A stretch of 64,000 bases of DNA, taken from positions 93,652 to 157,651 of the forward strand of contig LVLI01000251.1 of assembly GCA_001687465.1 (NCBI GenBank), read 5' to 3'. The position numbers were made by a program, and so were the translations under genes. Under the pieces are notes generated by a model. The model saw only the letters and a list, made by a program, of their open reading frames with translations. It had not been told where the DNA came from and did no database searches. The DNA comes from Halocafeteria seosinensis. Taxonomy: Eukaryota; Sar; Bigyra; Bicosoecida. Positions 1-64,000 of this stretch are shown piece by piece (position 1 is the stretch's first letter; each line of letters begins with the position of its first letter).

Positions 1-208
1 CCGAAAATATAATTGCAACTGAGAAAACACCAGCTTTTTCATCATAATCCTCTTGCCTGGCGATTTCTCGGGGCAACAGTAGTTCACGAACTTCACGTAT
101 CACAGTAGGTTTCGGAACCTGGTTTCCCCAGGGGGCGGACCGGGTGGACCCCGACAGGGCGTCCCTGCCGTACCTTGTGTCGGGGGAAACCTCACATATA
201 TTGCACAT
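1..208 (-). CDS. 5' part of an unrecognised gene running off the left edge
   Basis: An open frame reads leftward from an ATG at 206-208 to the window edge, 69 codons without a stop. An in-frame TAA lies about 50 nt upstream (257-259) with no other ATG between, which supports this start. The reading begins MCNICEVSPDTRYGRD, and the later part (VPKPTVIREVRELLLPRE) is rich in charged residues and could form a helix. I do not recognise a family. The rest of the gene lies outside the window, so introns and function cannot be judged. What I see is the open frame; that it is a real gene is inference. Confidence 0.4.
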   Translation of the reverse strand, partial: MCNICEVSPDTRYGRDALSGSTRSAPWGNQVPKPTVIREVRELLLPREIARQEDYDEKAGVFSVAIIFS

Positions 209-871
209 ACAACTAAGGTTTGTGAGAAGCACATGGAATGAATGAATCGGAATAAATTAAAGTAATATTTGTAACCGGTACCGACGGCAATGAGAAGAGG
301 ATAGAAGAGAAATGGAGGTGAGCGGTGTCACCCTCGGATGCCATGGATGTTGCTACAATCTAGCGGCATACATATAATCAACCGCGTGCAACATAAATAC
401 GTGGTGTGTGGGTATAGAACGACATACCCAGGCACCAGTGTGTGGTGGCTTTGTGTTGCATATGACGCCACGGTAGCATTGCTTCCAGCAGATGTTTGTC
501 GGCTCGCTGCAGAAACACGACAAGCATGCTGACAGGTACACGTACGTCGTATGTGATGGTCAAGCAAGACCGCCTCGTTCAAAATTTTGAATCAGATCGA
601 TGAAGCCATTGAATCATTCGGCATAACGCTTTACTACATCGCCCCGAGCATGGCACGTGACTGGAAGAAGGTGGTAGGGGCACAGAAAGCAGTAATAGGT
701 CCCACAAAACTATTGAGTGCGGCCATAATGTCATTGGAACCCCCTGGAAAAGGCGAGAGTCTTCTACATGTTGCTGTAATCGAGTAGAGGAGATATCGTT
801 ACTGCTATGCAGGATGCACATTGCTTGTGTGGATGAAATGAAACAGAGTATGCATCGCTAGGGAATCTGTT
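209..871. other. no supported gene (209-871)
   Basis: Several frames of 60-84 codons overlap each other on both strands between 328 and 821. None shows a recognisable motif or a convincing splice pattern. I see nothing further here. Confidence 0.4.
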
Positions 872-1206
872 TTATGAAATGGTGCACTGGCTTTCCGAGG
901 CAATCAATGTCAATACCAGCTCCTCGTCATTATATAGATGTCCGTATCTTTCTTCTAGATCTATGGTATCTTGCGAAGGAGGTTCTTCAGGCCGTTTCTT
1001 GAAGAATATATCCGCATCTCCTGTTACGCACAGCCTGTGCATATCTTTGACGGATCTCTTCTTCATCCGCGTATATGACTTTATTTGGTTCTGCGACCTT
1101 GCAACAAAGAGGAAACGAAACTCAAATGGAGAAGCTGCAGAGTTTGCCCACGTACCTGTGTGATTCTGAGGATGACGTCTGTGAATTCAGCGTAAGGCAA
1201 ACTCAT
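872..1206 (-). CDS. small two-exon hypothetical protein
   Basis: A two-exon model on the minus strand: exon 1 1206-1156 (17 codons), intron with GTACGT donor, exon 2 1090-872. The junction is phase 0 and gives 89 residues. The second exon reads like real protein (FKKRPEEPPSQDTIDLEERY, then GHLYNDEELVLTLI) and has an acidic C-terminal half. No family is recognised. The plus strand here also holds an open frame with a plausible intron, so strand is not certain. The alternative is a fragment of a longer gene. Confidence 0.3.
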
Positions 1207-2019
1207 TATCAAGTTCTATGCTCTGCAGTTGATCAACATCCCCAACTCGATGAGCGTACTTTCCGATCTGTTGCCGATTAGCATACAACTGTTGGAAGAT
1301 AAGGAGACCGGCACATTCAATTTCACGAACCCTGGAGTAACCCTTCTTCACTCCTTCGGTTGTCCATCCATTCTACAGCTAGGTTAAATAGAGATACAAG
1401 TAACTGGCGTATACACGGTGTCGTACTACAATAGCGGAAGCTATGGACGTGGCCTGTGAATCAACCCTGGATATGGATAGTCTATGAATTGTACTGTTAT
1501 CGTAGCTAAGGGTGTCCGTGGGGTACAGTTTTCGAGAAACTTACTAAACCACGTGTGACTGATACAACTACAAAATAGTTTATATTTTGCTGAAGTGACT
1601 GTGTTCATGCAGTGTTATGAGTGCCATGGATATCAACCAGGAGTGAATCCAAGACTTCATCCTTCACTTCCGCTTGACTTCTGTTCTGTCAGCTCAGGAA
1701 CTGAAAAAATATAATGAATCGGGAGCTAACTTGTGTGTGGAGCGGACAAAACTGAATCTTGTTGTTCCAAGTTGACATAATGCAACAAAACTCATCAAGG
1801 TCCTGATTCATTGATTCAAGGACCTGAATCAAGCTGTATTCACATTGACTGTACATTACAGACTAATTTACAGTGTAGCTTCAATGACTTGGGAGGTCTC
1901 TCTGGGTTGTTGATGTTCTTCCAGCAATACGATTTCGTAAAACTTCTGTCATCTGTTAGTTCATACTGTACATACGTCCGTGGGTTCTTTGTTTCGGGGT
2001 TGTGTTTATAGTTGGTACA
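1207..2019. other. no supported gene (1207-2019)
   Basis: Only short frames occur here. It contains the presumptive upstream region of the plus-strand gene that starts at 2020. No promoter element stands out. Confidence 0.4.
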
Positions 2020-3060
2020 ATGGGGTGCTGTTTTTCCCGGGAGCACGAGACACGGCGGAAGAAAGGTGCGCTTGTATACCCTCTATATTGCCTCTTTTGG
2101 CCCTGTTTATGAGCCCATTCACTGCAGGAGGGGATGAAGGAGACGAAGAATTCTTATATGGAGGTGAATATCACTCTTTGGAGTCGGAAAATGCTCGACC
2201 GAATGTGGCTGAAAAGGGTCCCCACGAAGGAGGAGGGGGAGGACAACACGCTCAGAGACGTCCCATTAATGGTGCTGCTCAATCGGACACAACGCCGCTA
2301 TTAAACTCACATAATGGTGTGGAAGGAGATGACCATGATCTACAGAGCCCACGTCAGGCGCAGCCATTAGATATACCACGTCGAGGAAGCTCCGCCACCA
2401 AACACCATCATCGGCATCAAGACCATACAGGGTACGCACGACCAAGACTGCCCCTTTTGTGTATACATTAAGAGTAGCTTGTGTATATCATGTCTTGCAG
2501 GTCGATCGATGAACGGCCGCCCATGCATGGGACACAACAGCGGCGGAACTCGTTATTGCAGTTCCAAACGAAGTTGTTGGATTATGCAGAAGAGTAAGTT
2601 ATATATGCTACCGATTCATACAGGTTGCGTGCTCTTAACATTGGTACTGATATTTTAATCTTGCAGGAACTTCATCGAAGCAACAGAGCATGCATTAGTT
2701 GTAGAGAAGGAAGACCCGAATGATCCGTCGTCCAAGTATTACATGTAAGCAATTGCATGTTGGCGAGAATGCATCGTCATTGTAGCTACTCCTGTCTCTG
2801 CCGTTTTCGCCTACAGTGATACCTTGAAACAAACCCAGGTAGACGAAAACATACTCGACCTAGAGGTACTACCGGAAGGGATTCACTCTTCCCAGTCCAA
2901 GACATCCCTTGCGCAATTGTTTGAAGCCCCACCTCACGCGTCAAACCAGCAGGAAGCTCTCGAGTATGTCGCTAGCTCTGTTAAACGGACAGTGGCGGAA
3001 ACGTCGAAAGTGAGCAACCCGTATGGACCACTAGTCGTGTACTTCAGCGATCATAGATGA
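2020..3060 (+). CDS. LAMTOR1/p18-like lipid-anchored protein
   Basis: Five exons: 2020-2065, 2128-2431, 2501-2593, 2667-2744, 2817-3060; every junction keeps frame, giving 254 residues. The start MGCCFSRE places Gly2 for N-myristoylation and Cys3/Cys4 for palmitoylation, as in LAMTOR1, which anchors the Ragulator complex to late endosomes/lysosomes for TORC1 signalling. A low-complexity Gly/His/Gln region (about residues 16-120) is followed by a helical stretch (QTKLLDYAEENFIEATEHAL) and a C-terminus ending in LVVYFSDHR, which resembles the end of LAMTOR1. Human LAMTOR1 is about 161 residues; the extra length is the N-terminal insert. The exon structure and MGCC start are directly visible; the family assignment is inference from weak similarity. 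It could be another dually acylated adaptor. Confidence 0.5.
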
Positions 3061-3896
3061 GCAAGTACACGCAATGAGTACCCATTAGAGCGCATGCATG
3101 CGGTGTCTTCCCCGTGAAACTGTGGGGGGACTATGATGTAAAATATCGATCGCACTTATCACAATACTCCTAGTGCGGCTGGTAGCCGTGGCTAATTGGG
3201 CTATGTTGATGACAGAATTCGACTGCTCCTGTCACAGGCTGTCAGGTTCTTTTTTGCCCATTTAGCGAGGGTTTACTCTTCTCACCGTTGGTTTTGGAGC
3301 ATGTGCATTTATGGATTATGTTTTCGCACTAAGTAAGTTCTCGGTGCTAAAATTCTCTTTCGGATGTAGACAGTTGCACACAATAATGCATTAGGTATCG
3401 TCGAATCGCTGCGTCCGAAAGGGCTGCCTCTCATAGAACCCCGGCTGCAATGAAAGAAGGCCCTACTTAACTTCTACCGGTAGTATTGGACCTTATGACT
3501 CGCGTCCACGCCAACTCCAACGAAACAGCAATCTGAGCCTACTATTGTGGGCTTGCGCATTGCCACCATTGAATAGTCACCGCAGTCTAGCACGTCAACC
3601 TATCTTTAGCTCACAGTATCAGCTCCGGTTGTGATGCGGCATGTGGTTTGCTCATCGTCATCATTGAAATGGCGACAATGCTCTTTTGCCTTAGTTCACA
3701 GTATAAGCTTCGGTGCGAATATCATTCGAGCACTACCGCAAAATCAAAGGCTTAGAAAGGTGAGTCAGTCACATTAGAGAATCGGACGACAGAGTAGACT
3801 TCGTACCAAACTGGTTACAACACCCCCCCCTCCTTGTTCTATAGCCTAGTTCATGCGGCAACTTTTGCAGAAATATTGCATGGAGTCAATATTCCT
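3061..3896. other. intergenic, convergent gene ends
   Basis: This lies between the convergent 3' ends of the LAMTOR1-like gene and the DHHC gene. A 119-codon frame at 3853-4212 on the plus strand is antisense to the last DHHC exons and is not supported. Nothing else is seen. Confidence 0.4.
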
Positions 3897-5364
3897 CTAC
3901 ATATTTTCTATCCTGTTTTTCGTAAATAACGTCCCTTCCAATGTGGCGGCACCAGTGTCAGGTGTATGGATAGGGAGAAACCATTTCCTCCAGTCCTTCC
4001 CCATAACCAGTATCCAGTTGTTATATACACCAAAGTCGAACGGAAACGGGTTGCTGCAAGAAAAAGAAAAAACGCTTGGTCAACCAAACGAAAGTGCGAG
4101 GTGCCAAGTTGCATTTAGTACCATTCTTCCCCCATCTCTAGAGTGCTTCTTCCAATTAGAACGAAGTACGTATGTCCAACACCTAGGCCAATTAAGCTTA
4201 CAGCGAAGCTAGCAACAAGTATGAACGCTGTCATTCTCCCGTATCTCAGATCCTGCAAGGTGCGAGTACCTCGGCACACTGCAATTCCTGGAAAGGCTCC
4301 AATCTAGACTTACGCTTCCGTGTTCATTCCCTTCCAAGATAGCAGGTAGCCAAGTAAGCAGAACAAATGAGCATAGCAAGAGCCCGTAAATCAAGAATAA
4401 AAAGAATTGCTTATAATTGTAAAATCCGACGCAGTTTGATACCCACTGCAAACGAAGAATACTTTAAGTGAGCACCTAAGTAGAAGACAACTACCTAGAA
4501 GACTGAACTTACAGGACAGTAATGATCCATTTTCAGGATGCACTCATTCATCAAATGGCAATGGTGAGATCTTGGCGGCTTAGCTGCTTGGCATTTTTCA
4601 CACCACCGTACTCCGTATGGATGCAGTGTAGCTATATGACGGGAGACTGTATGGGCATACGCCCAATCCGATGCGCAATCTGCATCACTGGGCTGGGGTG
4701 AATTCCTTTCACTATCTCCATTTACGTTACCGTCTAATGATCCGGTTTCGACATCGCCGTTCGTTTCCACAGTATCAGAGCTACTGGGGCCGTTCTTGCT
4801 CCTTTCTCCCAGGGAAGCCAGCTGTCGAGGCGTACCACTGGAATCGTCGTGGTTGGTTATGAGAGGGTGTTCTTCCTCCAGACTTTCTTCCTCTTCGGGT
4901 TCATGCTCCCGTTCTTGAGTTCTCTTGGGAGAGGTCCCACGAAAGGGGTGAGAACCGTGTCGACGAGGTATACGTACTAACACTGCATCTTCGTTGATTC
5001 TTGAGCTATCCGCTTCCACATATGGCACGAGCACCAGTCCTTTCCCCTGGCGTGAGAGACTCTCTAAATTGAATTCACGGTAGTAATGGGTGTACCATTG
5101 GGGTACACGGCCTCCATGAGTAAATGTAGTTGCCATATAGGACCATAATAGCATCGCCAAGAGCAGATGGAAAGGGAGATAAACCAGCAGTATTTGCTCC
5201 CAGGAGGGCGTAAACTCGCTCCTCTCTTGCCGCCTATGATAATAGGAGGCCGGAAGCGTCAATATGTACTCTGTATAAACGAAAAGGACCACTCCCAGCA
5301 CCAAAGTCATGGGGAAAAAGCTGGCCGTCTTGGCCAGAACGCCGCGGCGTTTTGACAGAAACAT
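3897..5364 (-). CDS. DHHC-type protein S-acyltransferase (DHYC variant)
   Basis: Four exons on the minus strand: 5364-4513, 4445-4314, 4252-4122, 4053-3897; all phases agree and give 423 residues. Two membrane helices lie near the N-terminus (about 14-34 and 55-78), then a long acidic linker (about 130-240). The zinc-binding Cys-rich domain runs from C255, with the catalytic tetrad written DHYC at 280-283, followed by WVSNCVGFYNYKQFF, two more helices, a TTxE-like STLE and the late motif NPFPFDFGVYNNW. These enzymes palmitoylate membrane proteins at the Golgi or plasma membrane. Two departures are visible: DHYC instead of DHHC (also known from yeast Akr-type enzymes), and loss of one usual Cys in the segment HHCHLMNEC. 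The family call is secure; substrate and activity are not known. Confidence 0.9.
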
Positions 5365-6420
5365 GGTCTGCTGTTGACTAGTCGATTGCTCTCAGTGTAT
5401 AAGTAGATAGATAGACAGATGCATAAATATCAGATATAACTACTTGCTAGGTTAACAGATATTGACATTACAGCGCCATTACGCCGTTGTTGCGGCTTGC
5501 TCAGAGAAGTTGCTCCCTTGCCAAACGGAAGTCTTGCAGTGAACTGCAGCAGTTCACTCACATGAAGCTGATTGCCATCGAACACAGTCATGCCTACAGC
5601 TAGTTTGATTGATGCAAGGTAATGGGGCCTTTAGTCCATGAAACTCGATGGAGTCAACCACCACATTCAGTCCCGTTGGTTTACAACTCGGTATTTGATG
5701 CTACACGGTACCACTCCTCAACGCAACGTCGTCCCTCCAATAGCTGTTGCACAATACACAAACCTCATTCAGCTGCTCGTCCCTTCAGGAGGCTCCCGAT
5801 CAACACGAATCCGGTGTTTACGTGCGTGTATCCGTTCAAATTATTCTCCCAGACAGTCCAGACTCTGAGGAGTCCACTCTTCCCTACCAATGTTGCTTAC
5901 AACTCTGTATAAATTGACCATGTAGATGAACACACCTCTTCCCGCTGGCACAGTATGCCATGACTATGGCCAAGGCTATGACGCTGACAGTCCGTGGACA
6001 GTTTCTGCGGGAAAAGTCAGCGTGGAAACTGTTCATGGGACAGGTCCATGAGGGTCCCTTTGTTGCACATACTCCACCTTACGTTAAAGGCATTGAGTTT
6101 GTTTGGCAATTGCGTCCAAGATAAGAGCAAAGAGTGTTAAAGATCCAAACGGGGACCGTCGGAACGCTTTGCAACGGACGACGTGCGTGGTCACTCAGAG
6201 TTCAATCACCCCCCCACCATTCTGGAATTTTGAGCTCAAATACAGCATATTTACAGCTGATACAGAGAGTTGAATCCTCTTGGTGGTTTAAGTTGCCTCT
6301 AAGAACGCCATAAAATGAGTATCGGATCGGCTGCATGGGCTTTTATGAGCACATTTCGTGCTAAAAAGAGAGTGCATGTAAACAGTAAGCTGATAGCGCC
6401 ATTTCATATTATCGTAAAGA
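5365..6420. other. divergent intergenic region
   Basis: This separates the minus-strand DHHC gene from the plus-strand large gene. Frames at 5622-5912 and 6288-6521 have no recognisable content. The true first exon of the large downstream gene probably lies in the last few hundred bases, for example from an ATG near 6312, but I could not find a splice that keeps frame. Confidence 0.35.
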
Positions 6421-6435
6421 GGGTCTATACGTGCA

Positions 6436-9400
6436 CTTCGTTTTAACGCAGACGAGAAGTGGGCTTTACTGCAATGGCTAATCGCATCAGGTGAGTCTGT
6501 TCCTCGGAAACAAAAAGACATTCACTATGTAATCGCTTGTATCCTTTTCACAGCTGTAATCCTGTACCTCTTCTTTCATATGTGGGGAGGTAAGCATCCA
6601 AACTGAGAAACGAATCGATAGCCTTTGATTTCGATATTACTGTGGCCGTATGCAGGCATGAGCTTTATCAGATACAGACCAGTGAATGGGCTCGCGAGTG
6701 TCCAGGCAAGGGCTATGGGAAACTTTGCTGCCTCGCAAGGATCTGACTATTGCAGCAGCGCAGCTTATTCTACCTCTTTCGGAGAACCGTAAGTGTGATA
6801 CTTACAGCTAAAGCTGGGCCATCCTCTATCTGACATCGTTCGTAGTCGACAAACAGATGGAGCGGAAGCAACATTCCATGTAGAAGTGTTGGATTGGACG
6901 ATGTCATTGTTTCACGTAACCCGGATTCAATCTCAATCACCACTTTTGTGGCTGAGAGGTACGCAAGTCCAATCTCTGTGACTGCAAAATCAAGGTATCC
7001 TCGGATATTGTGTTCGAAATCTGTCTTGGCAGTAATCAAGGCGATACGGACTCTCCAACCAGTCGCTATGTAAGTGAAGGTGGACTTTGCTGAGACAGCA
7101 AAGCTAATACGTCTTCTGGTTTTCTTTCGTTTTTTCCAGTTCACCGAAAACTCAGAATTGGTTGAATTATCCATAGCGCACAAGTTTTCTCATGTTGGAT
7201 CAACCGAGGTGGGAACGAATACTGCTTGCACACTCCGTGATACTTCAAATAACCGTTTGAAATCGTTTCGTGGAGGATCTCCTATCACCGTTACCGTCAC
7301 AGAGCTGTTAAATGCGGCGGGTATGTCTATGGTATCGCATTGTTCAATGCCTTGGAAAAGCCATACCTAAGAATTGGTGGGAAGTCACAGGTATATCTCT
7401 GGATGAAGAGCGCACTTACACTCTTCCCGGTGGTAACGAAGTTTCGGCTTTTCCACGAAACGCGGGAATTAGTCTAGTCATAGACATTGAGTATCAGAAC
7501 TATGCATCCAATTTTCAGCTAGAGCAAGATGAATGTTATATTCACGTCAGGGAAACTGAGCGGCAGACTGGGCTCATAACCTATGTACCGACTCGAGGAA
7601 CTCCTTCAAACACAGATGCGAAGTATGGACTAAGAATTGCGGTCAATGTAAGCGGGCGCATTGGCAAGGCAGATCCGTATGCAGTTATTTTAGCGGGAAT
7701 AATAGTAGGTGGCCAAATTTATCTTGCTATGCCAGTAAGGTCTACCCTTGCCTGTCGCCATAATACAGGGAATAGTGTTGTTCTGGGCTCTAACGGACGT
7801 ACTTTCCTGGATTGCACTGTATCGGTCATCGGAAATGAGGCAAGCGATAATGGGAGATGACGAAAAGAAGCTAGCTACCACTGATAGTGTACGGTTCTAT
7901 TAACTCACGGTAATTGTACGTGCTAGGGCATGCGCTAGGTTGTTTATGCAGAAGACGGGACACTGCGTCAAGAGAGATGAACTACGGTCTCTTTTGCGTA
8001 CACTTTGGACGGATTTCTCCGAGCTTGGGATCACCATTAAAACGGTTCCTCTTCGCTGCACCACTAAGAACATTTTCTTGTCTTGGGAAGAGTTTGTTGG
8101 CTTTGTTGAAACCGAAAACCGGTGCTATACAGACGAGCGAATGAAAAAGAATGAGAACTCAAGAGTCCTCAGCAATGTAGCCAGAAAATCCGATGTCGAA
8201 TCTCAAAGACATGAGCAGTTGACTGTAATAGTAGGGGATGAGTCCCAAGAAAGCGTTGGCGACGTATTGAAGGAAGAGAGTGACGATGATGCTGGGGACG
8301 AAGAGGAGGAAATGGACCAAATGGATGTCACTGAACCCGCTACCGCGTCCGCAGCTCTCCAGCCAGTGCAACATTCGCAAAATGTTGTGCTCATTGGGAA
8401 TCTGGAAAATGCAAACAGCAAGGACAGCAGCATACTTGAGGCAGCTTCAAATGGATTTACGGACGTAATTTCCTCCGAAGGACCGGACACGGTGAGATCG
8501 GAGTTAAGTACTACAAACGTAGGTCCAGAAACCACCTCTACCACAGCGTACACCGAAGTTGACGAAACGACCGTCACCCATGGTCAAATTAATCTCAACA
8601 ATGCTAATGGAGACGATACGGTAGAATTAAATGATAAGACACCGCTAAACGTTGATGAGAACTTGACTTGTCATGAATCGGCTGGTACTGGTACTACATC
8701 AGGCTCTGAGCAGCTTCATGAAACTGAGCCTGAAAACCAGAATGAAACGGTGTTTCCACAATACTCGCAAAATAATGGCGTGACTGAAAATGCTCTAGAG
8801 GAATGTCAAAGGCAGGGGACTTACGAGGAATTGGCTGGTACTGTCACAGCATCAGCCACTGAGCACCTTCACGATACTGAGCTTGAAAACCAGAATGAAT
8901 CGATTCTTCTACAATCTTCGCAAAATGAGGGCAACGTCCACTTGTCTATGACTGAAAGTTCTCCAGAAGAGCGTCAAGAGCAGGGGACCGAGCCTTTGGA
9001 ACAGCACCAAGGTGCTGAGCCTGGAGATATTGATGTTTCACCCTCTGGAGCTTCTGAAAACATTGACGATGAGAACGTTCTAAGAGACGGCCAAGAGCAA
9101 CACAATGAGGATACACAAAATATAATTGATGAGAAACCCGATGGTTCGCCGGCCGATGGCGAGCCTCATCTCCTTTCCAGGGATGAGCAAATCCTTAGTG
9201 TGGATGACCAGCTCACGGGGAACGAACTGCCGTCCGAAGAGTGTGGGCAGTCCTCAGTTGAAATCCATGAGCAACAAGAGAGTAAAACAAGACTGCAAGA
9301 TGTCCACGGTGACGAACAAACCCTAGCACAAGAGTCTGGGGCCCGTGTCATAGTAGCTAGTGAAAGTAGCAGCGAGTTCCCCGGAGACAAAAGAGCAGGG

Positions 9401-12400
9401 GGTGGAGAGGTGGAACTGGCAACTTTACCGAATGATACCGCATGGATGACTCAGTCGGAAACGGAAAGCAAAGATCAATTAAGTACACAGACCACCGCTG
9501 AAGTAGAGGAACGAGAACTCGCACACAAGAATAGTGCGGAAGTTTCTTTAATGCGAGCTCAAACTGAGAATATCACCATAACGTCTAAAGTTTATCCTGT
9601 AGATCGAAAGAAGAAAAAGCGCCGAAAAAAAGGTAACCAATCTGCTTCGAACGTACTGGAAATAAGAGACGATGAAACTCCAGATAGCTCCAGACGATCC
9701 CAGAGTGTCAATCCGAGAGCTCACCCTGTTGTCACGGAGGAAGACGTTGATGGAGACCAACACTCGAAGACAGTCTTCGTAGAGGCGTCAAGAGCATTGA
9801 ATGTGGAAGACCAGCAGCCAACTCTAAATGACGAGAAACCTGTCGAGCTTGCTAGTCCGAAGGGTGACAACGAGAATACTTCCGTCCGCAGCACATCCTC
9901 TGAAAGTTATAAGGGTAATTTAGAACCTGTTGACGGTTTAGGTGAGTTTATCTGCTGGTAATGTATCTTCGGTTCTAACCAATGTGTTTCGTATTTTCCC
10001 CAGAGCTACTCCCACGCCCTCAAAGCAATTCCTTCTCGGTCGACTCGGGGATTTTAACTAGCCGGAGAAGCAGGATGAACGAGGAATCAAATGTTGATGA
10101 AGAGACACATCCAGAGGAAGTCGACATACTACGTCAGTCTTACTCAGGACCTGCTACATACGCGAACACCTCTGGTTCTGTCGAGAAAAGCGAACGCAGG
10201 GGATCGTTTTCCGAAGCGCATAGCGGAGAAGTGCTTTCTATTGTGTTCGATAGCTGGAAACGGTGGACCCAAAAATCGTTAGAGGAAAGGCAACAATACG
10301 CCGGACAATACGGATTGTCCACTACTACACCTGAATACAGTAACTCGGATAACTTCGTTACCATCGAAGCTACCTCGTTTTCTAAAGAACTACCTAAACG
10401 AAGCTCCCAGAAATCAAGGAGGGGAGACCACACTCCTCATGAGAGTAATCAGGATGCTCCGAGGAGTCCTGCCCAAAAGCAGGGCGACCAGGAATCGAAC
10501 GACGATGTTTTGCGTGACTCTATCGGTATCGAAGAAGTCCAGGTGGGTGACGTTGAAGAGTCTAAATACTATGCAACTCCTACTAGCAGAAATACCGAGA
10601 GGTTGTCTACTGTGGCCAAGTATAATACCGCCGCTGACTGTATGGACATTGAATCCTCCTCCCGGGAGCCACCTCAAGGAAACTCTCAGGAAGTAGGAAG
10701 CGAAGAACAGCTGAGCTCGTCCATGAGTCATCCACGGACGAACATGAAGGACGGCCAGGAATTAAACAATGATGTCTTGGGTGACTCCATCGGCATCAAC
10801 GTCACCAATGGTAGCCTCCAGGATGTCAACTCCAAAGGCTATGCGACTATGACTAGCGGAAAGAGCGAAAGAGTGAGCAATAGTGAAGGCACGCAGATTC
10901 CCGAAAGTTCATCAAGAGAGCGTCCACACATGTCATCAGATCAAAGTCATATGAGCTTAGCCGACCTCGAAAGAATAGCTGTGGATGCGGATATGCCAAG
11001 CTACAACGTTGAAGCATTACTGAGGGTGGCCAAGTCCCCGTCAACTTATTACATCGATGATGACATTCCCCCCAATCATCACGAAGAAGATTCGAATGCA
11101 GTAGGAGTTGCACGATCCCGTTCCACGAAAAGCTCTCGGAGCGCATCAGGAAGAGAAGGTAACTCCAGCAACCTCGAGGCCAAATTGTCTTTCCGTAAGC
11201 GCCCCGTGCATGACGAGGACCAAGAGGAGCAACTTCGTACCCCTCGTCGTGCACTGACCAGGAGACTCTCTCGACATACTATGTCAAGCAGATCTAAAGG
11301 CTTTGGGACCTCTGATGGTAGCAAAGCAAACAGTACTCCGGGAACTGAAGAAACTGAGAATAGATCGCTGACGCGCACGAAGAGTGCGTATATTGCCCCA
11401 GACCTGGCTTTCGCTGCGACAGGAAATGCTTTCAGTCCAGCCATATGCGGAGGAACTCTGAATTCGAAGCCCTTATCTAAGAAGCACTCCATGCGATCGA
11501 AGAAAGTGAGCAGTGAATGGGATGAGGGTAATGGAATTGATAGAAGACATGATAGGGCTAGCACGGATTTTGATGACGACAGACACGGTGACACAGCAGA
11601 GCATTCACGAAAACGGCGTGGACGTAGTACGTCAGACGTCCGTAGCCGTGACTCGCAGAGAAGTATGAAATCTTCAGCCAGCATGCATCAAATGCGAGGA
11701 TATGCGACGGCAACCGAGGGAGCTCATCAGAATCCGTCACACAATCGTTCCCGCAGCTCCCATACTCATCATACTCGCGAGTCACAAGAAGACGTGCACC
11801 ACTCATATAGCAAACTGTTTCCTGCCGCAAGCAGCTACCAACTAATGTCACACTCCAGAAATGCTGAAAACGCCCTCAGTGCACCCAGAGGTGCTAGCGA
11901 GGAAAATGGTAGACATGAGACGCGCAGTGAAAGTCGACGACGTAAAAAGCACTCCCATCGCAAGCATTCGAGCAGACATTCAGATGGAATTTCAAGAGAG
12001 AACTCTCCACAGCGTGTTTACCAAAACGTTGGGCCTGCGCAACAACCTGTGATGGCTCTTGTAGCTGGGGAAGCCTACAGGCAGCACGCCGCAGAACAGG
12101 AGCAAATAGCTCGTCGACAAGAATATGAAAGGCAAAGATACGAGTGGGAGCAACAGCTGCGGAGACAACAGCATGAATTGGCGCTACGGAGACAGCACGA
12201 AGAGGCGCGGCGCAAGCTGATCGAAGATTCCCGTCAGCAGCAAATTGAATATCAACGCCAAAGATTAATGGCGCCAGCCTTTCAAGGGCCATACCAGATG
12301 CCACCTTATCAGCAACAAATGCAATCCTTCGGGTCGCAGGGACCATTACAACCATATAACGCCCCTCATCCTACTTCTCAAGCGTTTGTCGGCCAGCCAG

Positions 12401-12465
12401 TTGTAAGACCTCAATACCCCCAGCCAGGTATACAGCCCTACCCCCCTCAAGGTAGAAGGTATTGA
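6436..12465 (+). CDS. very large membrane-anchored low-complexity protein (start unresolved)
   Basis: Phase-consistent exons: about 6436-6589, 6656-6788, 6857-6958, 7033-7069, 7140-7320, 7391-7818, 7952-9941, 10004-12465. The first resolved exon carries a hydrophobic anchor (YVIACILFTAVILYLFFHMW). Exons to 7818 encode a roughly 350-residue, Cys-containing, beta-rich segment that could be extracellular. After that come a short charged domain (KTGHCVKRDELRSLL...), about 650 residues of Glu/Asp/Gln-rich sequence with internal repeats (ELENQNE / EPENQNE), a basic KKKKRRKK patch, a Ser/Arg-rich stretch, a Gln/Arg/Glu coiled coil (about 12080-12260) and a Pro/Gln/Tyr tail. No family is recognised. 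It may be two genes, since the frame before the 7818 splice also stops at 7860; the phase-0 join is why I kept one. The N-terminal start is not established. Confidence 0.5.
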
Positions 12466-12571
12466 GCTCAAACTATCGAACAATTATACATGTAAGACAG
12501 ATGTCGTGGTATGATCTCTTTCAACATTCAGTGTGAACATTCGTATTGCTGCCCAACCAAATAGCTGCATC

Positions 12572-12943
12572 TCACACATAGATTCCTGCCCAGAGAGCCA
12601 GGAAAAGCATTCCTGACCCAAGACAAATGGAGGCCACCACCGCTGAGGCCATCTCCTTCCAAAAGTGTCGTACAACTTTCGCTTCTACATCTGGCTGCAA
12701 AAATAGGTTGATCCAATCTGATAATATCCCCCCTTTGGACTCTACGGGCTTATTCGCATCGCCGCCGCTGTTATTCTTGCGTTTTGCTGGGCTCCCATGA
12801 GCTGAATTCGATTCCAGCGGAATGCGTTCCACCGTCCCTATGAAGAAGTAAATGGTTGCCATGAATCCACAAAGTAATAAGACGCCCGCCAGAGGAGCAA
12901 ATAATTCCCTAGGAACCGGTGGTGCGTACACTGTAGCTACCAT
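12572..12943 (-). CDS. TMEM258/Ost5-like oligosaccharyltransferase subunit
   Basis: Intronless, 123 residues. Two membrane helices, about 14-36 and 98-120, match the small oligosaccharyltransferase subunit TMEM258/Ost5, which helps transfer N-glycans to nascent proteins in the ER. The C-terminus KEMASAVVASICLGSGMLFL then ALWAGIYV corresponds to the highly conserved TMEM258 ending ([21 protein letters not shown] in the family, from memory). TMEM258 is about 79 residues; here a polar insert of about 45 residues (SNSAHGSPAKRKNNSGGDAN and following) separates the helices. The ATG at 12943 is the only sensible start. The gene ends about 100 bp from the convergent end of the large gene. Confidence 0.8.
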   Translation of the reverse strand: MVATVYAPPVPRELFAPLAGVLLLCGFMATIYFFIGTVERIPLESNSAHGSPAKRKNNSGGDANKPVESKGGILSDWINLFLQPDVEAKVVRHFWKEMASAVVASICLGSGMLFLALWAGIYV

Positions 12944-13407
12944 ATTGCTTATAGCTTCGCCTGTGGACGCAAACCAAAGTATCTACTGTCGGCCACTGTT
13001 GATCGTTCCTTCACCTCGGGTATTCGCTTACCTTGTTTCTTTTCTCGTGTAACTAGATCTGCATCAAAGATCGAAATTGTACGTACCAATCCATACACAG
13101 AGTGTAACCGGCTGCTGTTTAACTGTAGCTGTAGAGTCTCATGACTGGCGGCTGCCAGCCGGGCCGGGCGGGCCCGGGCTTGTAGCCCGGTGTCAGGCAC
13201 AACGTGACAAAGTGTCACAGGCTGTGTCACAGAGTTGTGCTCCCACTTGAAGGAATTCAAAGAGCTACTTCCAGTATATTTGGTGGTCGAACTAGCAAAG
13301 CAATTACCGCAGGGCGTGTGACTGTCCGCGCTGTTACTTTGTTGTTCTGAGGCCACACCAGTGCTGCACGTACATGTATTCCCCAAAGCTTGCGGAGGGA
13401 ATCAAGT
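12944..13407. other. divergent intergenic region with a GC-rich palindrome
   Basis: This separates TMEM258 (minus) from the first TTL-like gene (plus). At about 13158-13190 there is a strongly GC-rich, partly self-complementary tract (GGGCGGGCCCGGGC). Both flanking genes start here, so promoters for both must lie within about 460 bp. No specific motif can be assigned. Confidence 0.35.
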
Positions 13408-14925
13408 ATGCTTACAAAGTGGATGGCTCCGTTCATTATAGCAATGATGATTCTTTCTCCTGAGGACTCTGCGCGAGCTACTATTTTAGGGGCAAGTACG
13501 ACGTCCTTGGTTGCAGGGAAAGAAACGACGGATGCTGTACTAAACCAAATCGATCGGCTCTGGAGAGATTCGAAGAAAGATGAGAGAGTGAGGTTGCGCT
13601 GGGCTTTGGCAGGTGCCTCGAACAAGTACAACCGAGTCTACAATGACGTGAAAGATACCCTGGCTCTTCACTTTAACATGGTTGAAGACACAAAACGTTT
13701 CAATATTCTTTTCGATATATCTATAGACACGAAGCAGATCCTGAAACTTCCTGGTTGGAATGGAGAGGAGCACATCTTTTCCAAGGTGGCTCCTAACACT
13801 CGAGTGTTACGTATTCCCAACCTTCAGTTCGAAACTGCAAACAGGAGCAGACTATGTGAAATATCAAACAGAGGCTTTAGAGAAACAGGGTTAAGAATAG
13901 CTCCACCGTGCTTTGATGGGCCTGTTAAAGATCTCCAGAGTGCGATGCAACTTTTCTCATCGACCAAAGCATGGATCTTTAAAAAGTACGGTACTTCGGG
14001 TGGAAAGGGTCAACAAATCGTTCCCAGAAACACCTTGCAAAGTTACATTGCAGAAGAAGGTGTCCTACAAGCCCTAATTGAACCAGTTCCGTTGTACGGT
14101 AGAAAGGCTGACTTACGCATTTACGCCGTTATTTGTTCCTTTGATCCTCCGCGGATATACATCTCTAGAAACGGATATGTTCGTATAGGCTCAAAGGACA
14201 TGTCCAAGCCAACGAACTTCGGTTATGTTTCGCGAACGGGACAAGAAATATACCATCAGACTCGTGCTTCCGAACAAACGCTTTCGTCAATTTCAACTCT
14301 AGGGCACTACTGGAGTTTGCTCAGGTCCATAGGAATAAATGTGAATAGACTATGGAAGAGGCTGAAGAAAAAGATTGCACTAGCATTCTTGCTCTCAGGT
14401 CAAAACAAGTTTGGTTGCAAGACAAACAAAGTTCCGTACCCGTGCGGGTCGGCCACAGCGGCGGTAACAATTGATGTCATCATTGCTAGCACTGGAGAGC
14501 CGTTTATAATGGAAATTATGACTTCCGCTGGCAATTTCAAACCGCCAGGGACATTTGGCCAGTTGCATGGCGGCATCGAAGCTCGAAAGGCCCTGTGGGG
14601 GGGATATGCTTTACAGATGTCAGCACTGACAGAAAAGCACATGCGCATAAAGCATTTGAGTTATTTAAGAAATACAAACGTTACGAGTCTACTACGACAA
14701 CTTCGCAAGTATTCGGTTGAGGAAGGTGTAAGACTGTTGACTGATATGACAGTAGAGAGACAGTTCTCTTGTCATGTAAACTACGAGAGCATTTTACCAT
14801 CCTTAACTTGGAATGGCTTCTCGAAGTTCATTGGCCCAGATGAGGAGATTCTCTATGAAATCCACCGGCACCTGTCGATATTGAGCGGATTTTCTAAGAG
14901 TTCATGCGTTCAGTTCAAGTTTTGA
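13408..14925 (+). CDS. secreted tubulin-tyrosine-ligase-like protein, paralogue A
   Basis: Intronless, 505 residues, start at the ATG at 13408. The first residues (MLTKWMAPFIIAMMILSPEDSARA) look like a cleavable signal peptide. The body carries the ATP-grasp fold signature of the TTL/TTLL family: KKYGTSGGKGQQ (about 192-203), ADLRIYAVICSFDPPRIYIS (about 234-253), the VNRLWKRLKKKIAL helix, and TIDVIIASTGEPFIMEIM (about 354-371). The terminal E-x-N metal-binding motif of active family members reads EIM, so Glu is kept and Asn lost. Six cysteines are shared with paralogues B and C, including SPPCF/APPCF, FGCKTN, the Cys about 8 residues further on, and the C-terminal C-x-x-FKF, which fits disulfide bonding in the secretory pathway. 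TTL enzymes normally ligate amino acids to tubulin in the cytosol; a secretory member needs another substrate. Family call firm, function unknown. Confidence 0.8.
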   Translation: MLTKWMAPFIIAMMILSPEDSARATILGASTTSLVAGKETTDAVLNQIDRLWRDSKKDERVRLRWALAGASNKYNRVYNDVKDTLALHFNMVEDTKRFNILFDISIDTKQILKLPGWNGEEHIFSKVAPNTRVLRIPNLQFETANRSRLCEISNRGFRETGLRIAPPCFDGPVKDLQSAMQLFSSTKAWIFKKYGTSGGKGQQIVPRNTLQSYIAEEGVLQALIEPVPLYGRKADLRIYAVICSFDPPRIYISRNGYVRIGSKDMSKPTNFGYVSRTGQEIYHQTRASEQTLSSISTLGHYWSLLRSIGINVNRLWKRLKKKIALAFLLSGQNKFGCKTNKVPYPCGSATAAVTIDVIIASTGEPFIMEIMTSAGNFKPPGTFGQLHGGIEARKALWGGYALQMSALTEKHMRIKHLSYLRNTNVTSLLRQLRKYSVEEGVRLLTDMTVERQFSCHVNYESILPSLTWNGFSKFIGPDEEILYEIHRHLSILSGFSKSSCVQFKF

Positions 14926-14935
14926 TATGATCCGA

Positions 14936-15470
14936 TAACGTTGGAAGAGTTCAACCAGGATATGGCAAGATGAGCTCCCTGCTCACACCGTTGCACGAGC
15001 CAAGCTGTCCACGAAGGCAGGAGGACTAGGGATAGTCATCTCGGACCACGCAGCAGAAGCATCGCATATCGCCGGGGCGATCGACGCGTCAAAAACGATC
15101 CAACAAGTGACAGAAGATGAGCAGGATCTACTCGCGCAATACCGCTGCCATGCCTCGCGGAGAGTCAGAACGCGCCGCAGGAAACAATCAGACTCCCGGA
15201 TGCGAGCTACAAAGGCTACTGGAGCAAAACGAAGCTGCAGTAACACCTGGGCAAGAAGTTGCAGAGAGTAGCTACACGAACCCTGAAAGTGACGCTGACC
15301 CCACAGCAGAAAGCGTTGCTGATACCTTGCCAAGCGGACGGAGCAGCTGCAGGGCTATATACGCAGCGCCAAAGAAGGGATTTGCATTAACCGACACCGA
15401 GTAAGTGGTAGCAGTGCGCGTGCGCCTAGGGCTACCGGCCATCCCGTGAATGAACACCAGACACAAATCT
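14936..15470 (+). pseudogene. remnant of a non-LTR retrotransposon reverse transcriptase (C-terminal part)
   Basis: Between two TTL-like genes, one frame (about 14936-15271) reads DELPAHTVARAKLSTKAGGL then GIVISDHAAEASHIAGAI. This matches the post-catalytic segment of LINE-type reverse transcriptases (arLP...GGLGl...a.aAylas). A second frame continues it at about 15310-15460 with LPSGRSSCRAIYAAPKKGFA, LTDTE, stop, VVAVRVRLGLPA, the family's fnalPt...f.l.d.eF..alR.RLGL region with a stop where an aromatic is expected. A frameshift plus an in-frame stop show it is dead. No 5' part, poly(A) tail or target-site duplication is evident. Confidence 0.55.
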
Positions 15471-15471
15471 G

Positions 15472-16067
15472 GTCGAACACAAGGTCTGTCGTTTCATCCT
15501 CTAATGGCCTAGTTACATGGACGATGATATTGGCTTATCTTGCCCTGCAGCGCAAAGTGTGAGAGGACATGTACAACCAGTGTGTGTGTGTGTGTGTGGT
15601 AGGTCAAAATCGTCGTTGTGGCATAGCGAAAGACAATTCACATGTATGGGCATTCCTCGTTTACCACAAATCATAGGCTCGATAGCAACAACTGCCCTCT
15701 TTCATTAATACCTTCTCTACAAACAGCAAGGAGTCTGCGGCGCTCTGTGCTTGGCAGGTTTTCCGGTCCGGGACGGAGACGGGCCATACCTGCTACTTTG
15801 TGGAGAATCCTGTAGGAAACGCTATGATGGCGAGTTGTGGACGTTTTCCAGCTTTTGGCCTGATTCATGTCCTCAATTCCACTTACACTGTTGTCCTACT
15901 GAACTCCTATATGTGTAAGCAATACTTGTAGCAACCTGTTATTGCCTTGAAGGAAAACGCTGTAGACTGTACCAAGTACTGATATGGTGGTGCTTCCTTT
16001 CAAGCGGGATTGCTAACGATTCATAAGCTTATACCAGTCGCCAAGGATTCTTTGTGAGGGACTTTAC
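15472..16067. other. intergenic upstream of paralogue B, with a short (TG)n tract
   Basis: A (TG)9-10 microsatellite lies at about 15580-15598. Frames here have no recognisable content. The region may include further decayed retrotransposon sequence but I cannot show it. Confidence 0.35.
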
Positions 16068-17705
16068 ATGATGCGAACTCCCATATTTATTATTCTACTC
16101 GCTATTGTGACCACACCTGTGGCTTTTTTGGGCTACAAGATCGCCGAATTAAAGCAGCAAAGTGAGTATGCGCGTGTGGCTTATATTGGAAGCAACGAAC
16201 AGACATTAGCAGAACATGAAATTGGAAGCCGAGGAGTTGCTAGTAATGGGAATGGGGAAGCAACTCTGCCAACACAGTCCTCATCGATTTCGCATACTCA
16301 TGACGAAAATTTCTGGCAGGAGTTATCCAGAAGCATTGGCCACACATTGACTGCCGTCGTAGGGTATCAGAAGGCTCCTCTCCGCTGGGCGCTGGACGGG
16401 AGCTCAGGCCAGTACCGACGAGTACATGACGACCTCGCGAGCACCCTGAAACTACACTTTGGGATGATTGAAGACGCACTGCGCTATAATATTCTCTTTG
16501 ATGCAACAGAAGAACCACTTAACATGCAGAGTCTAGCTAGTTGGGAGCATGAAAGACAGATCCTCTCTTCGGCGGGCCCGCAAACACGAGTACTCAGAAT
16601 TCCAGGGCTCCAACGCGAATTGGTTAGCGTAGCCAGACAATGTGAAGTGTCGGAGAAAAGCTTCACGGACACTGGAATCAGGCTGTCACCTCCTTGCTTT
16701 ATGGGTCCAGTGCGAAACCTCCACGAAGCTATGGGAGCATTCCCTCATATTACCAGTTGGGCATTTGTCGAGAATACGACTGGTGGCCACGAATACTTCG
16801 GACAGGACACCATGCAGATTTCAATCCAAAAAAGCGGAATTCTTCAATCTCTGCCAGACCCCGCTCCTCTATTCGGGAAAAGAGCGCAATTGCGTGTCTA
16901 CGTAGTTGTGGCTTCCCTGGATCCACCCCGGATTTATATCTCCCGTGATGGATACGTTCAAGTGGACTCAGACATGGCGCAGTCTGGTGATTTCCAAAAC
17001 ATCGCCAAAGTCCATACGAACCAATTTATCCCACAGACGCTAGCTTCAGAGCAGAAGATGGCCTCCGCGGCAACTACAGGGCATTATTGGAGCATGCTTC
17101 ACTCTCGTGGCCTTGACGTGGACAAGATATGGACAATACTCCAGAAGAAGATAGCTTTGAAGATTCTCCTATCTAATAATAACGTTTTCGGTTGTAAGAC
17201 AAACCCGATTTCGTATCGCTGTGGTAGAACAACGCTGTTACTCTTAATGGATATAATCGTTGATAAAACAGGAGATCCGTTCATCATGCGAACGACCTCT
17301 AACCCCGGAAAGCTAGAGCCCACCAAAGCGGAGCAGCTGCTGAGTATTGGTATTGAATCACGAAGAGGATTATGGGGTGGCTATGCTTTGCAAATGTCAC
17401 CATTAATTGAGCCGAGGCTGCGTATCAGCTTCCTAAAATGGCTCCAAGATAACGATTCCGCCAAGAAATTGCAACAACTCCGCAAGTACTCTGTTGAAGA
17501 AGCCGTTGAGCTTCTTGCCGATGCTGCAGTCGAGAGCAGATTTGCCTGTAGTGTCAATTACGAAGAGATCCTTCCAACATTTGGGAACGAAGATATCTTC
17601 GCGCGGTATCTTCATGCAGATGATAAGTTACTATACGGTATCCACCGGAGTTATTTGGATTCCCTGGCATTTGACAGCGATTCTTGCGCTCTGTTCAAGT
17701 TCTGA
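16068..17705 (+). CDS. secreted tubulin-tyrosine-ligase-like protein, paralogue B (probably inactive)
   Basis: Intronless, 545 residues from the ATG ATG at 16068. An N-terminal hydrophobic helix (about 4-25, PIFIILLAIVTTPVAFLGYK) acts as signal peptide or type II anchor and is followed by a low-complexity stem (about 40-95). The TTL-like core follows paralogue A closely (RVLRIPGLQ, AQLRVYVVVASLDPPRIYIS, VDKIWTILQKKIALKILLS, FGCKTN, LRKYSVEEAVELL, C-terminal CALFKF). Two key features are weaker: the glycine-rich ATP loop is altered (VENTTGGHEYFG), and the metal-binding Glu of E-x-N is replaced by Arg (FIMRTTSN). I infer loss of catalysis with retention of fold and cysteines, a pseudoenzyme. 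It lies 1.1 kb downstream of paralogue A in the same direction. Confidence 0.75.
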   Translation: MMRTPIFIILLAIVTTPVAFLGYKIAELKQQSEYARVAYIGSNEQTLAEHEIGSRGVASNGNGEATLPTQSSSISHTHDENFWQELSRSIGHTLTAVVGYQKAPLRWALDGSSGQYRRVHDDLASTLKLHFGMIEDALRYNILFDATEEPLNMQSLASWEHERQILSSAGPQTRVLRIPGLQRELVSVARQCEVSEKSFTDTGIRLSPPCFMGPVRNLHEAMGAFPHITSWAFVENTTGGHEYFGQDTMQISIQKSGILQSLPDPAPLFGKRAQLRVYVVVASLDPPRIYISRDGYVQVDSDMAQSGDFQNIAKVHTNQFIPQTLASEQKMASAATTGHYWSMLHSRGLDVDKIWTILQKKIALKILLSNNNVFGCKTNPISYRCGRTTLLLLMDIIVDKTGDPFIMRTTSNPGKLEPTKAEQLLSIGIESRRGLWGGYALQMSPLIEPRLRISFLKWLQDNDSAKKLQQLRKYSVEEAVELLADAAVESRFACSVNYEEILPTFGNEDIFARYLHADDKLLYGIHRSYLDSLAFDSDSCALFKF

Positions 17706-18281
17706 TTTATGTTTATTGTATTTATTCTACCGGGAGAGCTATAATAAAAATCCGGCTATAACAGCGACTGCCCATGCTTCCTGGTTCAGTGCATGAGTGG
17801 TTGGCATTTGACGAAGTCGCGAAGTGTGTCAACTGTCTCTTTCGTTGTCGTTAATTGGAAAGTTTAGAATGTTGGTGCATACCTACCCAAACTTTATTCG
17901 TGCCAACATGTTAACACGTCATTGAATCCTTCCATCCACTCGTATAGTTTTTCATCGTTTGCGCTGCCTCTCTCCGAACAGCGGGCCCGTCGCTGCCAGA
18001 CAGGGGCGCCAGCTGTTACCCAAGTAGCGGCTCACATCCAACTGCTGGTGGCCCATCAGTCACATATTCGTCGTCGTTGTGATACTGTCTGAGCATTCAC
18101 ACCAGAAGACTCAGCATCCCTTTGAACTATCGCCCGCTTCTTCAAGCTATACATTGGCACGATAACATCAGACGACCTCATGCGCCAATACAATGCTAGT
18201 GCTCGCTTGACCTTTGCACGTACCGAAACATATTGAGTGAACTAAATCCTGAACAGTATGGGCCAGTATCAAAGTAGGTAT
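17706..18281. other. convergent intergenic region with a dispersed-repeat fragment
   Basis: This lies between the convergent 3' ends of paralogues B and C. At 17976-17995 there is a GC-rich 20-mer whose reverse complement occurs exactly at 59946-59965, with partial similarity beyond it. It is probably a fragment of an unidentified dispersed repeat. No gene is seen. Confidence 0.35.
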
Positions 18282-19838
18282 TCAGAACTTCAACTGAACG
18301 CAAGATCGTTGAGGATACCGCACGGAACTCAAGTATTCTCGATAAATATCATACAACAGCCTTTCATCTGGCCCGATATACGATGAAAACTCCCGTCTGT
18401 CGCCGAACGCCGGCAAAATGTTATCGTAGTTCACATGACACGAAAATTGAGCCTCTACTGCCATGTCAGCCAACAGCCTTATACTATCCTCAATTGAATA
18501 ATTGCGGAGCTGTTGGAGTGCATCCATAATGTTGGCTCTCTGTAGCCACTCCAAAGCCTCGACACGGATACGAGTTTCAGTTAGCGGTGACATTTGCAGA
18601 GCATATCCTCCCCATAGCGCTTTACGTGCTTCAATACCATTATACAACCACTTATAAGCTCCTGGTGGCTTGAAGTTTGCTGGGCCAGTCATAGTCTCCA
18701 TGACGAAAGGCTCCCCCTTCTTGTCAATTATGACGTCGATAGTGACCGACGCTGTTGCCGTCCCACAGCGGTATGGAATTTGGTTTGTTTTGCAGCCAAA
18801 GCGATTTTGTCCGGAAATTAGGAACTGCAGTGCAACTTTTCTTTTGATTCTTCTCCACACACGATGCACATTGAGCCCACGTGAGCGCAAAACGGCCCAG
18901 TAGTGCCCAAGCGTTGTTATCGAGGATAGCCGTTGTTCCGAGGCAAGAACCTGTTGGTAGGCGTTTCTGCCTTCACCGAAGATGTAGTGGAAATTGGTGG
19001 GTTCAGAAACGTCTGCCGACCCTATACGAACATATCCATGTCGAGAGATGTATATGCGAGGAGGGTCAAATGAGCCAATAACAGCGTAGAGGCGTATATC
19101 AGCCTTTCTACCGTACAAAGGCACCGGTTCAACTAGAGCTTGTAGCACACCCTTACGCATTACTTTGTATTTTAAGGTATCCGACCGGAAGAGCGTTTGC
19201 CCCTCTCCTCCTGAAAACCCGTCCTCCTTGAAGAGCCAGCTGCTAACTTCCGGAAATTGCCGCATTGTGTTCTGGAGATCCCGAATGGGTCCGACGAAGC
19301 ATGGTGGGGATATCCTTAACCCGGTTGCTTGGAAACCTTGGTTTGACACTTGGCACAATCTGCCTCTACTGGCGGTTTCGAATCGCAAGTTAGGGATGCT
19401 TAGTACGCGCGTGTTAGGGGATAGCTTGGAAAATATGTGTTTCACTCCTTTCCACCCGGCAAGTTTCATAAGCTGACTGGTATCCTTGGAAATATCGAAG
19501 AGAATGTTAAAGTTTTTGCGGTCCTCCACCATGCCGTAGTGTAACTCAAGCGTATCTTTTATGTCTTGATGAATATCCTTGTAATTGCCGGACACGCCTG
19601 CGAGGGCCCAGCGTAATGGCGCTCCCGTGTTTTGCTGGAGTTGATGCGGTGCCAACAGCCCATGCTTTCCTGTTTCGTTGGAGATTCTCGCCTCATAACG
19701 TAAAAGAGCGCTAGTCGGGACGCAATAAGCTCCATTCAATACTGCCATTATGAACGAGAAAGTAGCGAGTATGTGCCATGTAGGACTAGGTTGTGTCCGC
19801 GAGGCATCTGGTATTGGTATTTTAGGTTGATACATCAC
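18282..19838 (-). CDS. secreted tubulin-tyrosine-ligase-like protein, paralogue C
   Basis: Intronless, 518 residues, convergent to paralogue B. A hydrophobic segment at about 22-43 (WHILATFSFIMAVLNGAYCV) is a signal peptide or anchor preceded by a 20-residue polar leader. The core aligns with paralogue A throughout: RWALAGVSGNYKDIHQDIKD, KEDGFSGGEGQTL, ADIRLYAVIGSFDPPRIYIS, VHRVWRRIKRKVALQFLIS, FGCKTNQIPYRCG, TIDVIIDKKGEPFVMETM and the final CVQLKF. Metal-ligand motif is ETM, so Glu is kept and Asn lost as in A. C is visibly closer to A than to B. Secretory location is inferred from the N-terminus and the conserved cysteines; the acceptor substrate is unknown. Confidence 0.8.
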   Translation of the reverse strand: MMYQPKIPIPDASRTQPSPTWHILATFSFIMAVLNGAYCVPTSALLRYEARISNETGKHGLLAPHQLQQNTGAPLRWALAGVSGNYKDIHQDIKDTLELHYGMVEDRKNFNILFDISKDTSQLMKLAGWKGVKHIFSKLSPNTRVLSIPNLRFETASRGRLCQVSNQGFQATGLRISPPCFVGPIRDLQNTMRQFPEVSSWLFKEDGFSGGEGQTLFRSDTLKYKVMRKGVLQALVEPVPLYGRKADIRLYAVIGSFDPPRIYISRHGYVRIGSADVSEPTNFHYIFGEGRNAYQQVLASEQRLSSITTLGHYWAVLRSRGLNVHRVWRRIKRKVALQFLISGQNRFGCKTNQIPYRCGTATASVTIDVIIDKKGEPFVMETMTGPANFKPPGAYKWLYNGIEARKALWGGYALQMSPLTETRIRVEALEWLQRANIMDALQQLRNYSIEDSIRLLADMAVEAQFSCHVNYDNILPAFGDRREFSSYIGPDERLLYDIYREYLSSVRYPQRSCVQLKF

Positions 19839-19925
19839 AATTCCTGAATAATACCCTCAATGAAGGCCACTGGTAAAGCATTAAGTGCATGCTATGCCCC
19901 TAGCTGCGCAATATTCCTGTAAAAT

Positions 19926-20657
19926 AGCTAGAAACTGCTAAATAAAGTTGTCCAACCTGGTACGAAATTTTTGGGTAACGGAGTCCGGGTTAAACAGGCT
20001 GGTGTGTGATTCAACTTCAACTATAGCAAGTGCCGCTCTAGTAGCGCTCTACTCGTACAATGTATTGGGCATTACTAAGCGCAACCACTTGCAACACATG
20101 CTACAATCACTCCTCTGCACCAGACAGCTTAGGCGCAATCGAAGACACACACACACACACACACACACACATGTGACAGATAGCCCAGCGGCCAGGAAGT
20201 TGACCGCATCCTCTTAACTCTTTGGCTTTTGAGCCGGAGTCCGGGTAGCAGGAATATTCATCCTTTGGGATTCCTTCGAGTCACCTGCAGGAGTATCTCC
20301 GTTTTAGTCGGTATACGGGTTAGCATGTTTAGCAGACAATAGCACATCCCAAGACAGCCGGTACTTTGTCAGCACTGCCCAAGCAGTTCGTGTTTCTTGG
20401 GTTCACAGTGAACCGTTCAATCAGTGAGTCAGTGCCACTGGCCACACCCTCCACTTCACAAAGCATCTACAGGATGGCCTCAACGATTGAATAGCTAAAT
20501 TCTCCTCTGTTTTGATTATAGCTATCATGCATTCAATTTATTCATGCCGTCGCATTGATACGTCTTATGGGATGGCTTCTCCCTCTAATGGGCGGTCTTT
20601 TAAGTTTGAGCGGGAACCTTGATGTATTGTTGGCCTAGATTTTGGGGTCTCCTCAAC
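19926..20657 (+). promoter_or_regulatory. duplicated upstream region of the anchor/stem gene, interrupted by an insertion
   Basis: Segments at 19926-19978 and about 20410-20657 match, in inverted orientation, the sequence upstream of the paralogous gene starting at 30265 (about 30690-30600 and 30500-30266). Shared words include GCTAAATAAA.TTGTCC, GGCCACACC, CTTCACAAAGCA, GGCCTCAACGA.TGAATA, TTTTGATTATA.CTATCAT and TTATTCATGCC.TCGCATTG. Conservation outside coding sequence means the promoter was duplicated together with the N-terminal coding part. No specific transcription-factor site can be named. Confidence 0.6.
19979..20246. mobile_element. insertion of about 256 bp flanked by a 12-bp direct repeat
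   Basis: CGGAGTCCGGGT occurs at 19979-19990 and again at 20235-20246. The paralogous upstream region near 30.6 kb runs through the same point without the intervening sequence, so this copy probably gained an insert. The insert holds a (CA)n microsatellite (about 20145-20170) followed by 48 bp that recur at about 59875-59920 with 41 of 48 identical bases, again directly after a (CA)n tract. This is consistent with a short non-autonomous element such as a SINE. No tRNA-type promoter or tail was identified. Confidence 0.45.
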
Positions 20658-22889
20658 ATGTGTACACCCACCTTCAAAGCACTGATTATATTGGCCTTAG
20701 TCGTATTTGACATCGTGATTTTTTTTCATTGGGTTAAAACCAACGGAGTGTATCCTACCACAAAGCTGCCAAATGGAGCATATCTCCGTCAAGGTTGGAG
20801 CGCATCTCAAAGCCAGAGCAGCAACTTACAATCGAATTTGCTTGCGCATGGGAAGCATGTACAAACAGAGAATACAAACCATGGGGCCTCATCGCAAGAA
20901 GGAGCTGTCAGTTACATTCAACGGAAGAATGCCGAAGGAGAAGTGGTCGACTTACGACACTCGAATGGAAACCGCGAAACCCGCCAGGAAATTCAAGACG
21001 GATATTTACCCGACACCACTGGGACTACCACACACAAACAGGGTACACATCAGTATAGCAATGTCCGGCGTGAAACCGATAACTCGGTCGACCCGAATGC
21101 TAGAGACATCCATTTCGGTACTGTAGACAAATCGAAAGACGACGACGACGCTCGTCCCGTCTCACAATTGGTAAGCGGTCAGCACAGCAATGTCCTATCA
21201 AAGCCCGATAAACCGGAGGATCAGAATAGTCCAGACATTGGCTACAGCTCTGTAAACCGGTCCCCAAATGCCAATAGCCCTGATGCTCTTCCTGTCTCAA
21301 ACGTAATGACAAACCGAGGAGTCAATAAGCCAGAGAATCGAGATATTAGTAACACCAATGTTAAACAATCACCGGAAGAAGATTCCGTCCTTCCAGTGTC
21401 AAACTTAATTGCCCAACGATACTCTCCAAACGGCTGGAAAGACTCTGTTCCTAAAGCTTCTGGGAAAAAGCAACTTGGTAGTAGTGCTCGTCAAGATAAC
21501 CAGAAGCCCACGGTCGGAGGAAATTTAGCAAAAAAGCCTTGGTTACCCGACAAGAGAACTTCTTCGGGGCAACAATGGCGGCCGCTGACGAGCGGCATTG
21601 GTACACGGCAAAGGCAGAAGTTTTTAGGAAGCGGGCGCGGTCCACCGAAACAGCGGGCTGCTTCTGGAGGCGTATGGAGGCATGGGCCTACCCTTTTTCG
21701 GAGTACTAACCGACCAGGATCGTTCAACAGTCGTAGGAAGTCAAGTTCATTTATGCTTCGCCCTTCTACGAGTCAATCCTCTTTCAGTATTCCTCGGGAT
21801 TCGGTTTCCAACACCGACGTGCCAAAAACAGCTACTCCAGTGTCGGAACTTCATTCGTTGCTCAAGAAGAAACTAGCCGACGGTTACGAATGGAGGGTGC
21901 ATAACTTGCATCTCTCCGGTCAGTCTCCGAAACTAGTTGTAGGGAATGACCAGAATCCTGCGTACGTCTTTAAACTTTCTTGCCCTCTTGACCACGGGAG
22001 ATGGTTGGCCAAATCTTATAGATCTATACTTGCAACCGCCCTGGATGAGATACTCCTGGGAAGGGAGGACCCCTTTGGACACGGGCAGATCATTCCACTC
22101 GAAATGCTTGAAGAAAGAAAGGATGAAAATTTGGTACAAACTTTAGACAAGCTCTTTTCACAGTGTGTATGGACTGTTGGTGGAATAGACTTTCTTGCTG
22201 GTGTTTTCTTGGACTATGATGCTGACCTAGAGGAGCATCAGGATAATGACTGTTCTATTTTCGCCGAGCATAAAGAGGATACTGCTAAACAGTGGATTTT
22301 GGATATGATAACCGGTCAGGCGAGCAGGTACTGCAACAGACATGTTTTCTTCAACTCCGCGAGCAAACGACAGGTCTTCTACGATTTCGATGATGCCGTT
22401 TCTGGATTTGATCTAGAGACATGTTCAGCCCGCAACTACCCCACCCTTTCCGACCCCTATTACCTGCAAGGCACAGGTATCAACAAATCCCATCTATACT
22501 GCAGTGTATCAGATAGTGCTTTGGAAATCACCAGGAACTTCCCGTCCAGGACAGCAATTCGTCAAGCTCTTCAAGAGAAGTTAGGGAACGATGAGTGGTT
22601 CCAACTATTCCTCCCATATCACTCCACTAAAGCCAAATGGATGGACAAATCGACCAGAACCGCTTGCGTTGATCAAAGCATGCGCTGCAAGATGCAGCGT
22701 AGCATCGGATCGTTCGAGGCGATTCATGATTCGTGTTTTTCCAACTTCGTGCAGAAATATTCCTCGGCTGCAGTTAGTGAATTCGCGGTGGCCTTCTTCG
22801 CAGATATCTTCGCTAACCGCTCTGCCAATTTGCAGACCGCGCTTTCTACTTCTAGAAGAGAACGATGCATAGAAAGAAATTTACCGTAG
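20658..22889 (+). CDS. type II Golgi-type protein with FAM20-like kinase-fold C-terminus
   Basis: Intronless, 743 residues from the ATG at 20658; an upstream in-frame ATG at 20622 exists but is not conserved in the paralogue. Residues 7-25 (KALIILALVVFDIVIFFHW) form a signal anchor. Residues about 30-180 are a stem shared with the gene at 28.7-30.3 kb; 180-420 is disordered. The C-terminal domain (about 420-743) shows an atypical-kinase pattern: a Lys in AYVFKLSCP (about 438), Glu in ALDEILLG (about 462), DMITGQASRYCNRH (about 549) like the D-x-x-x-G-x-x-DRH catalytic loop of FAM20/HipA/PI3K-type kinases, and FYDFDDAVSGF (about 575) like the metal-binding segment. The loop Asp reads Asn (NRH), so activity is doubtful. 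The kinase fold is inference; anchor and stem duplication are plain. Confidence 0.6.
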   Translation: MCTPTFKALIILALVVFDIVIFFHWVKTNGVYPTTKLPNGAYLRQGWSASQSQSSNLQSNLLAHGKHVQTENTNHGASSQEGAVSYIQRKNAEGEVVDLRHSNGNRETRQEIQDGYLPDTTGTTTHKQGTHQYSNVRRETDNSVDPNARDIHFGTVDKSKDDDDARPVSQLVSGQHSNVLSKPDKPEDQNSPDIGYSSVNRSPNANSPDALPVSNVMTNRGVNKPENRDISNTNVKQSPEEDSVLPVSNLIAQRYSPNGWKDSVPKASGKKQLGSSARQDNQKPTVGGNLAKKPWLPDKRTSSGQQWRPLTSGIGTRQRQKFLGSGRGPPKQRAASGGVWRHGPTLFRSTNRPGSFNSRRKSSSFMLRPSTSQSSFSIPRDSVSNTDVPKTATPVSELHSLLKKKLADGYEWRVHNLHLSGQSPKLVVGNDQNPAYVFKLSCPLDHGRWLAKSYRSILATALDEILLGREDPFGHGQIIPLEMLEERKDENLVQTLDKLFSQCVWTVGGIDFLAGVFLDYDADLEEHQDNDCSIFAEHKEDTAKQWILDMITGQASRYCNRHVFFNSASKRQVFYDFDDAVSGFDLETCSARNYPTLSDPYYLQGTGINKSHLYCSVSDSALEITRNFPSRTAIRQALQEKLGNDEWFQLFLPYHSTKAKWMDKSTRTACVDQSMRCKMQRSIGSFEAIHDSCFSNFVQKYSSAAVSEFAVAFFADIFANRSANLQTALSTSRRERCIERNLP

Positions 22890-23148
22890 TTTCTCCAGTG
22901 CAACAGTCCGTCTTATGCCGTCACTTTGCTGGCCCTGCAGCAATAATAGATCCCACGCGCAAGATCCAAAAGCACGACTTAAATCATCACATCTATAGCT
23001 ACAGCAGTTGACACACATCTTTATCACTAGTCGGTCGCGCAATTTTCTGTTAACGCCTGTAGCCTTGGGTGTCGGAACGCTCAAATGACGTACGGGAGTA
23101 CCTCCAAGCAGGGGCCTATGGGTGCACACGACCACTGCCGTGGCTTCA

Positions 23149-25599
23149 TCATCGCAGATATATATGCTTTTCCAGTGCGTCAAAAAATTCGCGTTCTACA
23201 TCAGCACAACTATAGTCTCCCAGTTCCTCGTACGTTTGCTTCAATGTTTTTCTGAATGAAGCCAGAGTGCTAGGTGCATCCAAAAGCACCTTTTCGCTGA
23301 GCATCTGAAGGAATAATCCACGGTATCCATCCTTTTCGCTACAGAGGCTCCGAAGGAAGCAAATATATGCTGCTTTCAGTACCGGCGCTTCGGTCCCATT
23401 GAAAGCGAGATTTCTAAGCAACCTATGAGATTCCGACCAGTCGCCAGTGGCATGTCCCAGTTGTGTAGCGAATTGAATCAGACACTGTGAAACACCAAGA
23501 CCGCCTAGTGGCTCGTTTGCTAATGCGGACTTGTCCAGGTTAGACAACATGAGACGGGTGGCCTCTAGGTGCCCTACGCGGGAAACCTTTAAGCTGTCGC
23601 TTGGGACTTCCCGAGCGGTTACGCTGATGTCGTTAGCTTGCTCATTCACTGGTCTCCTCCCTGGGTCATGTAATGAGTTAATAGTCTGAGACATCCATTT
23701 TTTCGTGCTTCTTAAGTTGTTTTCGCACAACCAAGGGTATCGCTCTCCCTCACTGTAGCTCAGAAGCTGCATTGCTGACTGTTCTTCAGGGGCTATACCG
23801 AAGCGGCCATCACCAGTGCTAATAGTCTCGTTCGATGCAATAATGATTCTGCGAACGAGCCGAGATGGCAAGGGTGTACTAGAGCGGATATAGTCACCAA
23901 GCACACGAAATACATCATCCAATGTGCCGCTTATGGAAAGTTCCTTCACCAAAGTTTGCTCCACACCAGGAAGAAGGTTTCCCCTTTGCTGACGGTATAT
24001 CCACATTGCTTCCTGTAGCTTTTTTTCCTTCAGAAGATATTGTACGGTTGTACTTGCCACAAAAATGTGATGCTGGAAACCACCATCTGGAACAGTGCTC
24101 CTCGTTGTTAGAGGAGAATCTTCCTCAACAGCCATCATCCCATTCTGGTCTTTGGATTTGGTCGCGTACCACTTCAGACCTTGGAGTACCGCTGCAGGAC
24201 TTGAGTTACAATATAATTGCCATGCGAAGGGCACTTTCTGTGGCTTGGCAAATTGTTCCAGTAAGAGGGTACTTATTGCCTGAGGAAGTTTAACAGATTG
24301 ATTGCAAAACTCCGCAACTTGGCCCTGTTCCCATAGTTGCAACAGTGAACGAGTTGCACCGGCAAATAAGGGAGCCTCGCTATCCTTTGTCCTGAGTGTG
24401 GTGCGTATCTGGTCGTGTAAGAGGTTCTTTTGAGAACTTAAGAGACTTGCTCTTTCCTTCGTCTCTTCGTCTGTAGAGCGCATCAACTTCCCTGCATCTA
24501 AAGTACACGATGAAGCAAAAACTTTCATCAAGAAGCCTGAGCCATTCGTTTTGGGTCCAAAAGAGCAGACTAAACAAGCTGGTAGGTCGTGGATACAATG
24601 CTGGAGCAACAGAAAAGCAGTGGCGAACATTCCGTAAGAACTCAAAGCACGCAAACACCATGACAAGAGCTTATCATCCCACAAATCAAACACAGATATG
24701 CAATGTTCATGTCTGCTCATCGCGGGGTACTGGTTGGTCATGTAGCTAGCGTAGTTGGTGAGGAGTGCTTCTTGGAACGCAGCAATAATAGTTAGCACTG
24801 TTTGCATATAGTCTCGACCAAATTTTTTATCCGCAAGGCCACTAGAAGAAAAAATGTCAGGTAGCATTGCAGCAATATCAGAAGGGAGGATAACATCTCC
24901 CGTCGTTGCCTCCTCGACGCATGTAGGTGAGGGACACACAAGACATCGAATCAGAGAGGTAACTGCTTTCTTCCCCTGCGTAGCTTTACGATCCGTTTTT
25001 TGGAACCATAGCCTACCCTCTTTGCCGCAAGTAAACGCTTCCACTACCCTTCCGAGAAGTTGTCGCCGCAACTTGTTCCATTGGTACCGAACGTGTGCAG
25101 TAAGACCCCCACCCGGTTGAGTGTCCCGGATAGCTTCTTCTATGGTTCCCAAAGCTAGAATTAGCCCAGAATGCCGATCATTCGGTTGCCGGACAAATAA
25201 GCCCTCTATAATTGCGTCACATAATCGATGCATCTTCTCTAAGTCTTGTACTGTCACTTGCTGGGTGCCCCGAAGCTGTCGCAGCGATTCCTGCAATTTC
25301 TGGATGCTTTTATCCCTGTCAAACTTCGTCCCCTTCGGTCCCCCGATTGCTGTCGACATAAATGCAGTGTTCTTTTTCTGCATGTCAATGCGTCCTAATA
25401 AGGCTCTACATGTCATAAATTTGGGGTAAAAAGGCTGGGAGAGTCCCAACGCCCGCTGAGCGATTCCAGACTGCTGATACGCATATCGCTTCATATTTTT
25501 TTTACCAGACAAGAGGAAGAGTGACTGCATCCAGCGGAAATGATGGCCGATTCTTACTGATTTCTGGAAACAGGATATCACGGATACGAATCGTAGCAT
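23149..25599 (-). CDS. 816-residue probable mitochondrial helical-repeat protein
   Basis: Intronless, start at the ATG at 25599. The N-terminus (MLRFVSVISCFQKSVRIGHHF and on) is rich in Arg, Lys and Ser with no early acidic residues until about residue 70, as in a mitochondrial presequence. The rest is predominantly alpha-helical with segments such as LLKEKKLQEAMWIYRQQRG that resemble pentatricopeptide or similar helical repeats, but without a regular 35-residue period I can demonstrate. A role in organelle RNA handling or translation would fit but is not shown. It ends 259 bp from the convergent end of the FAM20-like gene. Confidence 0.6.
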   Translation of the reverse strand: MLRFVSVISCFQKSVRIGHHFRWMQSLFLLSGKKNMKRYAYQQSGIAQRALGLSQPFYPKFMTCRALLGRIDMQKKNTAFMSTAIGGPKGTKFDRDKSIQKLQESLRQLRGTQQVTVQDLEKMHRLCDAIIEGLFVRQPNDRHSGLILALGTIEEAIRDTQPGGGLTAHVRYQWNKLRRQLLGRVVEAFTCGKEGRLWFQKTDRKATQGKKAVTSLIRCLVCPSPTCVEEATTGDVILPSDIAAMLPDIFSSSGLADKKFGRDYMQTVLTIIAAFQEALLTNYASYMTNQYPAMSRHEHCISVFDLWDDKLLSWCLRALSSYGMFATAFLLLQHCIHDLPACLVCSFGPKTNGSGFLMKVFASSCTLDAGKLMRSTDEETKERASLLSSQKNLLHDQIRTTLRTKDSEAPLFAGATRSLLQLWEQGQVAEFCNQSVKLPQAISTLLLEQFAKPQKVPFAWQLYCNSSPAAVLQGLKWYATKSKDQNGMMAVEEDSPLTTRSTVPDGGFQHHIFVASTTVQYLLKEKKLQEAMWIYRQQRGNLLPGVEQTLVKELSISGTLDDVFRVLGDYIRSSTPLPSRLVRRIIIASNETISTGDGRFGIAPEEQSAMQLLSYSEGERYPWLCENNLRSTKKWMSQTINSLHDPGRRPVNEQANDISVTAREVPSDSLKVSRVGHLEATRLMLSNLDKSALANEPLGGLGVSQCLIQFATQLGHATGDWSESHRLLRNLAFNGTEAPVLKAAYICFLRSLCSEKDGYRGLFLQMLSEKVLLDAPSTLASFRKTLKQTYEELGDYSCADVEREFFDALEKHIYLR

Positions 25600-26345
25600 A
25601 CGATTTATCAAAGCAAAGTAGCAACAGTACCGAACTTCGAGAGTTTGTGAAGTTCTTCCGCTCCGTACAGCAATCCGACGGACCGACGGCGCTTTAAAAG
25701 TTTATGCACCGGAATCTTCCCCCAAACTAATATCAACGTTATTTATACCGATCTGATAACCCACACAGTGCAGACTTCCAGGCTTCCACTGAGTGGTGAC
25801 AGAAGTGAAGCAAAGTCAGTCAGTGGTCAGCGAAATAACTCGAAGTCGGTTTTGCCTCACCGCCTACTGTAATCCTTCGCTGAATAGCACAGACATTTTT
25901 TCCACCTCTTAAGTAAGGCTCTTTCTCGATGACCCTTCCATTGTGCTATGGTTGTTGCTACAGTCCATGGTAAGCGGCAACTTCAACTTGGGACGTAAGA
26001 AAGCAAAGTTCTACCATACTGTGGTCCATACACTGTACATACAGGGACTGTTTTTGTTGCTAGATTTGAGGTTGTCTAACGAATGTGTTTGTTAAAGTAC
26101 TAGTACGGGAGCTTTGGGATCGAACTTCAGCAAACAGCAGTAATGACATGGAATCCCCGAAGATGATACCTCCGCGATGGAAGAAACGAAGTCATCGCTC
26201 AAGCACTGTTCATTGGATGGTTCTGCTCTGAACGATGATGGCAAGCGTAGCAGGCCCCGAAATGGGAATTCCGGAAGGACATTGAACGTCTGAGAGCAAT
26301 TGTGGTCGTAATGGTGGTTCTGGTTTTCTGGAGGCTTTATAGGGG
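25600..26345. other. intergenic (25600-26345)
   Basis: This is upstream of the minus-strand 816-residue gene. No open frame with recognisable content was found. The 5' part of the acyltransferase-3 pseudogene may extend into the last 200 bp. Confidence 0.35.
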
Positions 26346-27720
26346 TTGATATATGCTTTGTCCTCAGTGGATATTTTAGTGACTGCCCTTCTTATGAAGG
26401 AGGTGGATACATATGGGACAATCAGTATTCTCGAATTCTTTGCTGGGCGAATTAAGCGATTACTCCCGGGTTCAGCGCTCGTTTTGCTGACGGAAATTTT
26501 CTGGCAAGTTGGTACCATATTCCGTCAATATCCAATCCTGCGCTTTTAGAGGATGGAATGAGTGTCGCGACATACCAAACGAACTTTCGCTTTGCAGAAA
26601 TACTAGGAGACTACTTCCACATTGATGATGCTTTGCCTCCCCTGCTTCACCACTGGTCACTGGCGATGGAAGCGCAGTAATATGCTCTGTGCCCTCTACT
26701 ACTAAAGCTGGTCCTTTTCATTCCAAACTTCAGACTTGCTACACAATTCTCTTGGTTCTTATTTCTGCTGCTTTAGTAACAATATGCCAGTACTGGATTC
26801 GTAATGAGAACATATTCTCATTCTATTAATGGCCGGCTCTGGCTTGGGAATTAGCTGCCGGAGCGCTACTGGGTGTTGGCCCTTGCAAAAACGTCAGCAA
26901 CTACCAAACTGTGTTAAGGAGACCTATCCATGGATAGGGCTGATTAGTATAGCCTTATGCTGCTTTACGTACTCTACAGAAACATCGTTCCCTGGATTGG
27001 GGGCATTGTCGCCGGTACCAGGAAGTGTGGCGATAGTTTCCGCCACAGTTTCTTCTGGTTTAGCCAAAACTAGTTTCGGACCTTCCAGTGGATCGTTCAT
27101 CATTCTTATTCGATATATCTTTGGTACTGGTTTTTATTGAGCTTTGCTCCAATGCCACTTCCGAACCTTTCTGAATTAGAAGGCAGAATTGTAGCAATCC
27201 TGTTGACGTTTGGAATGTCTTCATTAACGTTGTGGAAATACCAGTGCGTCGCAGTCGAATTTTTGGGAAGAGCACACGGATAACCATATTCGCTGGTCTC
27301 GTGGTAACGCTGATCAGCGTACGAGCAGTATCCATAATGTTTCAGATGCAGGAAACTATCGCAACCGGCAAGAAGTTAATCGTTCTTTCAGCATCCGGGG
27401 CTACTCAAGTTTAGCGGAATGGAACAAAATTACCCAGAAAGCTGAGATGCAGAAACACTTGCGCCTAACAATACGATGCCATCACTGAAGGGAGCCCTGT
27501 GATACTCCCGGACACTACACAGGTAGAATAGCCTAGTTGTTGGCGGAACGCAGTCAAAGGAAGACGTACTTGGCTTGGCGCGGAGAAATCTAGTTCGAGT
27601 CTCGTTGTTCTTTTTGATGACTCGCATACAATACAATGGTATGCTGCTTTAGACGGCATCGCAAAACGGCATAACCACAGCCGAACGGTACTTTATAAAG
27701 CATCCTTCGCGAAGTATATT
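26346..27720 (+). pseudogene. decayed acyltransferase-3 (OafA/OatA-type) gene with SGNH domain
   Basis: Fragments in changing frames spell out the family in order: EFFAGRIKRLLPGSALVLL (about 26430-26490), TNFRFAEILGDYFHIDDALP then PLLHHWSLAMEAQ followed by a stop (about 26580-26680), LAWELAAGALLGV (about 26840), FPGLGALSPVPG (about 26990), and further downstream VLFFDDSHTIQWYAALDGIA (about 27600-27660), which matches the GDSHa.qW..al start of the fused SGNH domain with Gly changed to Asp. Several stops and frameshifts interrupt it. Intact relatives O-acetylate surface polysaccharides. Splicing might rescue a few breaks, but the number of stops argues for a pseudogene. Confidence 0.65.
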
Positions 27721-28684
27721 TCTTCGGCATTGGATGGTTTTCTTAGCAAGATAGGAGTATAGAATTCCTCCTCCACTCCTCGACTGGAAAGGGTGCCCCG
27801 TGGTTTGTCTTCAGCCTTGTCACGGTGATTCCACCCGGTGTGTTCAGCGTTGCCGTCCATCCTCGGAGTCGGTTTACGTCTGTACGCCGTGAGATTGCGT
27901 TGCCCTTCATCCAGGAAGCTGCTATTGATTTCTTCGCCGGTCTCTTTTTCTCCTAATGGATTATACTCCCTGGAGGTGTGCCAACCCCATTTTGACACGT
28001 CCCTGCTCAAAGCTGTTGACTAGACAGAGAGAAACACAAGTCATCTCTCTACAGATTCCACTAGCTTCAGACCTTGTATCTCGTTTTGGTGAGGCAAACG
28101 AAGCGTACGAACATGTTCAATGGAAGAAGGAATTCCATCCTATTTTGTCAACATACCACTACTTACGGTCCGTCAGTAGTTACGGAGGGGTGTCCATCAT
28201 GTCCGCGCACGGGTCTACTGGATTTAGTAGTAATGAATCACTGTTCGTAAATGTGTATTATTTTGGCTCCTGCCGGACTTGTAAGCATTCACGAAATCTG
28301 TGGGACAATGACTGTTGCAATTTTGAAGTAGCACGTGTAGTGTGTACTATTGTGGCCTACCGGCGAAGAAGAGCTAGTTGTGGTATCTTCACGCCGCGAA
28401 AGATCTCCCTAGGGCACCCCTACATGGCTCACGAAGCACAATCAGACTCTTAACCATGATCTACGCTAGTTCATGGGGAACACATTGCAGGGGAACCGGA
28501 CAGTTTCGAAGCAGGAATTCCCCACGCGTAAGCATTGGAATATTTTTGGGGGTCATCTACTCCAGTTTTGCTATAAGATAGGCATGGAGTCTATCACGGG
28601 CGACGGATGAGAGCCATTGAGGTTTTTATTCGACAGTGCCTGAATATAATCCAGTCACTGGTTACTACTTACTTATGTGCGTCT
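27721..28684. other. coding-like remnants, unassigned
   Basis: A 165-codon frame at 27956-28453 includes EFHPILSTYHYLRSV and LWDNDCCNFEVARVV, faintly reminiscent of GT15-type mannosyltransferases (WSNFEIA), but similarity is too weak to assign. No intact gene model can be built. The region follows the acyltransferase pseudogene and may be part of the same decayed tract. Confidence 0.25.
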
Positions 28685-30265
28685 TTAGTTAGTTATCGTG
28701 GGACATGCTAAATTCTGCTCTCGGATATAGTTCTCCATTCTTACCGGAACGCATTTCGTTAAGGTTCTAAAGCACAATGATCCCGATTTTTTCCTACTAG
28801 CATGACCAAACATCAAGCGAGTCTTTTCGATGGGTATGTGCGCTTCATGGAGCCGCTGATTCCAGGCGCTTTCGGAATTTTTAATTGTACCATCATTGAC
28901 ATATTTTGGATCTAGCAGGATGTGGTAAAAGATCAAAGCTGCTGCATCCGTTCGAAATATTACGTATTTATCATTTATACCACCTTGTATGTTACAATCC
29001 AGCGTTACAACTGATCCCGTGAAGTGTAAGTAGGCTGGGTGTTCTTCGAAAAATACGTTATCCGTCCTTGTTCTGACATACATGGAATAGTTTCCGCGTT
29101 TTTTCACTGTATCGAAACCACGCATTAAGTTGTGATACATCATAAGGTTTCTGGTGCGTTTCTGTCGCGGATTTTGGTTACCGTGGTGGGTGGGCAACCT
29201 TTCTAGGTGGAACTGGTACTTCTCTTGAAGTTCATGTACAGTGGGAGCATCTTCCACTCCATAATAAGCTAGTCTAGCGCCTGCCAACTCTACCCTTCTC
29301 TTCAAGTAGGATCTCCTGCTTATATTGTCGACATCGAATTGAGAACCTGGCTTCAGTCCCATCTGCTTATCCCACCCCTTCAGTACGTGCTTCTGGTTTT
29401 GTTTCTGTAGCACTGCAAATACGTCCACAAGGATCCCAGCTCTCGTCTGAGGACGGAGAACGTTGATAGCCAAGGAGTCAATCGTCTCTTTGATTAACCG
29501 ATGTACTAGCCCACTTATGATAACTGCCATAGTGACAGGTTGTACGGTTGTCTGATTTCCATTTGCTATACCAGCACGTCTCAGCGTGATGTTGTTTTGT
29601 TTTCCCACCACCCCTCGGACGAGCTCAACCCCACTACCAGAATTAGCTTCGTCCATATTTTTCACATTATTTAACTTTTGTTCGGTTGGTATGCGGCTCG
29701 TGCTTCTGTTGTTTGGGTCACTGGGGCCGCCTCGAAGGAGTTGTGACACACTTTCCGCGTTGTGTTGACTTCTTCTCAACAATCGTGATACGAGACGATC
29801 GTCGTCGTCGTCTTTTGATTGATCAGCAGTGTCAAAACGGATGTCTTCAGCATTCTTTTCGACTGGGTTAGCGGCTTCATGTCGGGCATTGCTATGCTGA
29901 TGTGTAGTTGCGGTGGCTTGAATTGCCTGACGGTTGTTGTCGTGTCCATTCGAGAGTCGTAAGTCGAGCCTTTCTGCTTCAACACTCTTCTGTTGAGCGT
30001 GGCCGACAGCTCCTTCTTGCGATGGGGCCCCAAGGTTTGTATTCTCTGTTTGTACCTGCTTCCCATGCGCAAGCAAATTCGACCGTAAGTTGTTGCTCAG
30101 ACTTTGAGATGCGTTCCCGCCTAGGTGGAGGTATGCTCCATTTGGCAAAATTAACGGCTTTACAGTAGGATATACTGGTTTGGTTTCGACCCAATGAAAA
30201 AATACCACGATATCAATTACTACCAAGGCCGATATAATCAGTGCTTTGAAGGTGGGTGTACACAT
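28685..30265 (-). CDS. type II Golgi-type glycosyltransferase-like protein sharing anchor and stem with the 20.7 kb gene
   Basis: Intronless, 526 residues. Residues 1-27 (MCTPTFKALIISALVVIDIV and on) are nearly identical to the start of the 20.7 kb protein, and stem similarity continues to about residue 175 (AYLHLGGNASQSLSNNLRSN, SKDDDDDRLVSRLL). The C-terminal domain is unrelated: it opens with VTMAVIISGLVHRLIKET and carries MRGFDTVKKRGNYSMYVRTR then TDNVFFEEHP (about 385-410), the pattern of DxD-containing glycosyltransferases in which a line ends R-x-R-x-D before a fixed-position aromatic. Likely a Golgi-lumen transferase acting on surface glycans; donor and acceptor are unknown. The anchor is clear; transferase identity is inference. 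Confidence 0.6.
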   Translation of the reverse strand: MCTPTFKALIISALVVIDIVVFFHWVETKPVYPTVKPLILPNGAYLHLGGNASQSLSNNLRSNLLAHGKQVQTENTNLGAPSQEGAVGHAQQKSVEAERLDLRLSNGHDNNRQAIQATATTHQHSNARHEAANPVEKNAEDIRFDTADQSKDDDDDRLVSRLLRRSQHNAESVSQLLRGGPSDPNNRSTSRIPTEQKLNNVKNMDEANSGSGVELVRGVVGKQNNITLRRAGIANGNQTTVQPVTMAVIISGLVHRLIKETIDSLAINVLRPQTRAGILVDVFAVLQKQNQKHVLKGWDKQMGLKPGSQFDVDNISRRSYLKRRVELAGARLAYYGVEDAPTVHELQEKYQFHLERLPTHHGNQNPRQKRTRNLMMYHNLMRGFDTVKKRGNYSMYVRTRTDNVFFEEHPAYLHFTGSVVTLDCNIQGGINDKYVIFRTDAAALIFYHILLDPKYVNDGTIKNSESAWNQRLHEAHIPIEKTRLMFGHASRKKSGSLCFRTLTKCVPVRMENYIREQNLACPTITN

Positions 30266-30690
30266 ACTGAAGAGGTTCCTCCAACAGTCTAGCCCAGATA
30301 CCGTCCATTAGAAGGAGAAACCATTACATTATGCGTACAATGCGAAGGCATGAATAAAATGTAATGAATGATAGGTATAATCAAAACGGAAGGAAACTTC
30401 GTTATTCAGTCGTTGAGGCCATAAGTGCTTTGTGAAGTTTAAGGTGTGGCCGGTGGGGCACAGAAATAGCCCATTTAAGGTAGCTGTATGTTTGGAGCTG
30501 GAAGAATTCACTCAATGGATAGGATCGTCTTCATTCAGTCGGTATACGGTGCCTATTAGTTGGAGGTGACTCCTCTAAACGTCGGCAGTTACCGAGTTTC
30601 CGAATACAGCAGGATATTCCGTTTCCTTACTGCCCAACCTCCGAACCTGGCTGGACAAGTTTATTTAGCAGGTTTTGGCTGTGATACCCC
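30266..30690 (-). promoter_or_regulatory. upstream region conserved with that of the 20.7 kb gene
   Basis: This is the inverted partner of the 19926-20657 block. It runs through the equivalent of the 19.99-20.25 kb insertion point without the insert, so it probably represents the ancestral arrangement. Conservation suggests both genes are, or were, under the same control. Confidence 0.55.
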
Positions 30691-31457
30691 TTGTAGCATC
30701 ATAAATAACAGGAAAATTGCACAGTTAGGGGCATAACACCCACTCTTTACAGCAGACTGCAGTGCAGCAGCGGGTTGCAACGACAAATATGGGACAGCTC
30801 ACGTAGTACTACATACCGGTAGTGCTTGCATTGTCATACCTATGTTCCCTTCAGATTGCAGGTTTAAAAGGCAGTGAACCAAATGCAAAAGAATAGTGTT
30901 AGCAGTGCATGTTGGACAGAGTAAATAAACTGTATCAGCTACGTATGTTTGTGACGTTAGTCAATGGAAGGGGAACCTACAGACTAAGGCTACAGTACAA
31001 GTTGTACCGGTACACTATCAGGTGGTTACTCCATGAAGTAGCAATGGAAGTCGCCTCTCCCCCATTAATGCTTCCCAAGAGGCAAACACATGTTTATGTC
31101 AGCAGTTGAGCTCATACACAAGTAAGTTTTCTGTGGGTCAAACATGAAACGTGGAATTTCCACATGTAATGGTCCATTCCCGATACTACCCGCATTGAGC
31201 AGGAGAGCACGATTTGCACACCACAATGTATTATACTCATCGCGGAAGCAGCTAAAACGAAAATTGATTTCACAATTGGACAATGCTGTATGGTATTCCA
31301 TTTACTGTTCCACGCCCCCCCTGTTGACGTTCCATTCAGTCCAGGTATGCGCTCACAATCTTACGCGGTGGACGCTAACTGTGCTGCTGAGCTACTGGAA
31401 AAGCTTCACAGCTTGCTGATCCAGTGAGAATCTGTGAGATGGGCATTGGTCTGCCGT
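30691..31457. other. no supported gene (30691-31457)
   Basis: Opposing frames at 31065-31301 (minus) and 31144-31419 (plus) overlap. The minus one (FRDEYNTLWCANRALLLNAG and on) reads slightly more like protein, but no family is recognised and no splice model was found. Confidence 0.3.
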
Positions 31458-32465
31458 TTATGTAATTTTATAACCGTCACAGCCAGGAAACCTTCCTTGT
31501 GGTTTCCTGTTCTGTCCAATGAATGGAGTGAGATCACTCCATAACCTAGTGGAATTACATCGGTAAGCCCATAGGTTAAGAAACAGCAGTGGTCTGTCGC
31601 GAGCCAGACATGCTGAAAGCATGTTTTGAATCCCCAGCAAAAATGACGATGCTATCGGTCCTACCTTGTGTAATTTAAATGCATTGGAGCCTTTGACCCT
31701 ATTGTTCTTCTTTCCATATATCCCATTATTCATATGATCACTAATGTCGGCATAAGGGACAAGTGCCGTCAACAATGGGACCGCCCCCAATGGATGGGAT
31801 GCAATTCTCCTTCGGGACCATTCACGAAGTTCTCGTGTATTCAATAGTATTTTGGCTTTGGGGAAGGCCTTGAGTAGTGCAGGCAAGAACGCACCAACGG
31901 GCTGATCACTAATTGCATCAAACTCTTCAAATAGTCTAAAGTCAACGTTTTTCGCCGTAGCCAAAGTGTTTGTTGACATCTGCCCAACCACTTTTAACCA
32001 TTTTGCCTCCACATGTTGACTACACCTATGAGGACAAAACGTCCTCAGATTGTGTCCCACGACTAAATCGAAGTGAGTTAGAGCCTTCGCCAGAGCTTTA
32101 GTTCCAGTTGTGCCTTCGCCAGCAATTATTATGAGAGGGTGATTGGAAGAATAGCCGACATCAATCTCCGTAGCAATGTGTCTTAAGTCTCGGCATGCTA
32201 CCTCCAGAAGAGTTTGATTCGCTTCCGCCATTCTGGACATCAGAGGTTTCTCAGAGGATCTAGTATCGAGGTTATGAAAACTAGATAACGGTTGGGTAGC
32301 TCTCTGCATCTCCAGACTCCGGCTCGATCCTACAAGTCCTGTAATCACTCGCTTGGTATTGACGTCCCATCGGTTAAGCTCAAGCTGTGTCAGGAACCCG
32401 GCAGCAAAGAAGAGCAGGGCAACGGGACACATCAAATACTTCTTATTCTTGACGACGTAATCCAT
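31458..32465 (-). CDS. type II membrane sulfotransferase-like protein
   Basis: Intronless, 335 residues, ATG at 32465. A signal anchor (about 10-28, YLMCPVALLFFAAGFLTQLE) is followed by a stem and a P-loop-like phosphosulfate-binding motif IIIAGEGTTGTKALAKAL (about 109-126). Later motifs fit the sulfotransferase fold: DFRLFEEFDAISDQPVGAFL, LLKAFPKAKILLNTRELREW (the 3'-phosphate-binding Arg region) and a late LWSDLTPFIG resembling w..L..FLg. Such enzymes use PAPS to sulfate glycans or proteins in the Golgi lumen, which suits an alga with sulfated surface polysaccharide. The fold call is reasonable; the acceptor is unknown. Confidence 0.65.
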   Translation of the reverse strand: MDYVVKNKKYLMCPVALLFFAAGFLTQLELNRWDVNTKRVITGLVGSSRSLEMQRATQPLSSFHNLDTRSSEKPLMSRMAEANQTLLEVACRDLRHIATEIDVGYSSNHPLIIIAGEGTTGTKALAKALTHFDLVVGHNLRTFCPHRCSQHVEAKWLKVVGQMSTNTLATAKNVDFRLFEEFDAISDQPVGAFLPALLKAFPKAKILLNTRELREWSRRRIASHPLGAVPLLTALVPYADISDHMNNGIYGKKNNRVKGSNAFKLHKVGPIASSFLLGIQNMLSACLARDRPLLFLNLWAYRCNSTRLWSDLTPFIGQNRKPQGRFPGCDGYKIT

Positions 32466-33121
32466 GGCAACAGTAGATTAAAAGCAACGAACTGAGTTTT
32501 CGGCGACAAATTGATAACACCACGGTACCAGCCAGCTCTTGTACACTCATTCCAGTTGATGGGGCATTGCAAATTGATTTTATGTCAACGTTAGGGGCCA
32601 CTATTTAAACGAACAATATCTTGTAAAATGGGCAGTGTAATGAGGTAAGGATACCCACTGCATTACGCAAATTATCCCTGATACAGCAGTGCAACAGCAC
32701 CGGGTCCTAATGACACTAACTTCAATTTGGACGCTTGGTGCGTGTTGTTTACGAAAGGAGTAAATTAATTCTTACGGAATGAGATAGTAACGCAGAATAT
32801 TTTGCTCAAAACCGTAGAAGCAGGCTTCCTTATCATAGTAATCCGTTGCCCACCCGTTTTCTGAGCTCAACGCAGACAAATAGCCTTCCATAGACTGCAC
32901 CCTAATTGGTATCGCATAAATTGGGTGACGCCGCACATGGAAGGCGCAAGTTTACCGCGAGACTGTCCATATTTTTTATTCTTTTCAATAACTATATTCG
33001 GCGAATGGACAAGTACGTTTGCTCGCAAATCTAAGGGGTACTAGGTATCCAAACGAGTTAATGTGCTTTCACATTCCAATTTATATTTCCCCCCATTGGC
33101 CAATGGGGAACAATTCTATCC
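32466..33121. other. intergenic (32466-33121)
   Basis: No open frame with recognisable content. It holds the upstream region of the sulfotransferase gene and the 3' flank of the ferredoxin gene. Confidence 0.4.
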
Positions 33122-33910
33122 TTATGGTATATCTAGATCCTCGTTATCAGGGACATATACTAGCATACCGTCCATCTCTTTGGTCACAGGAACACAGCAA
33201 CCCAGCCGCGAGGTTTCCGTCATATCTTCTTTAAACGGGTATTCTTCAAGTCTACCAGCTTCAACATCCTGCATAGGAGGGCAGTAGGCTTCAGCAGCTT
33301 TCGGTATTATAACGTGACATCCAGCGCAGTAGGGCCCTTCACCGTAAGTCGGCTCGAACCAGTCCCCTTCTTTATGATAACGGAATGGCATGCTAGGTCC
33401 TCTACACGCGACTGTACAACAAATAACGAAATGCTCCATGATGAAGGAAAAGAAGAAAAAGTTAGCAATTCAATCGCGCCTACCGTGGAGATATTCGTAG
33501 TTATTCTCGGCAGCAATCTGCGAAATCGTCCAACCCTTCCGGCCTGTTAACGTGTCCCGTTCACCTTTATAATTGACGAAAGTCACTTTGACTCTGGGTC
33601 CATTTTAGATGCACAAAATCATAGCACTTAATATGAAGATTGATTCTCTAGTATGAGGGTCAAAACGTACTCTTCATCCCGAGCTTTTGGAGCTCCTTCC
33701 ATCTCTGGGAGATCCACTGATATTTGTTGTACACAAGCCGAACTGTGCATAGAGTTTTGCGCCCTAGCTGCAAACCCATTCAACTCACTCAATATTGGAG
33801 ACCAAACATCAAAAGCAAATAGCACAAAGCATGCACATACAAGCAGTGCCTAGAGCGCTGGACAGCCATCGACGTGCCAATGGCCTTAATAGAAGCGTAC
33901 TTGCCGCCAT
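33122..33910 (-). CDS. mitochondrial adrenodoxin-like ferredoxin with insertion in the cluster loop
   Basis: Four exons: 33910-33841, 33767-33671, 33593-33484, 33411-33122; phases agree, 188 residues. The N-terminus MAASTLLLRPLARRWLSSAL is a textbook mitochondrial presequence. The core starts VKVTFVNYKGERDTLTGRKG and ends EDMTETSRLGCCVPVTKEMD then GMLVYVP, which is the conserved end of adrenodoxin-type [2Fe-2S] ferredoxins. The Cys spacing is unusual: C95-x25-C121-x2-C124-x39-C164, where adrenodoxins have C-x5-C-x2-C-x(about 36)-C. The 20-residue insert before C121 (aromatic and Gly-rich, DWFEPTYGEGPY) recalls the ferredoxin-like bridge subunit of plant and algal complex I (C1-FDX), which is my preferred reading. 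The alternative is a soluble mitochondrial ferredoxin for Fe-S assembly. Confidence 0.75.
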
Positions 33911-34250
33911 TCTCTAGTCGCCCGGAAGTTTTATCCTAGTGAATGAAAACCAGTCATTCTCTACTGCGTAGTCATCAACTACCCAAAAGTGTACATAATA
34001 GACTGAATGTTTTCAATGCAATCATATGATAACCCGGATAAGGCAGCAATCAAATGTGCGAGTTGGATTCCCATTTCTTTCTCTGGCTTTCATCTATAAC
34101 ATAAGGTCATTCTAGGGATGAGCATTCCCATAATTCATGAATGGTATCATTAGGGAAGGAAATATTTATATTTCCAATTGCTAGGAAAACTGTAGTGGTA
34201 TTTACGAATCAGACCAACTAGAGGTTTGAAGTAGCTCGGGTTTTGAGACA
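33911..34250. promoter_or_regulatory. divergent promoter region
   Basis: 340 bp separate the start codons of the ferredoxin gene (minus) and the BAR-myotubularin gene (plus), so both promoters are here. AT-rich words such as ATATTTATATTTCC lie at about 34163-34176. No specific element is assigned. Confidence 0.4.
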
Positions 34251-37200
34251 ATGAGCTCGGTTTCCTCAACACAAAGCTCTTGCAGCGGGAAACAGGCGTC
34301 CCCTCCACTTCTTCAGACAGCAGTCAGTAGCGATTATGGGAACGGAGGGAGTGGACAAAGGGAGACGAATAAAGAGGCCCCTGTACCCCCGCCGCATCCT
34401 CCGCCAAATCCTCCTGCTCCTCTTTCCCAGCGGAAGAGTCCACTTGCCCAATCATTGGGCGGGGATGGTGGTGAAGACACACCATCTACGCCCTCTCAAT
34501 GCTCAGACGAAACCCCACGAAAAATGGAAGAGCCGGGGTCTGATGAACAACAGCACACGTACAGTCTGTCACCAACACCGGTCGTCTCTCCCTCACAGGA
34601 TTGTGACGCTTTGGGTGGACAAAGCGATAATTCGTCTAGTCTCTCCTACAACGCCAACTCTCCCAGTATAGCGCACGACCAGGAGTGGTGTGCAAAGTCG
34701 CCGGAACAGGGCTATCCGGATTGGCTCACTGATAAAGACACCCAAGGTTCAAATTCGACAGTCCCTCTGTCCCACTGGAGAAAAGTGAAGCACGGAGGCA
34801 ATTTCACATTGAAGGAAAGACTACGACACAAGTTTACACGGACTAGCGATCGAGACTGCTCTACCGAATTTCATAATGCAAACAACAGTACGTAGATAAC
34901 TGAGATGTAGTGGGAGATTACCTCTGCCCACAGTATCTTACGGTCAATGCAGAGTTGAAACGCACTCGTAGCAAGGCCGAACGCTTGTATGAAGTCTCTC
35001 AGAATTTCAAAAAAGCTTCTGCGATCTATGCAAGTGCTCTGAGGACGTTCACACAAGAATTATTAGAAGTTACGCAGGAAATGGCCGGCGAAGAAGATGC
35101 GTCTGCGTTCTCAGGAAAGCATGTTAAGGAACTAAAGACGTCGATGCATCAGACTGTATCGCAGTTCAATCAATTGTCCCATAACATTGCTGACTTCTTC
35201 ATTTCACCGATGGATAACCAGATAGGGCCACAGCTGGTTACTGTCCGGGAGACGAAGCGAGAATGCTATACGGCCTTGCATGAGCGGAATTCGCTCGCAA
35301 AGAAAATTGAAGACCTGGCGAAGAGCTCAAAGTTGGGAACAGGGACCAATAAACTGAGTGATCTTCAAGCCCGTCATCGGCAGGCAGCTGATAGGTTCAT
35401 CCAACTCCATCAGGACACCATCTGTCGAGCATATAACGTGACTGTAAGTTGAACCGCACCTATGCACGGCCTATCTACGACTTATATTTCTTTTCTGCAG
35501 AGCGATATTAGGGGCGTATTTGTGAAGGCGTTACGTTCTTCCCTAAAAATGCAATCGGAGTTTTCGCAACGCTTTGCTGGGTATGCAAGTGACGCTTTGG
35601 AATGTCTCCCTAATACTGAATCAACGGAAGCGCCTATTCATCGTAGCTCTAGCCTCGGCGGTTATCGAGCGTCAATCGTAGACGGTGAACGACCGTCTTC
35701 GTGGGACCGGAGCCATGGGAAAGAAAACTGCTTAGACATCGTGCATGGTGGCAATTTAATAAAGGAGCTACGTTCTCGTGGTTATCTTGACGATGATGTA
35801 GCTTTGCGATGTACTCTCACCAACAATCCCGGCACTTGTCCACTCGATTTCGCTACGGCGACGAAAGGCATGATTCCCCCCGTTATAGGTGCTCCTCTTT
35901 ACGGAGAGACGGTTTTGATGGTATTTCCTCGAGTATGTGAACAGACGTCAGGTCAACTCGGGACGTTGGTTGCTAGCTCATATCGCCTCAGGTTCTGTCC
36001 GTTTATCCCACGAGAAATAGAAAAGGCTCTGGGCTCAGCGTCCGTTCAGGATGTTGCGCTCGTCGGTGCGGTGTCTATTCCGCTAAGAAGCATATCGCAG
36101 ATGAGTCCATCCTTTAACAAGTCTAACCGAACGTCGAGCTTGACTATCTGGTGCCATAATTTGCGCTACGTCATTTTCAATTTCTTTCACACTGAGCATT
36201 ATGACCAGGCAACACGAACCGAAGGCAGTCGGCACTCCTCTTCGAACTACCGAATTTCGGGTAAACATGTTACTGATACGACGGAAAATGCACCACATGC
36301 TGTAATCGGAGGCTCGAATATCGCTGGAACTCTCATGAAAGAAGTAGGACCCCATGTGTGGAAAGATAATCCCGAGTTTGCCCTCAACTACCGTCTTCCC
36401 AGTCTTTCCGATGATCTACCTTCCGTGTTGACCTTAGCGAAGACCGCATACTCGCACCTTCTGCCGTACCAGAGACAGAAAATAAAAACCATAAGAAATG
36501 AAAATTGCCCGGCCTTATCTGCTATTCTTCCCTTTGATGGATGGGGCATTTATACGTGGGAACAGGAATTACAGCGTTTGCACCAAGGAGATTCATTTTG
36601 GCGACTAACGGACGTAAACCACAATTATGAACTTAGTGCAACCTATCCGGATGAGCTATTAGTTCCCCGCTGTGTATCTGATGCAACTCTACGAGTGTGT
36701 GCACAATATCGGTCCAAGAAACGCCTCCCAGCAGTTGTATGGGCATTCGGTCCTGTCTGCTTGGCACGTGCAGCCCAACCAATGCCTGGAATGTTCGGAT
36801 CTCATTCTGCAGAAGACGAAGCTCTCCTAGGAAAACTCAAACCTCCTTCAGAATGGCTAGATGAGCGTTTCCGAACAGATGAAGCTTATCTTCGGAGGCA
36901 GCGTGGGGGAGCTGCTCGCATCGCGATGTACGACGCTCGTCCGCGAGTCAACGCAGTTAGCAACAAGACCAAAGGAGGTGGCTCAGAAAGCATCTCTCGC
37001 TATTCCGAGAGTAGCCTTCACTTCCTGGGTATTCCCAATATCCACGTGGTAAGAGATGCTCTCGTGAAATTTAGAGCATCCATAGTATCAGCTGCTTCGC
37101 ATGGGCTGCACCGTCAAGAGCATCTCTCTTTTTCTCTGGATGAAAGTGCACTTGGAACAAATCTCTCCGAAGCAGAAACAGCGAATGGATCTCGTCGCTC

Positions 37201-38104
37201 AAGAGTTCAGAAACTGAATGGGGAACAGCTTGAAGATCTAGGGTGTGCAGGGAAGGAGGATGGACATACGTATACCGATGTCGAGACTGCTTTGTCTTAT
37301 GATGTAGCTCACAATATAGATATAGAGCGCATGGAATGGATGAAGCTCGTTTCAACTCTTCTTCACGGGGGATATCGGCTTGCTTTGGACATTTCTTACG
37401 GTACTAGTGTGTTCGTCCATTGCAGTGATGGTTGGGATCGAACGGCTGAATTAGCCGGCTTAGTTCAGTTAATCTTGGATCCGTATTACAGGACATTGGC
37501 CGGCTTTTGCAAGCTCGTCGAAAAGGAATGGTGCATTTTCGGACATCAATTCAGTCGTCGCTCAGGTACTGGATGTGGACATTCTAGAAAAAACTATGGA
37601 GACAAACAGCGTAGCCCCGTCTTCTTACAGTTCCTGGATGCAGTCTGGCAATTGGTGAATCAAAGACCTAGCCAGTTTGAATTCAATGGAAAATTGCTGA
37701 TGTTGCTTGCGGAACACATCTATTCTGGAAGATTCGGGACGTTCCTGTATGACTGCCCGCGTGTTAGACTTGGACAAGAACGCATGCATGAAAGATCAGA
37801 AAGTATTTGGACGTATGTAGCTCGATATGCGTACGCATACCGAAATCCGGGTTACGAGCTCCCTAGGGACGCCGACGAAGCAGAATATCATCGGATACTT
37901 GCACAAGCATTGCCATGGAGCGAGAATGATGGCGGGGAGCATGCTATACGCCCCGAAGGTTGTTTCTTTGCGGGCGCTCTAGTTACGCAGAATTTAATGA
38001 AGAATGCGTCCAAACCTGGGGCATACGCTGTCTGGCCTCGAGAAGGTGGTTCCCTTAGTCGAATGGACGTGTGGCCATATTGGTTCCATCGATGGGTATC
38101 GTAA
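34251..38104 (+). CDS. BAR-PH-GRAM-myotubularin phosphoinositide 3-phosphatase fusion
   Basis: Three exons: 34251-34887, 34953-35443, 35501-38104; 1243 residues. Residues 1-190 are Pro/Ser-rich and disordered. Residues about 190-415 form long heptad-like helices (LKRTRSKAERLYEVSQNFKK, VRETKRECYTALHERNSLAK, MQSEFSQRFAGYA) typical of a BAR membrane-curvature domain. A PH-GRAM domain follows (about 500-610, GETVLMVFPRV, LVASSYRLRFCP, SIPLRSI, LRYVIFNF), then a complete myotubularin catalytic domain: WRLTDVNHNYELSATYP, AAQPMPG, and the active site VHCSDGWDRT with Cys about 1020 and Arg about 1026 (C-x5-R), SPVFLQFLDAVWQL and FGTFLYDC. It should dephosphorylate PI3P or PI(3,5)P2 on endosomes. The acceptor of intron 1 was chosen because AATGCAG keeps frame with a 65-nt intron; the nearer CCCACAG does not. 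Confidence 0.9.
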
Positions 38105-38505
38105 TTTACTCCTGTTCGTTAGATGTATTATAAAGCCTAATGCACAACTAATGTATATGTGTTAACTTTTAATATTGATTTCCTCGTTGTCAACCATTTT
38201 CGTTGGTTGTTGTTCGGCGGCTAGATTCAGTTACGTTGAAGCGCAAGCCGAGGATCTGAATGATTGCATGATTATCACATGTGAATGATGATGTGATATT
38301 CTATCGCAGTGGTATAGTATTGTAACATTGGGTTCGTGGCAGGTGGATCAATACGTAGATTTTTTTATGGTTTTCCACGTTCCATAATTGAGCCTCAATT
38401 CTGTCTGCGACTGAATTTTCTAGCTCGGTCGCTAAACGCGCCTTAAGTGCCATTGCAGAAGAAGCCTTCACAGACTGTTTTCGCCTTTGAAAAAGAGGAA
38501 AGACT
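38105..38505. other. intergenic (38105-38505)
   Basis: This lies between the myotubularin stop and the BRK1 start, same strand. AT-rich 3' flank just after 38105. No gene is seen. Confidence 0.4.
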
Positions 38506-38964
38506 ATGTCGAGCGCTGCTGGGACCAGTGATGGCCAATTAACAGGCAATATCGTCTCGCACTCCTGGAAGCAGCGAGAGTCCAATGAAAGAGTAGAATT
38601 AGGAGTTCACGAGATAATTGCTTTCCTCAATCGATTCGGTACGTCCTCTGCGTGGTTCCTCTCTGTCAGTAGGCGTGCATGCAATGTTTGGTCTCCCCCT
38701 TATAACAGACAACAGTGCGCGATATAAGCTCGGAAAGCTGAACCAACGTCTGTCGCAACTGGAGAGACATGTAGAGTAAGTGCACGGTTTCATGCGCCCT
38801 CCCACACGGAAGGAGACTGGCAGCAAACGAAGGAACTTGCTAGTGTTGTATTACCGTGGTAGGAGGACATGATAATGACAGTGCGTGTTTGTTTGACTCG
38901 CAGACATGTGGAGAATCGGCTTTGCCCAGATGAGTTATTAGAAGAGGCTGGTGGCAATAAATGA
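38506..38964 (+). CDS. BRK1: BRK1/HSPC300, small subunit of the SCAR/WAVE complex
   Basis: Three exons: 38506-38638, 38709-38775, 38904-38964; 86 residues. After a short polar leader the sequence reads QRESNERVELGVHEIIAFLN then RFDNSARYKLGKLNQRLSQL and ERHVEHVENRL, matching BRK1 over its whole coiled-coil length (family pattern: I..i....k..df.n.F..s...l..l..kl..le..ie..e). BRK1 (about 75 residues) seeds the SCAR/WAVE complex that activates Arp2/3 actin nucleation. The gene is too fragmented by introns to show as one open frame. The C-terminal CPDELLEEAGGNK is an extension. Confidence 0.9.
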
Positions 38965-39336
38965 ACTTTGGGGAGAATGGACAAGGTATTCCTGGTGCGA
39001 AGATATCTACGGACAGGAAGGAGACATGATACAGATAGAGCTGTTCATATGTTACCAGCATGTGGGGAAATATTCACAATCTATAGGGTTACGCGAAGAC
39101 TCAAAGTACTCACCAAAATACATTGAGAGTCTCTGCTCCTGATATTCTTTCACTGAGATGATGAAAGAGAAGCCATAATAAATAATTCCAACTTCGCACT
39201 GCACTGCGGTACGATGAGTCAGTTCACCATACTGAGGCTACATTTCGATAGATGCCAGTTTCGCTTCAAAGCCCTTATCACTGCCTTTTCCATCGAGATG
39301 AAATATCGTAGGAGGATAGTGGGTTGGTCCATATAC
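38965..39336. other. intergenic (38965-39336)
   Basis: 3' flank of BRK1. No supported gene. Confidence 0.4.
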
Positions 39337-39900
39337 TTAACCCTTGTTACGCCGACCAATTTGGACCTCAATCTCAGTACCACTCTTCTGTCTATTTTTC
39401 AAAACCTTGATAAACCTTCGATATTGAGAGACATGTATCAAATGGGGGTTGTTGCTGCTCGTTGCTGCGTCTTCTCCTTTATCAGAGATGTACACCGGGA
39501 AGAGCGACGAGTTAAGATCTCCTTCGGTGCATCGGAGGGAGTTGTCGCGCTTGCAGAATCCCAAATAATCAATCTTCAGTTCATTCATAACGTGAAGCAT
39601 GGCAAGCATGCTATGATTTACGTCCGTCCCATTGAGAAGCCAGTCATGCTCTTGTTGCAGGGCATATTCCGTTTTAGTGTCGTTGATAGATCGTCGAAGC
39701 CCCTTAGCCAATATACCTGTAGTCCTCAGCTGCCCAAGCGATGCCAACTTCCGTATCTAATTTTTACAACCGTTTATCCTTTGATTCCGATCGGCATAGA
39801 TGTTAACGTGGAGCTGTTCAAAGGTGCTATCAGTCCTGTCAATGACGAGAACCCCTCTTGCTCAACTTGGCTTGACGTACGTCACTGGCGTAACGAATTT
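39337..39900 (-). pseudogene. possible glycosyltransferase fragment with EHDW motif
   Basis: A 136-codon minus-strand frame (39337-39747) contains TEYALQQEHDWLLNGT and MLAMLHVMNELKIDYLGFCK, resembling algal glycosyltransferase-like proteins in which f...EHDW.. is followed by inyi.f. The same frame continues upstream past a TAA to read RGVLVIDRTDSTFEQLHVNI, so the gene is broken or has an unseen intron. A 239-codon plus-strand frame overlaps but shows no motif. The fragment nature makes the call tentative. Confidence 0.35.
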
Positions 39901-40288
39901 CATACAACCTTGTATCTGTGGCCTACCGGCTGATGACTTGCTACCGCGGTACCACTACACGGTGTCTACACCGATCATCGGTGACCGATGTACAGCCACC
40001 TCCTGTGAAAACGCATTGACTTAGCTAAGTTTTTTACATAGCACCTAATCTGCCGCTGAAGCAAGCAATCGCATGAAAGCGAGAGTAACGTAGTACGCAA
40101 TGCACTGACTTCTTTCCTTGCCTTTTCAAGCTACACACGTTGGGTACACAATCCCTGCACACTGTAGCATCCTGGAAGTTGATTTGTGAACCTCGGCCAA
40201 ACTAGACAGCTTCTCTTAGACAAGAACTACGCACAGCCACTGTTGCTTGTATGCCCGCTAGCTAATCAATCAATCAGTAGACACAAGG
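39901..40288. other. intergenic (39901-40288)
   Basis: 5' flank of the GUCD1-like gene. No gene is seen. Confidence 0.4.
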
Positions 40289-41201
40289 ATGTCGTCTACT
40301 TTGGGCACTGGCGGCGTAGATAGTGATGCAGGGGAGAACAATGAATTACCGCAAGACTCCATCGGACCATGGGCGGTTCCTTACATGCAGCAGAGCTCCC
40401 GGATGAATTGTGGGTACGCTGCTCTGACCATGGCATTGACGTACTTCTCGCAGTCAGACACTGTGGGCACAATGCTACCTAAAGTGGAGGAAGAGCTTGA
40501 GATGAACAGTCCCGAGAAGTATGATGACGGTGGAGAGAGAGCTGTCACTAGTATACGTCTCGCAATAGCAGCGCAGGAGATATCCAACAAACACGACGCC
40601 ACAACGGGAAAGCCATTGGTAGGAAGTGTTATATTCTACTCTACCTCACTACTCCTGGATGAAACTCATGTAAGGGACCTTCCGTTCTATCAACAGCATG
40701 CTGATGTTGCCAATGTGGACGATTCCCGCAAATTGTTGGGGCAAGCGAGAGAATCTGATATAGAACTTCATGAAAGTCGCATATCGATGCCCCAACTATT
40801 GAACTACTTGAAACAGGGTTTTATTCTAATAACCCTGATAGATATTGCCGTTGTAGAGTCAATTTTGAATGGCATCGCCTATAGCGGATTCACTGGACAT
40901 TTTGTGGTGGTAAGCCAATTGTGCTCCAAATGCGTACATGTCCGACTGAAATTCTAATCTTTTACGTGTTGCCTCCAGCTTGTAGGTTACGATGCAAACG
41001 AGCAAAGGGTCATCATTCACGACTCCGATTCTGCATACCCAAAGGTACTTCCTCTATCATTTCTCAAGCCTTGTTTATCGCAAGTACCGAGGTTGGTTCT
41101 TACTACCGGCACAGGCATATTACAGCATCGATATTGACGTATTTGAAATGGCTAGGGCCTCAAAAGGAACTGATGTCGATACTCTCATTCTGACACGCTG
41201 A
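40289..41201 (+). CDS. GUCD1-like (guanylyl cyclase domain-containing 1 family) protein
   Basis: Three exons: 40289-40909, 40979-41044, 41115-41201, all phase 0; 257 residues. The N-terminal part has VPYMQQSSRMNCGYAALTMA (about 30-49), matching the h.Q...wDCGlaC..M segment in which a Cys follows a Gln, as in papain-like folds. The middle has YLKQGFILITLIDIAVVES, then GYSGFTGHFVV|LVGYDANEQRVIIHDSDSAY, matching G(H)FIVl.GYD......y.DP, and the end is EMARASKGTDVDTLILTR, matching the AR.s.GTDeD.i.i terminus. The family's 'guanylyl cyclase' name is historical; the fold suggests a cysteine-protease-like or amidase-like protein. The role is unknown in algae. The family match is good. Confidence 0.8.
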
Positions 41202-42330
41202 AGCCTTTGAGTCTACCCTTGGAGTACCCTGGCATTGCTTCGATAGATGGTGTTCACTAAACCGTACAACATTCCTGATCACTGCATCGAGGAGCAGCCT
41301 CGCATAGCCCCTGTAACTCTTGACGGCACTTGTTCACCAGCTAAGCATTCACTGTTGGATACATCTGCCGTCGAACGGTTTGTATTCCGCAAAGACGGCA
41401 TAGAACGATTCCGATACTTCCTCATACCTCCGCGAAAATTCGAAGTACCATGTGATATTCTTGCGGAGTCAACATCATAAAGTTTGGCTGATTTGGTATT
41501 TTGATGTCAAAAACTGTATTTTTCACTATGGAAGTCAACAGCCTATTTTGGAAGGTGCCCCACGGCAAAATCTGCATGAGCAGACCCACCAAACGCGTAA
41601 GTCGAGAGCTATATTGAAAATTGTATCCAAGTCTAGGATCTTCATTGCTTTCGAAATTGATCTTCCCGAGACGGTTGGGAACAGTTCTGCAAGTTTCCCG
41701 TTAGGCATCCTACAGGCTCCTATGCGAGCAGCCGGGAGAATGAACTCAGAACTCAAAGACGTTCGTCAGCATTAAAATTTGTCACTTTCGTTTTGACATT
41801 CGTCCTTCCAAGACACCAAGACACTGTCTCGTATGTATAGTCTGTCCAAACCCTGCAAAGAAGCTACGCTCGACTGGCACCAATTGACGATACTCGTCAG
41901 TAGTGCCCCATCAAACAAGAAGTTACTAGTGCTCGCAGTTTGCTCCTGTTCACAGTATGCCGGGACGACTCCGATAGATGACAGAAAACCTCTTGAGGAA
42001 TTTCGAAGACGCATCGCTCCCAGGGAGTAAATTTCGTTTTTAGTGATTTGTGCCATGGAGTAACTCAGATAAAGAACGATGTCACTACGTGCCTTCCCAA
42101 AGATTACTAGAGTGTCTACCACCAACCTGCTGTTCACACCTAATGAAAGACGAGCTAGGTTTGGTCTCTGAAGAGCATGGAAAGCAAACCACAGTTTTCT
42201 ACCGTGCAACAAAGTATTATCTCACTGCACCCCTGCCTCTGCCCGAGAATTCAATGGATTTCCATGTCCGACATGTGAAGAGCAGCGACTTCTTTGGGAA
42301 GACTTCATTTTCACTTTGGAAACAGTAGTG
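41202..42330 (+). other. coding-like but unassigned plus-strand frames
   Basis: Four consecutive frames (41247-41480, about 41480-41775, 41833-42030, 42050-42328) have protein-like composition, e.g. AVERFVFRKDGIERFRYFLI, GSQQPILEGAPRQNLHEQTH and TKYYLTAPLPLPENSMDFHV. I could not join them with consistent splices. They may be a spliced lineage-specific gene or a decayed one. No family is recognised. Confidence 0.3.
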
Positions 42331-43170
42331 TTTCTTTAGGGTAACACGACAATGTCATGAAGATCTGAAGGCAGAGCATTCCTCGCTCAGACATGTCGCT
42401 GGTATAGCTTCTTTGCCAGCACAGGGATGCTAGATTTGGGTTCGAAGAGCTTCATCTGCTTTCTTCCGGTATTGCAACCAGTAAAATACATATCGGTTAG
42501 TTTGGCTGGCAGGGAGTTACCAGAAATTACTGTAATGCACAACCTGTGAACAGAACTTCAATAGTTTCCACAATCTGTCCACCTTGCGTGCGTAACTCCT
42601 TCTTTTGCAGCCCGTGAGCACCGACCTGATGTACGCAAAAAGCAGTATAATATCCTTTGAGTACCGCTCTGTTATAAGGCATCTTGAGTCACCAGGACAT
42701 CTACAGTAGTGGGGAACATAAGAACCGACTAGTCATACGTGGCGGCGGTGTTATCGGCAAATTTGGAGCTGGTACTGTGGATATTTCCGTCACTTTGCAC
42801 ATGGCCTTCTTCGGCATCCTTGTATAGGAGCTGCTTTACCTAAAGAAGTCCTACCGGTTCGGCTGCATTGGATGAGATAAAATATCGATTACTGGTTTCC
42901 AGCGACAATATTTCTGGTTCATCGACGAGTGCAAGAGAGGCCCTTAGAGCCTCTAAGTTAGCGGACCCATTGGGTTGCCACTGGCCAGGTGCATGGGCCG
43001 TTGCATGCTCGTTGAAGTCATTGCGTGGATACCTATGACTATTGCTCAGCCCCGTTGCTACAGCAGTTGTATATTTTGCTGTATGTTTCAGGGTTTTGTG
43101 TGTCATCATTTTATCTTTAGTTTGATAGGAGAAGCATGTAGGCCGTCTGTTTGTAGGAGAGAGAAATGAG
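42331..43170. other. intergenic (42331-43170)
   Basis: 5' flank of the secreted Cys-rich gene. An opposing 122-codon frame (42840-43208) overlaps its start and is not supported. Confidence 0.35.
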
Positions 43171-44219
43171 ATGGCAGAGCACCGGGTTGTAGCAGCAGCA
43201 ATTCTCATGCTGGTTATGTGCCAGCAAACAGTGAGAACTCAATTCGTAGAAACAGATCCCAAATTTGCCGATCAGGTTGAAAAGGCAAAACAGGAATTGA
43301 GCGATTTGTTGAAGGAACATCCCGACTTGGAACAGATCTACAGACCAAAGCGCTCTCAACGTAGTAGCGATATTTACGTGTACGCACAACCTCAAAAATC
43401 GCTATGCTTTCTTGAGAGGTGTCATTTACATTCCTTCATGCTTTGTCACAGCAAAAGGGAACGCAAAGGCGCTTCATTCACACAGAATGTGCTGTTTGAT
43501 CCATGTCGAGGCATGGAATTCAACTGCTGCAACGCAACCTATGGAGCACCGGAATACGAAAAGGTCAACCTAAATCGAAATTCTCTTTCCTTTGGATCAC
43601 TATTTCACGTTGATGAAAACAATAACACTCTTGCAAGGGATAACGTGTAAGTTCGGTGCCCCTGTTGTGCAACAGCTTTGTAGACTCCACGACTCATCCG
43701 TGGGACGCAGACGAACGCCAGACCCAGTACTCTACTTGGCACCGGAGTGCAACGGTATGCTAGATCCCTTTGATTGGTGCTTCGCAGACGGGATGGGAAG
43801 GAGACCGTTTCCAGTAGTACCAAAGTGTTGGAATTTCAACGAGAGTATTGAGACCCACAAATCATGTCGATCTCCAGAAGACGGTTCAGAGTTGCCTTTT
43901 TGCTTTGAAGTGAGTTAATTGGAAAGAATGAGAAGGGAAAGAGACCAATGACACCCTTATTGCTCCTTTGCAGCTTGCAATTACACAAAATGCTTACATA
44001 TCAGAATGTGGAGGCCAGTTTAAGGATACTGATTCGTGTGGGACATTCTTAGAGGTGCACCGACCGAACAAGTCCAGTATCCTGACACAAGTACGTCTGA
44101 AGGGTCAATACACTTCAGGGTATGCAGGAGTTGTTATCAGTTCGATCTATAAAAAAGATGAGAACAAGATTTTATGCCGAGGAGACTACGAGGTAATTGC
44201 TGTCAAGAAACCTTGTTGA
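43171..44219 (+). CDS. secreted Cys-rich protein, unrecognised family
   Basis: Three exons: 43171-43646, 43684-43909, 43974-44219; 315 residues. The start MAEHRVVAAAILMLVMCQQT (then VRT-QF) is a signal peptide with probable cleavage near residue 23. A short helical segment (KFADQVEKAKQELSDLLKEH) precedes a Cys-rich body with at least a dozen cysteines (CFLERCHLHSFMLC, MEFNCCNATYG, FDWCFADGMGR, VPKCWNF, SECGGQF, DSCGTF, ILCRG, final KKPC), suggesting a disulfide-stabilised extracellular protein. The first intron is only 37 nt (43647-43683), unusually short here, but the join keeps frame and cysteine-rich sequence on both sides. Function is unknown. Confidence 0.6.
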
Positions 44220-44261
44220 GTTAGTCAAAAATTGCAATAACTAAATGGGAAACGAATTCAG

Positions 44262-45608
44262 ATGTGGTGGGTACACAAGACCCCAAGTGAGTTCATCGTG
44301 GAGAAACAACTCCCCTTCCGTATTTCTGAGCCTGCATGTGATTGGGATGCACAGTACAACAAGTAAGAGAACTGGTAGATTAATGGGATCTCTCCCAAAA
44401 ATGAAAAAAAAGTCTTCTACTGGTAGTATGTCCGATTTTTTCTTGGCACAGAGAGAAACCTTGGAGAACTATTACCAATGATAGCGCACTCGATAAGATC
44501 TCGCTAGGCCTCTTTGAGAGGTCAACGGCTTTGTTCACAAGGGAAAGAGTGCACGGTCGTAGAGGTGTTCCTGGTCCGGGAATGGGTGGGACACTCGTGC
44601 TCCCTCAAGAAGACACGTATCCAAGCAATGCCATATTTAGCGACACAGAATTTTTTACATACAGCGTAAGTTGCTTCCAAATCTCCGAATTTCTCTACCT
44701 CTGTATGTATTTCAACTATTTCCCTGCTGCAGTTTTTCGACCAGTTGCTGCCATCGGATATCAAGGATGGGGAGCTTTATCCAAGTCACCCTCAGTTCGA
44801 CGAACGCGAAAGGGCTCCAGCACCGCAGCCCTCCCCAAGCCCACGTGGTTAGTGCCTCAAGCATGCATTCGTAATCATATCATGAGCTCGGCATAGCAGC
44901 ACCGTGCGTTGCAGGATTCATTTCCGGAGAGACCAACTTTGAGGTTTCTGATAAAGCGAAAGCTACTTCGCCACCAGCCTATGAGTTCCTGTCTTCAAGC
45001 TTGCGAAGAAGGCTTCAGGCCACATACATCCCCAAAAGCAGATTGCCACCACCCGAAGTTTACAAGCAAGACGGAAGGGGTCTTTTAGAGAAAATGCTCA
45101 ACAATTCTCGATATCACTCACAAGCGAGGCCGCATTCAGAGTACCGTGCACTTAGCTTAGAGGAAGAAGAAGGGTATCATGGCGCAAGACATCATACATA
45201 TTCTGCAATCGAAGCAAAAGTCTTGCTGAGTGGTGAGATTCCACACAAGAGCAAAGTAAAAATCACTCGCTTGCATCGAGGAACCACCGTGACGAAGCTC
45301 GGCAACGACTTCCTTGAAGCCCTTCAGAATAGCCGTCAGCGTTCTATAGAAAATGCTAAGGGTGTACGTCATTCTTGTTATTTTCATTCCTCGTAGATAA
45401 CTCATATATACGTATTCGCATTTTTGCCTTGGCACAGAGGGGGCAAACCGAAAAAGACGAGAAAAACGGTGATGAGGAAGCAATCCTCAGTGACGAATTT
45501 ATTCAATCCCAACGCGGACTTGCGGAGGAGTTAAGGCAGATTGGTATACAGAAAGCAGAAATACTTCGAGAAATTCGCCGTAAAGAGGAGGCTAGAAACC
45601 GGAGCTAG
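44262..45608 (+). CDS. hypothetical protein with charged C-terminal helix
   Basis: Five exons: 44262-44362, 44452-44665, 44733-44847, 44915-45363, 45438-45608, all phase-consistent; 349 residues. It opens MWWVHKTPSEFIVEKQLPFR, has a Gly/Pro stretch (GRRGVPGPGMGGTLVLP), an acidic/Pro region, and ends with a Lys/Glu/Arg-rich helix (GLAEELRQIGIQKAEILREI) likely to form a coiled coil. No signal peptide or membrane helix. I do not recognise the family. Good donors and poly-pyrimidine acceptors at each junction support the model; an upstream exon cannot be excluded. Confidence 0.55.
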
Positions 45609-46297
45609 TGTCGACTCTACTTTTGGATACAACGTGGAGCCGGATGGGGTGTGTGACTTGCGTCGACGCCAGGTGTACCTTGCTCCATAAGCATAAAGGA
45701 TATTCACGGCGAAAAAGGATTGACAGCATGATTGTTCTGTTGTTGTAGTCAATACTTAGCGTCACAAATAATTTTTCAAAATTGTGCGATACTGACCACA
45801 AGATATAGAGGGTCCGATACATGTAACCAACGGCACAGCCGTTACGGAACGTGGTCCGTCCTTTTATCTAGTCAACCACATGCCATGCCTCCCGCAATCT
45901 CATTAGCGTCATTAGCTGCCACTCACACAGGTTCACACATGAATGGTGACAGAGTTAATTCAGTAGTGATACTGATAACGAATCATCGATACATGCCACT
46001 AGGAATCTAGTACTTGAGGATGCAGTATTACAGCAGCATTATGAGAAAATTAGGCAGTTCTAAGAAAGCATTACAGTAGGTCAAGAAATGTTCTGTATGG
46101 GATGTCCGCAAGACAGTTGGAAATACTGTTTACAGTGATTGAACAGTATCATTTCGCTTCGTTCAGTATGACTTTGAGGGGCCACAGATCCTGATTTCCG
46201 GTGCGAACACCGACGCCAAGCTCCGGTGTGGGTATATTCACAGCAGAGCTGCTCCGCAAACCCGTAGAGACGTTAGAAATAGAACGTTATGAGGGGA
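45609..46297. other. convergent intergenic region
   Basis: This lies between the 3' ends of the hypothetical protein gene (plus) and the CrtR-type gene (minus). A 93-codon plus frame at 46201-46482 is antisense to the CrtR-type gene and rejected. Nothing else is seen. Confidence 0.4.
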
Positions 46298-47510
46298 CTA
46301 CTTTCCGACAAAGAGTGGAGTCAAGTGGCGAAGGGGTGTACCCCTTCGATGCAATTCCTGTTGATGCTCCCAATAAATTGCTCCATACCTATAAAAAGGT
46401 ATCCATGGCCAAAGATGATGAACAGCGTGGTAGTTTTGATAGAGCAGTACAAGCGTTGCAATGCCTAGTACGTCATACGTGACTTTCAAGATGGCAGTAC
46501 TGCGATGCTGCTCGCGAGAAACACCAGGACGATGGGGGAGGTAATCAAAACTGAATGCAAGCAATGCCAAAGCAGTTGTAGCAGGAGCGCACCACAGTAG
46601 AAATAACATTTTGCCGTATCCCGTCCATACAGAGCCACTGTTGGTGCACCATTGCAACAGTGTTCATCCGAGAGCCACATCATTGGAACAGTTCTCAGAC
46701 ACTTACCATATCACAAGCAACTTTACTGATATGCTAAGCAGTACTTCTACGGTCTCTGCTCTATTTCTTTCACCACGGAAAAGAAGCGGGAAATACATTT
46801 TATAGTAATGTCCCATAATGGTGAACCACTTCATTAGTAAAATTGGCGGTGATCCTCTGCAAATGACATTTCGAATACAACATCGAGACACAGTGAGGCA
46901 CGTTATTTTTACAAACCTAGTTGTGTAGTGGTCCGGATCGTAATGAGGATCATTTGTATGTCGATGATGCTGAATGTGCAAATACTTGAATGGGGCATAG
47001 ATAGCCATCAGAAATGTAGCAGATACACGACCTGGAGAAGCACGTTGCTTCGCTGAGCCGGAATTGCAATTATGGAGCCACACCGGAGAACATACCTATT
47101 ACACCATTTATCCATTTACATCCACTTTTTGTGGTAGCTATCGCTCCATGAGAGGCGTCATGCATTGGGGTAAAGTGCACAAACGCCAGAAACGTAAGCA
47201 ATGTGGAGGCGACTAGCGCCGGTAGGATGCTCTTGGGAGATGGCTTCCACAGCAGATTCTGGCTCAAGTCTACCAACGTCAGGTGGTTCCAATTATATAA
47301 GGCACCATCTCGAAGGCACATATCGGCATAAATACCCAGAGAGCAGGTTGTAGCAATCAAAGAGAGGAGGATCGTGGGCCATGCGACGGCAGGAGGACGC
47401 TCCCGCATCTCAATTTTCGGCCGCTTTGGTGCATCCGTCGTTTCATCGACTTCATTTGTCTTTGTCTGTCTTCTCAGTATGGGACTCTTGCTCCTTGATT
47501 TTCTCGTCAT
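46298..47510 (-). CDS. CrtR-type carotenoid hydroxylase/desaturase-family enzyme
   Basis: Four exons: 47510-47084, 47031-46917, 46856-46707, 46637-46298; 343 residues. A polar leader (about 1-45) is followed by hydrophobic helices and the three di-iron histidine boxes of the membrane desaturase/hydroxylase superfamily: HDASHGA (about 114), HIQHHRHTNDPHYDPDHY (H161-H167) and QNYHAVHHLWP (H301-H305), plus FDYLPHRP (261-268). The HHxHxNDPxxDPDH, FDYLPHRP and QNYH-x2-HHLWPxIPxY combination is that of cyanobacterial CrtR beta-carotene hydroxylases rather than acyl-lipid desaturases. Expected role: 3-hydroxylation of beta-ionone rings in plastid membranes. Introns rule out bacterial contamination. 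The leader may be a transit peptide; substrate should be regarded as inferred. Confidence 0.75.
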
Positions 47511-47917
47511 GTTGCCGCAAACCCCGCCTTGCGCTATGTTTGATAGCCTCCGACTGGATTGGAAGATCAACTTCGCGCTGTGCTAGCGTTTACGCAGACT
47601 GAGCAAGGCCAAGCGTACCACATTTAGTCCTCAAACCCATAGATTGGACCATATAACACTACAAACATGCACTGACAAGACTATTCTCTGGTAGACGCAA
47701 GCTATAATCATACATTGTTCATATGTTTGGCGCTTGACACAACTTCAACTTTTGGAAGTTAGGGTATTTTGCGCTATCAAGCTTGAGCGACGGCCGATAA
47801 TATCGCCGACTCCATATGCCGGGACAAAGAATAATAATTTACGATTGGTAAACATGATTACTTTTGTTACAAGTCCATACAGAGTAAAAAGGGTGCAATA
47901 GCAAGGACGAAGGAAGG
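47511..47917. promoter_or_regulatory. divergent promoter region
   Basis: 407 bp between the start codons of the CrtR-type gene (minus) and cyclin C (plus). A 115-codon minus frame (47745-48092) overlaps cyclin C exon 1 and is rejected. No specific element is identified. Confidence 0.35.
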
Positions 47918-49117
47918 ATGACGACGGATTTCTCTCAATCCTCGCAATGGTACGTCCTAGCAGTACGTGGCATTTATGCGTAAGACATATGATGGTAGAA
48001 GGCGATACGTTTAGCTTCAAAATAATATATGTATGCAGCGTTAAATGGATGCACAAACAGCCGAAGGGCACTTCCACACACATAGCAGACAATTCCGACG
48101 AAACAAGAATCCTTAGGGTCTATTTTACTCGATGTAGGTTGTATACATGGTTGAAACTAGACAAAGGAACGATGAGGACAATTATTACACGCAATTGCTG
48201 CGAGTCTTGCAGTGATAGCCAACATTGGATGTGACCTGAAGCTCAGGCACTGGGTGACTGCCACTGCCATCGTCTACTATCGCCGCTTTTTCAGCAAGTG
48301 AGTGCGATATGGTTATCCTAAACTGCTGACCCTAATCGTATGCCGGATTACTGAAAATGTACATGCACAGACACTCCCTCGAAGGTATCAACCCCTGGTT
48401 ACTCACTGTATCGGCAGTCCATTTGGCAACGCTGGTAGAGGAGCAACCAAAAGATATCGCTGAAATTTACAGGGCGTTTCAAGCTAGAGAAGGGAAAAAA
48501 TACTTCCCCGACACTTGGACACCGACAATGGAGAAAGATTCCCATCGTGATGACTTGGGAAACGGCACTGCGAAAATTGGAGTCGAAAAATGTGAGCAGC
48601 TGCTAGTCGAGGCATTGGAGTTCGATCTTTTGGTATTCCACCCTTACAGGGAATTGCAGCTGTACGTCAATTCATCGTAACAGCCTGTCACATAGCTATA
48701 TCCTGACCCATCACCGTCGCTACAGAATGATACGGGATACTGATCATCCGAAGTCTCAACCGCTGCTCGAAACAGCATGGTCTATCATCGATGATTTTTA
48801 TGCTACCGCTGCTATCATGAGAAATTCATGCTCTGTAATCGCTCTAGCATCTTTGTATCTGTCTGCATCTTACCTTTCATTCGATATTAGTGCGTGGATG
48901 GGAACTTTGGAAGTTGATTTGAATGAGGTAAGCAAGAGGTTGTTTTTTAGAACTATTTTGGTTACGAGGTTACTACCGCTAACCGCAGCTCTCCACTGTT
49001 TGTTCTGAAATTGCCGATCTGTATGAACTTATTGACAGCCAAACTGAGGCGGATCGGCTGCAAGTCGTAGAGGGACTAGCGAAACGTACAGTTTGGATGT
49101 TAACGATCCCTTCGTGA
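47918..49117 (+). CDS. CCNC: cyclin C, Mediator kinase-module cyclin (second exon unresolved)
   Basis: Exon 1 47918-47949 (MTTDFSQSSQ...), later exons to 48297, 48371-48661, 48726-48927 and 48989-49117. The cyclin box is clear: LKLRHWVTATAIVYYRRFFS then KHSLEGINPWLLTVSAVHLA and TLVEEQPKDIAEIYRAF, followed by CEQLLVEALEFDLLVFHPYR, SIIDDFYATAAIM and VIALASLYLSASYLSF. This matches cyclin C, partner of CDK8 in the Mediator kinase module, in the nucleus. Between 47950 and about 48230 two frames carry parts of the expected N-terminal helix (DEDNYYTQLLRVL and then AVIANIGCDLKLRH one base out of phase), so either a tiny intron or a sequence error lies near 48213. The 3' half is secure. Confidence 0.85.
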
Positions 49118-50235
49118 CGACCAGTAACCGTTCTCGTCGTACTGACTGGGTCCGCATTTCGTATGGAGAAAGTTAATATGACATGCGCGAATGGGTATAT
49201 GGAATTGATTAAGGGTTTGAAGGGTGAGTCGACGAAGCTAAGACCTGCGGTGTCTGCCTCACACTGGTTTCATTTCCAGCTGCGTTCTTGACTCTGACGA
49301 TCCGCAATCGAATTCCGGTGCAAGTACATTTAGGAGCCTCGGTTTTAGCCTTCCGGTGGGTCCTCAAGTGGTGCAATTGTACAAATCAGCGCACGTCGCA
49401 CGCTTTCAATTCTCGACTTCCAAGTTCCGAACTAGCTTAGAACTTCGGATTAAATCTCCGGGCATCGGGGTCGGCCTCCCTTCTGCCGGTGGAACCGATA
49501 TTCCTTTCATACATGACAGGCTTTGTTGTCTTGGATGTTCCAAGTGGCCAGTAGCCGGTATTACGGCCCGTCGTGAAGGCCGTGATACACCAGTGGAGTC
49601 TGATTACCAACTCCAGGATGCACCCTCTCCCAACTCTGTGGTGACAAAATATACATGATACCTATATCATTCTAGTCACGTGTCTTGGCAACACAATTTG
49701 ATATCTCCCGAAAGCAAGTGCTTCTAGAAGCTCTGAAGTTGGTGGATCTGCATCTAAGCATACAGCCGTTCACACTATTCCAGTATCACGACTTGTCTGC
49801 ACCATCAAGGTAGGAGTTTCCCAGTTTCTCCCTATTCTGTTCGATTTTGTGCAAGGTGCAGACCAACACACAATTCTCGTTTGTCGGAGGTCGGCCCGAC
49901 TCGACCGGCCGGCGCCCGTGCCCTATCCGACCCTTGCCCAGGATGTGCAAGAGTAGCACATAGAAGGTAATCTGCTACGAATCGAAGTATTGGGGCTGTT
50001 ACTGCGCTCACGCATGGTTATTTTACGTACTGTGTAGTATCTGCCTCGTTATCCTCAGCTTGAGAGCAGAGTTTTGGGGACACAAAAGGAGAAACAACGC
50101 TCCATTTTTTTTTCCCTTTTCTTGGGCCAATTCCCCTTCATAACTCATTTCAGTCGACACAATAGAGAAAAGGTACCCAACGATTGTACATTTCAAATTG
50201 TTGTAATCAATTTTGGGATAAGTGCGAAGACGATA
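49118..50235 (+). other. coding-like frame of unknown identity upstream of SEC24
   Basis: An open frame of about 125 codons (about 49280-49659) reads VLDSDDPQSNSGASTFRSLG then FSLPVGPQVVQLYKSAHVAR and on, preceded by a possible acceptor (TTTCCAG at about 49278). An upstream exon starting ATGGAGAAAGTT (about 49163) has a good donor but joins in a different frame. I cannot decide whether this is a small gene. The rest to 50235 shows no gene; a GC-rich tract (CCGGCCGGCGCCC) lies at about 49906-49918. Confidence 0.3.
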
Positions 50236-53200
50236 ATGAATCGAAAACCCCCTCAAGGATTTGGACAGAACCGACAGGGTCCTCCCGCGAGCAGCTCAGG
50301 AATGGGCGGTCCTCCTGCACGTGGCTCGTTTCCAATGCAACAGGCGCAGCAACAAGCGTCTATGCAGCCCTCATCAAGCAGTTTGGCAGCCCCTCGAGCA
50401 GGGTTCCAACAAAGCCAAGGCTTCCAAACACCGGGGCAGCGGCCGGCCCAACCCGAGAGTAACACAAGTGCTCCGATGCAGTTCGCTCCCAGAGGACAAC
50501 AAAACTTGGCACGTAAGTAGCTTGAGCGCATAGGTAGCATTTCGCGTTAATCCCATTATCCTTGAGTTTTTCCGTGCAGAACCTGGACGAGGATTTGCCG
50601 GTGCCAGTAGCGCCCCTCAAAGCATGTCACAGCCTGGGACTGCAAGTATGAACTATAGTAGCGCTATGGGCCCTCCACCTCAAGCTGCAAACGCTCCAGG
50701 CCCACCAAGCATGAGCTCGAACGGCCCGCCACCGACAGCTAACTACGTAAATTCTAATTCTGCGACGACAAGCACCGCTCTTCAAACAGGTGGCGGCGGC
50801 GCCCCCCCTTCATCATCTCAAAGCATGAGCTTCTCGTATCATACTGGTGGCCCTCCAAGACCTCAGCGATACCAAGCCCCTCCACAAAGCAGTGGTGTAC
50901 CCTCATCGGCTGGGTTCCAAGGGCCGCCACCGATGTCTAGTGGGTTACAAGGGCCGCCACCGATGTCTGGTGGGTTACAAGGGCCGCCACCGATGTCTGG
51001 TAGCTTCCAAGGTCCGCCCACTATGTCAGGTGCTTCCCAAGGCCCACCCCCCATACCAGGCGTTTCCCAGGGCCACTCTACCGTCTCTGGCAGTGCTCAG
51101 GGACATCCGCATATGACGGGAGTCTCTCAAGGTCCTCCTCCAATGTCTGGTGGAATCGACAATTCACAAAGGCTCGGATATGGGCAGTACTCTCACCCGG
51201 AGGCCCAAATGGGTCCTGGCGCTGGTCCACCTCCCATGGCAAATCAACCACCCCCAATGTACCCGGGGATGAACCAGGCACCAGCCGGGTATTCTACAGC
51301 CATGTCCACAGGACAATATGCTAGTCCGCAAATGTTCTCAACTGGTGCCAACGTTAACAGTGGTGCTCCGCCACAGCAGTTCATGAATCCATCAGCATCC
51401 TCGGGCTTGTCCCCTGGGTCATTCGGAGCCCCTCCTATGCGAGGTACTCCCGGCGCTCCTGTAGCGGCCAAGATGGCCACAGTCGACACGTCGAAAAACT
51501 GCGATCGAGCGTTTATGGCCCCAACTATCAATGCTCTACCATGTTCCGATAAACTTGTCCAAAAGACAGGCATGCCGCTAGGTTTATGTGTGCACCCGCT
51601 TGCTGAGGGTCCCGATACTCCCGAGGTAAGTTTTATTCTTTGACTGTCATCGCTTTTGGGTTTTGACACTACTTTGTGAATGGATTCCAGATCCCCGTCG
51701 TAGATTTTGGAAACACTGGACCTGTTAGATGCAAGAAGTGCCGAGCTTACATTAACCCTTTCGCGACATTTATTGATAACGGACAGAGATGGACATGCAA
51801 CTTCTGTAGCTATCCAAATGATGGTAAGCTTGCCGTCATCAACGCCCCCAGGTTACTAAGCTTCTATAAACTCGTTTGTTTTCGCAGTTCCACCTTCTTA
51901 TTATGCAAAAATGGAGGGCAACGAACGGGTGGACATTGAGGAGCGACCAGAGCTAAGGGATGGCTCGGTAGAATTGATCGCTTCTAGTGACTACATGTTA
52001 CGCGCACCACCTCCAATGGTGTATTTATTCTTATTCGATGTCTCTTATAACTCCGTGAGCAGTGGGATGTTAGAAACTGCCGTAGCGGCTGTCAAAGAGT
52101 CTTTGGATCACTTGGCTGGAGACGACAGAACTCAAGTTGGGTTTATCACCTATGACACCGCTGTCCACTTTTATAGATTGAGGCAAGATAACCCGCAACC
52201 TCAAATGTATGTGGTCCCGGACATTAGCGACGTATCATTGCCTACATTGCATGAAGATCTCTTAGTCAATTTGAAGGAGACTCGCGAGGCTGTCGATGAG
52301 CTGCTAGAATCGCTTTTGCGGATGCATTCGGCGAATAGGAGTGCCGATAGTTGCTTGGGGCCGGCCATAAAAGCAGGAAATCAAATGATCAACCACATCG
52401 GCGGTAAAATNGTCATTTGCCAGAGTACTTTGCCGACCACAGGGGTTGGAAAGCTGCGCCAACGTGAGAGCCCGAAGATACTTGGGACCGACGAGGAGCA
52501 TAAACTGTTGTCCGCAGATGCGAGTGAAGATGGGCAATTCTACAAGGGGATGGCGCTGGAGTGTTCAAAAGCTCACATCTCTGTCGATATGTTCTTGGCC
52601 TCAAACGTTCCATACATTGATGTAGCCAGCATCGGAACTCTGGCTAGGTATACTGCCGGGGAAGTCTACTTCTACTCAAATTTTAGGTCCACTAGTGAAG
52701 GTGCCCGACTGCATGCGGATATTTTCCACGATTTAACGCGTACAACCGGATTGGAAGCTGTTCTGAGGATACGATGTAGTGCGGGTGTTTCCATTTCGAG
52801 TTACTTTGGTAACTTCTTCATCCGGGGACAAGATTTACTCATAATGCCCAATGTGACGAGTGACACCGCGTTCACGGTTCAGCTCAGCGTTGCAGATACC
52901 CTGGCCAGTGGCTCAACTGTAAGCTTTCAGACAGCTCTACTGTACACTACTCCTAGTGGCTCACGGAGAATCCTGCTGCATACATTAGCTATTCCTACCG
53001 CCACTCTAGTGTCGGAGCTGTTCACGCACGCTGACACGGAAAGCTTGCAAAATGTGATAGCGAAGGTGGCACTGGACAATATGCTCCGTTCTGGTCTCCC
53101 TGCTGCTCGTCGTTATTTGCACCGGGCAGTTGTGGAAATAGTGCGATCTTACAACACCTCTATCGCTCAAGGAATGGGATCAAAATCCCAACAAAGCGAG

Positions 53201-53908
53201 GCCGTTCTCAATTTGCCGGAAAACCTGCAATTGCTGCCATTATACGCGATGGGGTTAAGCAAATCTGTCTTATTCCGCGGCGGACAGGAAATACACTCAG
53301 ATGAGAGGGCTTTTCTCGTGTTCCAAATGTTGACGATGCAAGCGGTCGCTTCGAGGTTGTACGCCTACCCGAAGCTGCTTTCTCTTCATGACATGGAAAG
53401 AGGCATGGGGACTCCGGTTACCGAAGAGGATGAGTCTCCAATAGATTCGGAGGGGAATGCTGTAGAAACTGTTGGATTTTCGCAGATCAAGATCCCTCAA
53501 GCAACGAGTTTATCTGTCGAACACCTTCGTGAAGATGGTGTGTTCCTATTAGCCGACGGGTTCGAGATGTTCTTGTGGGTGGGTCGGTCTGCTCCTCCTC
53601 AGCTGCTAGAATCATTATTTGGGGTGCCCAGTTTAGAGGGTGTTGATGTGTCGAGCGCTCAACTACCTCAACTCAACAATGAGTATTCTGTTCGGGTAAA
53701 TGCAATTGTTTCGGGTTTGCAAGAAGAAAGTAATCCTCAAATGCGTTTCAGAATAGTTAAGCAGGGTACATCTGATGCCAACGAAGCTCGGTTTCATTGG
53801 AGACTGGTCGAAGACCGTCAACAGTATCAGGGCGGCACATTCACCTATTCTGACTATCTCCAGCTAGTTTCGCGGGAAACAAGCGTTGGAACAGGTTTGT
53901 CTCGTTAA
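50236..53908 (+). CDS. SEC24: Sec24, COPII cargo-adaptor subunit
   Basis: Four exons: 50236-50512, 50580-51625, 51691-51823, 51888-53908; 1158 residues. A Pro/Gly/Gln-rich disordered N-terminus (about 1-430) precedes the zinc finger C455-x2-C458-x18-C477-x2-C480 ([12 protein letters not shown]...WTCNFC), the trunk ([56 protein letters not shown]), the beta-sandwich and helical domains and a gelsolin-like C-terminus ([13 protein letters not shown]). Sec24 selects cargo for ER-exit vesicles with Sec23. An undetermined base (n) at 52411 falls in the third position of an Ile/Met codon (GGK-x-VICQS) and does not disturb the frame. Length and order are normal for the family. Confidence 0.95.
50918..51155 (+). 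repeat. tandem 30-bp repeats inside SEC24
   Basis: About eight copies of a 30-bp unit encode the 10-residue repeat [10 protein letters not shown] with drift ([30 protein letters not shown]). The first three copies are almost identical at DNA level, the later ones diverged, a sign of recent local expansion. Repeats keep frame, so this is a length-variable disordered segment. Confidence 0.85.
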
Positions 53909-54229
53909 GATACCAGAATGAGTGATGTAGTATTAGAATTAGTCTTGAATTTAAATATTATTATGTTTCAGTGAAAACTTTCAGTGAAAAGTCTTTCAAG
54001 AGTGTCACACTGTCACCAGTCCTTCATTTTGTGAAGTGGCTGAGTTTGCCAACTTTCCATGTTTGAACAGTTTGGTATGTCTTGACCATGAATCGGCTTC
54101 TTTCTCATATCGAATATAATCTTTTTATACGTCTATGTCATAGTATACCACTTTTTTTTTTCTTCTTTTTTTTTTTGAAAGAATTCCATCATTGGTGGCT
54201 AAATCCCGGCGTCGGAACTACAGCCCAAT
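53909..54229. other. intergenic with poly(T) tract
   Basis: A pyrimidine-rich run of T interrupted by C at about 54150-54177 lies about 50 bp before the PDK start codon. Possibly promoter-associated; not assigned. Confidence 0.4.
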
Positions 54230-55968
54230 ATGTCGTTGAGAACAGGCATTCAAGGATGCAGACAGTGGCGCCTTGCATCCTCCTTATGTTACGATACACT
54301 GTATGGCTTGAGTAAAGCATGCCAAGGCGTGGAATGGAATAGAAGAAGGTTGCATTCCACGGCCCGGGAACAACAGCAAGCAAAGCCTAAGAGCCCCTCC
54401 TCTTCCTCTAAACGACGACAGAGCGTAAGTTTCGCAATCGTGTAGTCTTCTGATAATATTTGCAACATGAGGTTGCCATGTCGATACTGCTACTGGTGTG
54501 CTCTCCGGAAAGCAAGCCGATAGTAACAGGGCTGCCGTTTGGTATCTGCAGGCTATTTTGGACGCCGCACATATCCGCCAAACTCCCATTAGTCTACAAG
54601 ATTTGTTCTTATTCGGACAGCGAACGGAAGAAACGAGTAATGAGAAAGCGAATGAAGCTTTGGTCCAGGCAGCGCGGTGGCTCCACGGGGAGCTCCCTGT
54701 TCGTCTGGCGCATCGGGCTGTGGAACTTTACAATCTGCCACACGGTCTCTGTGAAATGCCTAGCATTAACACGGTTGCCAAATGGTACGTTGTGTAAAAC
54801 ACCCACTTACGCTGTCCCTCTCACCATGCTGGGGCAATTCCCGTCTTTTGGAATAACGTGATTTACAGGTACGAGCAGAGTTTCCATGAAATACGATCGT
54901 TTGAGAAGCCCAATACGTTTCAAGAGGAGCAACGTTTTACAAACTTGATAAGTGATATCTTTGAACGTCACGGTCCGACATTGGTATGTGATATGCCTGC
55001 CTAGTGCTCACCGACTAGGTGACATTGTTTGATCTATGTGCCGCGGCAACACCAGGTTACAATTGCACGGGGCATCCTGGAGCTCCGAAGTCACCTTGGA
55101 GTGGGGTTTAATACGCCCATGCCGCAAGATATAGAGAATGAAGTTTTCCAGTTCCTGGATACATTTTATAGTAGCAGAATTGGTATTCGTACTCTCATTG
55201 GTATGTCAATTTCAATTTATTGCTCCCTTTGCTCAGCCAGATGTTTGTCTTCCCGTCTGCAGCCCAACATGTTGCCCTGCATCACCCTAAAGATGGGTAT
55301 GTTGGTATAATTTGCAAGAACTGTCGTCCTATTGAAGTAATCAATGCTGCTGTGGATGACGCTTCGTTCATGTGCCGACGCACATTTGGAGATGCACCTG
55401 ATGTTGTTGTCTATGGCGATGAGAACTTTGGGTAAGTTTCATTTCCTTCCATCTGACGTGTACATTTTAACTGAATTTGTATTTGTCTCTTTACCATACC
55501 TACTGTTAACAATCCAGATTTCCTTACATCCCTAGCCATTTACAGCACATTATGTTTGAATTGACGAAAAATAGCATGCGCGCGGTTATCGAGAAACATG
55601 GTGATCAGCCCATGAGTCTGCCACCTGTGAAAATAATTGTAGCTGCAGGACAGGAAAATGAAGATGTTGTTATCAAAGTAAGCGACGAAGGAGGAGGCAT
55701 CCCTCGTTCCGGAATGAAGAGGATATGGTCATACTTCTATACGACTTACGAACCTCAATTTAGTGAGGGTCAAGCGGCGCCTGACTTTAGCACGGAGACT
55801 CCTTTAGCAGGATTAGGATATGGCTTACCACTAAGTAGGTTGTACGCCCGATACTTTGGAGGAGACCTGCAAATTATATCAATGGAGGGCTATGGAACTG
55901 ACGCATACGTCCATCTAAGGCGTGTAGGTGATGCTGTCGAACCAATCGTCGGATGTCAATATCTTTAG
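54230..55968 (+). CDS. PDK: pyruvate dehydrogenase kinase, mitochondrial
   Basis: Six exons: 54230-54424, 54552-54784, 54869-54983, 55056-55200, 55263-55431, 55518-55968; 435 residues. The N-terminus (MSLRTGIQGCRQWRLASSLC) is a mitochondrial presequence. The regulatory helical bundle has RQTPISLQDLFLFG, ELPVRLAHRAVELYNLPHGL and NTVAKWYEQSFHEI; the GHKL ATPase has the N-box FELTKNSMRAV (about 299-309), the G1 box SDEGGGIPRSG and the G2 segment GLGYGLPLSRLYARYFGGDL. It phosphorylates and inactivates the E1-alpha subunit of pyruvate dehydrogenase. The DGYVGIICKNC and EGYGTDAY segments favour PDK over branched-chain ketoacid dehydrogenase kinase. Confidence 0.92.
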
Positions 55969-56803
55969 AAGCTAGCTGAGTCATTTGTTTACTCATCATT
56001 TTCAATCTTAACTTGACTTCGCAACGGCGCAACTGAAGGCTCATGCCGAGTAATTGTTCTTGTTAGTGTGGGCTGCTGCGGTATACTGCAAAGTGAGAAC
56101 GCTTTGTGAGTCAAGTATTGAAATGCATTGCAGTCTTTGACGGACTGCTCGAATATTCCCAGCCACGGAAATGTGTCTATGTTTGTATGACCGTTTTGTT
56201 CGTCTCCGTCCTTTCGTTGGCATAGCATAGATGCTTTGCTTTCGGCTCGGAGCAATCTGTACCCACACACGTCCATTCTGTCGGCGGTGGCATGGATATC
56301 TGTTGAGGCTCTGATCCTTTCTTCTATCCCAAGCGCCCGGACAGCATAGAAATGTGAATCCTTCCTGTATTGAAGGGCAGGGAAGCTCTCCCTTCACTTT
56401 TTTTCCCTACTGGAGGCAGTAGAGGACCGGACAATATAACCGGTGCTATTGTTGCTATGCAACTCATAGCATCCCTCTCAATTTATCATTAGTACAAGCG
56501 TGGTCATTTGTTCTTCTTCCAACGGACTTTGTGATTGATTTGGAGACGGCACGTGTCACATCACTGACTCACATATGATGTCGGACATCATGGCCAACGT
56601 CAACCGGCCATAGAAACAGCTATTAGAAGTGATATTTTCTGTCTTACTGGTAGAAAACATTAGTTAAAAAAGCTTAGAAATGCATTAGTCTAAATAAATA
56701 CCCCTCTGCTCTGTCTGAATCATGTGCATGACATTGTCTTGCTGAGTGGGTATCGCAGACTATCTGCACTTTTTTTATTTCTTCTCTAAGAGGGTCGTAT
56801 ACC
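55969..56803. other. intergenic (55969-56803)
   Basis: Frames at 55989-56397 on the minus strand show no motif. This includes the 5' flank of the HtrL-like gene. Nothing else is seen. Confidence 0.4.
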
Positions 56804-57973
56804 ATGCATGCCAAACGTGGTACCACCGGTATCCTTCTTGCTGGGTTGGTGTTGGCAGCATTGCTTCTCCATTTTCAGAACATTGTTGCTCTGATTGGAA
56901 CAGCTACAACCAGCGAGAAACAAAGGAAAACATCGTCGTTCACTTCCACAGCTGCTGCAAGTGACTCTGTGGCTGGGGTCTCAGATATACGCACTGCTGA
57001 CAATGCGAGTGCCCCCGTGCAAGAAGAGAGTGTCTCTTCCATACGGCGTCCGCGGGGTAAAGAATACACTGAGCGGCGAGAGCCGCAAGTAAAGGCGTAT
57101 CACCATGGTACAAGGACGAGCAGGAATGTTTCGGATACTTCGGAGGTCAGGGCAACAAGGACACTCCAGCGTAATAAAACCACAGCGAATAGTTCAGAAG
57201 TTACGATATCGGAAGCTTTACAACAAAAAATACTTACGGTTGTGTCTGGATATTTTGAGATGCCTGGGATGCCACACCATCCTGCCAGCTACTTTAAGCG
57301 CATCATTCCTGGGACGTTGAGATTCTTGAAGTCAAAGGAGGCGAATGTCGTATTCTATCACAATTTAAACCTGAGTTCTCACCCTTTGGGAGCAGTGTTT
57401 CGCAACAGCGGTGCGGAGCTTCGCAAAGTAGAATTAGAAGATTTACCGGGAGCCAGGGTATCCTCTCGCCTCAGGGACTTATGTGTACGAGGAGAGACTA
57501 TAGAGAATACATACAGAGGAAACAAGTGCTATTATCTCCAGAAAAGATTGAGGCAGTTCGATTCGTACTATCATGTGCTTAGCGTATGGTTTTCCAAATT
57601 ACCGTTCGTTGACAAAGTGGTGCACGAAAACCCTTTCAAAACCGAATACTTTGCATGGTTTGACTGCGGAATCATGAATCGGCTGGGTTCCGAAATGACC
57701 CGATATAGGTTGAGTCCAGGCAAGATTCGCACACCTCATAGCAGCAGGCTCTATGGCCCGAAGAAGCGACAAGTGCCACATAGGATGGGATTAGTTGTAG
57801 GTCCAGCAAGAAGACTTACCGCTCTAACCAGACTACATAAGGGAAAGGTGAAAAAAATTCTCGCAAGAAACGATTCCATGTGCTACGATGAAGAGATTAT
57901 TCTGGCGGAAGTATTGCGAAGCAACGAGAGCAGAAAAGAAGCAAAGAGCCTTCTCAGCATTTTCAGAAAGTGA
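56804..57973 (+). CDS. type II membrane HtrL/YibB-like glycosyltransferase
   Basis: Intronless, 389 residues. Signal anchor at about 9-32 (GILLAGLVLAALLLHFQNIV), then a Ser/Thr/Arg-rich stem to about 135. The catalytic region follows the HtrL/YibB pattern: LTVVSGYFEMPGM near its start, NVVFYHNLNLSSH, YYHVLSVWFSKLPFVDKVVH then ENPFKTEYFAWFDCGI (about 265-290), where family members have K...v..a...NPF.t..f.WiD.Gi, and a late MCYDEEIILAEVL. In bacteria the family sits in lipopolysaccharide loci. Here it is probably a Golgi-lumen transferase; its specificity is unknown. The second possible acidic ligand reads D-C-G rather than D-A-G. Confidence 0.65.
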   Translation: MHAKRGTTGILLAGLVLAALLLHFQNIVALIGTATTSEKQRKTSSFTSTAAASDSVAGVSDIRTADNASAPVQEESVSSIRRPRGKEYTERREPQVKAYHHGTRTSRNVSDTSEVRATRTLQRNKTTANSSEVTISEALQQKILTVVSGYFEMPGMPHHPASYFKRIIPGTLRFLKSKEANVVFYHNLNLSSHPLGAVFRNSGAELRKVELEDLPGARVSSRLRDLCVRGETIENTYRGNKCYYLQKRLRQFDSYYHVLSVWFSKLPFVDKVVHENPFKTEYFAWFDCGIMNRLGSEMTRYRLSPGKIRTPHSSRLYGPKKRQVPHRMGLVVGPARRLTALTRLHKGKVKKILARNDSMCYDEEIILAEVLRSNESRKEAKSLLSIFRK

Positions 57974-60900
57974 GTTAAACGTTTTGTAATTTCAGCTAAG
58001 GCGCGTGAATTTTCAGCTGAATCCGCGACTAGGCTGGAAGAATCCTCCCATGCATTAAACAGTCAGGATAAATCGGACACAGAGTCATGGACACACATGT
58101 AACGCATGTCCGTTGGCAAGCAAAACACTCAAATGAATGTTCTGATTGACAGAAACTGCAAGCATACATAGGGTATACGCACCGACTGGTATTCTTTATG
58201 TCACACTGGGAACAGAGGTGTACCATTCCTGCTTGCAGCACTGCATTAGGTTATACGGAATACCCAACGACGGTTGCAAATGGAGTTCCTGCTGCCTGCT
58301 GCTGGCTAGTGGTAAAGATAATGCATTGTAGCGTATATTGTAAAGGTACTTCTGGTCCCAGATGCCAGCGGTTCTTCGTATTGCCAACTGTAAGGGATGG
58401 ACTAAGGCGCGACGTGAAGAGAGACATACTCCTTTCTTTTCTTGCAGTCGATATGCTATGCATACTGGTAGTACCGGTGCGGGTACAATGTATGTATACC
58501 AAACGTCATCCTGTCTCTACACTTCTGTATCATGATTACTTGGCATCATACCTATGCACGTACCGAAATAGCCACTATATTCGGTACATGCAGTTTTCTG
58601 AAGGATGGATCTGCGTCTGTTCTTGATCTTGTGCTTTATTGTTGCGAAGATGAGCTGAATTGAATTGCCGGATTCGGCTATTGCACGAACTTTTCAGCTC
58701 CGTTTAAGCGCTACACTTCTGACAGATATCATGATGGTGTCTCCATCATGTATCGATAATCACGAAACTGAAGGAGTTCGGAAATTGCGCCACATCTAGC
58801 TCGTGATAAAACATTCAATGCGGTTCTCTCTAAATAGAATCGACCAATGCGGGATACCTCCGATTTCTCTTGCCGTTACTGGAAGTTCTTGTAGCGTTGA
58901 AGCACTCGGTAAGCATCCGCGTCTTTAGCCTGCCGTAATTCCAATGCTGGCCTGTATTGGTTGGAGGAGAACGAAAAGATCCTCTGCCCGGGGTCCGTTT
59001 CTCTTTTGATGTGTCAGAAAGTTAAAAGAGATCGGCGCGTCCGTCGACTAAACAGACCTCGTGATCAACTTATCCCGGTGATGTCGCAACATCGCGAAGG
59101 TGTTGTCCGAGGAGTATCATGCATAGCCCAGCATTGCTTCATGGGTCTAGGAATTGGAGCATCTCCACTCTTCAGGCTCTTGGACCCATGTCTACAGGTT
59201 TTAGCTACTGCTAAAGCATTCCTTGACTGTCTTTTGGGCTAGGGTATGGTGGTCACCAGGTGGTGTGCTATCTCTGTAAAGAGGTACCTTCCCACATGTC
59301 CCTCCGTGCTTTGTGTAGCCTTTGTTATACCGGCAGCATGAAGACCCTTCCCACAGTTACTCAGATTCGTGCCCCAGATGTACTCCATCCTTTGCACAGC
59401 GTTGCGAGCTCCTTTGGGGGAAAATAGAGAAATTGGTCAACGAAACCATAGGTCTCTCTCGACCCTTGCAATATTTGCTGGAGGAATATTCAAGAGACTT
59501 TAAACACTGGATGAGTTCTTGATCTGCTTAACGAGTGTACGTATCGACCGCGGGCTTTTTGTTTATCCAACTACATTTGGATGACCGTAACTGCAGAGCT
59601 TCGACATTTTGAAAGAGCTTAAGTATCTGCTCTGCATCGCACAGCGAGCTCTGTGCATTCCCCAGGCCCAGGTGTCCATAATAACGACCTTTCGCCTTCT
59701 CGGACCATGTTTTTTTTTCATATGTCGGTCGGTATTGACAATGAGAAAATCTAGAAGAGTAAGACGGAACAGTTAATCCAAGAATACAATTGGCGCAGCG
59801 TTGCAGTACTGAAAGTGAACGAACCGTGTTAACGCTCCAACCACAACTCTGTAGCCACACACACACACACACATGCGACAGATAGCCCGCCGGTCAGAAA
59901 TTTGCCCGCATCCTCTTAACGAGGAGCGCTATGCGCCCGTGTTGAGCAGCGACGGGCCCGCTGTTCCTCCAGAATGCTTGAGCATCGTAAAATCTATCTA
60001 CGGTTCCCACGCAACCACATCTAATGACAAAATGATTCCAAACGTGGGAAATGTCAGGTTGTATCCAAGTACATGCCGATCCAATATGCTCACAACGACT
60101 TCGAACCATGCTTGTCTTTTGGTCCATTTTGAGATTCTGGGTCTACAAGAAAGCTTCAACACAAAGTGACCACAATGCGAGATATTAGGGCCCAAACATA
60201 CCAAGCATGCCGACTCAATACTTTCTCAACTTTCACCTTGAAAGGGACATTTGCGATTAATCTAGATTCTTAGTTCTTGCCTCTGTGTTCGTCTTCCTTT
60301 CCATGAGCTAAACGGGGTAGACAACCGCTCGTTGAGACTGGGCAATCGATTCTCCAAGTATCTTCATAACCTTTCACATGGATTCGAGAAGTGATGAGGT
60401 GGTTGACCAATGAATCTCTCTGGTAGGTCTTGGAAGGCCTGGAAATTATGACCAGTTGCTTCTTAGTACCTAAGTTGCCCCCTTCCTATACCCAATACAG
60501 AGTCCAGTCGAGGTAAGCCCTAATACCACTGCGCTACAGCACGCTCGTATACAGTGGCGCGTTCACGTTAATGCCAAACGTGTCTTGATGTTTGTGATGA
60601 AGTAACGAAGTCAGCGTTCTTGCCGGTCAGATTTATATACCAATATACCGTCTGTTTCACGAAGTTCGTGTCTCTCTTGGCAAGTTGAACTTTTGCGGCA
60701 CCATGTTTCACAAAGAACGTGTAATTCCGTTGAAAATGGTTCTTGTTACAGGTATTGGTGTACAAATAAGCGTATTGGCCCGAATTCTCATTTGATGCCG
60801 TCAAAGTAACCTTGCTATGAGGTACAGAGTGTATTGTACTGTATGTAACTCTGCGGCTTGATAACCGGCGGCCAGAGGCCCACGAGGATTCTTCGGACTT

Positions 60901-61600
60901 TCATTCTATTGAGCTGCAGATCCTCCTTGATGACGGCGTTGAAATCTCTGATAAAAGATAGGGAACTCTACATCTAGGTCCTTTCGCAACTCATCGTCTC
61001 TAGCACTTCTGCAGCTTGGAACGACCGTAGGTTGAATGAAGGCTCTAGTCACTTCACGTACTTACTCCTGAGTTCTCGTTTGGTGCGCTTTCCGAGGCAG
61101 ATGCCTATGGATATCCATAGCCTCAGTATAAAAGGGAAGTTCTGCATATCTTCCGGGTTTTTTGGATGGATACAATGCGCTGCCTGGGGTGCGCTAGCAC
61201 TCTGGCAGTTCGTGACGTCCGATAGCAGGCACTTTGTTTGTTAACTTTCGCAGAACTGAGTCTAATTAAGGCAGTTGTCCTAATGTGTACGCGGTTCTGG
61301 GTTATGCTCGCTCTATAGATATATATATGACGTGGCCGCCACAGCGGCGCCACTGCAGCCACCATGTGAAGTTCAGATTTGCGAACTTCACAAGAGGGCA
61401 AGTCACACGTGCGGAAAGCACAGGGGAAGCAAAGGGGACACAAAAATGACCCCTGGTGGTTTGAGGAGGCCACAATTTGCCAACATATCCGCCAATATCT
61501 CGAAGATGAGACAACGTAATTAACTGAGCTTCAGGAAATCCGCTATTTCGACTACGCTCTATTTGATGGTATGAACAGAAATCGTCTATCTTCGTTGTGT
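57974..61600. other. gene-poor region with repeat traces
   Basis: No gene can be supported over about 3.6 kb. Items seen: a (CA)n tract at about 59856-59873 followed by the 48-bp repeat shared with 20.17 kb; a 20-mer at 59946-59965 that is the exact reverse complement of 17976-17995; a minus-strand frame at 60568-60900 with repeated T-x-F-V-K words but no ATG; and a GC-rich hairpin-prone stretch around 61336-61350. It may be a graveyard of decayed elements next to the AT-rich viral-like block. Confidence 0.35.
59875..59965. repeat. dispersed-repeat fragments shared with 20.2 kb and 18.0 kb
   Basis: 59875-59920 matches about 20171-20218 (41 of 48 bases), both preceded by (CA)n. 59946-59965 matches 17976-17995 in inverted orientation exactly. 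The two fragments lie side by side here but apart at the other sites, which suggests pieces of one longer element. Confidence 0.45.
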
Positions 61601-61624
61601 GAATGTTTCATATTGTTCGTGTAA

Positions 61625-61807
61625 TTAGAATAACACGAACTTCGTGGAACAGACTGTAAATCCGAGAAAACCACCTGTGACATCACCAACACCCTTTAAA
61701 AACTTATCGGATTGTCCTTGGGCATCCATTTCATCGTGCAACTGACCTAATAGTTTCTTGGCTTGTGCTTTACTAACTTTCTTTCCTCTGTTTGTTTTGC
61801 CTGCCAT
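61625..61807 (-). CDS. small basic protein, possibly truncated by the junction
   Basis: 60 residues from ATG at 61807, only 9 bp after the stop of the preceding gene. The sequence (MAGKTNRGKKVSKAQAKKLL then GQLHDEMDAQGQSDKFLKG, VGDVTGGFLGF) is Lys-rich then Gly-rich; the last ten residues (TVCSTKFVLF) are encoded by palindromic DNA that resembles nearby non-viral sequence at 60.65 kb. I infer that the original gene was longer and that its 3' end was lost at the junction. No family is recognised. Confidence 0.4.
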   Translation of the reverse strand: MAGKTNRGKKVSKAQAKKLLGQLHDEMDAQGQSDKFLKGVGDVTGGFLGFTVCSTKFVLF

Positions 61808-61816
61808 TCTTTTATT

Positions 61817-62752
61817 CTATAGTTCTTTTTTAGAAAAAAATGCTTTGATGCTACTTTTTAAGAAAAAGAGCACACTGGAGTTTAGAATATGACTTACCAA
61901 TTCTTGATAGTTCTTTAATTCTTTGAGATTTGGATTCGCAATAATTTGATTTAATTCAGTAACTAATTGACCTATTTTATTTGACCAGAAACCGTACGAT
62001 GTCCAGAGCCATTTCTTAAATCCTTCCAAATTTGTCAAGAACTTCTTATTTGTTTTCTTAATCTTATGGTTCTCTAATAAATAGATTAATGTATTCAAAC
62101 CCTCATTTATTTGGTGGAATGCGCCTAACGGCGGATAGTTAATTATCTCTAATAATCGGGTTTTCTGCTCTTCAGAGCCGTTCTTTGTAGAAAGTAAGGA
62201 ATACAGACGCTTAATAGCCTTGTAATATTTGCCTTCAGATAATTTCTCCTCGTATTCCTTCTGGAGTTCCTGTTCAATATTCTTCTTCTTTGTTTTGTCT
62301 CTAACGACAACGTTACTGAACTCATGATAAGAACCTGTCGTTGGTAACCAACCGACTAAATCAATTTTGAAATCGGCTTCGATTTGGTTAATGGCATCAC
62401 TTAAATAAACCAAGTTTTTGACGCCACTTTTTTTAAAAGGGCTGAGCACCTGATAACCTTGACGAATAGTTGTTCTATTCCACCTCAGTTTTTCACCTTT
62501 GTGTGTCCCAGCTTTTACATCACCTAGATAGACGTTTTTCATACGATGAATGGTTTCTACTTTCTTTTTCAACATATCAGCTAACATCTGTCCCATATTC
62601 TTGTTTTTGGGCACATTTTCCATTACATCAAAATCAGATGTATATCGGAAGTTCGGGTCAGCTTGCGAACCTAACAATGTCCAATCGTCCGTAAATGTCA
62701 ATACATCAATGATTTTCTGCTCCTCTCTGGTAAAAAATCTAGACCGTTTCAT
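61817..62752 (-). CDS. nucleotidyltransferase-like viral protein
   Basis: 311 residues, ATG at 62752, intronless. Near the N-terminus WTLLGSQADPNFRYTSDFDV (about 25-44) matches the hGS...(S)DxD signature of the DNA polymerase beta-like nucleotidyltransferase fold, with a possible third acidic residue in YLGDVKAG (about 98-105). A charged helical C-terminal half follows (QELQKEYEEKLSEGKYYKAI). Proteins with such an N-terminus occur in large DNA viruses, but the function of this one is unknown. The C-terminal FFSKKEL is encoded by an A/T palindrome overlapping the stop. Confidence 0.5.
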   Translation of the reverse strand: MKRSRFFTREEQKIIDVLTFTDDWTLLGSQADPNFRYTSDFDVMENVPKNKNMGQMLADMLKKKVETIHRMKNVYLGDVKAGTHKGEKLRWNRTTIRQGYQVLSPFKKSGVKNLVYLSDAINQIEADFKIDLVGWLPTTGSYHEFSNVVVRDKTKKKNIEQELQKEYEEKLSEGKYYKAIKRLYSLLSTKNGSEEQKTRLLEIINYPPLGAFHQINEGLNTLIYLLENHKIKKTNKKFLTNLEGFKKWLWTSYGFWSNKIGQLVTELNQIIANPNLKELKNYQELVSHILNSSVLFFLKSSIKAFFSKKEL

Positions 62753-62905
62753 ATAGCTCTTTTTTAGAAAAAAGTTCTTTTTTAGAAAAAAAGTAACGTC
62801 AAAAAACTCTTTCCGCGTTAGCGTCTTCGAAAGAATGTGCTTTTAAAAAAAGCACGGCAAAACGTTTGAAGTTATACCCAAACTAGGGGAGTTTTCTTTT
62901 TGATG
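62753..62905 (-). promoter_or_regulatory. viral-type intergenic module with palindromes
   Basis: Contains two copies of the palindrome TTCTTTTTTAGAAAAAA (about 62757-62772, 62775-62791) and a block at 62785-62841 (AAAGTAACGTCAAAAAA...TTTCCGCGTTAGCGTCTTC) repeated at 63577-63632. On the coding (minus) strand a CTAAAAAAGAGCTATA element stands immediately before the ATG at 62752. Probably combined 3'-end and promoter signal. Confidence 0.5.
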
Positions 62906-63556
62906 CTACTTTTTCTTCTTAAGAAAAAGAGCTACGTAATCATAAAATGCTTTACATAACGCAGGTGGAATTGAATGTCTTTTATTTAATGTAGTCCTAT
63001 CTACTTGACCATTTCCTGTTCTGTGTTGTCCTATTGAAGTAAGATGTTTTTTCCCTGTTTCATCAGTGGCTGGACAATCATACTTACACATTTTCAGTTC
63101 CAAACCTTCAACAGTCCCCCAAAATCTCGTTCTTTTACGGTATTTATAGCCATATTTACAATAATCTGCTCTCGTGAAAGGGATATTTTTCATAAAATCT
63201 TGATTTTTCAGCAATCCAGAATCGGGGTTTTCCATAAACCAAAATTTGGGTTGAAGGTAAATAATAATTTCCAAAGTTCTTTGAACAATTTTGTTAGCTA
63301 ATTCTAAATCCCTAGGGCGATGACCCTGTGCCATTGAAACATTTCTCATCATGGAATATTCGGTACACGGTGGACTTGCCCATACTACATCAAACTCTTT
63401 TGGTTGCCATAAGGATTTGTAATCAAGTTCAAGAATATCTTCACAAATAGTCGGCTCAGATTTTGAATCACTATCCACGGAAACCACCATCGAACCATTT
63501 GGTTCAAATACTTTTCCAATACTTTTTGTTCCACTGAATAGTTCTAATAGTTTCAT
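62906..63556 (-). CDS. C5-cytosine DNA methyltransferase, compact viral type
   Basis: 216 residues, ATG at 63556. The motifs of the family are in order: motif I LELFSGTKSIGKVF (residues 3-16, SAM binding), motif IV VWASPPCTEYS (about 58-68, catalytic Cys in PPC), motif VI FWFMENP (about 105-111, ENP instead of ENV), motif VIII-like YKYRKRTRFWGT. No target-recognition domain of usual size is present, so it is far shorter than cellular Dcm enzymes (about 330-470), as found in viruses and phages. It should methylate cytosine in viral or host DNA. The last residues FLKKKK are encoded by the palindrome at the gene end. Confidence 0.85.
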   Translation of the reverse strand: MKLLELFSGTKSIGKVFEPNGSMVVSVDSDSKSEPTICEDILELDYKSLWQPKEFDVVWASPPCTEYSMMRNVSMAQGHRPRDLELANKIVQRTLEIIIYLQPKFWFMENPDSGLLKNQDFMKNIPFTRADYCKYGYKYRKRTRFWGTVEGLELKMCKYDCPATDETGKKHLTSIGQHRTGNGQVDRTTLNKRHSIPPALCKAFYDYVALFLKKKK

Positions 63557-63679
63557 TCTTATATAGCTCTTTCTTAGAAAAAAAGTAGCATCAAAAAAGT
63601 TTCCGCGTTAGCGTCTTCAAAAGAATGTGCTTTGGGTATAGCTTCAAACGTTTTTGACGCCACTTTTTTTTAAAAAGGG
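63557..63679 (-). promoter_or_regulatory. viral-type intergenic module with palindrome and repeated block
   Basis: Palindrome CTCTTTCTTAGAAAAAAAG at about 63567-63585 and second copy of the repeated block (63577-63632). On the minus strand, TTCTAAGAAAGAGCTATATA precedes the methyltransferase ATG at 63556 by a few bases, sharing the AAGAGCTATA core with the element before the ATG at 62752. Confidence 0.5.
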
Positions 63680-64000
63680 CTATACCCTGATTTTGTATTC
63701 CCTATGTGGGTCATTCGGATGACCAGTTGATGAACAAGCCTTCTTAAAATAGTCCCATTGTGCTTCCGTATTATCATCTAGTTCGTCAGTAATATCAGTA
63801 ATTTCATAATAAAGCGTCTTGCCTACTTGACTTACCTTTTCAATAAAAACTGGACGCGGAAGGTTTCCTCCCTCAATAACCGGTGGTTTGCTGAAGGTGA
63901 TAATATCTTCGATGATGTCCTTATTCACAAACTTGTCTTGGACTATCCAAATAATAGTCCTACGTAAGCGTTCCAAATCCTCTTGAGATACCCAAATGTG
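63680..64000 (-). CDS. C-terminal part of an unknown viral-type gene, cut by the window edge
   Basis: An open frame runs from the right edge to a stop at 63680, at least 106 residues (HIWVSQEDLERLRRTIIWIV ... PHREYKIRV) without an ATG, so the start lies outside. Composition matches the neighbouring viral genes (Ile, Lys, Asp rich). The family is not recognised. Confidence 0.5.
   Translation of the reverse strand, partial: HIWVSQEDLERLRRTIIWIVQDKFVNKDIIEDIITFSKPPVIEGGNLPRPVFIEKVSQVGKTLYYEITDITDELDDNTEAQWDYFKKACSSTGHPNDPHREYKIRV

Follow-up and report, generated by a model that had tools for sequence, protein, structure and literature searches.

Terminal reassortment of bacterial effectors, which Stavrinides and colleagues are said to have described in 2006, reportedly reuses an N-terminus together with its upstream control on other C-termini. 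In Schistosoma japonicum, genes with a similar core promoter and a similar signal sequence have been found, and the signal motif is present in 27 UniGene entries, as outlined in the abridged account of PMC3434034. A duplicate is chimeric in the terms of Katju (2012, PMC3449122, in excerpt) if its private parts match elsewhere in the genome. For Golgi enzymes, an abstract on plant GnTI states that the transmembrane segment sets the sub-Golgi place and that the stem serves mainly for the formation of homo- and heteromeric complexes (PMC4282539). In a narrow search of open-licence papers, none of the titles and abstracts listed describes a natural exchange of Golgi anchor and stem.

Here, we analyzed a stretch of 64,000 nucleotides from Halocafeteria seosinensis (the window), in which gene A (743 residues from the ATG at 20658, plus strand) and gene B (526 residues from 30265, minus strand) have a common 5′ end. 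We consider it probable that A and B form a pair of chimeric duplicates, in which an inverted duplication of a 5′ end was fused onto an unrelated luminal domain, giving a pseudokinase (A) and a glycosyltransferase (B) with shared compartment and control. Upstream control region, anchor and stem would then have passed together from one family of luminal domains to another. Both proteins have an N-terminal hydrophobic anchor, a stem and a predicted luminal domain with conserved cysteines, the topology being judged by hydropathy. An in-frame ATG at 20622 could extend the N-terminus of A by 12 residues. The parts of the two genes are as follows:

19858..19990, plus strand: distal upstream block of A common to B (local alignment; BLASTN E 4.5e-6 and 1.6e-5)
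20002..20220, no strand: dispersed-repeat insertion upstream of A, matching many contigs at least and without counterpart in B
20435..20657, plus strand: proximal upstream block of A common to B (BLASTN and alignment; good to about 20619)
20658..20762, plus strand: N-terminal anchor of A (residues 1-35, hydrophobic at 8-26, mean hydropathy 2.66 over 19 residues)
20763..21215, plus strand: shared stem of A (residues 36-186, alignment with B)
21216..21839, plus strand: private stem of A (residues 187-394, imperfect repeats of the end of the shared segment)
21840..22889, plus strand: C-terminal domain of A with Fam20-like fold (residues 395-743; Ser556 at 22323-22325)
28685..29548, minus strand: DUF7796-related, possibly GT-A-like domain of B (residues 240-526)
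29549..29728, minus strand: private linker of B (residues 180-239)
29729..30160, minus strand: shared stem of B (residues 36-179, alignment with A)
30161..30265, minus strand: N-terminal anchor of B (residues 1-35, mean hydropathy 2.49 over 19 residues)
30266..30456, minus strand: proximal upstream block of B common to A (BLASTN and alignment)
30620..30764, minus strand: distal upstream block of B common to A (BLASTN and alignment)

Extent and edges of the shared front

The assembly is a draft of 605 contigs, and assembly or contamination could have joined unrelated sequences. A second contig, C591 (11,862 bp), is collinear over its full length with window positions 31729-19601; the alignment falls into two pieces, with 96.0 and 97.4% identity. 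It lacks about 340 bp corresponding to about 26.7-27.0 kb and encodes A and B complete, in the same order and with open frames. As this contig is 3-4% diverged and carries both genes, a chance misjoin is unlikely, and we rejected an artefact of this kind as very improbable because C591 repeats both genes and their arrangement.

In a BLASTN comparison of 19.6-23.1 kb with 28.4-31.2 kb, the only long match lies on the minus strand and joins 20435-21186 to 30456-29761 (E 1.6e-138; 73% identity in 765 columns, gaps counted). Two short matches were found upstream of it, one at 19884-19920/30744-30708 and the other at 19926-19964/30680-30642. The long match, together with the separate relatives of each C-terminus, supports the inverted duplication of a gene's 5′ part with unrelated C-terminal domains that the initial annotation had proposed. 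Upstream, the local alignment from 19858/30764 to about 20619/30272 scored 267, whereas 100 mononucleotide shuffles reached at most 103. The upstream homology, previously given as about 250-300 bp, is real, but it consists of a proximal block of about 185 bp and a distal block of about 130 bp, which in A are split by the repeat insertion. This insertion at about 20002-20220 is also present on the second haplotype, where C591 covers the whole upstream query at 96%. It contains repeats of two types, one about 150 and the other about 60 bp long, and several of their other copies are located near contig ends.

The final 40-70 bp before the ATG are poorly alignable between the two genes (9 mismatches in 31 ungapped columns). 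In the proximal block (20435-20610), 30 of 170 ungapped columns differ, which is fewer than at the synonymous sites of the front (35 of 118, P 0.02). The distal block (19858-19990; 44 gap columns and, among the 117 ungapped ones, 27 mismatches) is indistinguishable from synonymous sites (P 0.30). These counts lend slight support to the idea that the proximal upstream DNA may have been retained as control sequence.

The signal anchor is near-identical, as had been noted, with 23 of the first 26 residues the same in A and B. Residues 1-186 of A pair with residues 1-179 of B, so that the shared segment of about 180 residues stands, but the stem proper makes up about 150 residues after the anchor. 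Over 174 aligned codons dS is 0.38 and dN 0.23, with a dN of 0.12 in the anchor. Codons 56-95 are poorer in synonymous changes (3 of about 27 sites versus 32 of about 91 elsewhere, P 0.017), and gene conversion between the stems was considered here.

A clean break had been expected near residue 180, and the alignment indeed stops at residue 186 of A and 179 of B. Homology continuing through the C-terminal domains was searched for and none was found: the protein remainders after the front score 35 (shuffle mean 35.8), and the DNA remainders score 26, which was equalled in 26 of 100 shuffles. Hence, the homology between the copies stops inside both reading frames. The stem of A runs 208 residues past the shared part. 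In it the end of the shared segment recurs in imperfect form, and three repeat pairs score 50-52 against a shuffle maximum of 40 (300 shuffles each). As these repeats resemble the last shared segment, the edge can be placed to within a few tens of residues. In the stem of A, three imperfect repeats of about 40 residues are found at 21078-21482, and the shared stem of B has one. In their own genome, the private stem of A (187-367) and the linker of B before residue 227 matched no other gene except for a weak match to contig C47 (E 0.24). Between the haplotypes the stem of A shows 10 nonsynonymous changes and 1 synonymous change, which counts against tight constraint on this stem.

Two unrelated luminal domains

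The C-terminal domain of A matches five other genes in its own genome at about 44-45, 39, 35, 26 and, over a part only, 28% identity. These genes (C91:31793, C91:49854, C176:50834, C53 and C265) form a small anchor-bearing, kinase-like family of Fam20-like fold with ten invariant cysteines in the alignment, and the alignment search with the kinase domain yielded a single metagenome protein, P0003. The predicted fold of A is an atypical kinase fold of the Fam20/PI4KII type in which Fam20 ranked top, at fold scores that do not separate Fam20 from CtkA/PI4KII. Neither A nor the five relatives matched the Pfam family Fam20C (PF06702) at E up to 1; a genome-wide profile search with PF06702 gave nothing, and its control likewise. 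Among the literature matches listed, nothing apt was found on Fam20 in protists, and a paper on Fam20 evolution names animal species in the excerpted part (PMC5865150). The locus suggests that a eukaryote whose six scanned family proteins all fail to match the Fam20C profile has a family of Fam20-like fold that includes a probable pseudokinase.

With residue equivalence to Fam20C assigned by motif and spacing, the catalytic-loop Asp (D458 of human Fam20C) is Ser556 in A on both haplotypes, and it is Asp in all six aligned relatives. The catalytic-loop Asn is His in A, again on both haplotypes, and the six relatives keep the loop DRxCxxN. Asp576 of A corresponds to D478 and Lys425 and Lys439 to K271/K285, with spacings of 20 and 14 as in Fam20C; the region of the Glu306 and Glu311 equivalents varies within the family of A. 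The domain is under constraint. In the comparison of the catalytic loop with the six relatives, the start-Met column was dropped as a cut-fragment artefact, leaving 3 differences in 31. The residues point to A as a probable pseudokinase that is kept by selection, and the earlier description as a new enzyme is doubtful for A, because the catalytic-loop Asp is replaced by Ser. A would be an enzyme after all if it were an active kinase that works through a different residue, or if it were a transferase of some other group built on the kinase fold. The retained metal-binding Asp, both lysines and the constraint on the domain are in line with this, and kinase-fold proteins with other chemistries exist (PMC7948968, in excerpt), but two changes fall in the very loop that six aligned relatives conserve, and we regard an active enzyme as unlikely.

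For the probable pseudokinase, the likeliest role would be that of a Fam20A-style binding or allosteric partner of an active relative, for example the C91:31793 gene. Like the Fam20A/Fam20C pair, as far as it is covered by the excerpts of PMC4421793 and PMC5413348, A combines the top-ranked predicted fold and the lysine and Asp spacing with a position as probable pseudokinase beside apparently intact relatives. It differs in having no Fam20C profile match and in the residue that was lost, which is the catalytic Asp in A, whereas Fam20A keeps this Asp and has lost a metal-binding Glu.

The domain of B matches four contigs of its own genome at 37-39% identity. Two of these contigs, C10 and C178, share 92% identity over 3.5 kb and could represent alleles or a recent duplication; C178 and the C591 copy were excluded from the sugar-transferase leave-one-out count, and C178 also from the Pfam scan of the relatives and from the comparisons of N-termini and stems. 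Against DUF7796 (PF25072, curated cut-off 27 bits) three relatives of B score 20.4, 17.8 and 28.4 bits. The relative on C396 thus passes the cut-off, and B is 37-39% identical to its group, but B itself stays below with 14.6 bits. Most likely, the domain of B is a glycosyltransferase, and it is possibly GT-A-like. Queries of protein databases with the complete sequences of A and B gave nothing at E 0.01, the best match in PDB sequence searches was no better than E 0.13, and a search of viral contigs with B gave no match.

The private catalytic domains of A and B both have matches elsewhere in the genome, which bears on whether the two genes are ordinary paralogues whose C-termini drifted beyond recognition. 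Their fronts are clearly homologous, as such paralogues would require, but each C-terminus has its own relatives (35-44% for the nearest three of A, 37-39% for B), the predicted models of the two C-termini differ and the dS of the front is merely 0.38. Simple divergence was therefore rejected and has, in our judgment, a negligible probability.

Origin, control and neighborhood of the pair

The haplotype dS ranges from 0 to 0.09 by segment and is 0.04-0.09 in 6 of 8 segments. Compared with the front dS of 0.38, this dates the duplication as several times older than the haplotype split. The nearest relative is at most 45% (domain of A) or 39% (domain of B) identical, so that the splits within both families long predate the sharing of the front.

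In the scenario that we favor, the 5′ end of one gene, with its upstream control region, signal anchor and the first part of the stem, would have been copied by one inverted duplication to a site on this chromosome about 9 kb distant. There it would have been joined in frame to a luminal domain of a second, unrelated kind. The front of A placed onto a sugar-transferase gene, the front of B placed onto a kinase-like gene and a domain swap after duplication of the whole gene all fit. The replacement of the enzymatic part named in the initial annotation is therefore one possible order, and capture of a front by an existing gene fits equally. Duplication of a whole gene followed by replacement of one C-terminal domain yields the same present-day structure, but takes more steps and has left no convincing domain remnant between the genes: the kinase domain of A has no match there below E 5, and the sugar-transferase domain matches 30 residues near 27.2 kb (E 0.027). 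A lack of remnants is, however, weak evidence. We consider this order possible but clearly less probable. Within the fusion of a copied front, A is a slightly better candidate for the donor because the stem repeats continue in A, but the repeats could have expanded later. Polarization by stem similarity (front of B versus N-termini of 8 relatives, front and private stem of A each versus 5 kinase-like and linker of B versus 3 sugar-transferase-like relatives) gave nothing above shuffles, and the lowest shuffle fraction among those 21 comparisons with relative N-termini was 0.10.

Single-sequence searches covered the genome (30.6 Mb, 605 contigs). A third copy of the front was not found among the matches scored (best 40 of 375 candidates in the DNA search with the front of A), and the strong matches were A, B and the C591 copies. 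The next-best stem match, on contig C266 (residues 72-192 of B, 30% identity, E 0.026), belongs to a long hydrophilic protein whose N-terminus has no hydrophobic anchor by eye; it was rejected as a third front and taken as compositional. The DNA fronts of five relatives (C91:31793, C150, C396, C91:49854 and C176:50834) matched no other gene front among the candidates scored (best 40 of 429 in one of these searches), and in one of the five, dispersed repeats lie far upstream of the start. Each of the nine relatives in this genome carries its own hydrophobic stretch at the N-terminus. As no third copy was found, nothing shows a recurrent mechanism, and the proposed general local way to send new enzymes to the same site is unsupported. 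As far as tested, the sharing of the front looks like one event.

Judged from anchor and stem architecture, A and B are probably type II membrane proteins that reside in the secretory pathway, presumably in the Golgi. As both carry the same anchor and first stem part, they should reach the same compartment, and the retained upstream blocks make a common and similar transcriptional control plausible. An exception to this sameness could be the cytoplasmic tail, with possibly 12 additional residues in A. It is even conceivable, although we think it quite unlikely, that the shared stem holds the pseudokinase A as a co-expressed non-catalytic subunit of the sugar transferase B in one complex. If true, the stem would do more than target, and the duplication would have made a matched pair. 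As a clean natural case of front transfer, the locus can be used to test which properties anchor and stem confer by themselves.

The stretch 13390-19838 holds three genes of the TTL family, one of them slightly under the Pfam cut-off. The first (plus strand) and the third (minus strand) form an inverted pair with 68% DNA identity, so that a second local inverted duplication adjoins A. The region 26300-28000 between A and B consists of many short broken frames, acyltransferase-like by eye, and includes the about 340 bp missing on C591; a Pfam search of this region in five pieces gave nothing convincing. Directly upstream of B and on the same strand, a sulfotransferase-family gene with a hydrophobic N-terminal stretch (31458-32465; Sulfotransfer_4, 53.4 bits) is possibly another Golgi enzyme in the cluster. 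A gene with a near-threshold HtrL_YibB match (56804-57973; 23.2 bits, cut-off 24.1) possibly encodes another sugar-transferase-like protein. Neither a tRNA (ARAGORN) nor an Rfam match at gathering score was found within the window. Single-family searches of the whole genome gave no match for RuBisCO large chain, chlorophyll-binding and silicon-transporter families; the lack of the first two means that there is no sign of photosynthesis.

Comparison with known systems

The reassortment of bacterial effectors involves a bacterial secretion signal, in contrast to the eukaryotic membrane anchor and stem of A and B, which are a single case here. With the S. japonicum genes, as described in the excerpt of PMC3434034, the pair has in common that a control region and a secretory signal were duplicated as a unit. 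It differs in that many dispersed copies exist there, whereas A and B are one inverted pair with membrane anchor and stem. As in the chimeric gene duplicates of the excerpted PMC3449122, the homology of A and B ends within both frames and the catalytic parts have counterparts elsewhere; unlike them, A and B share upstream DNA, anchor and stem, and both private catalytic parts belong to established families. Sharing of promoter and signal is known and an exchange of Golgi anchor and stem is apparently undescribed in the searches made, and by the criteria of Katju the pair is a chimeric duplicate.
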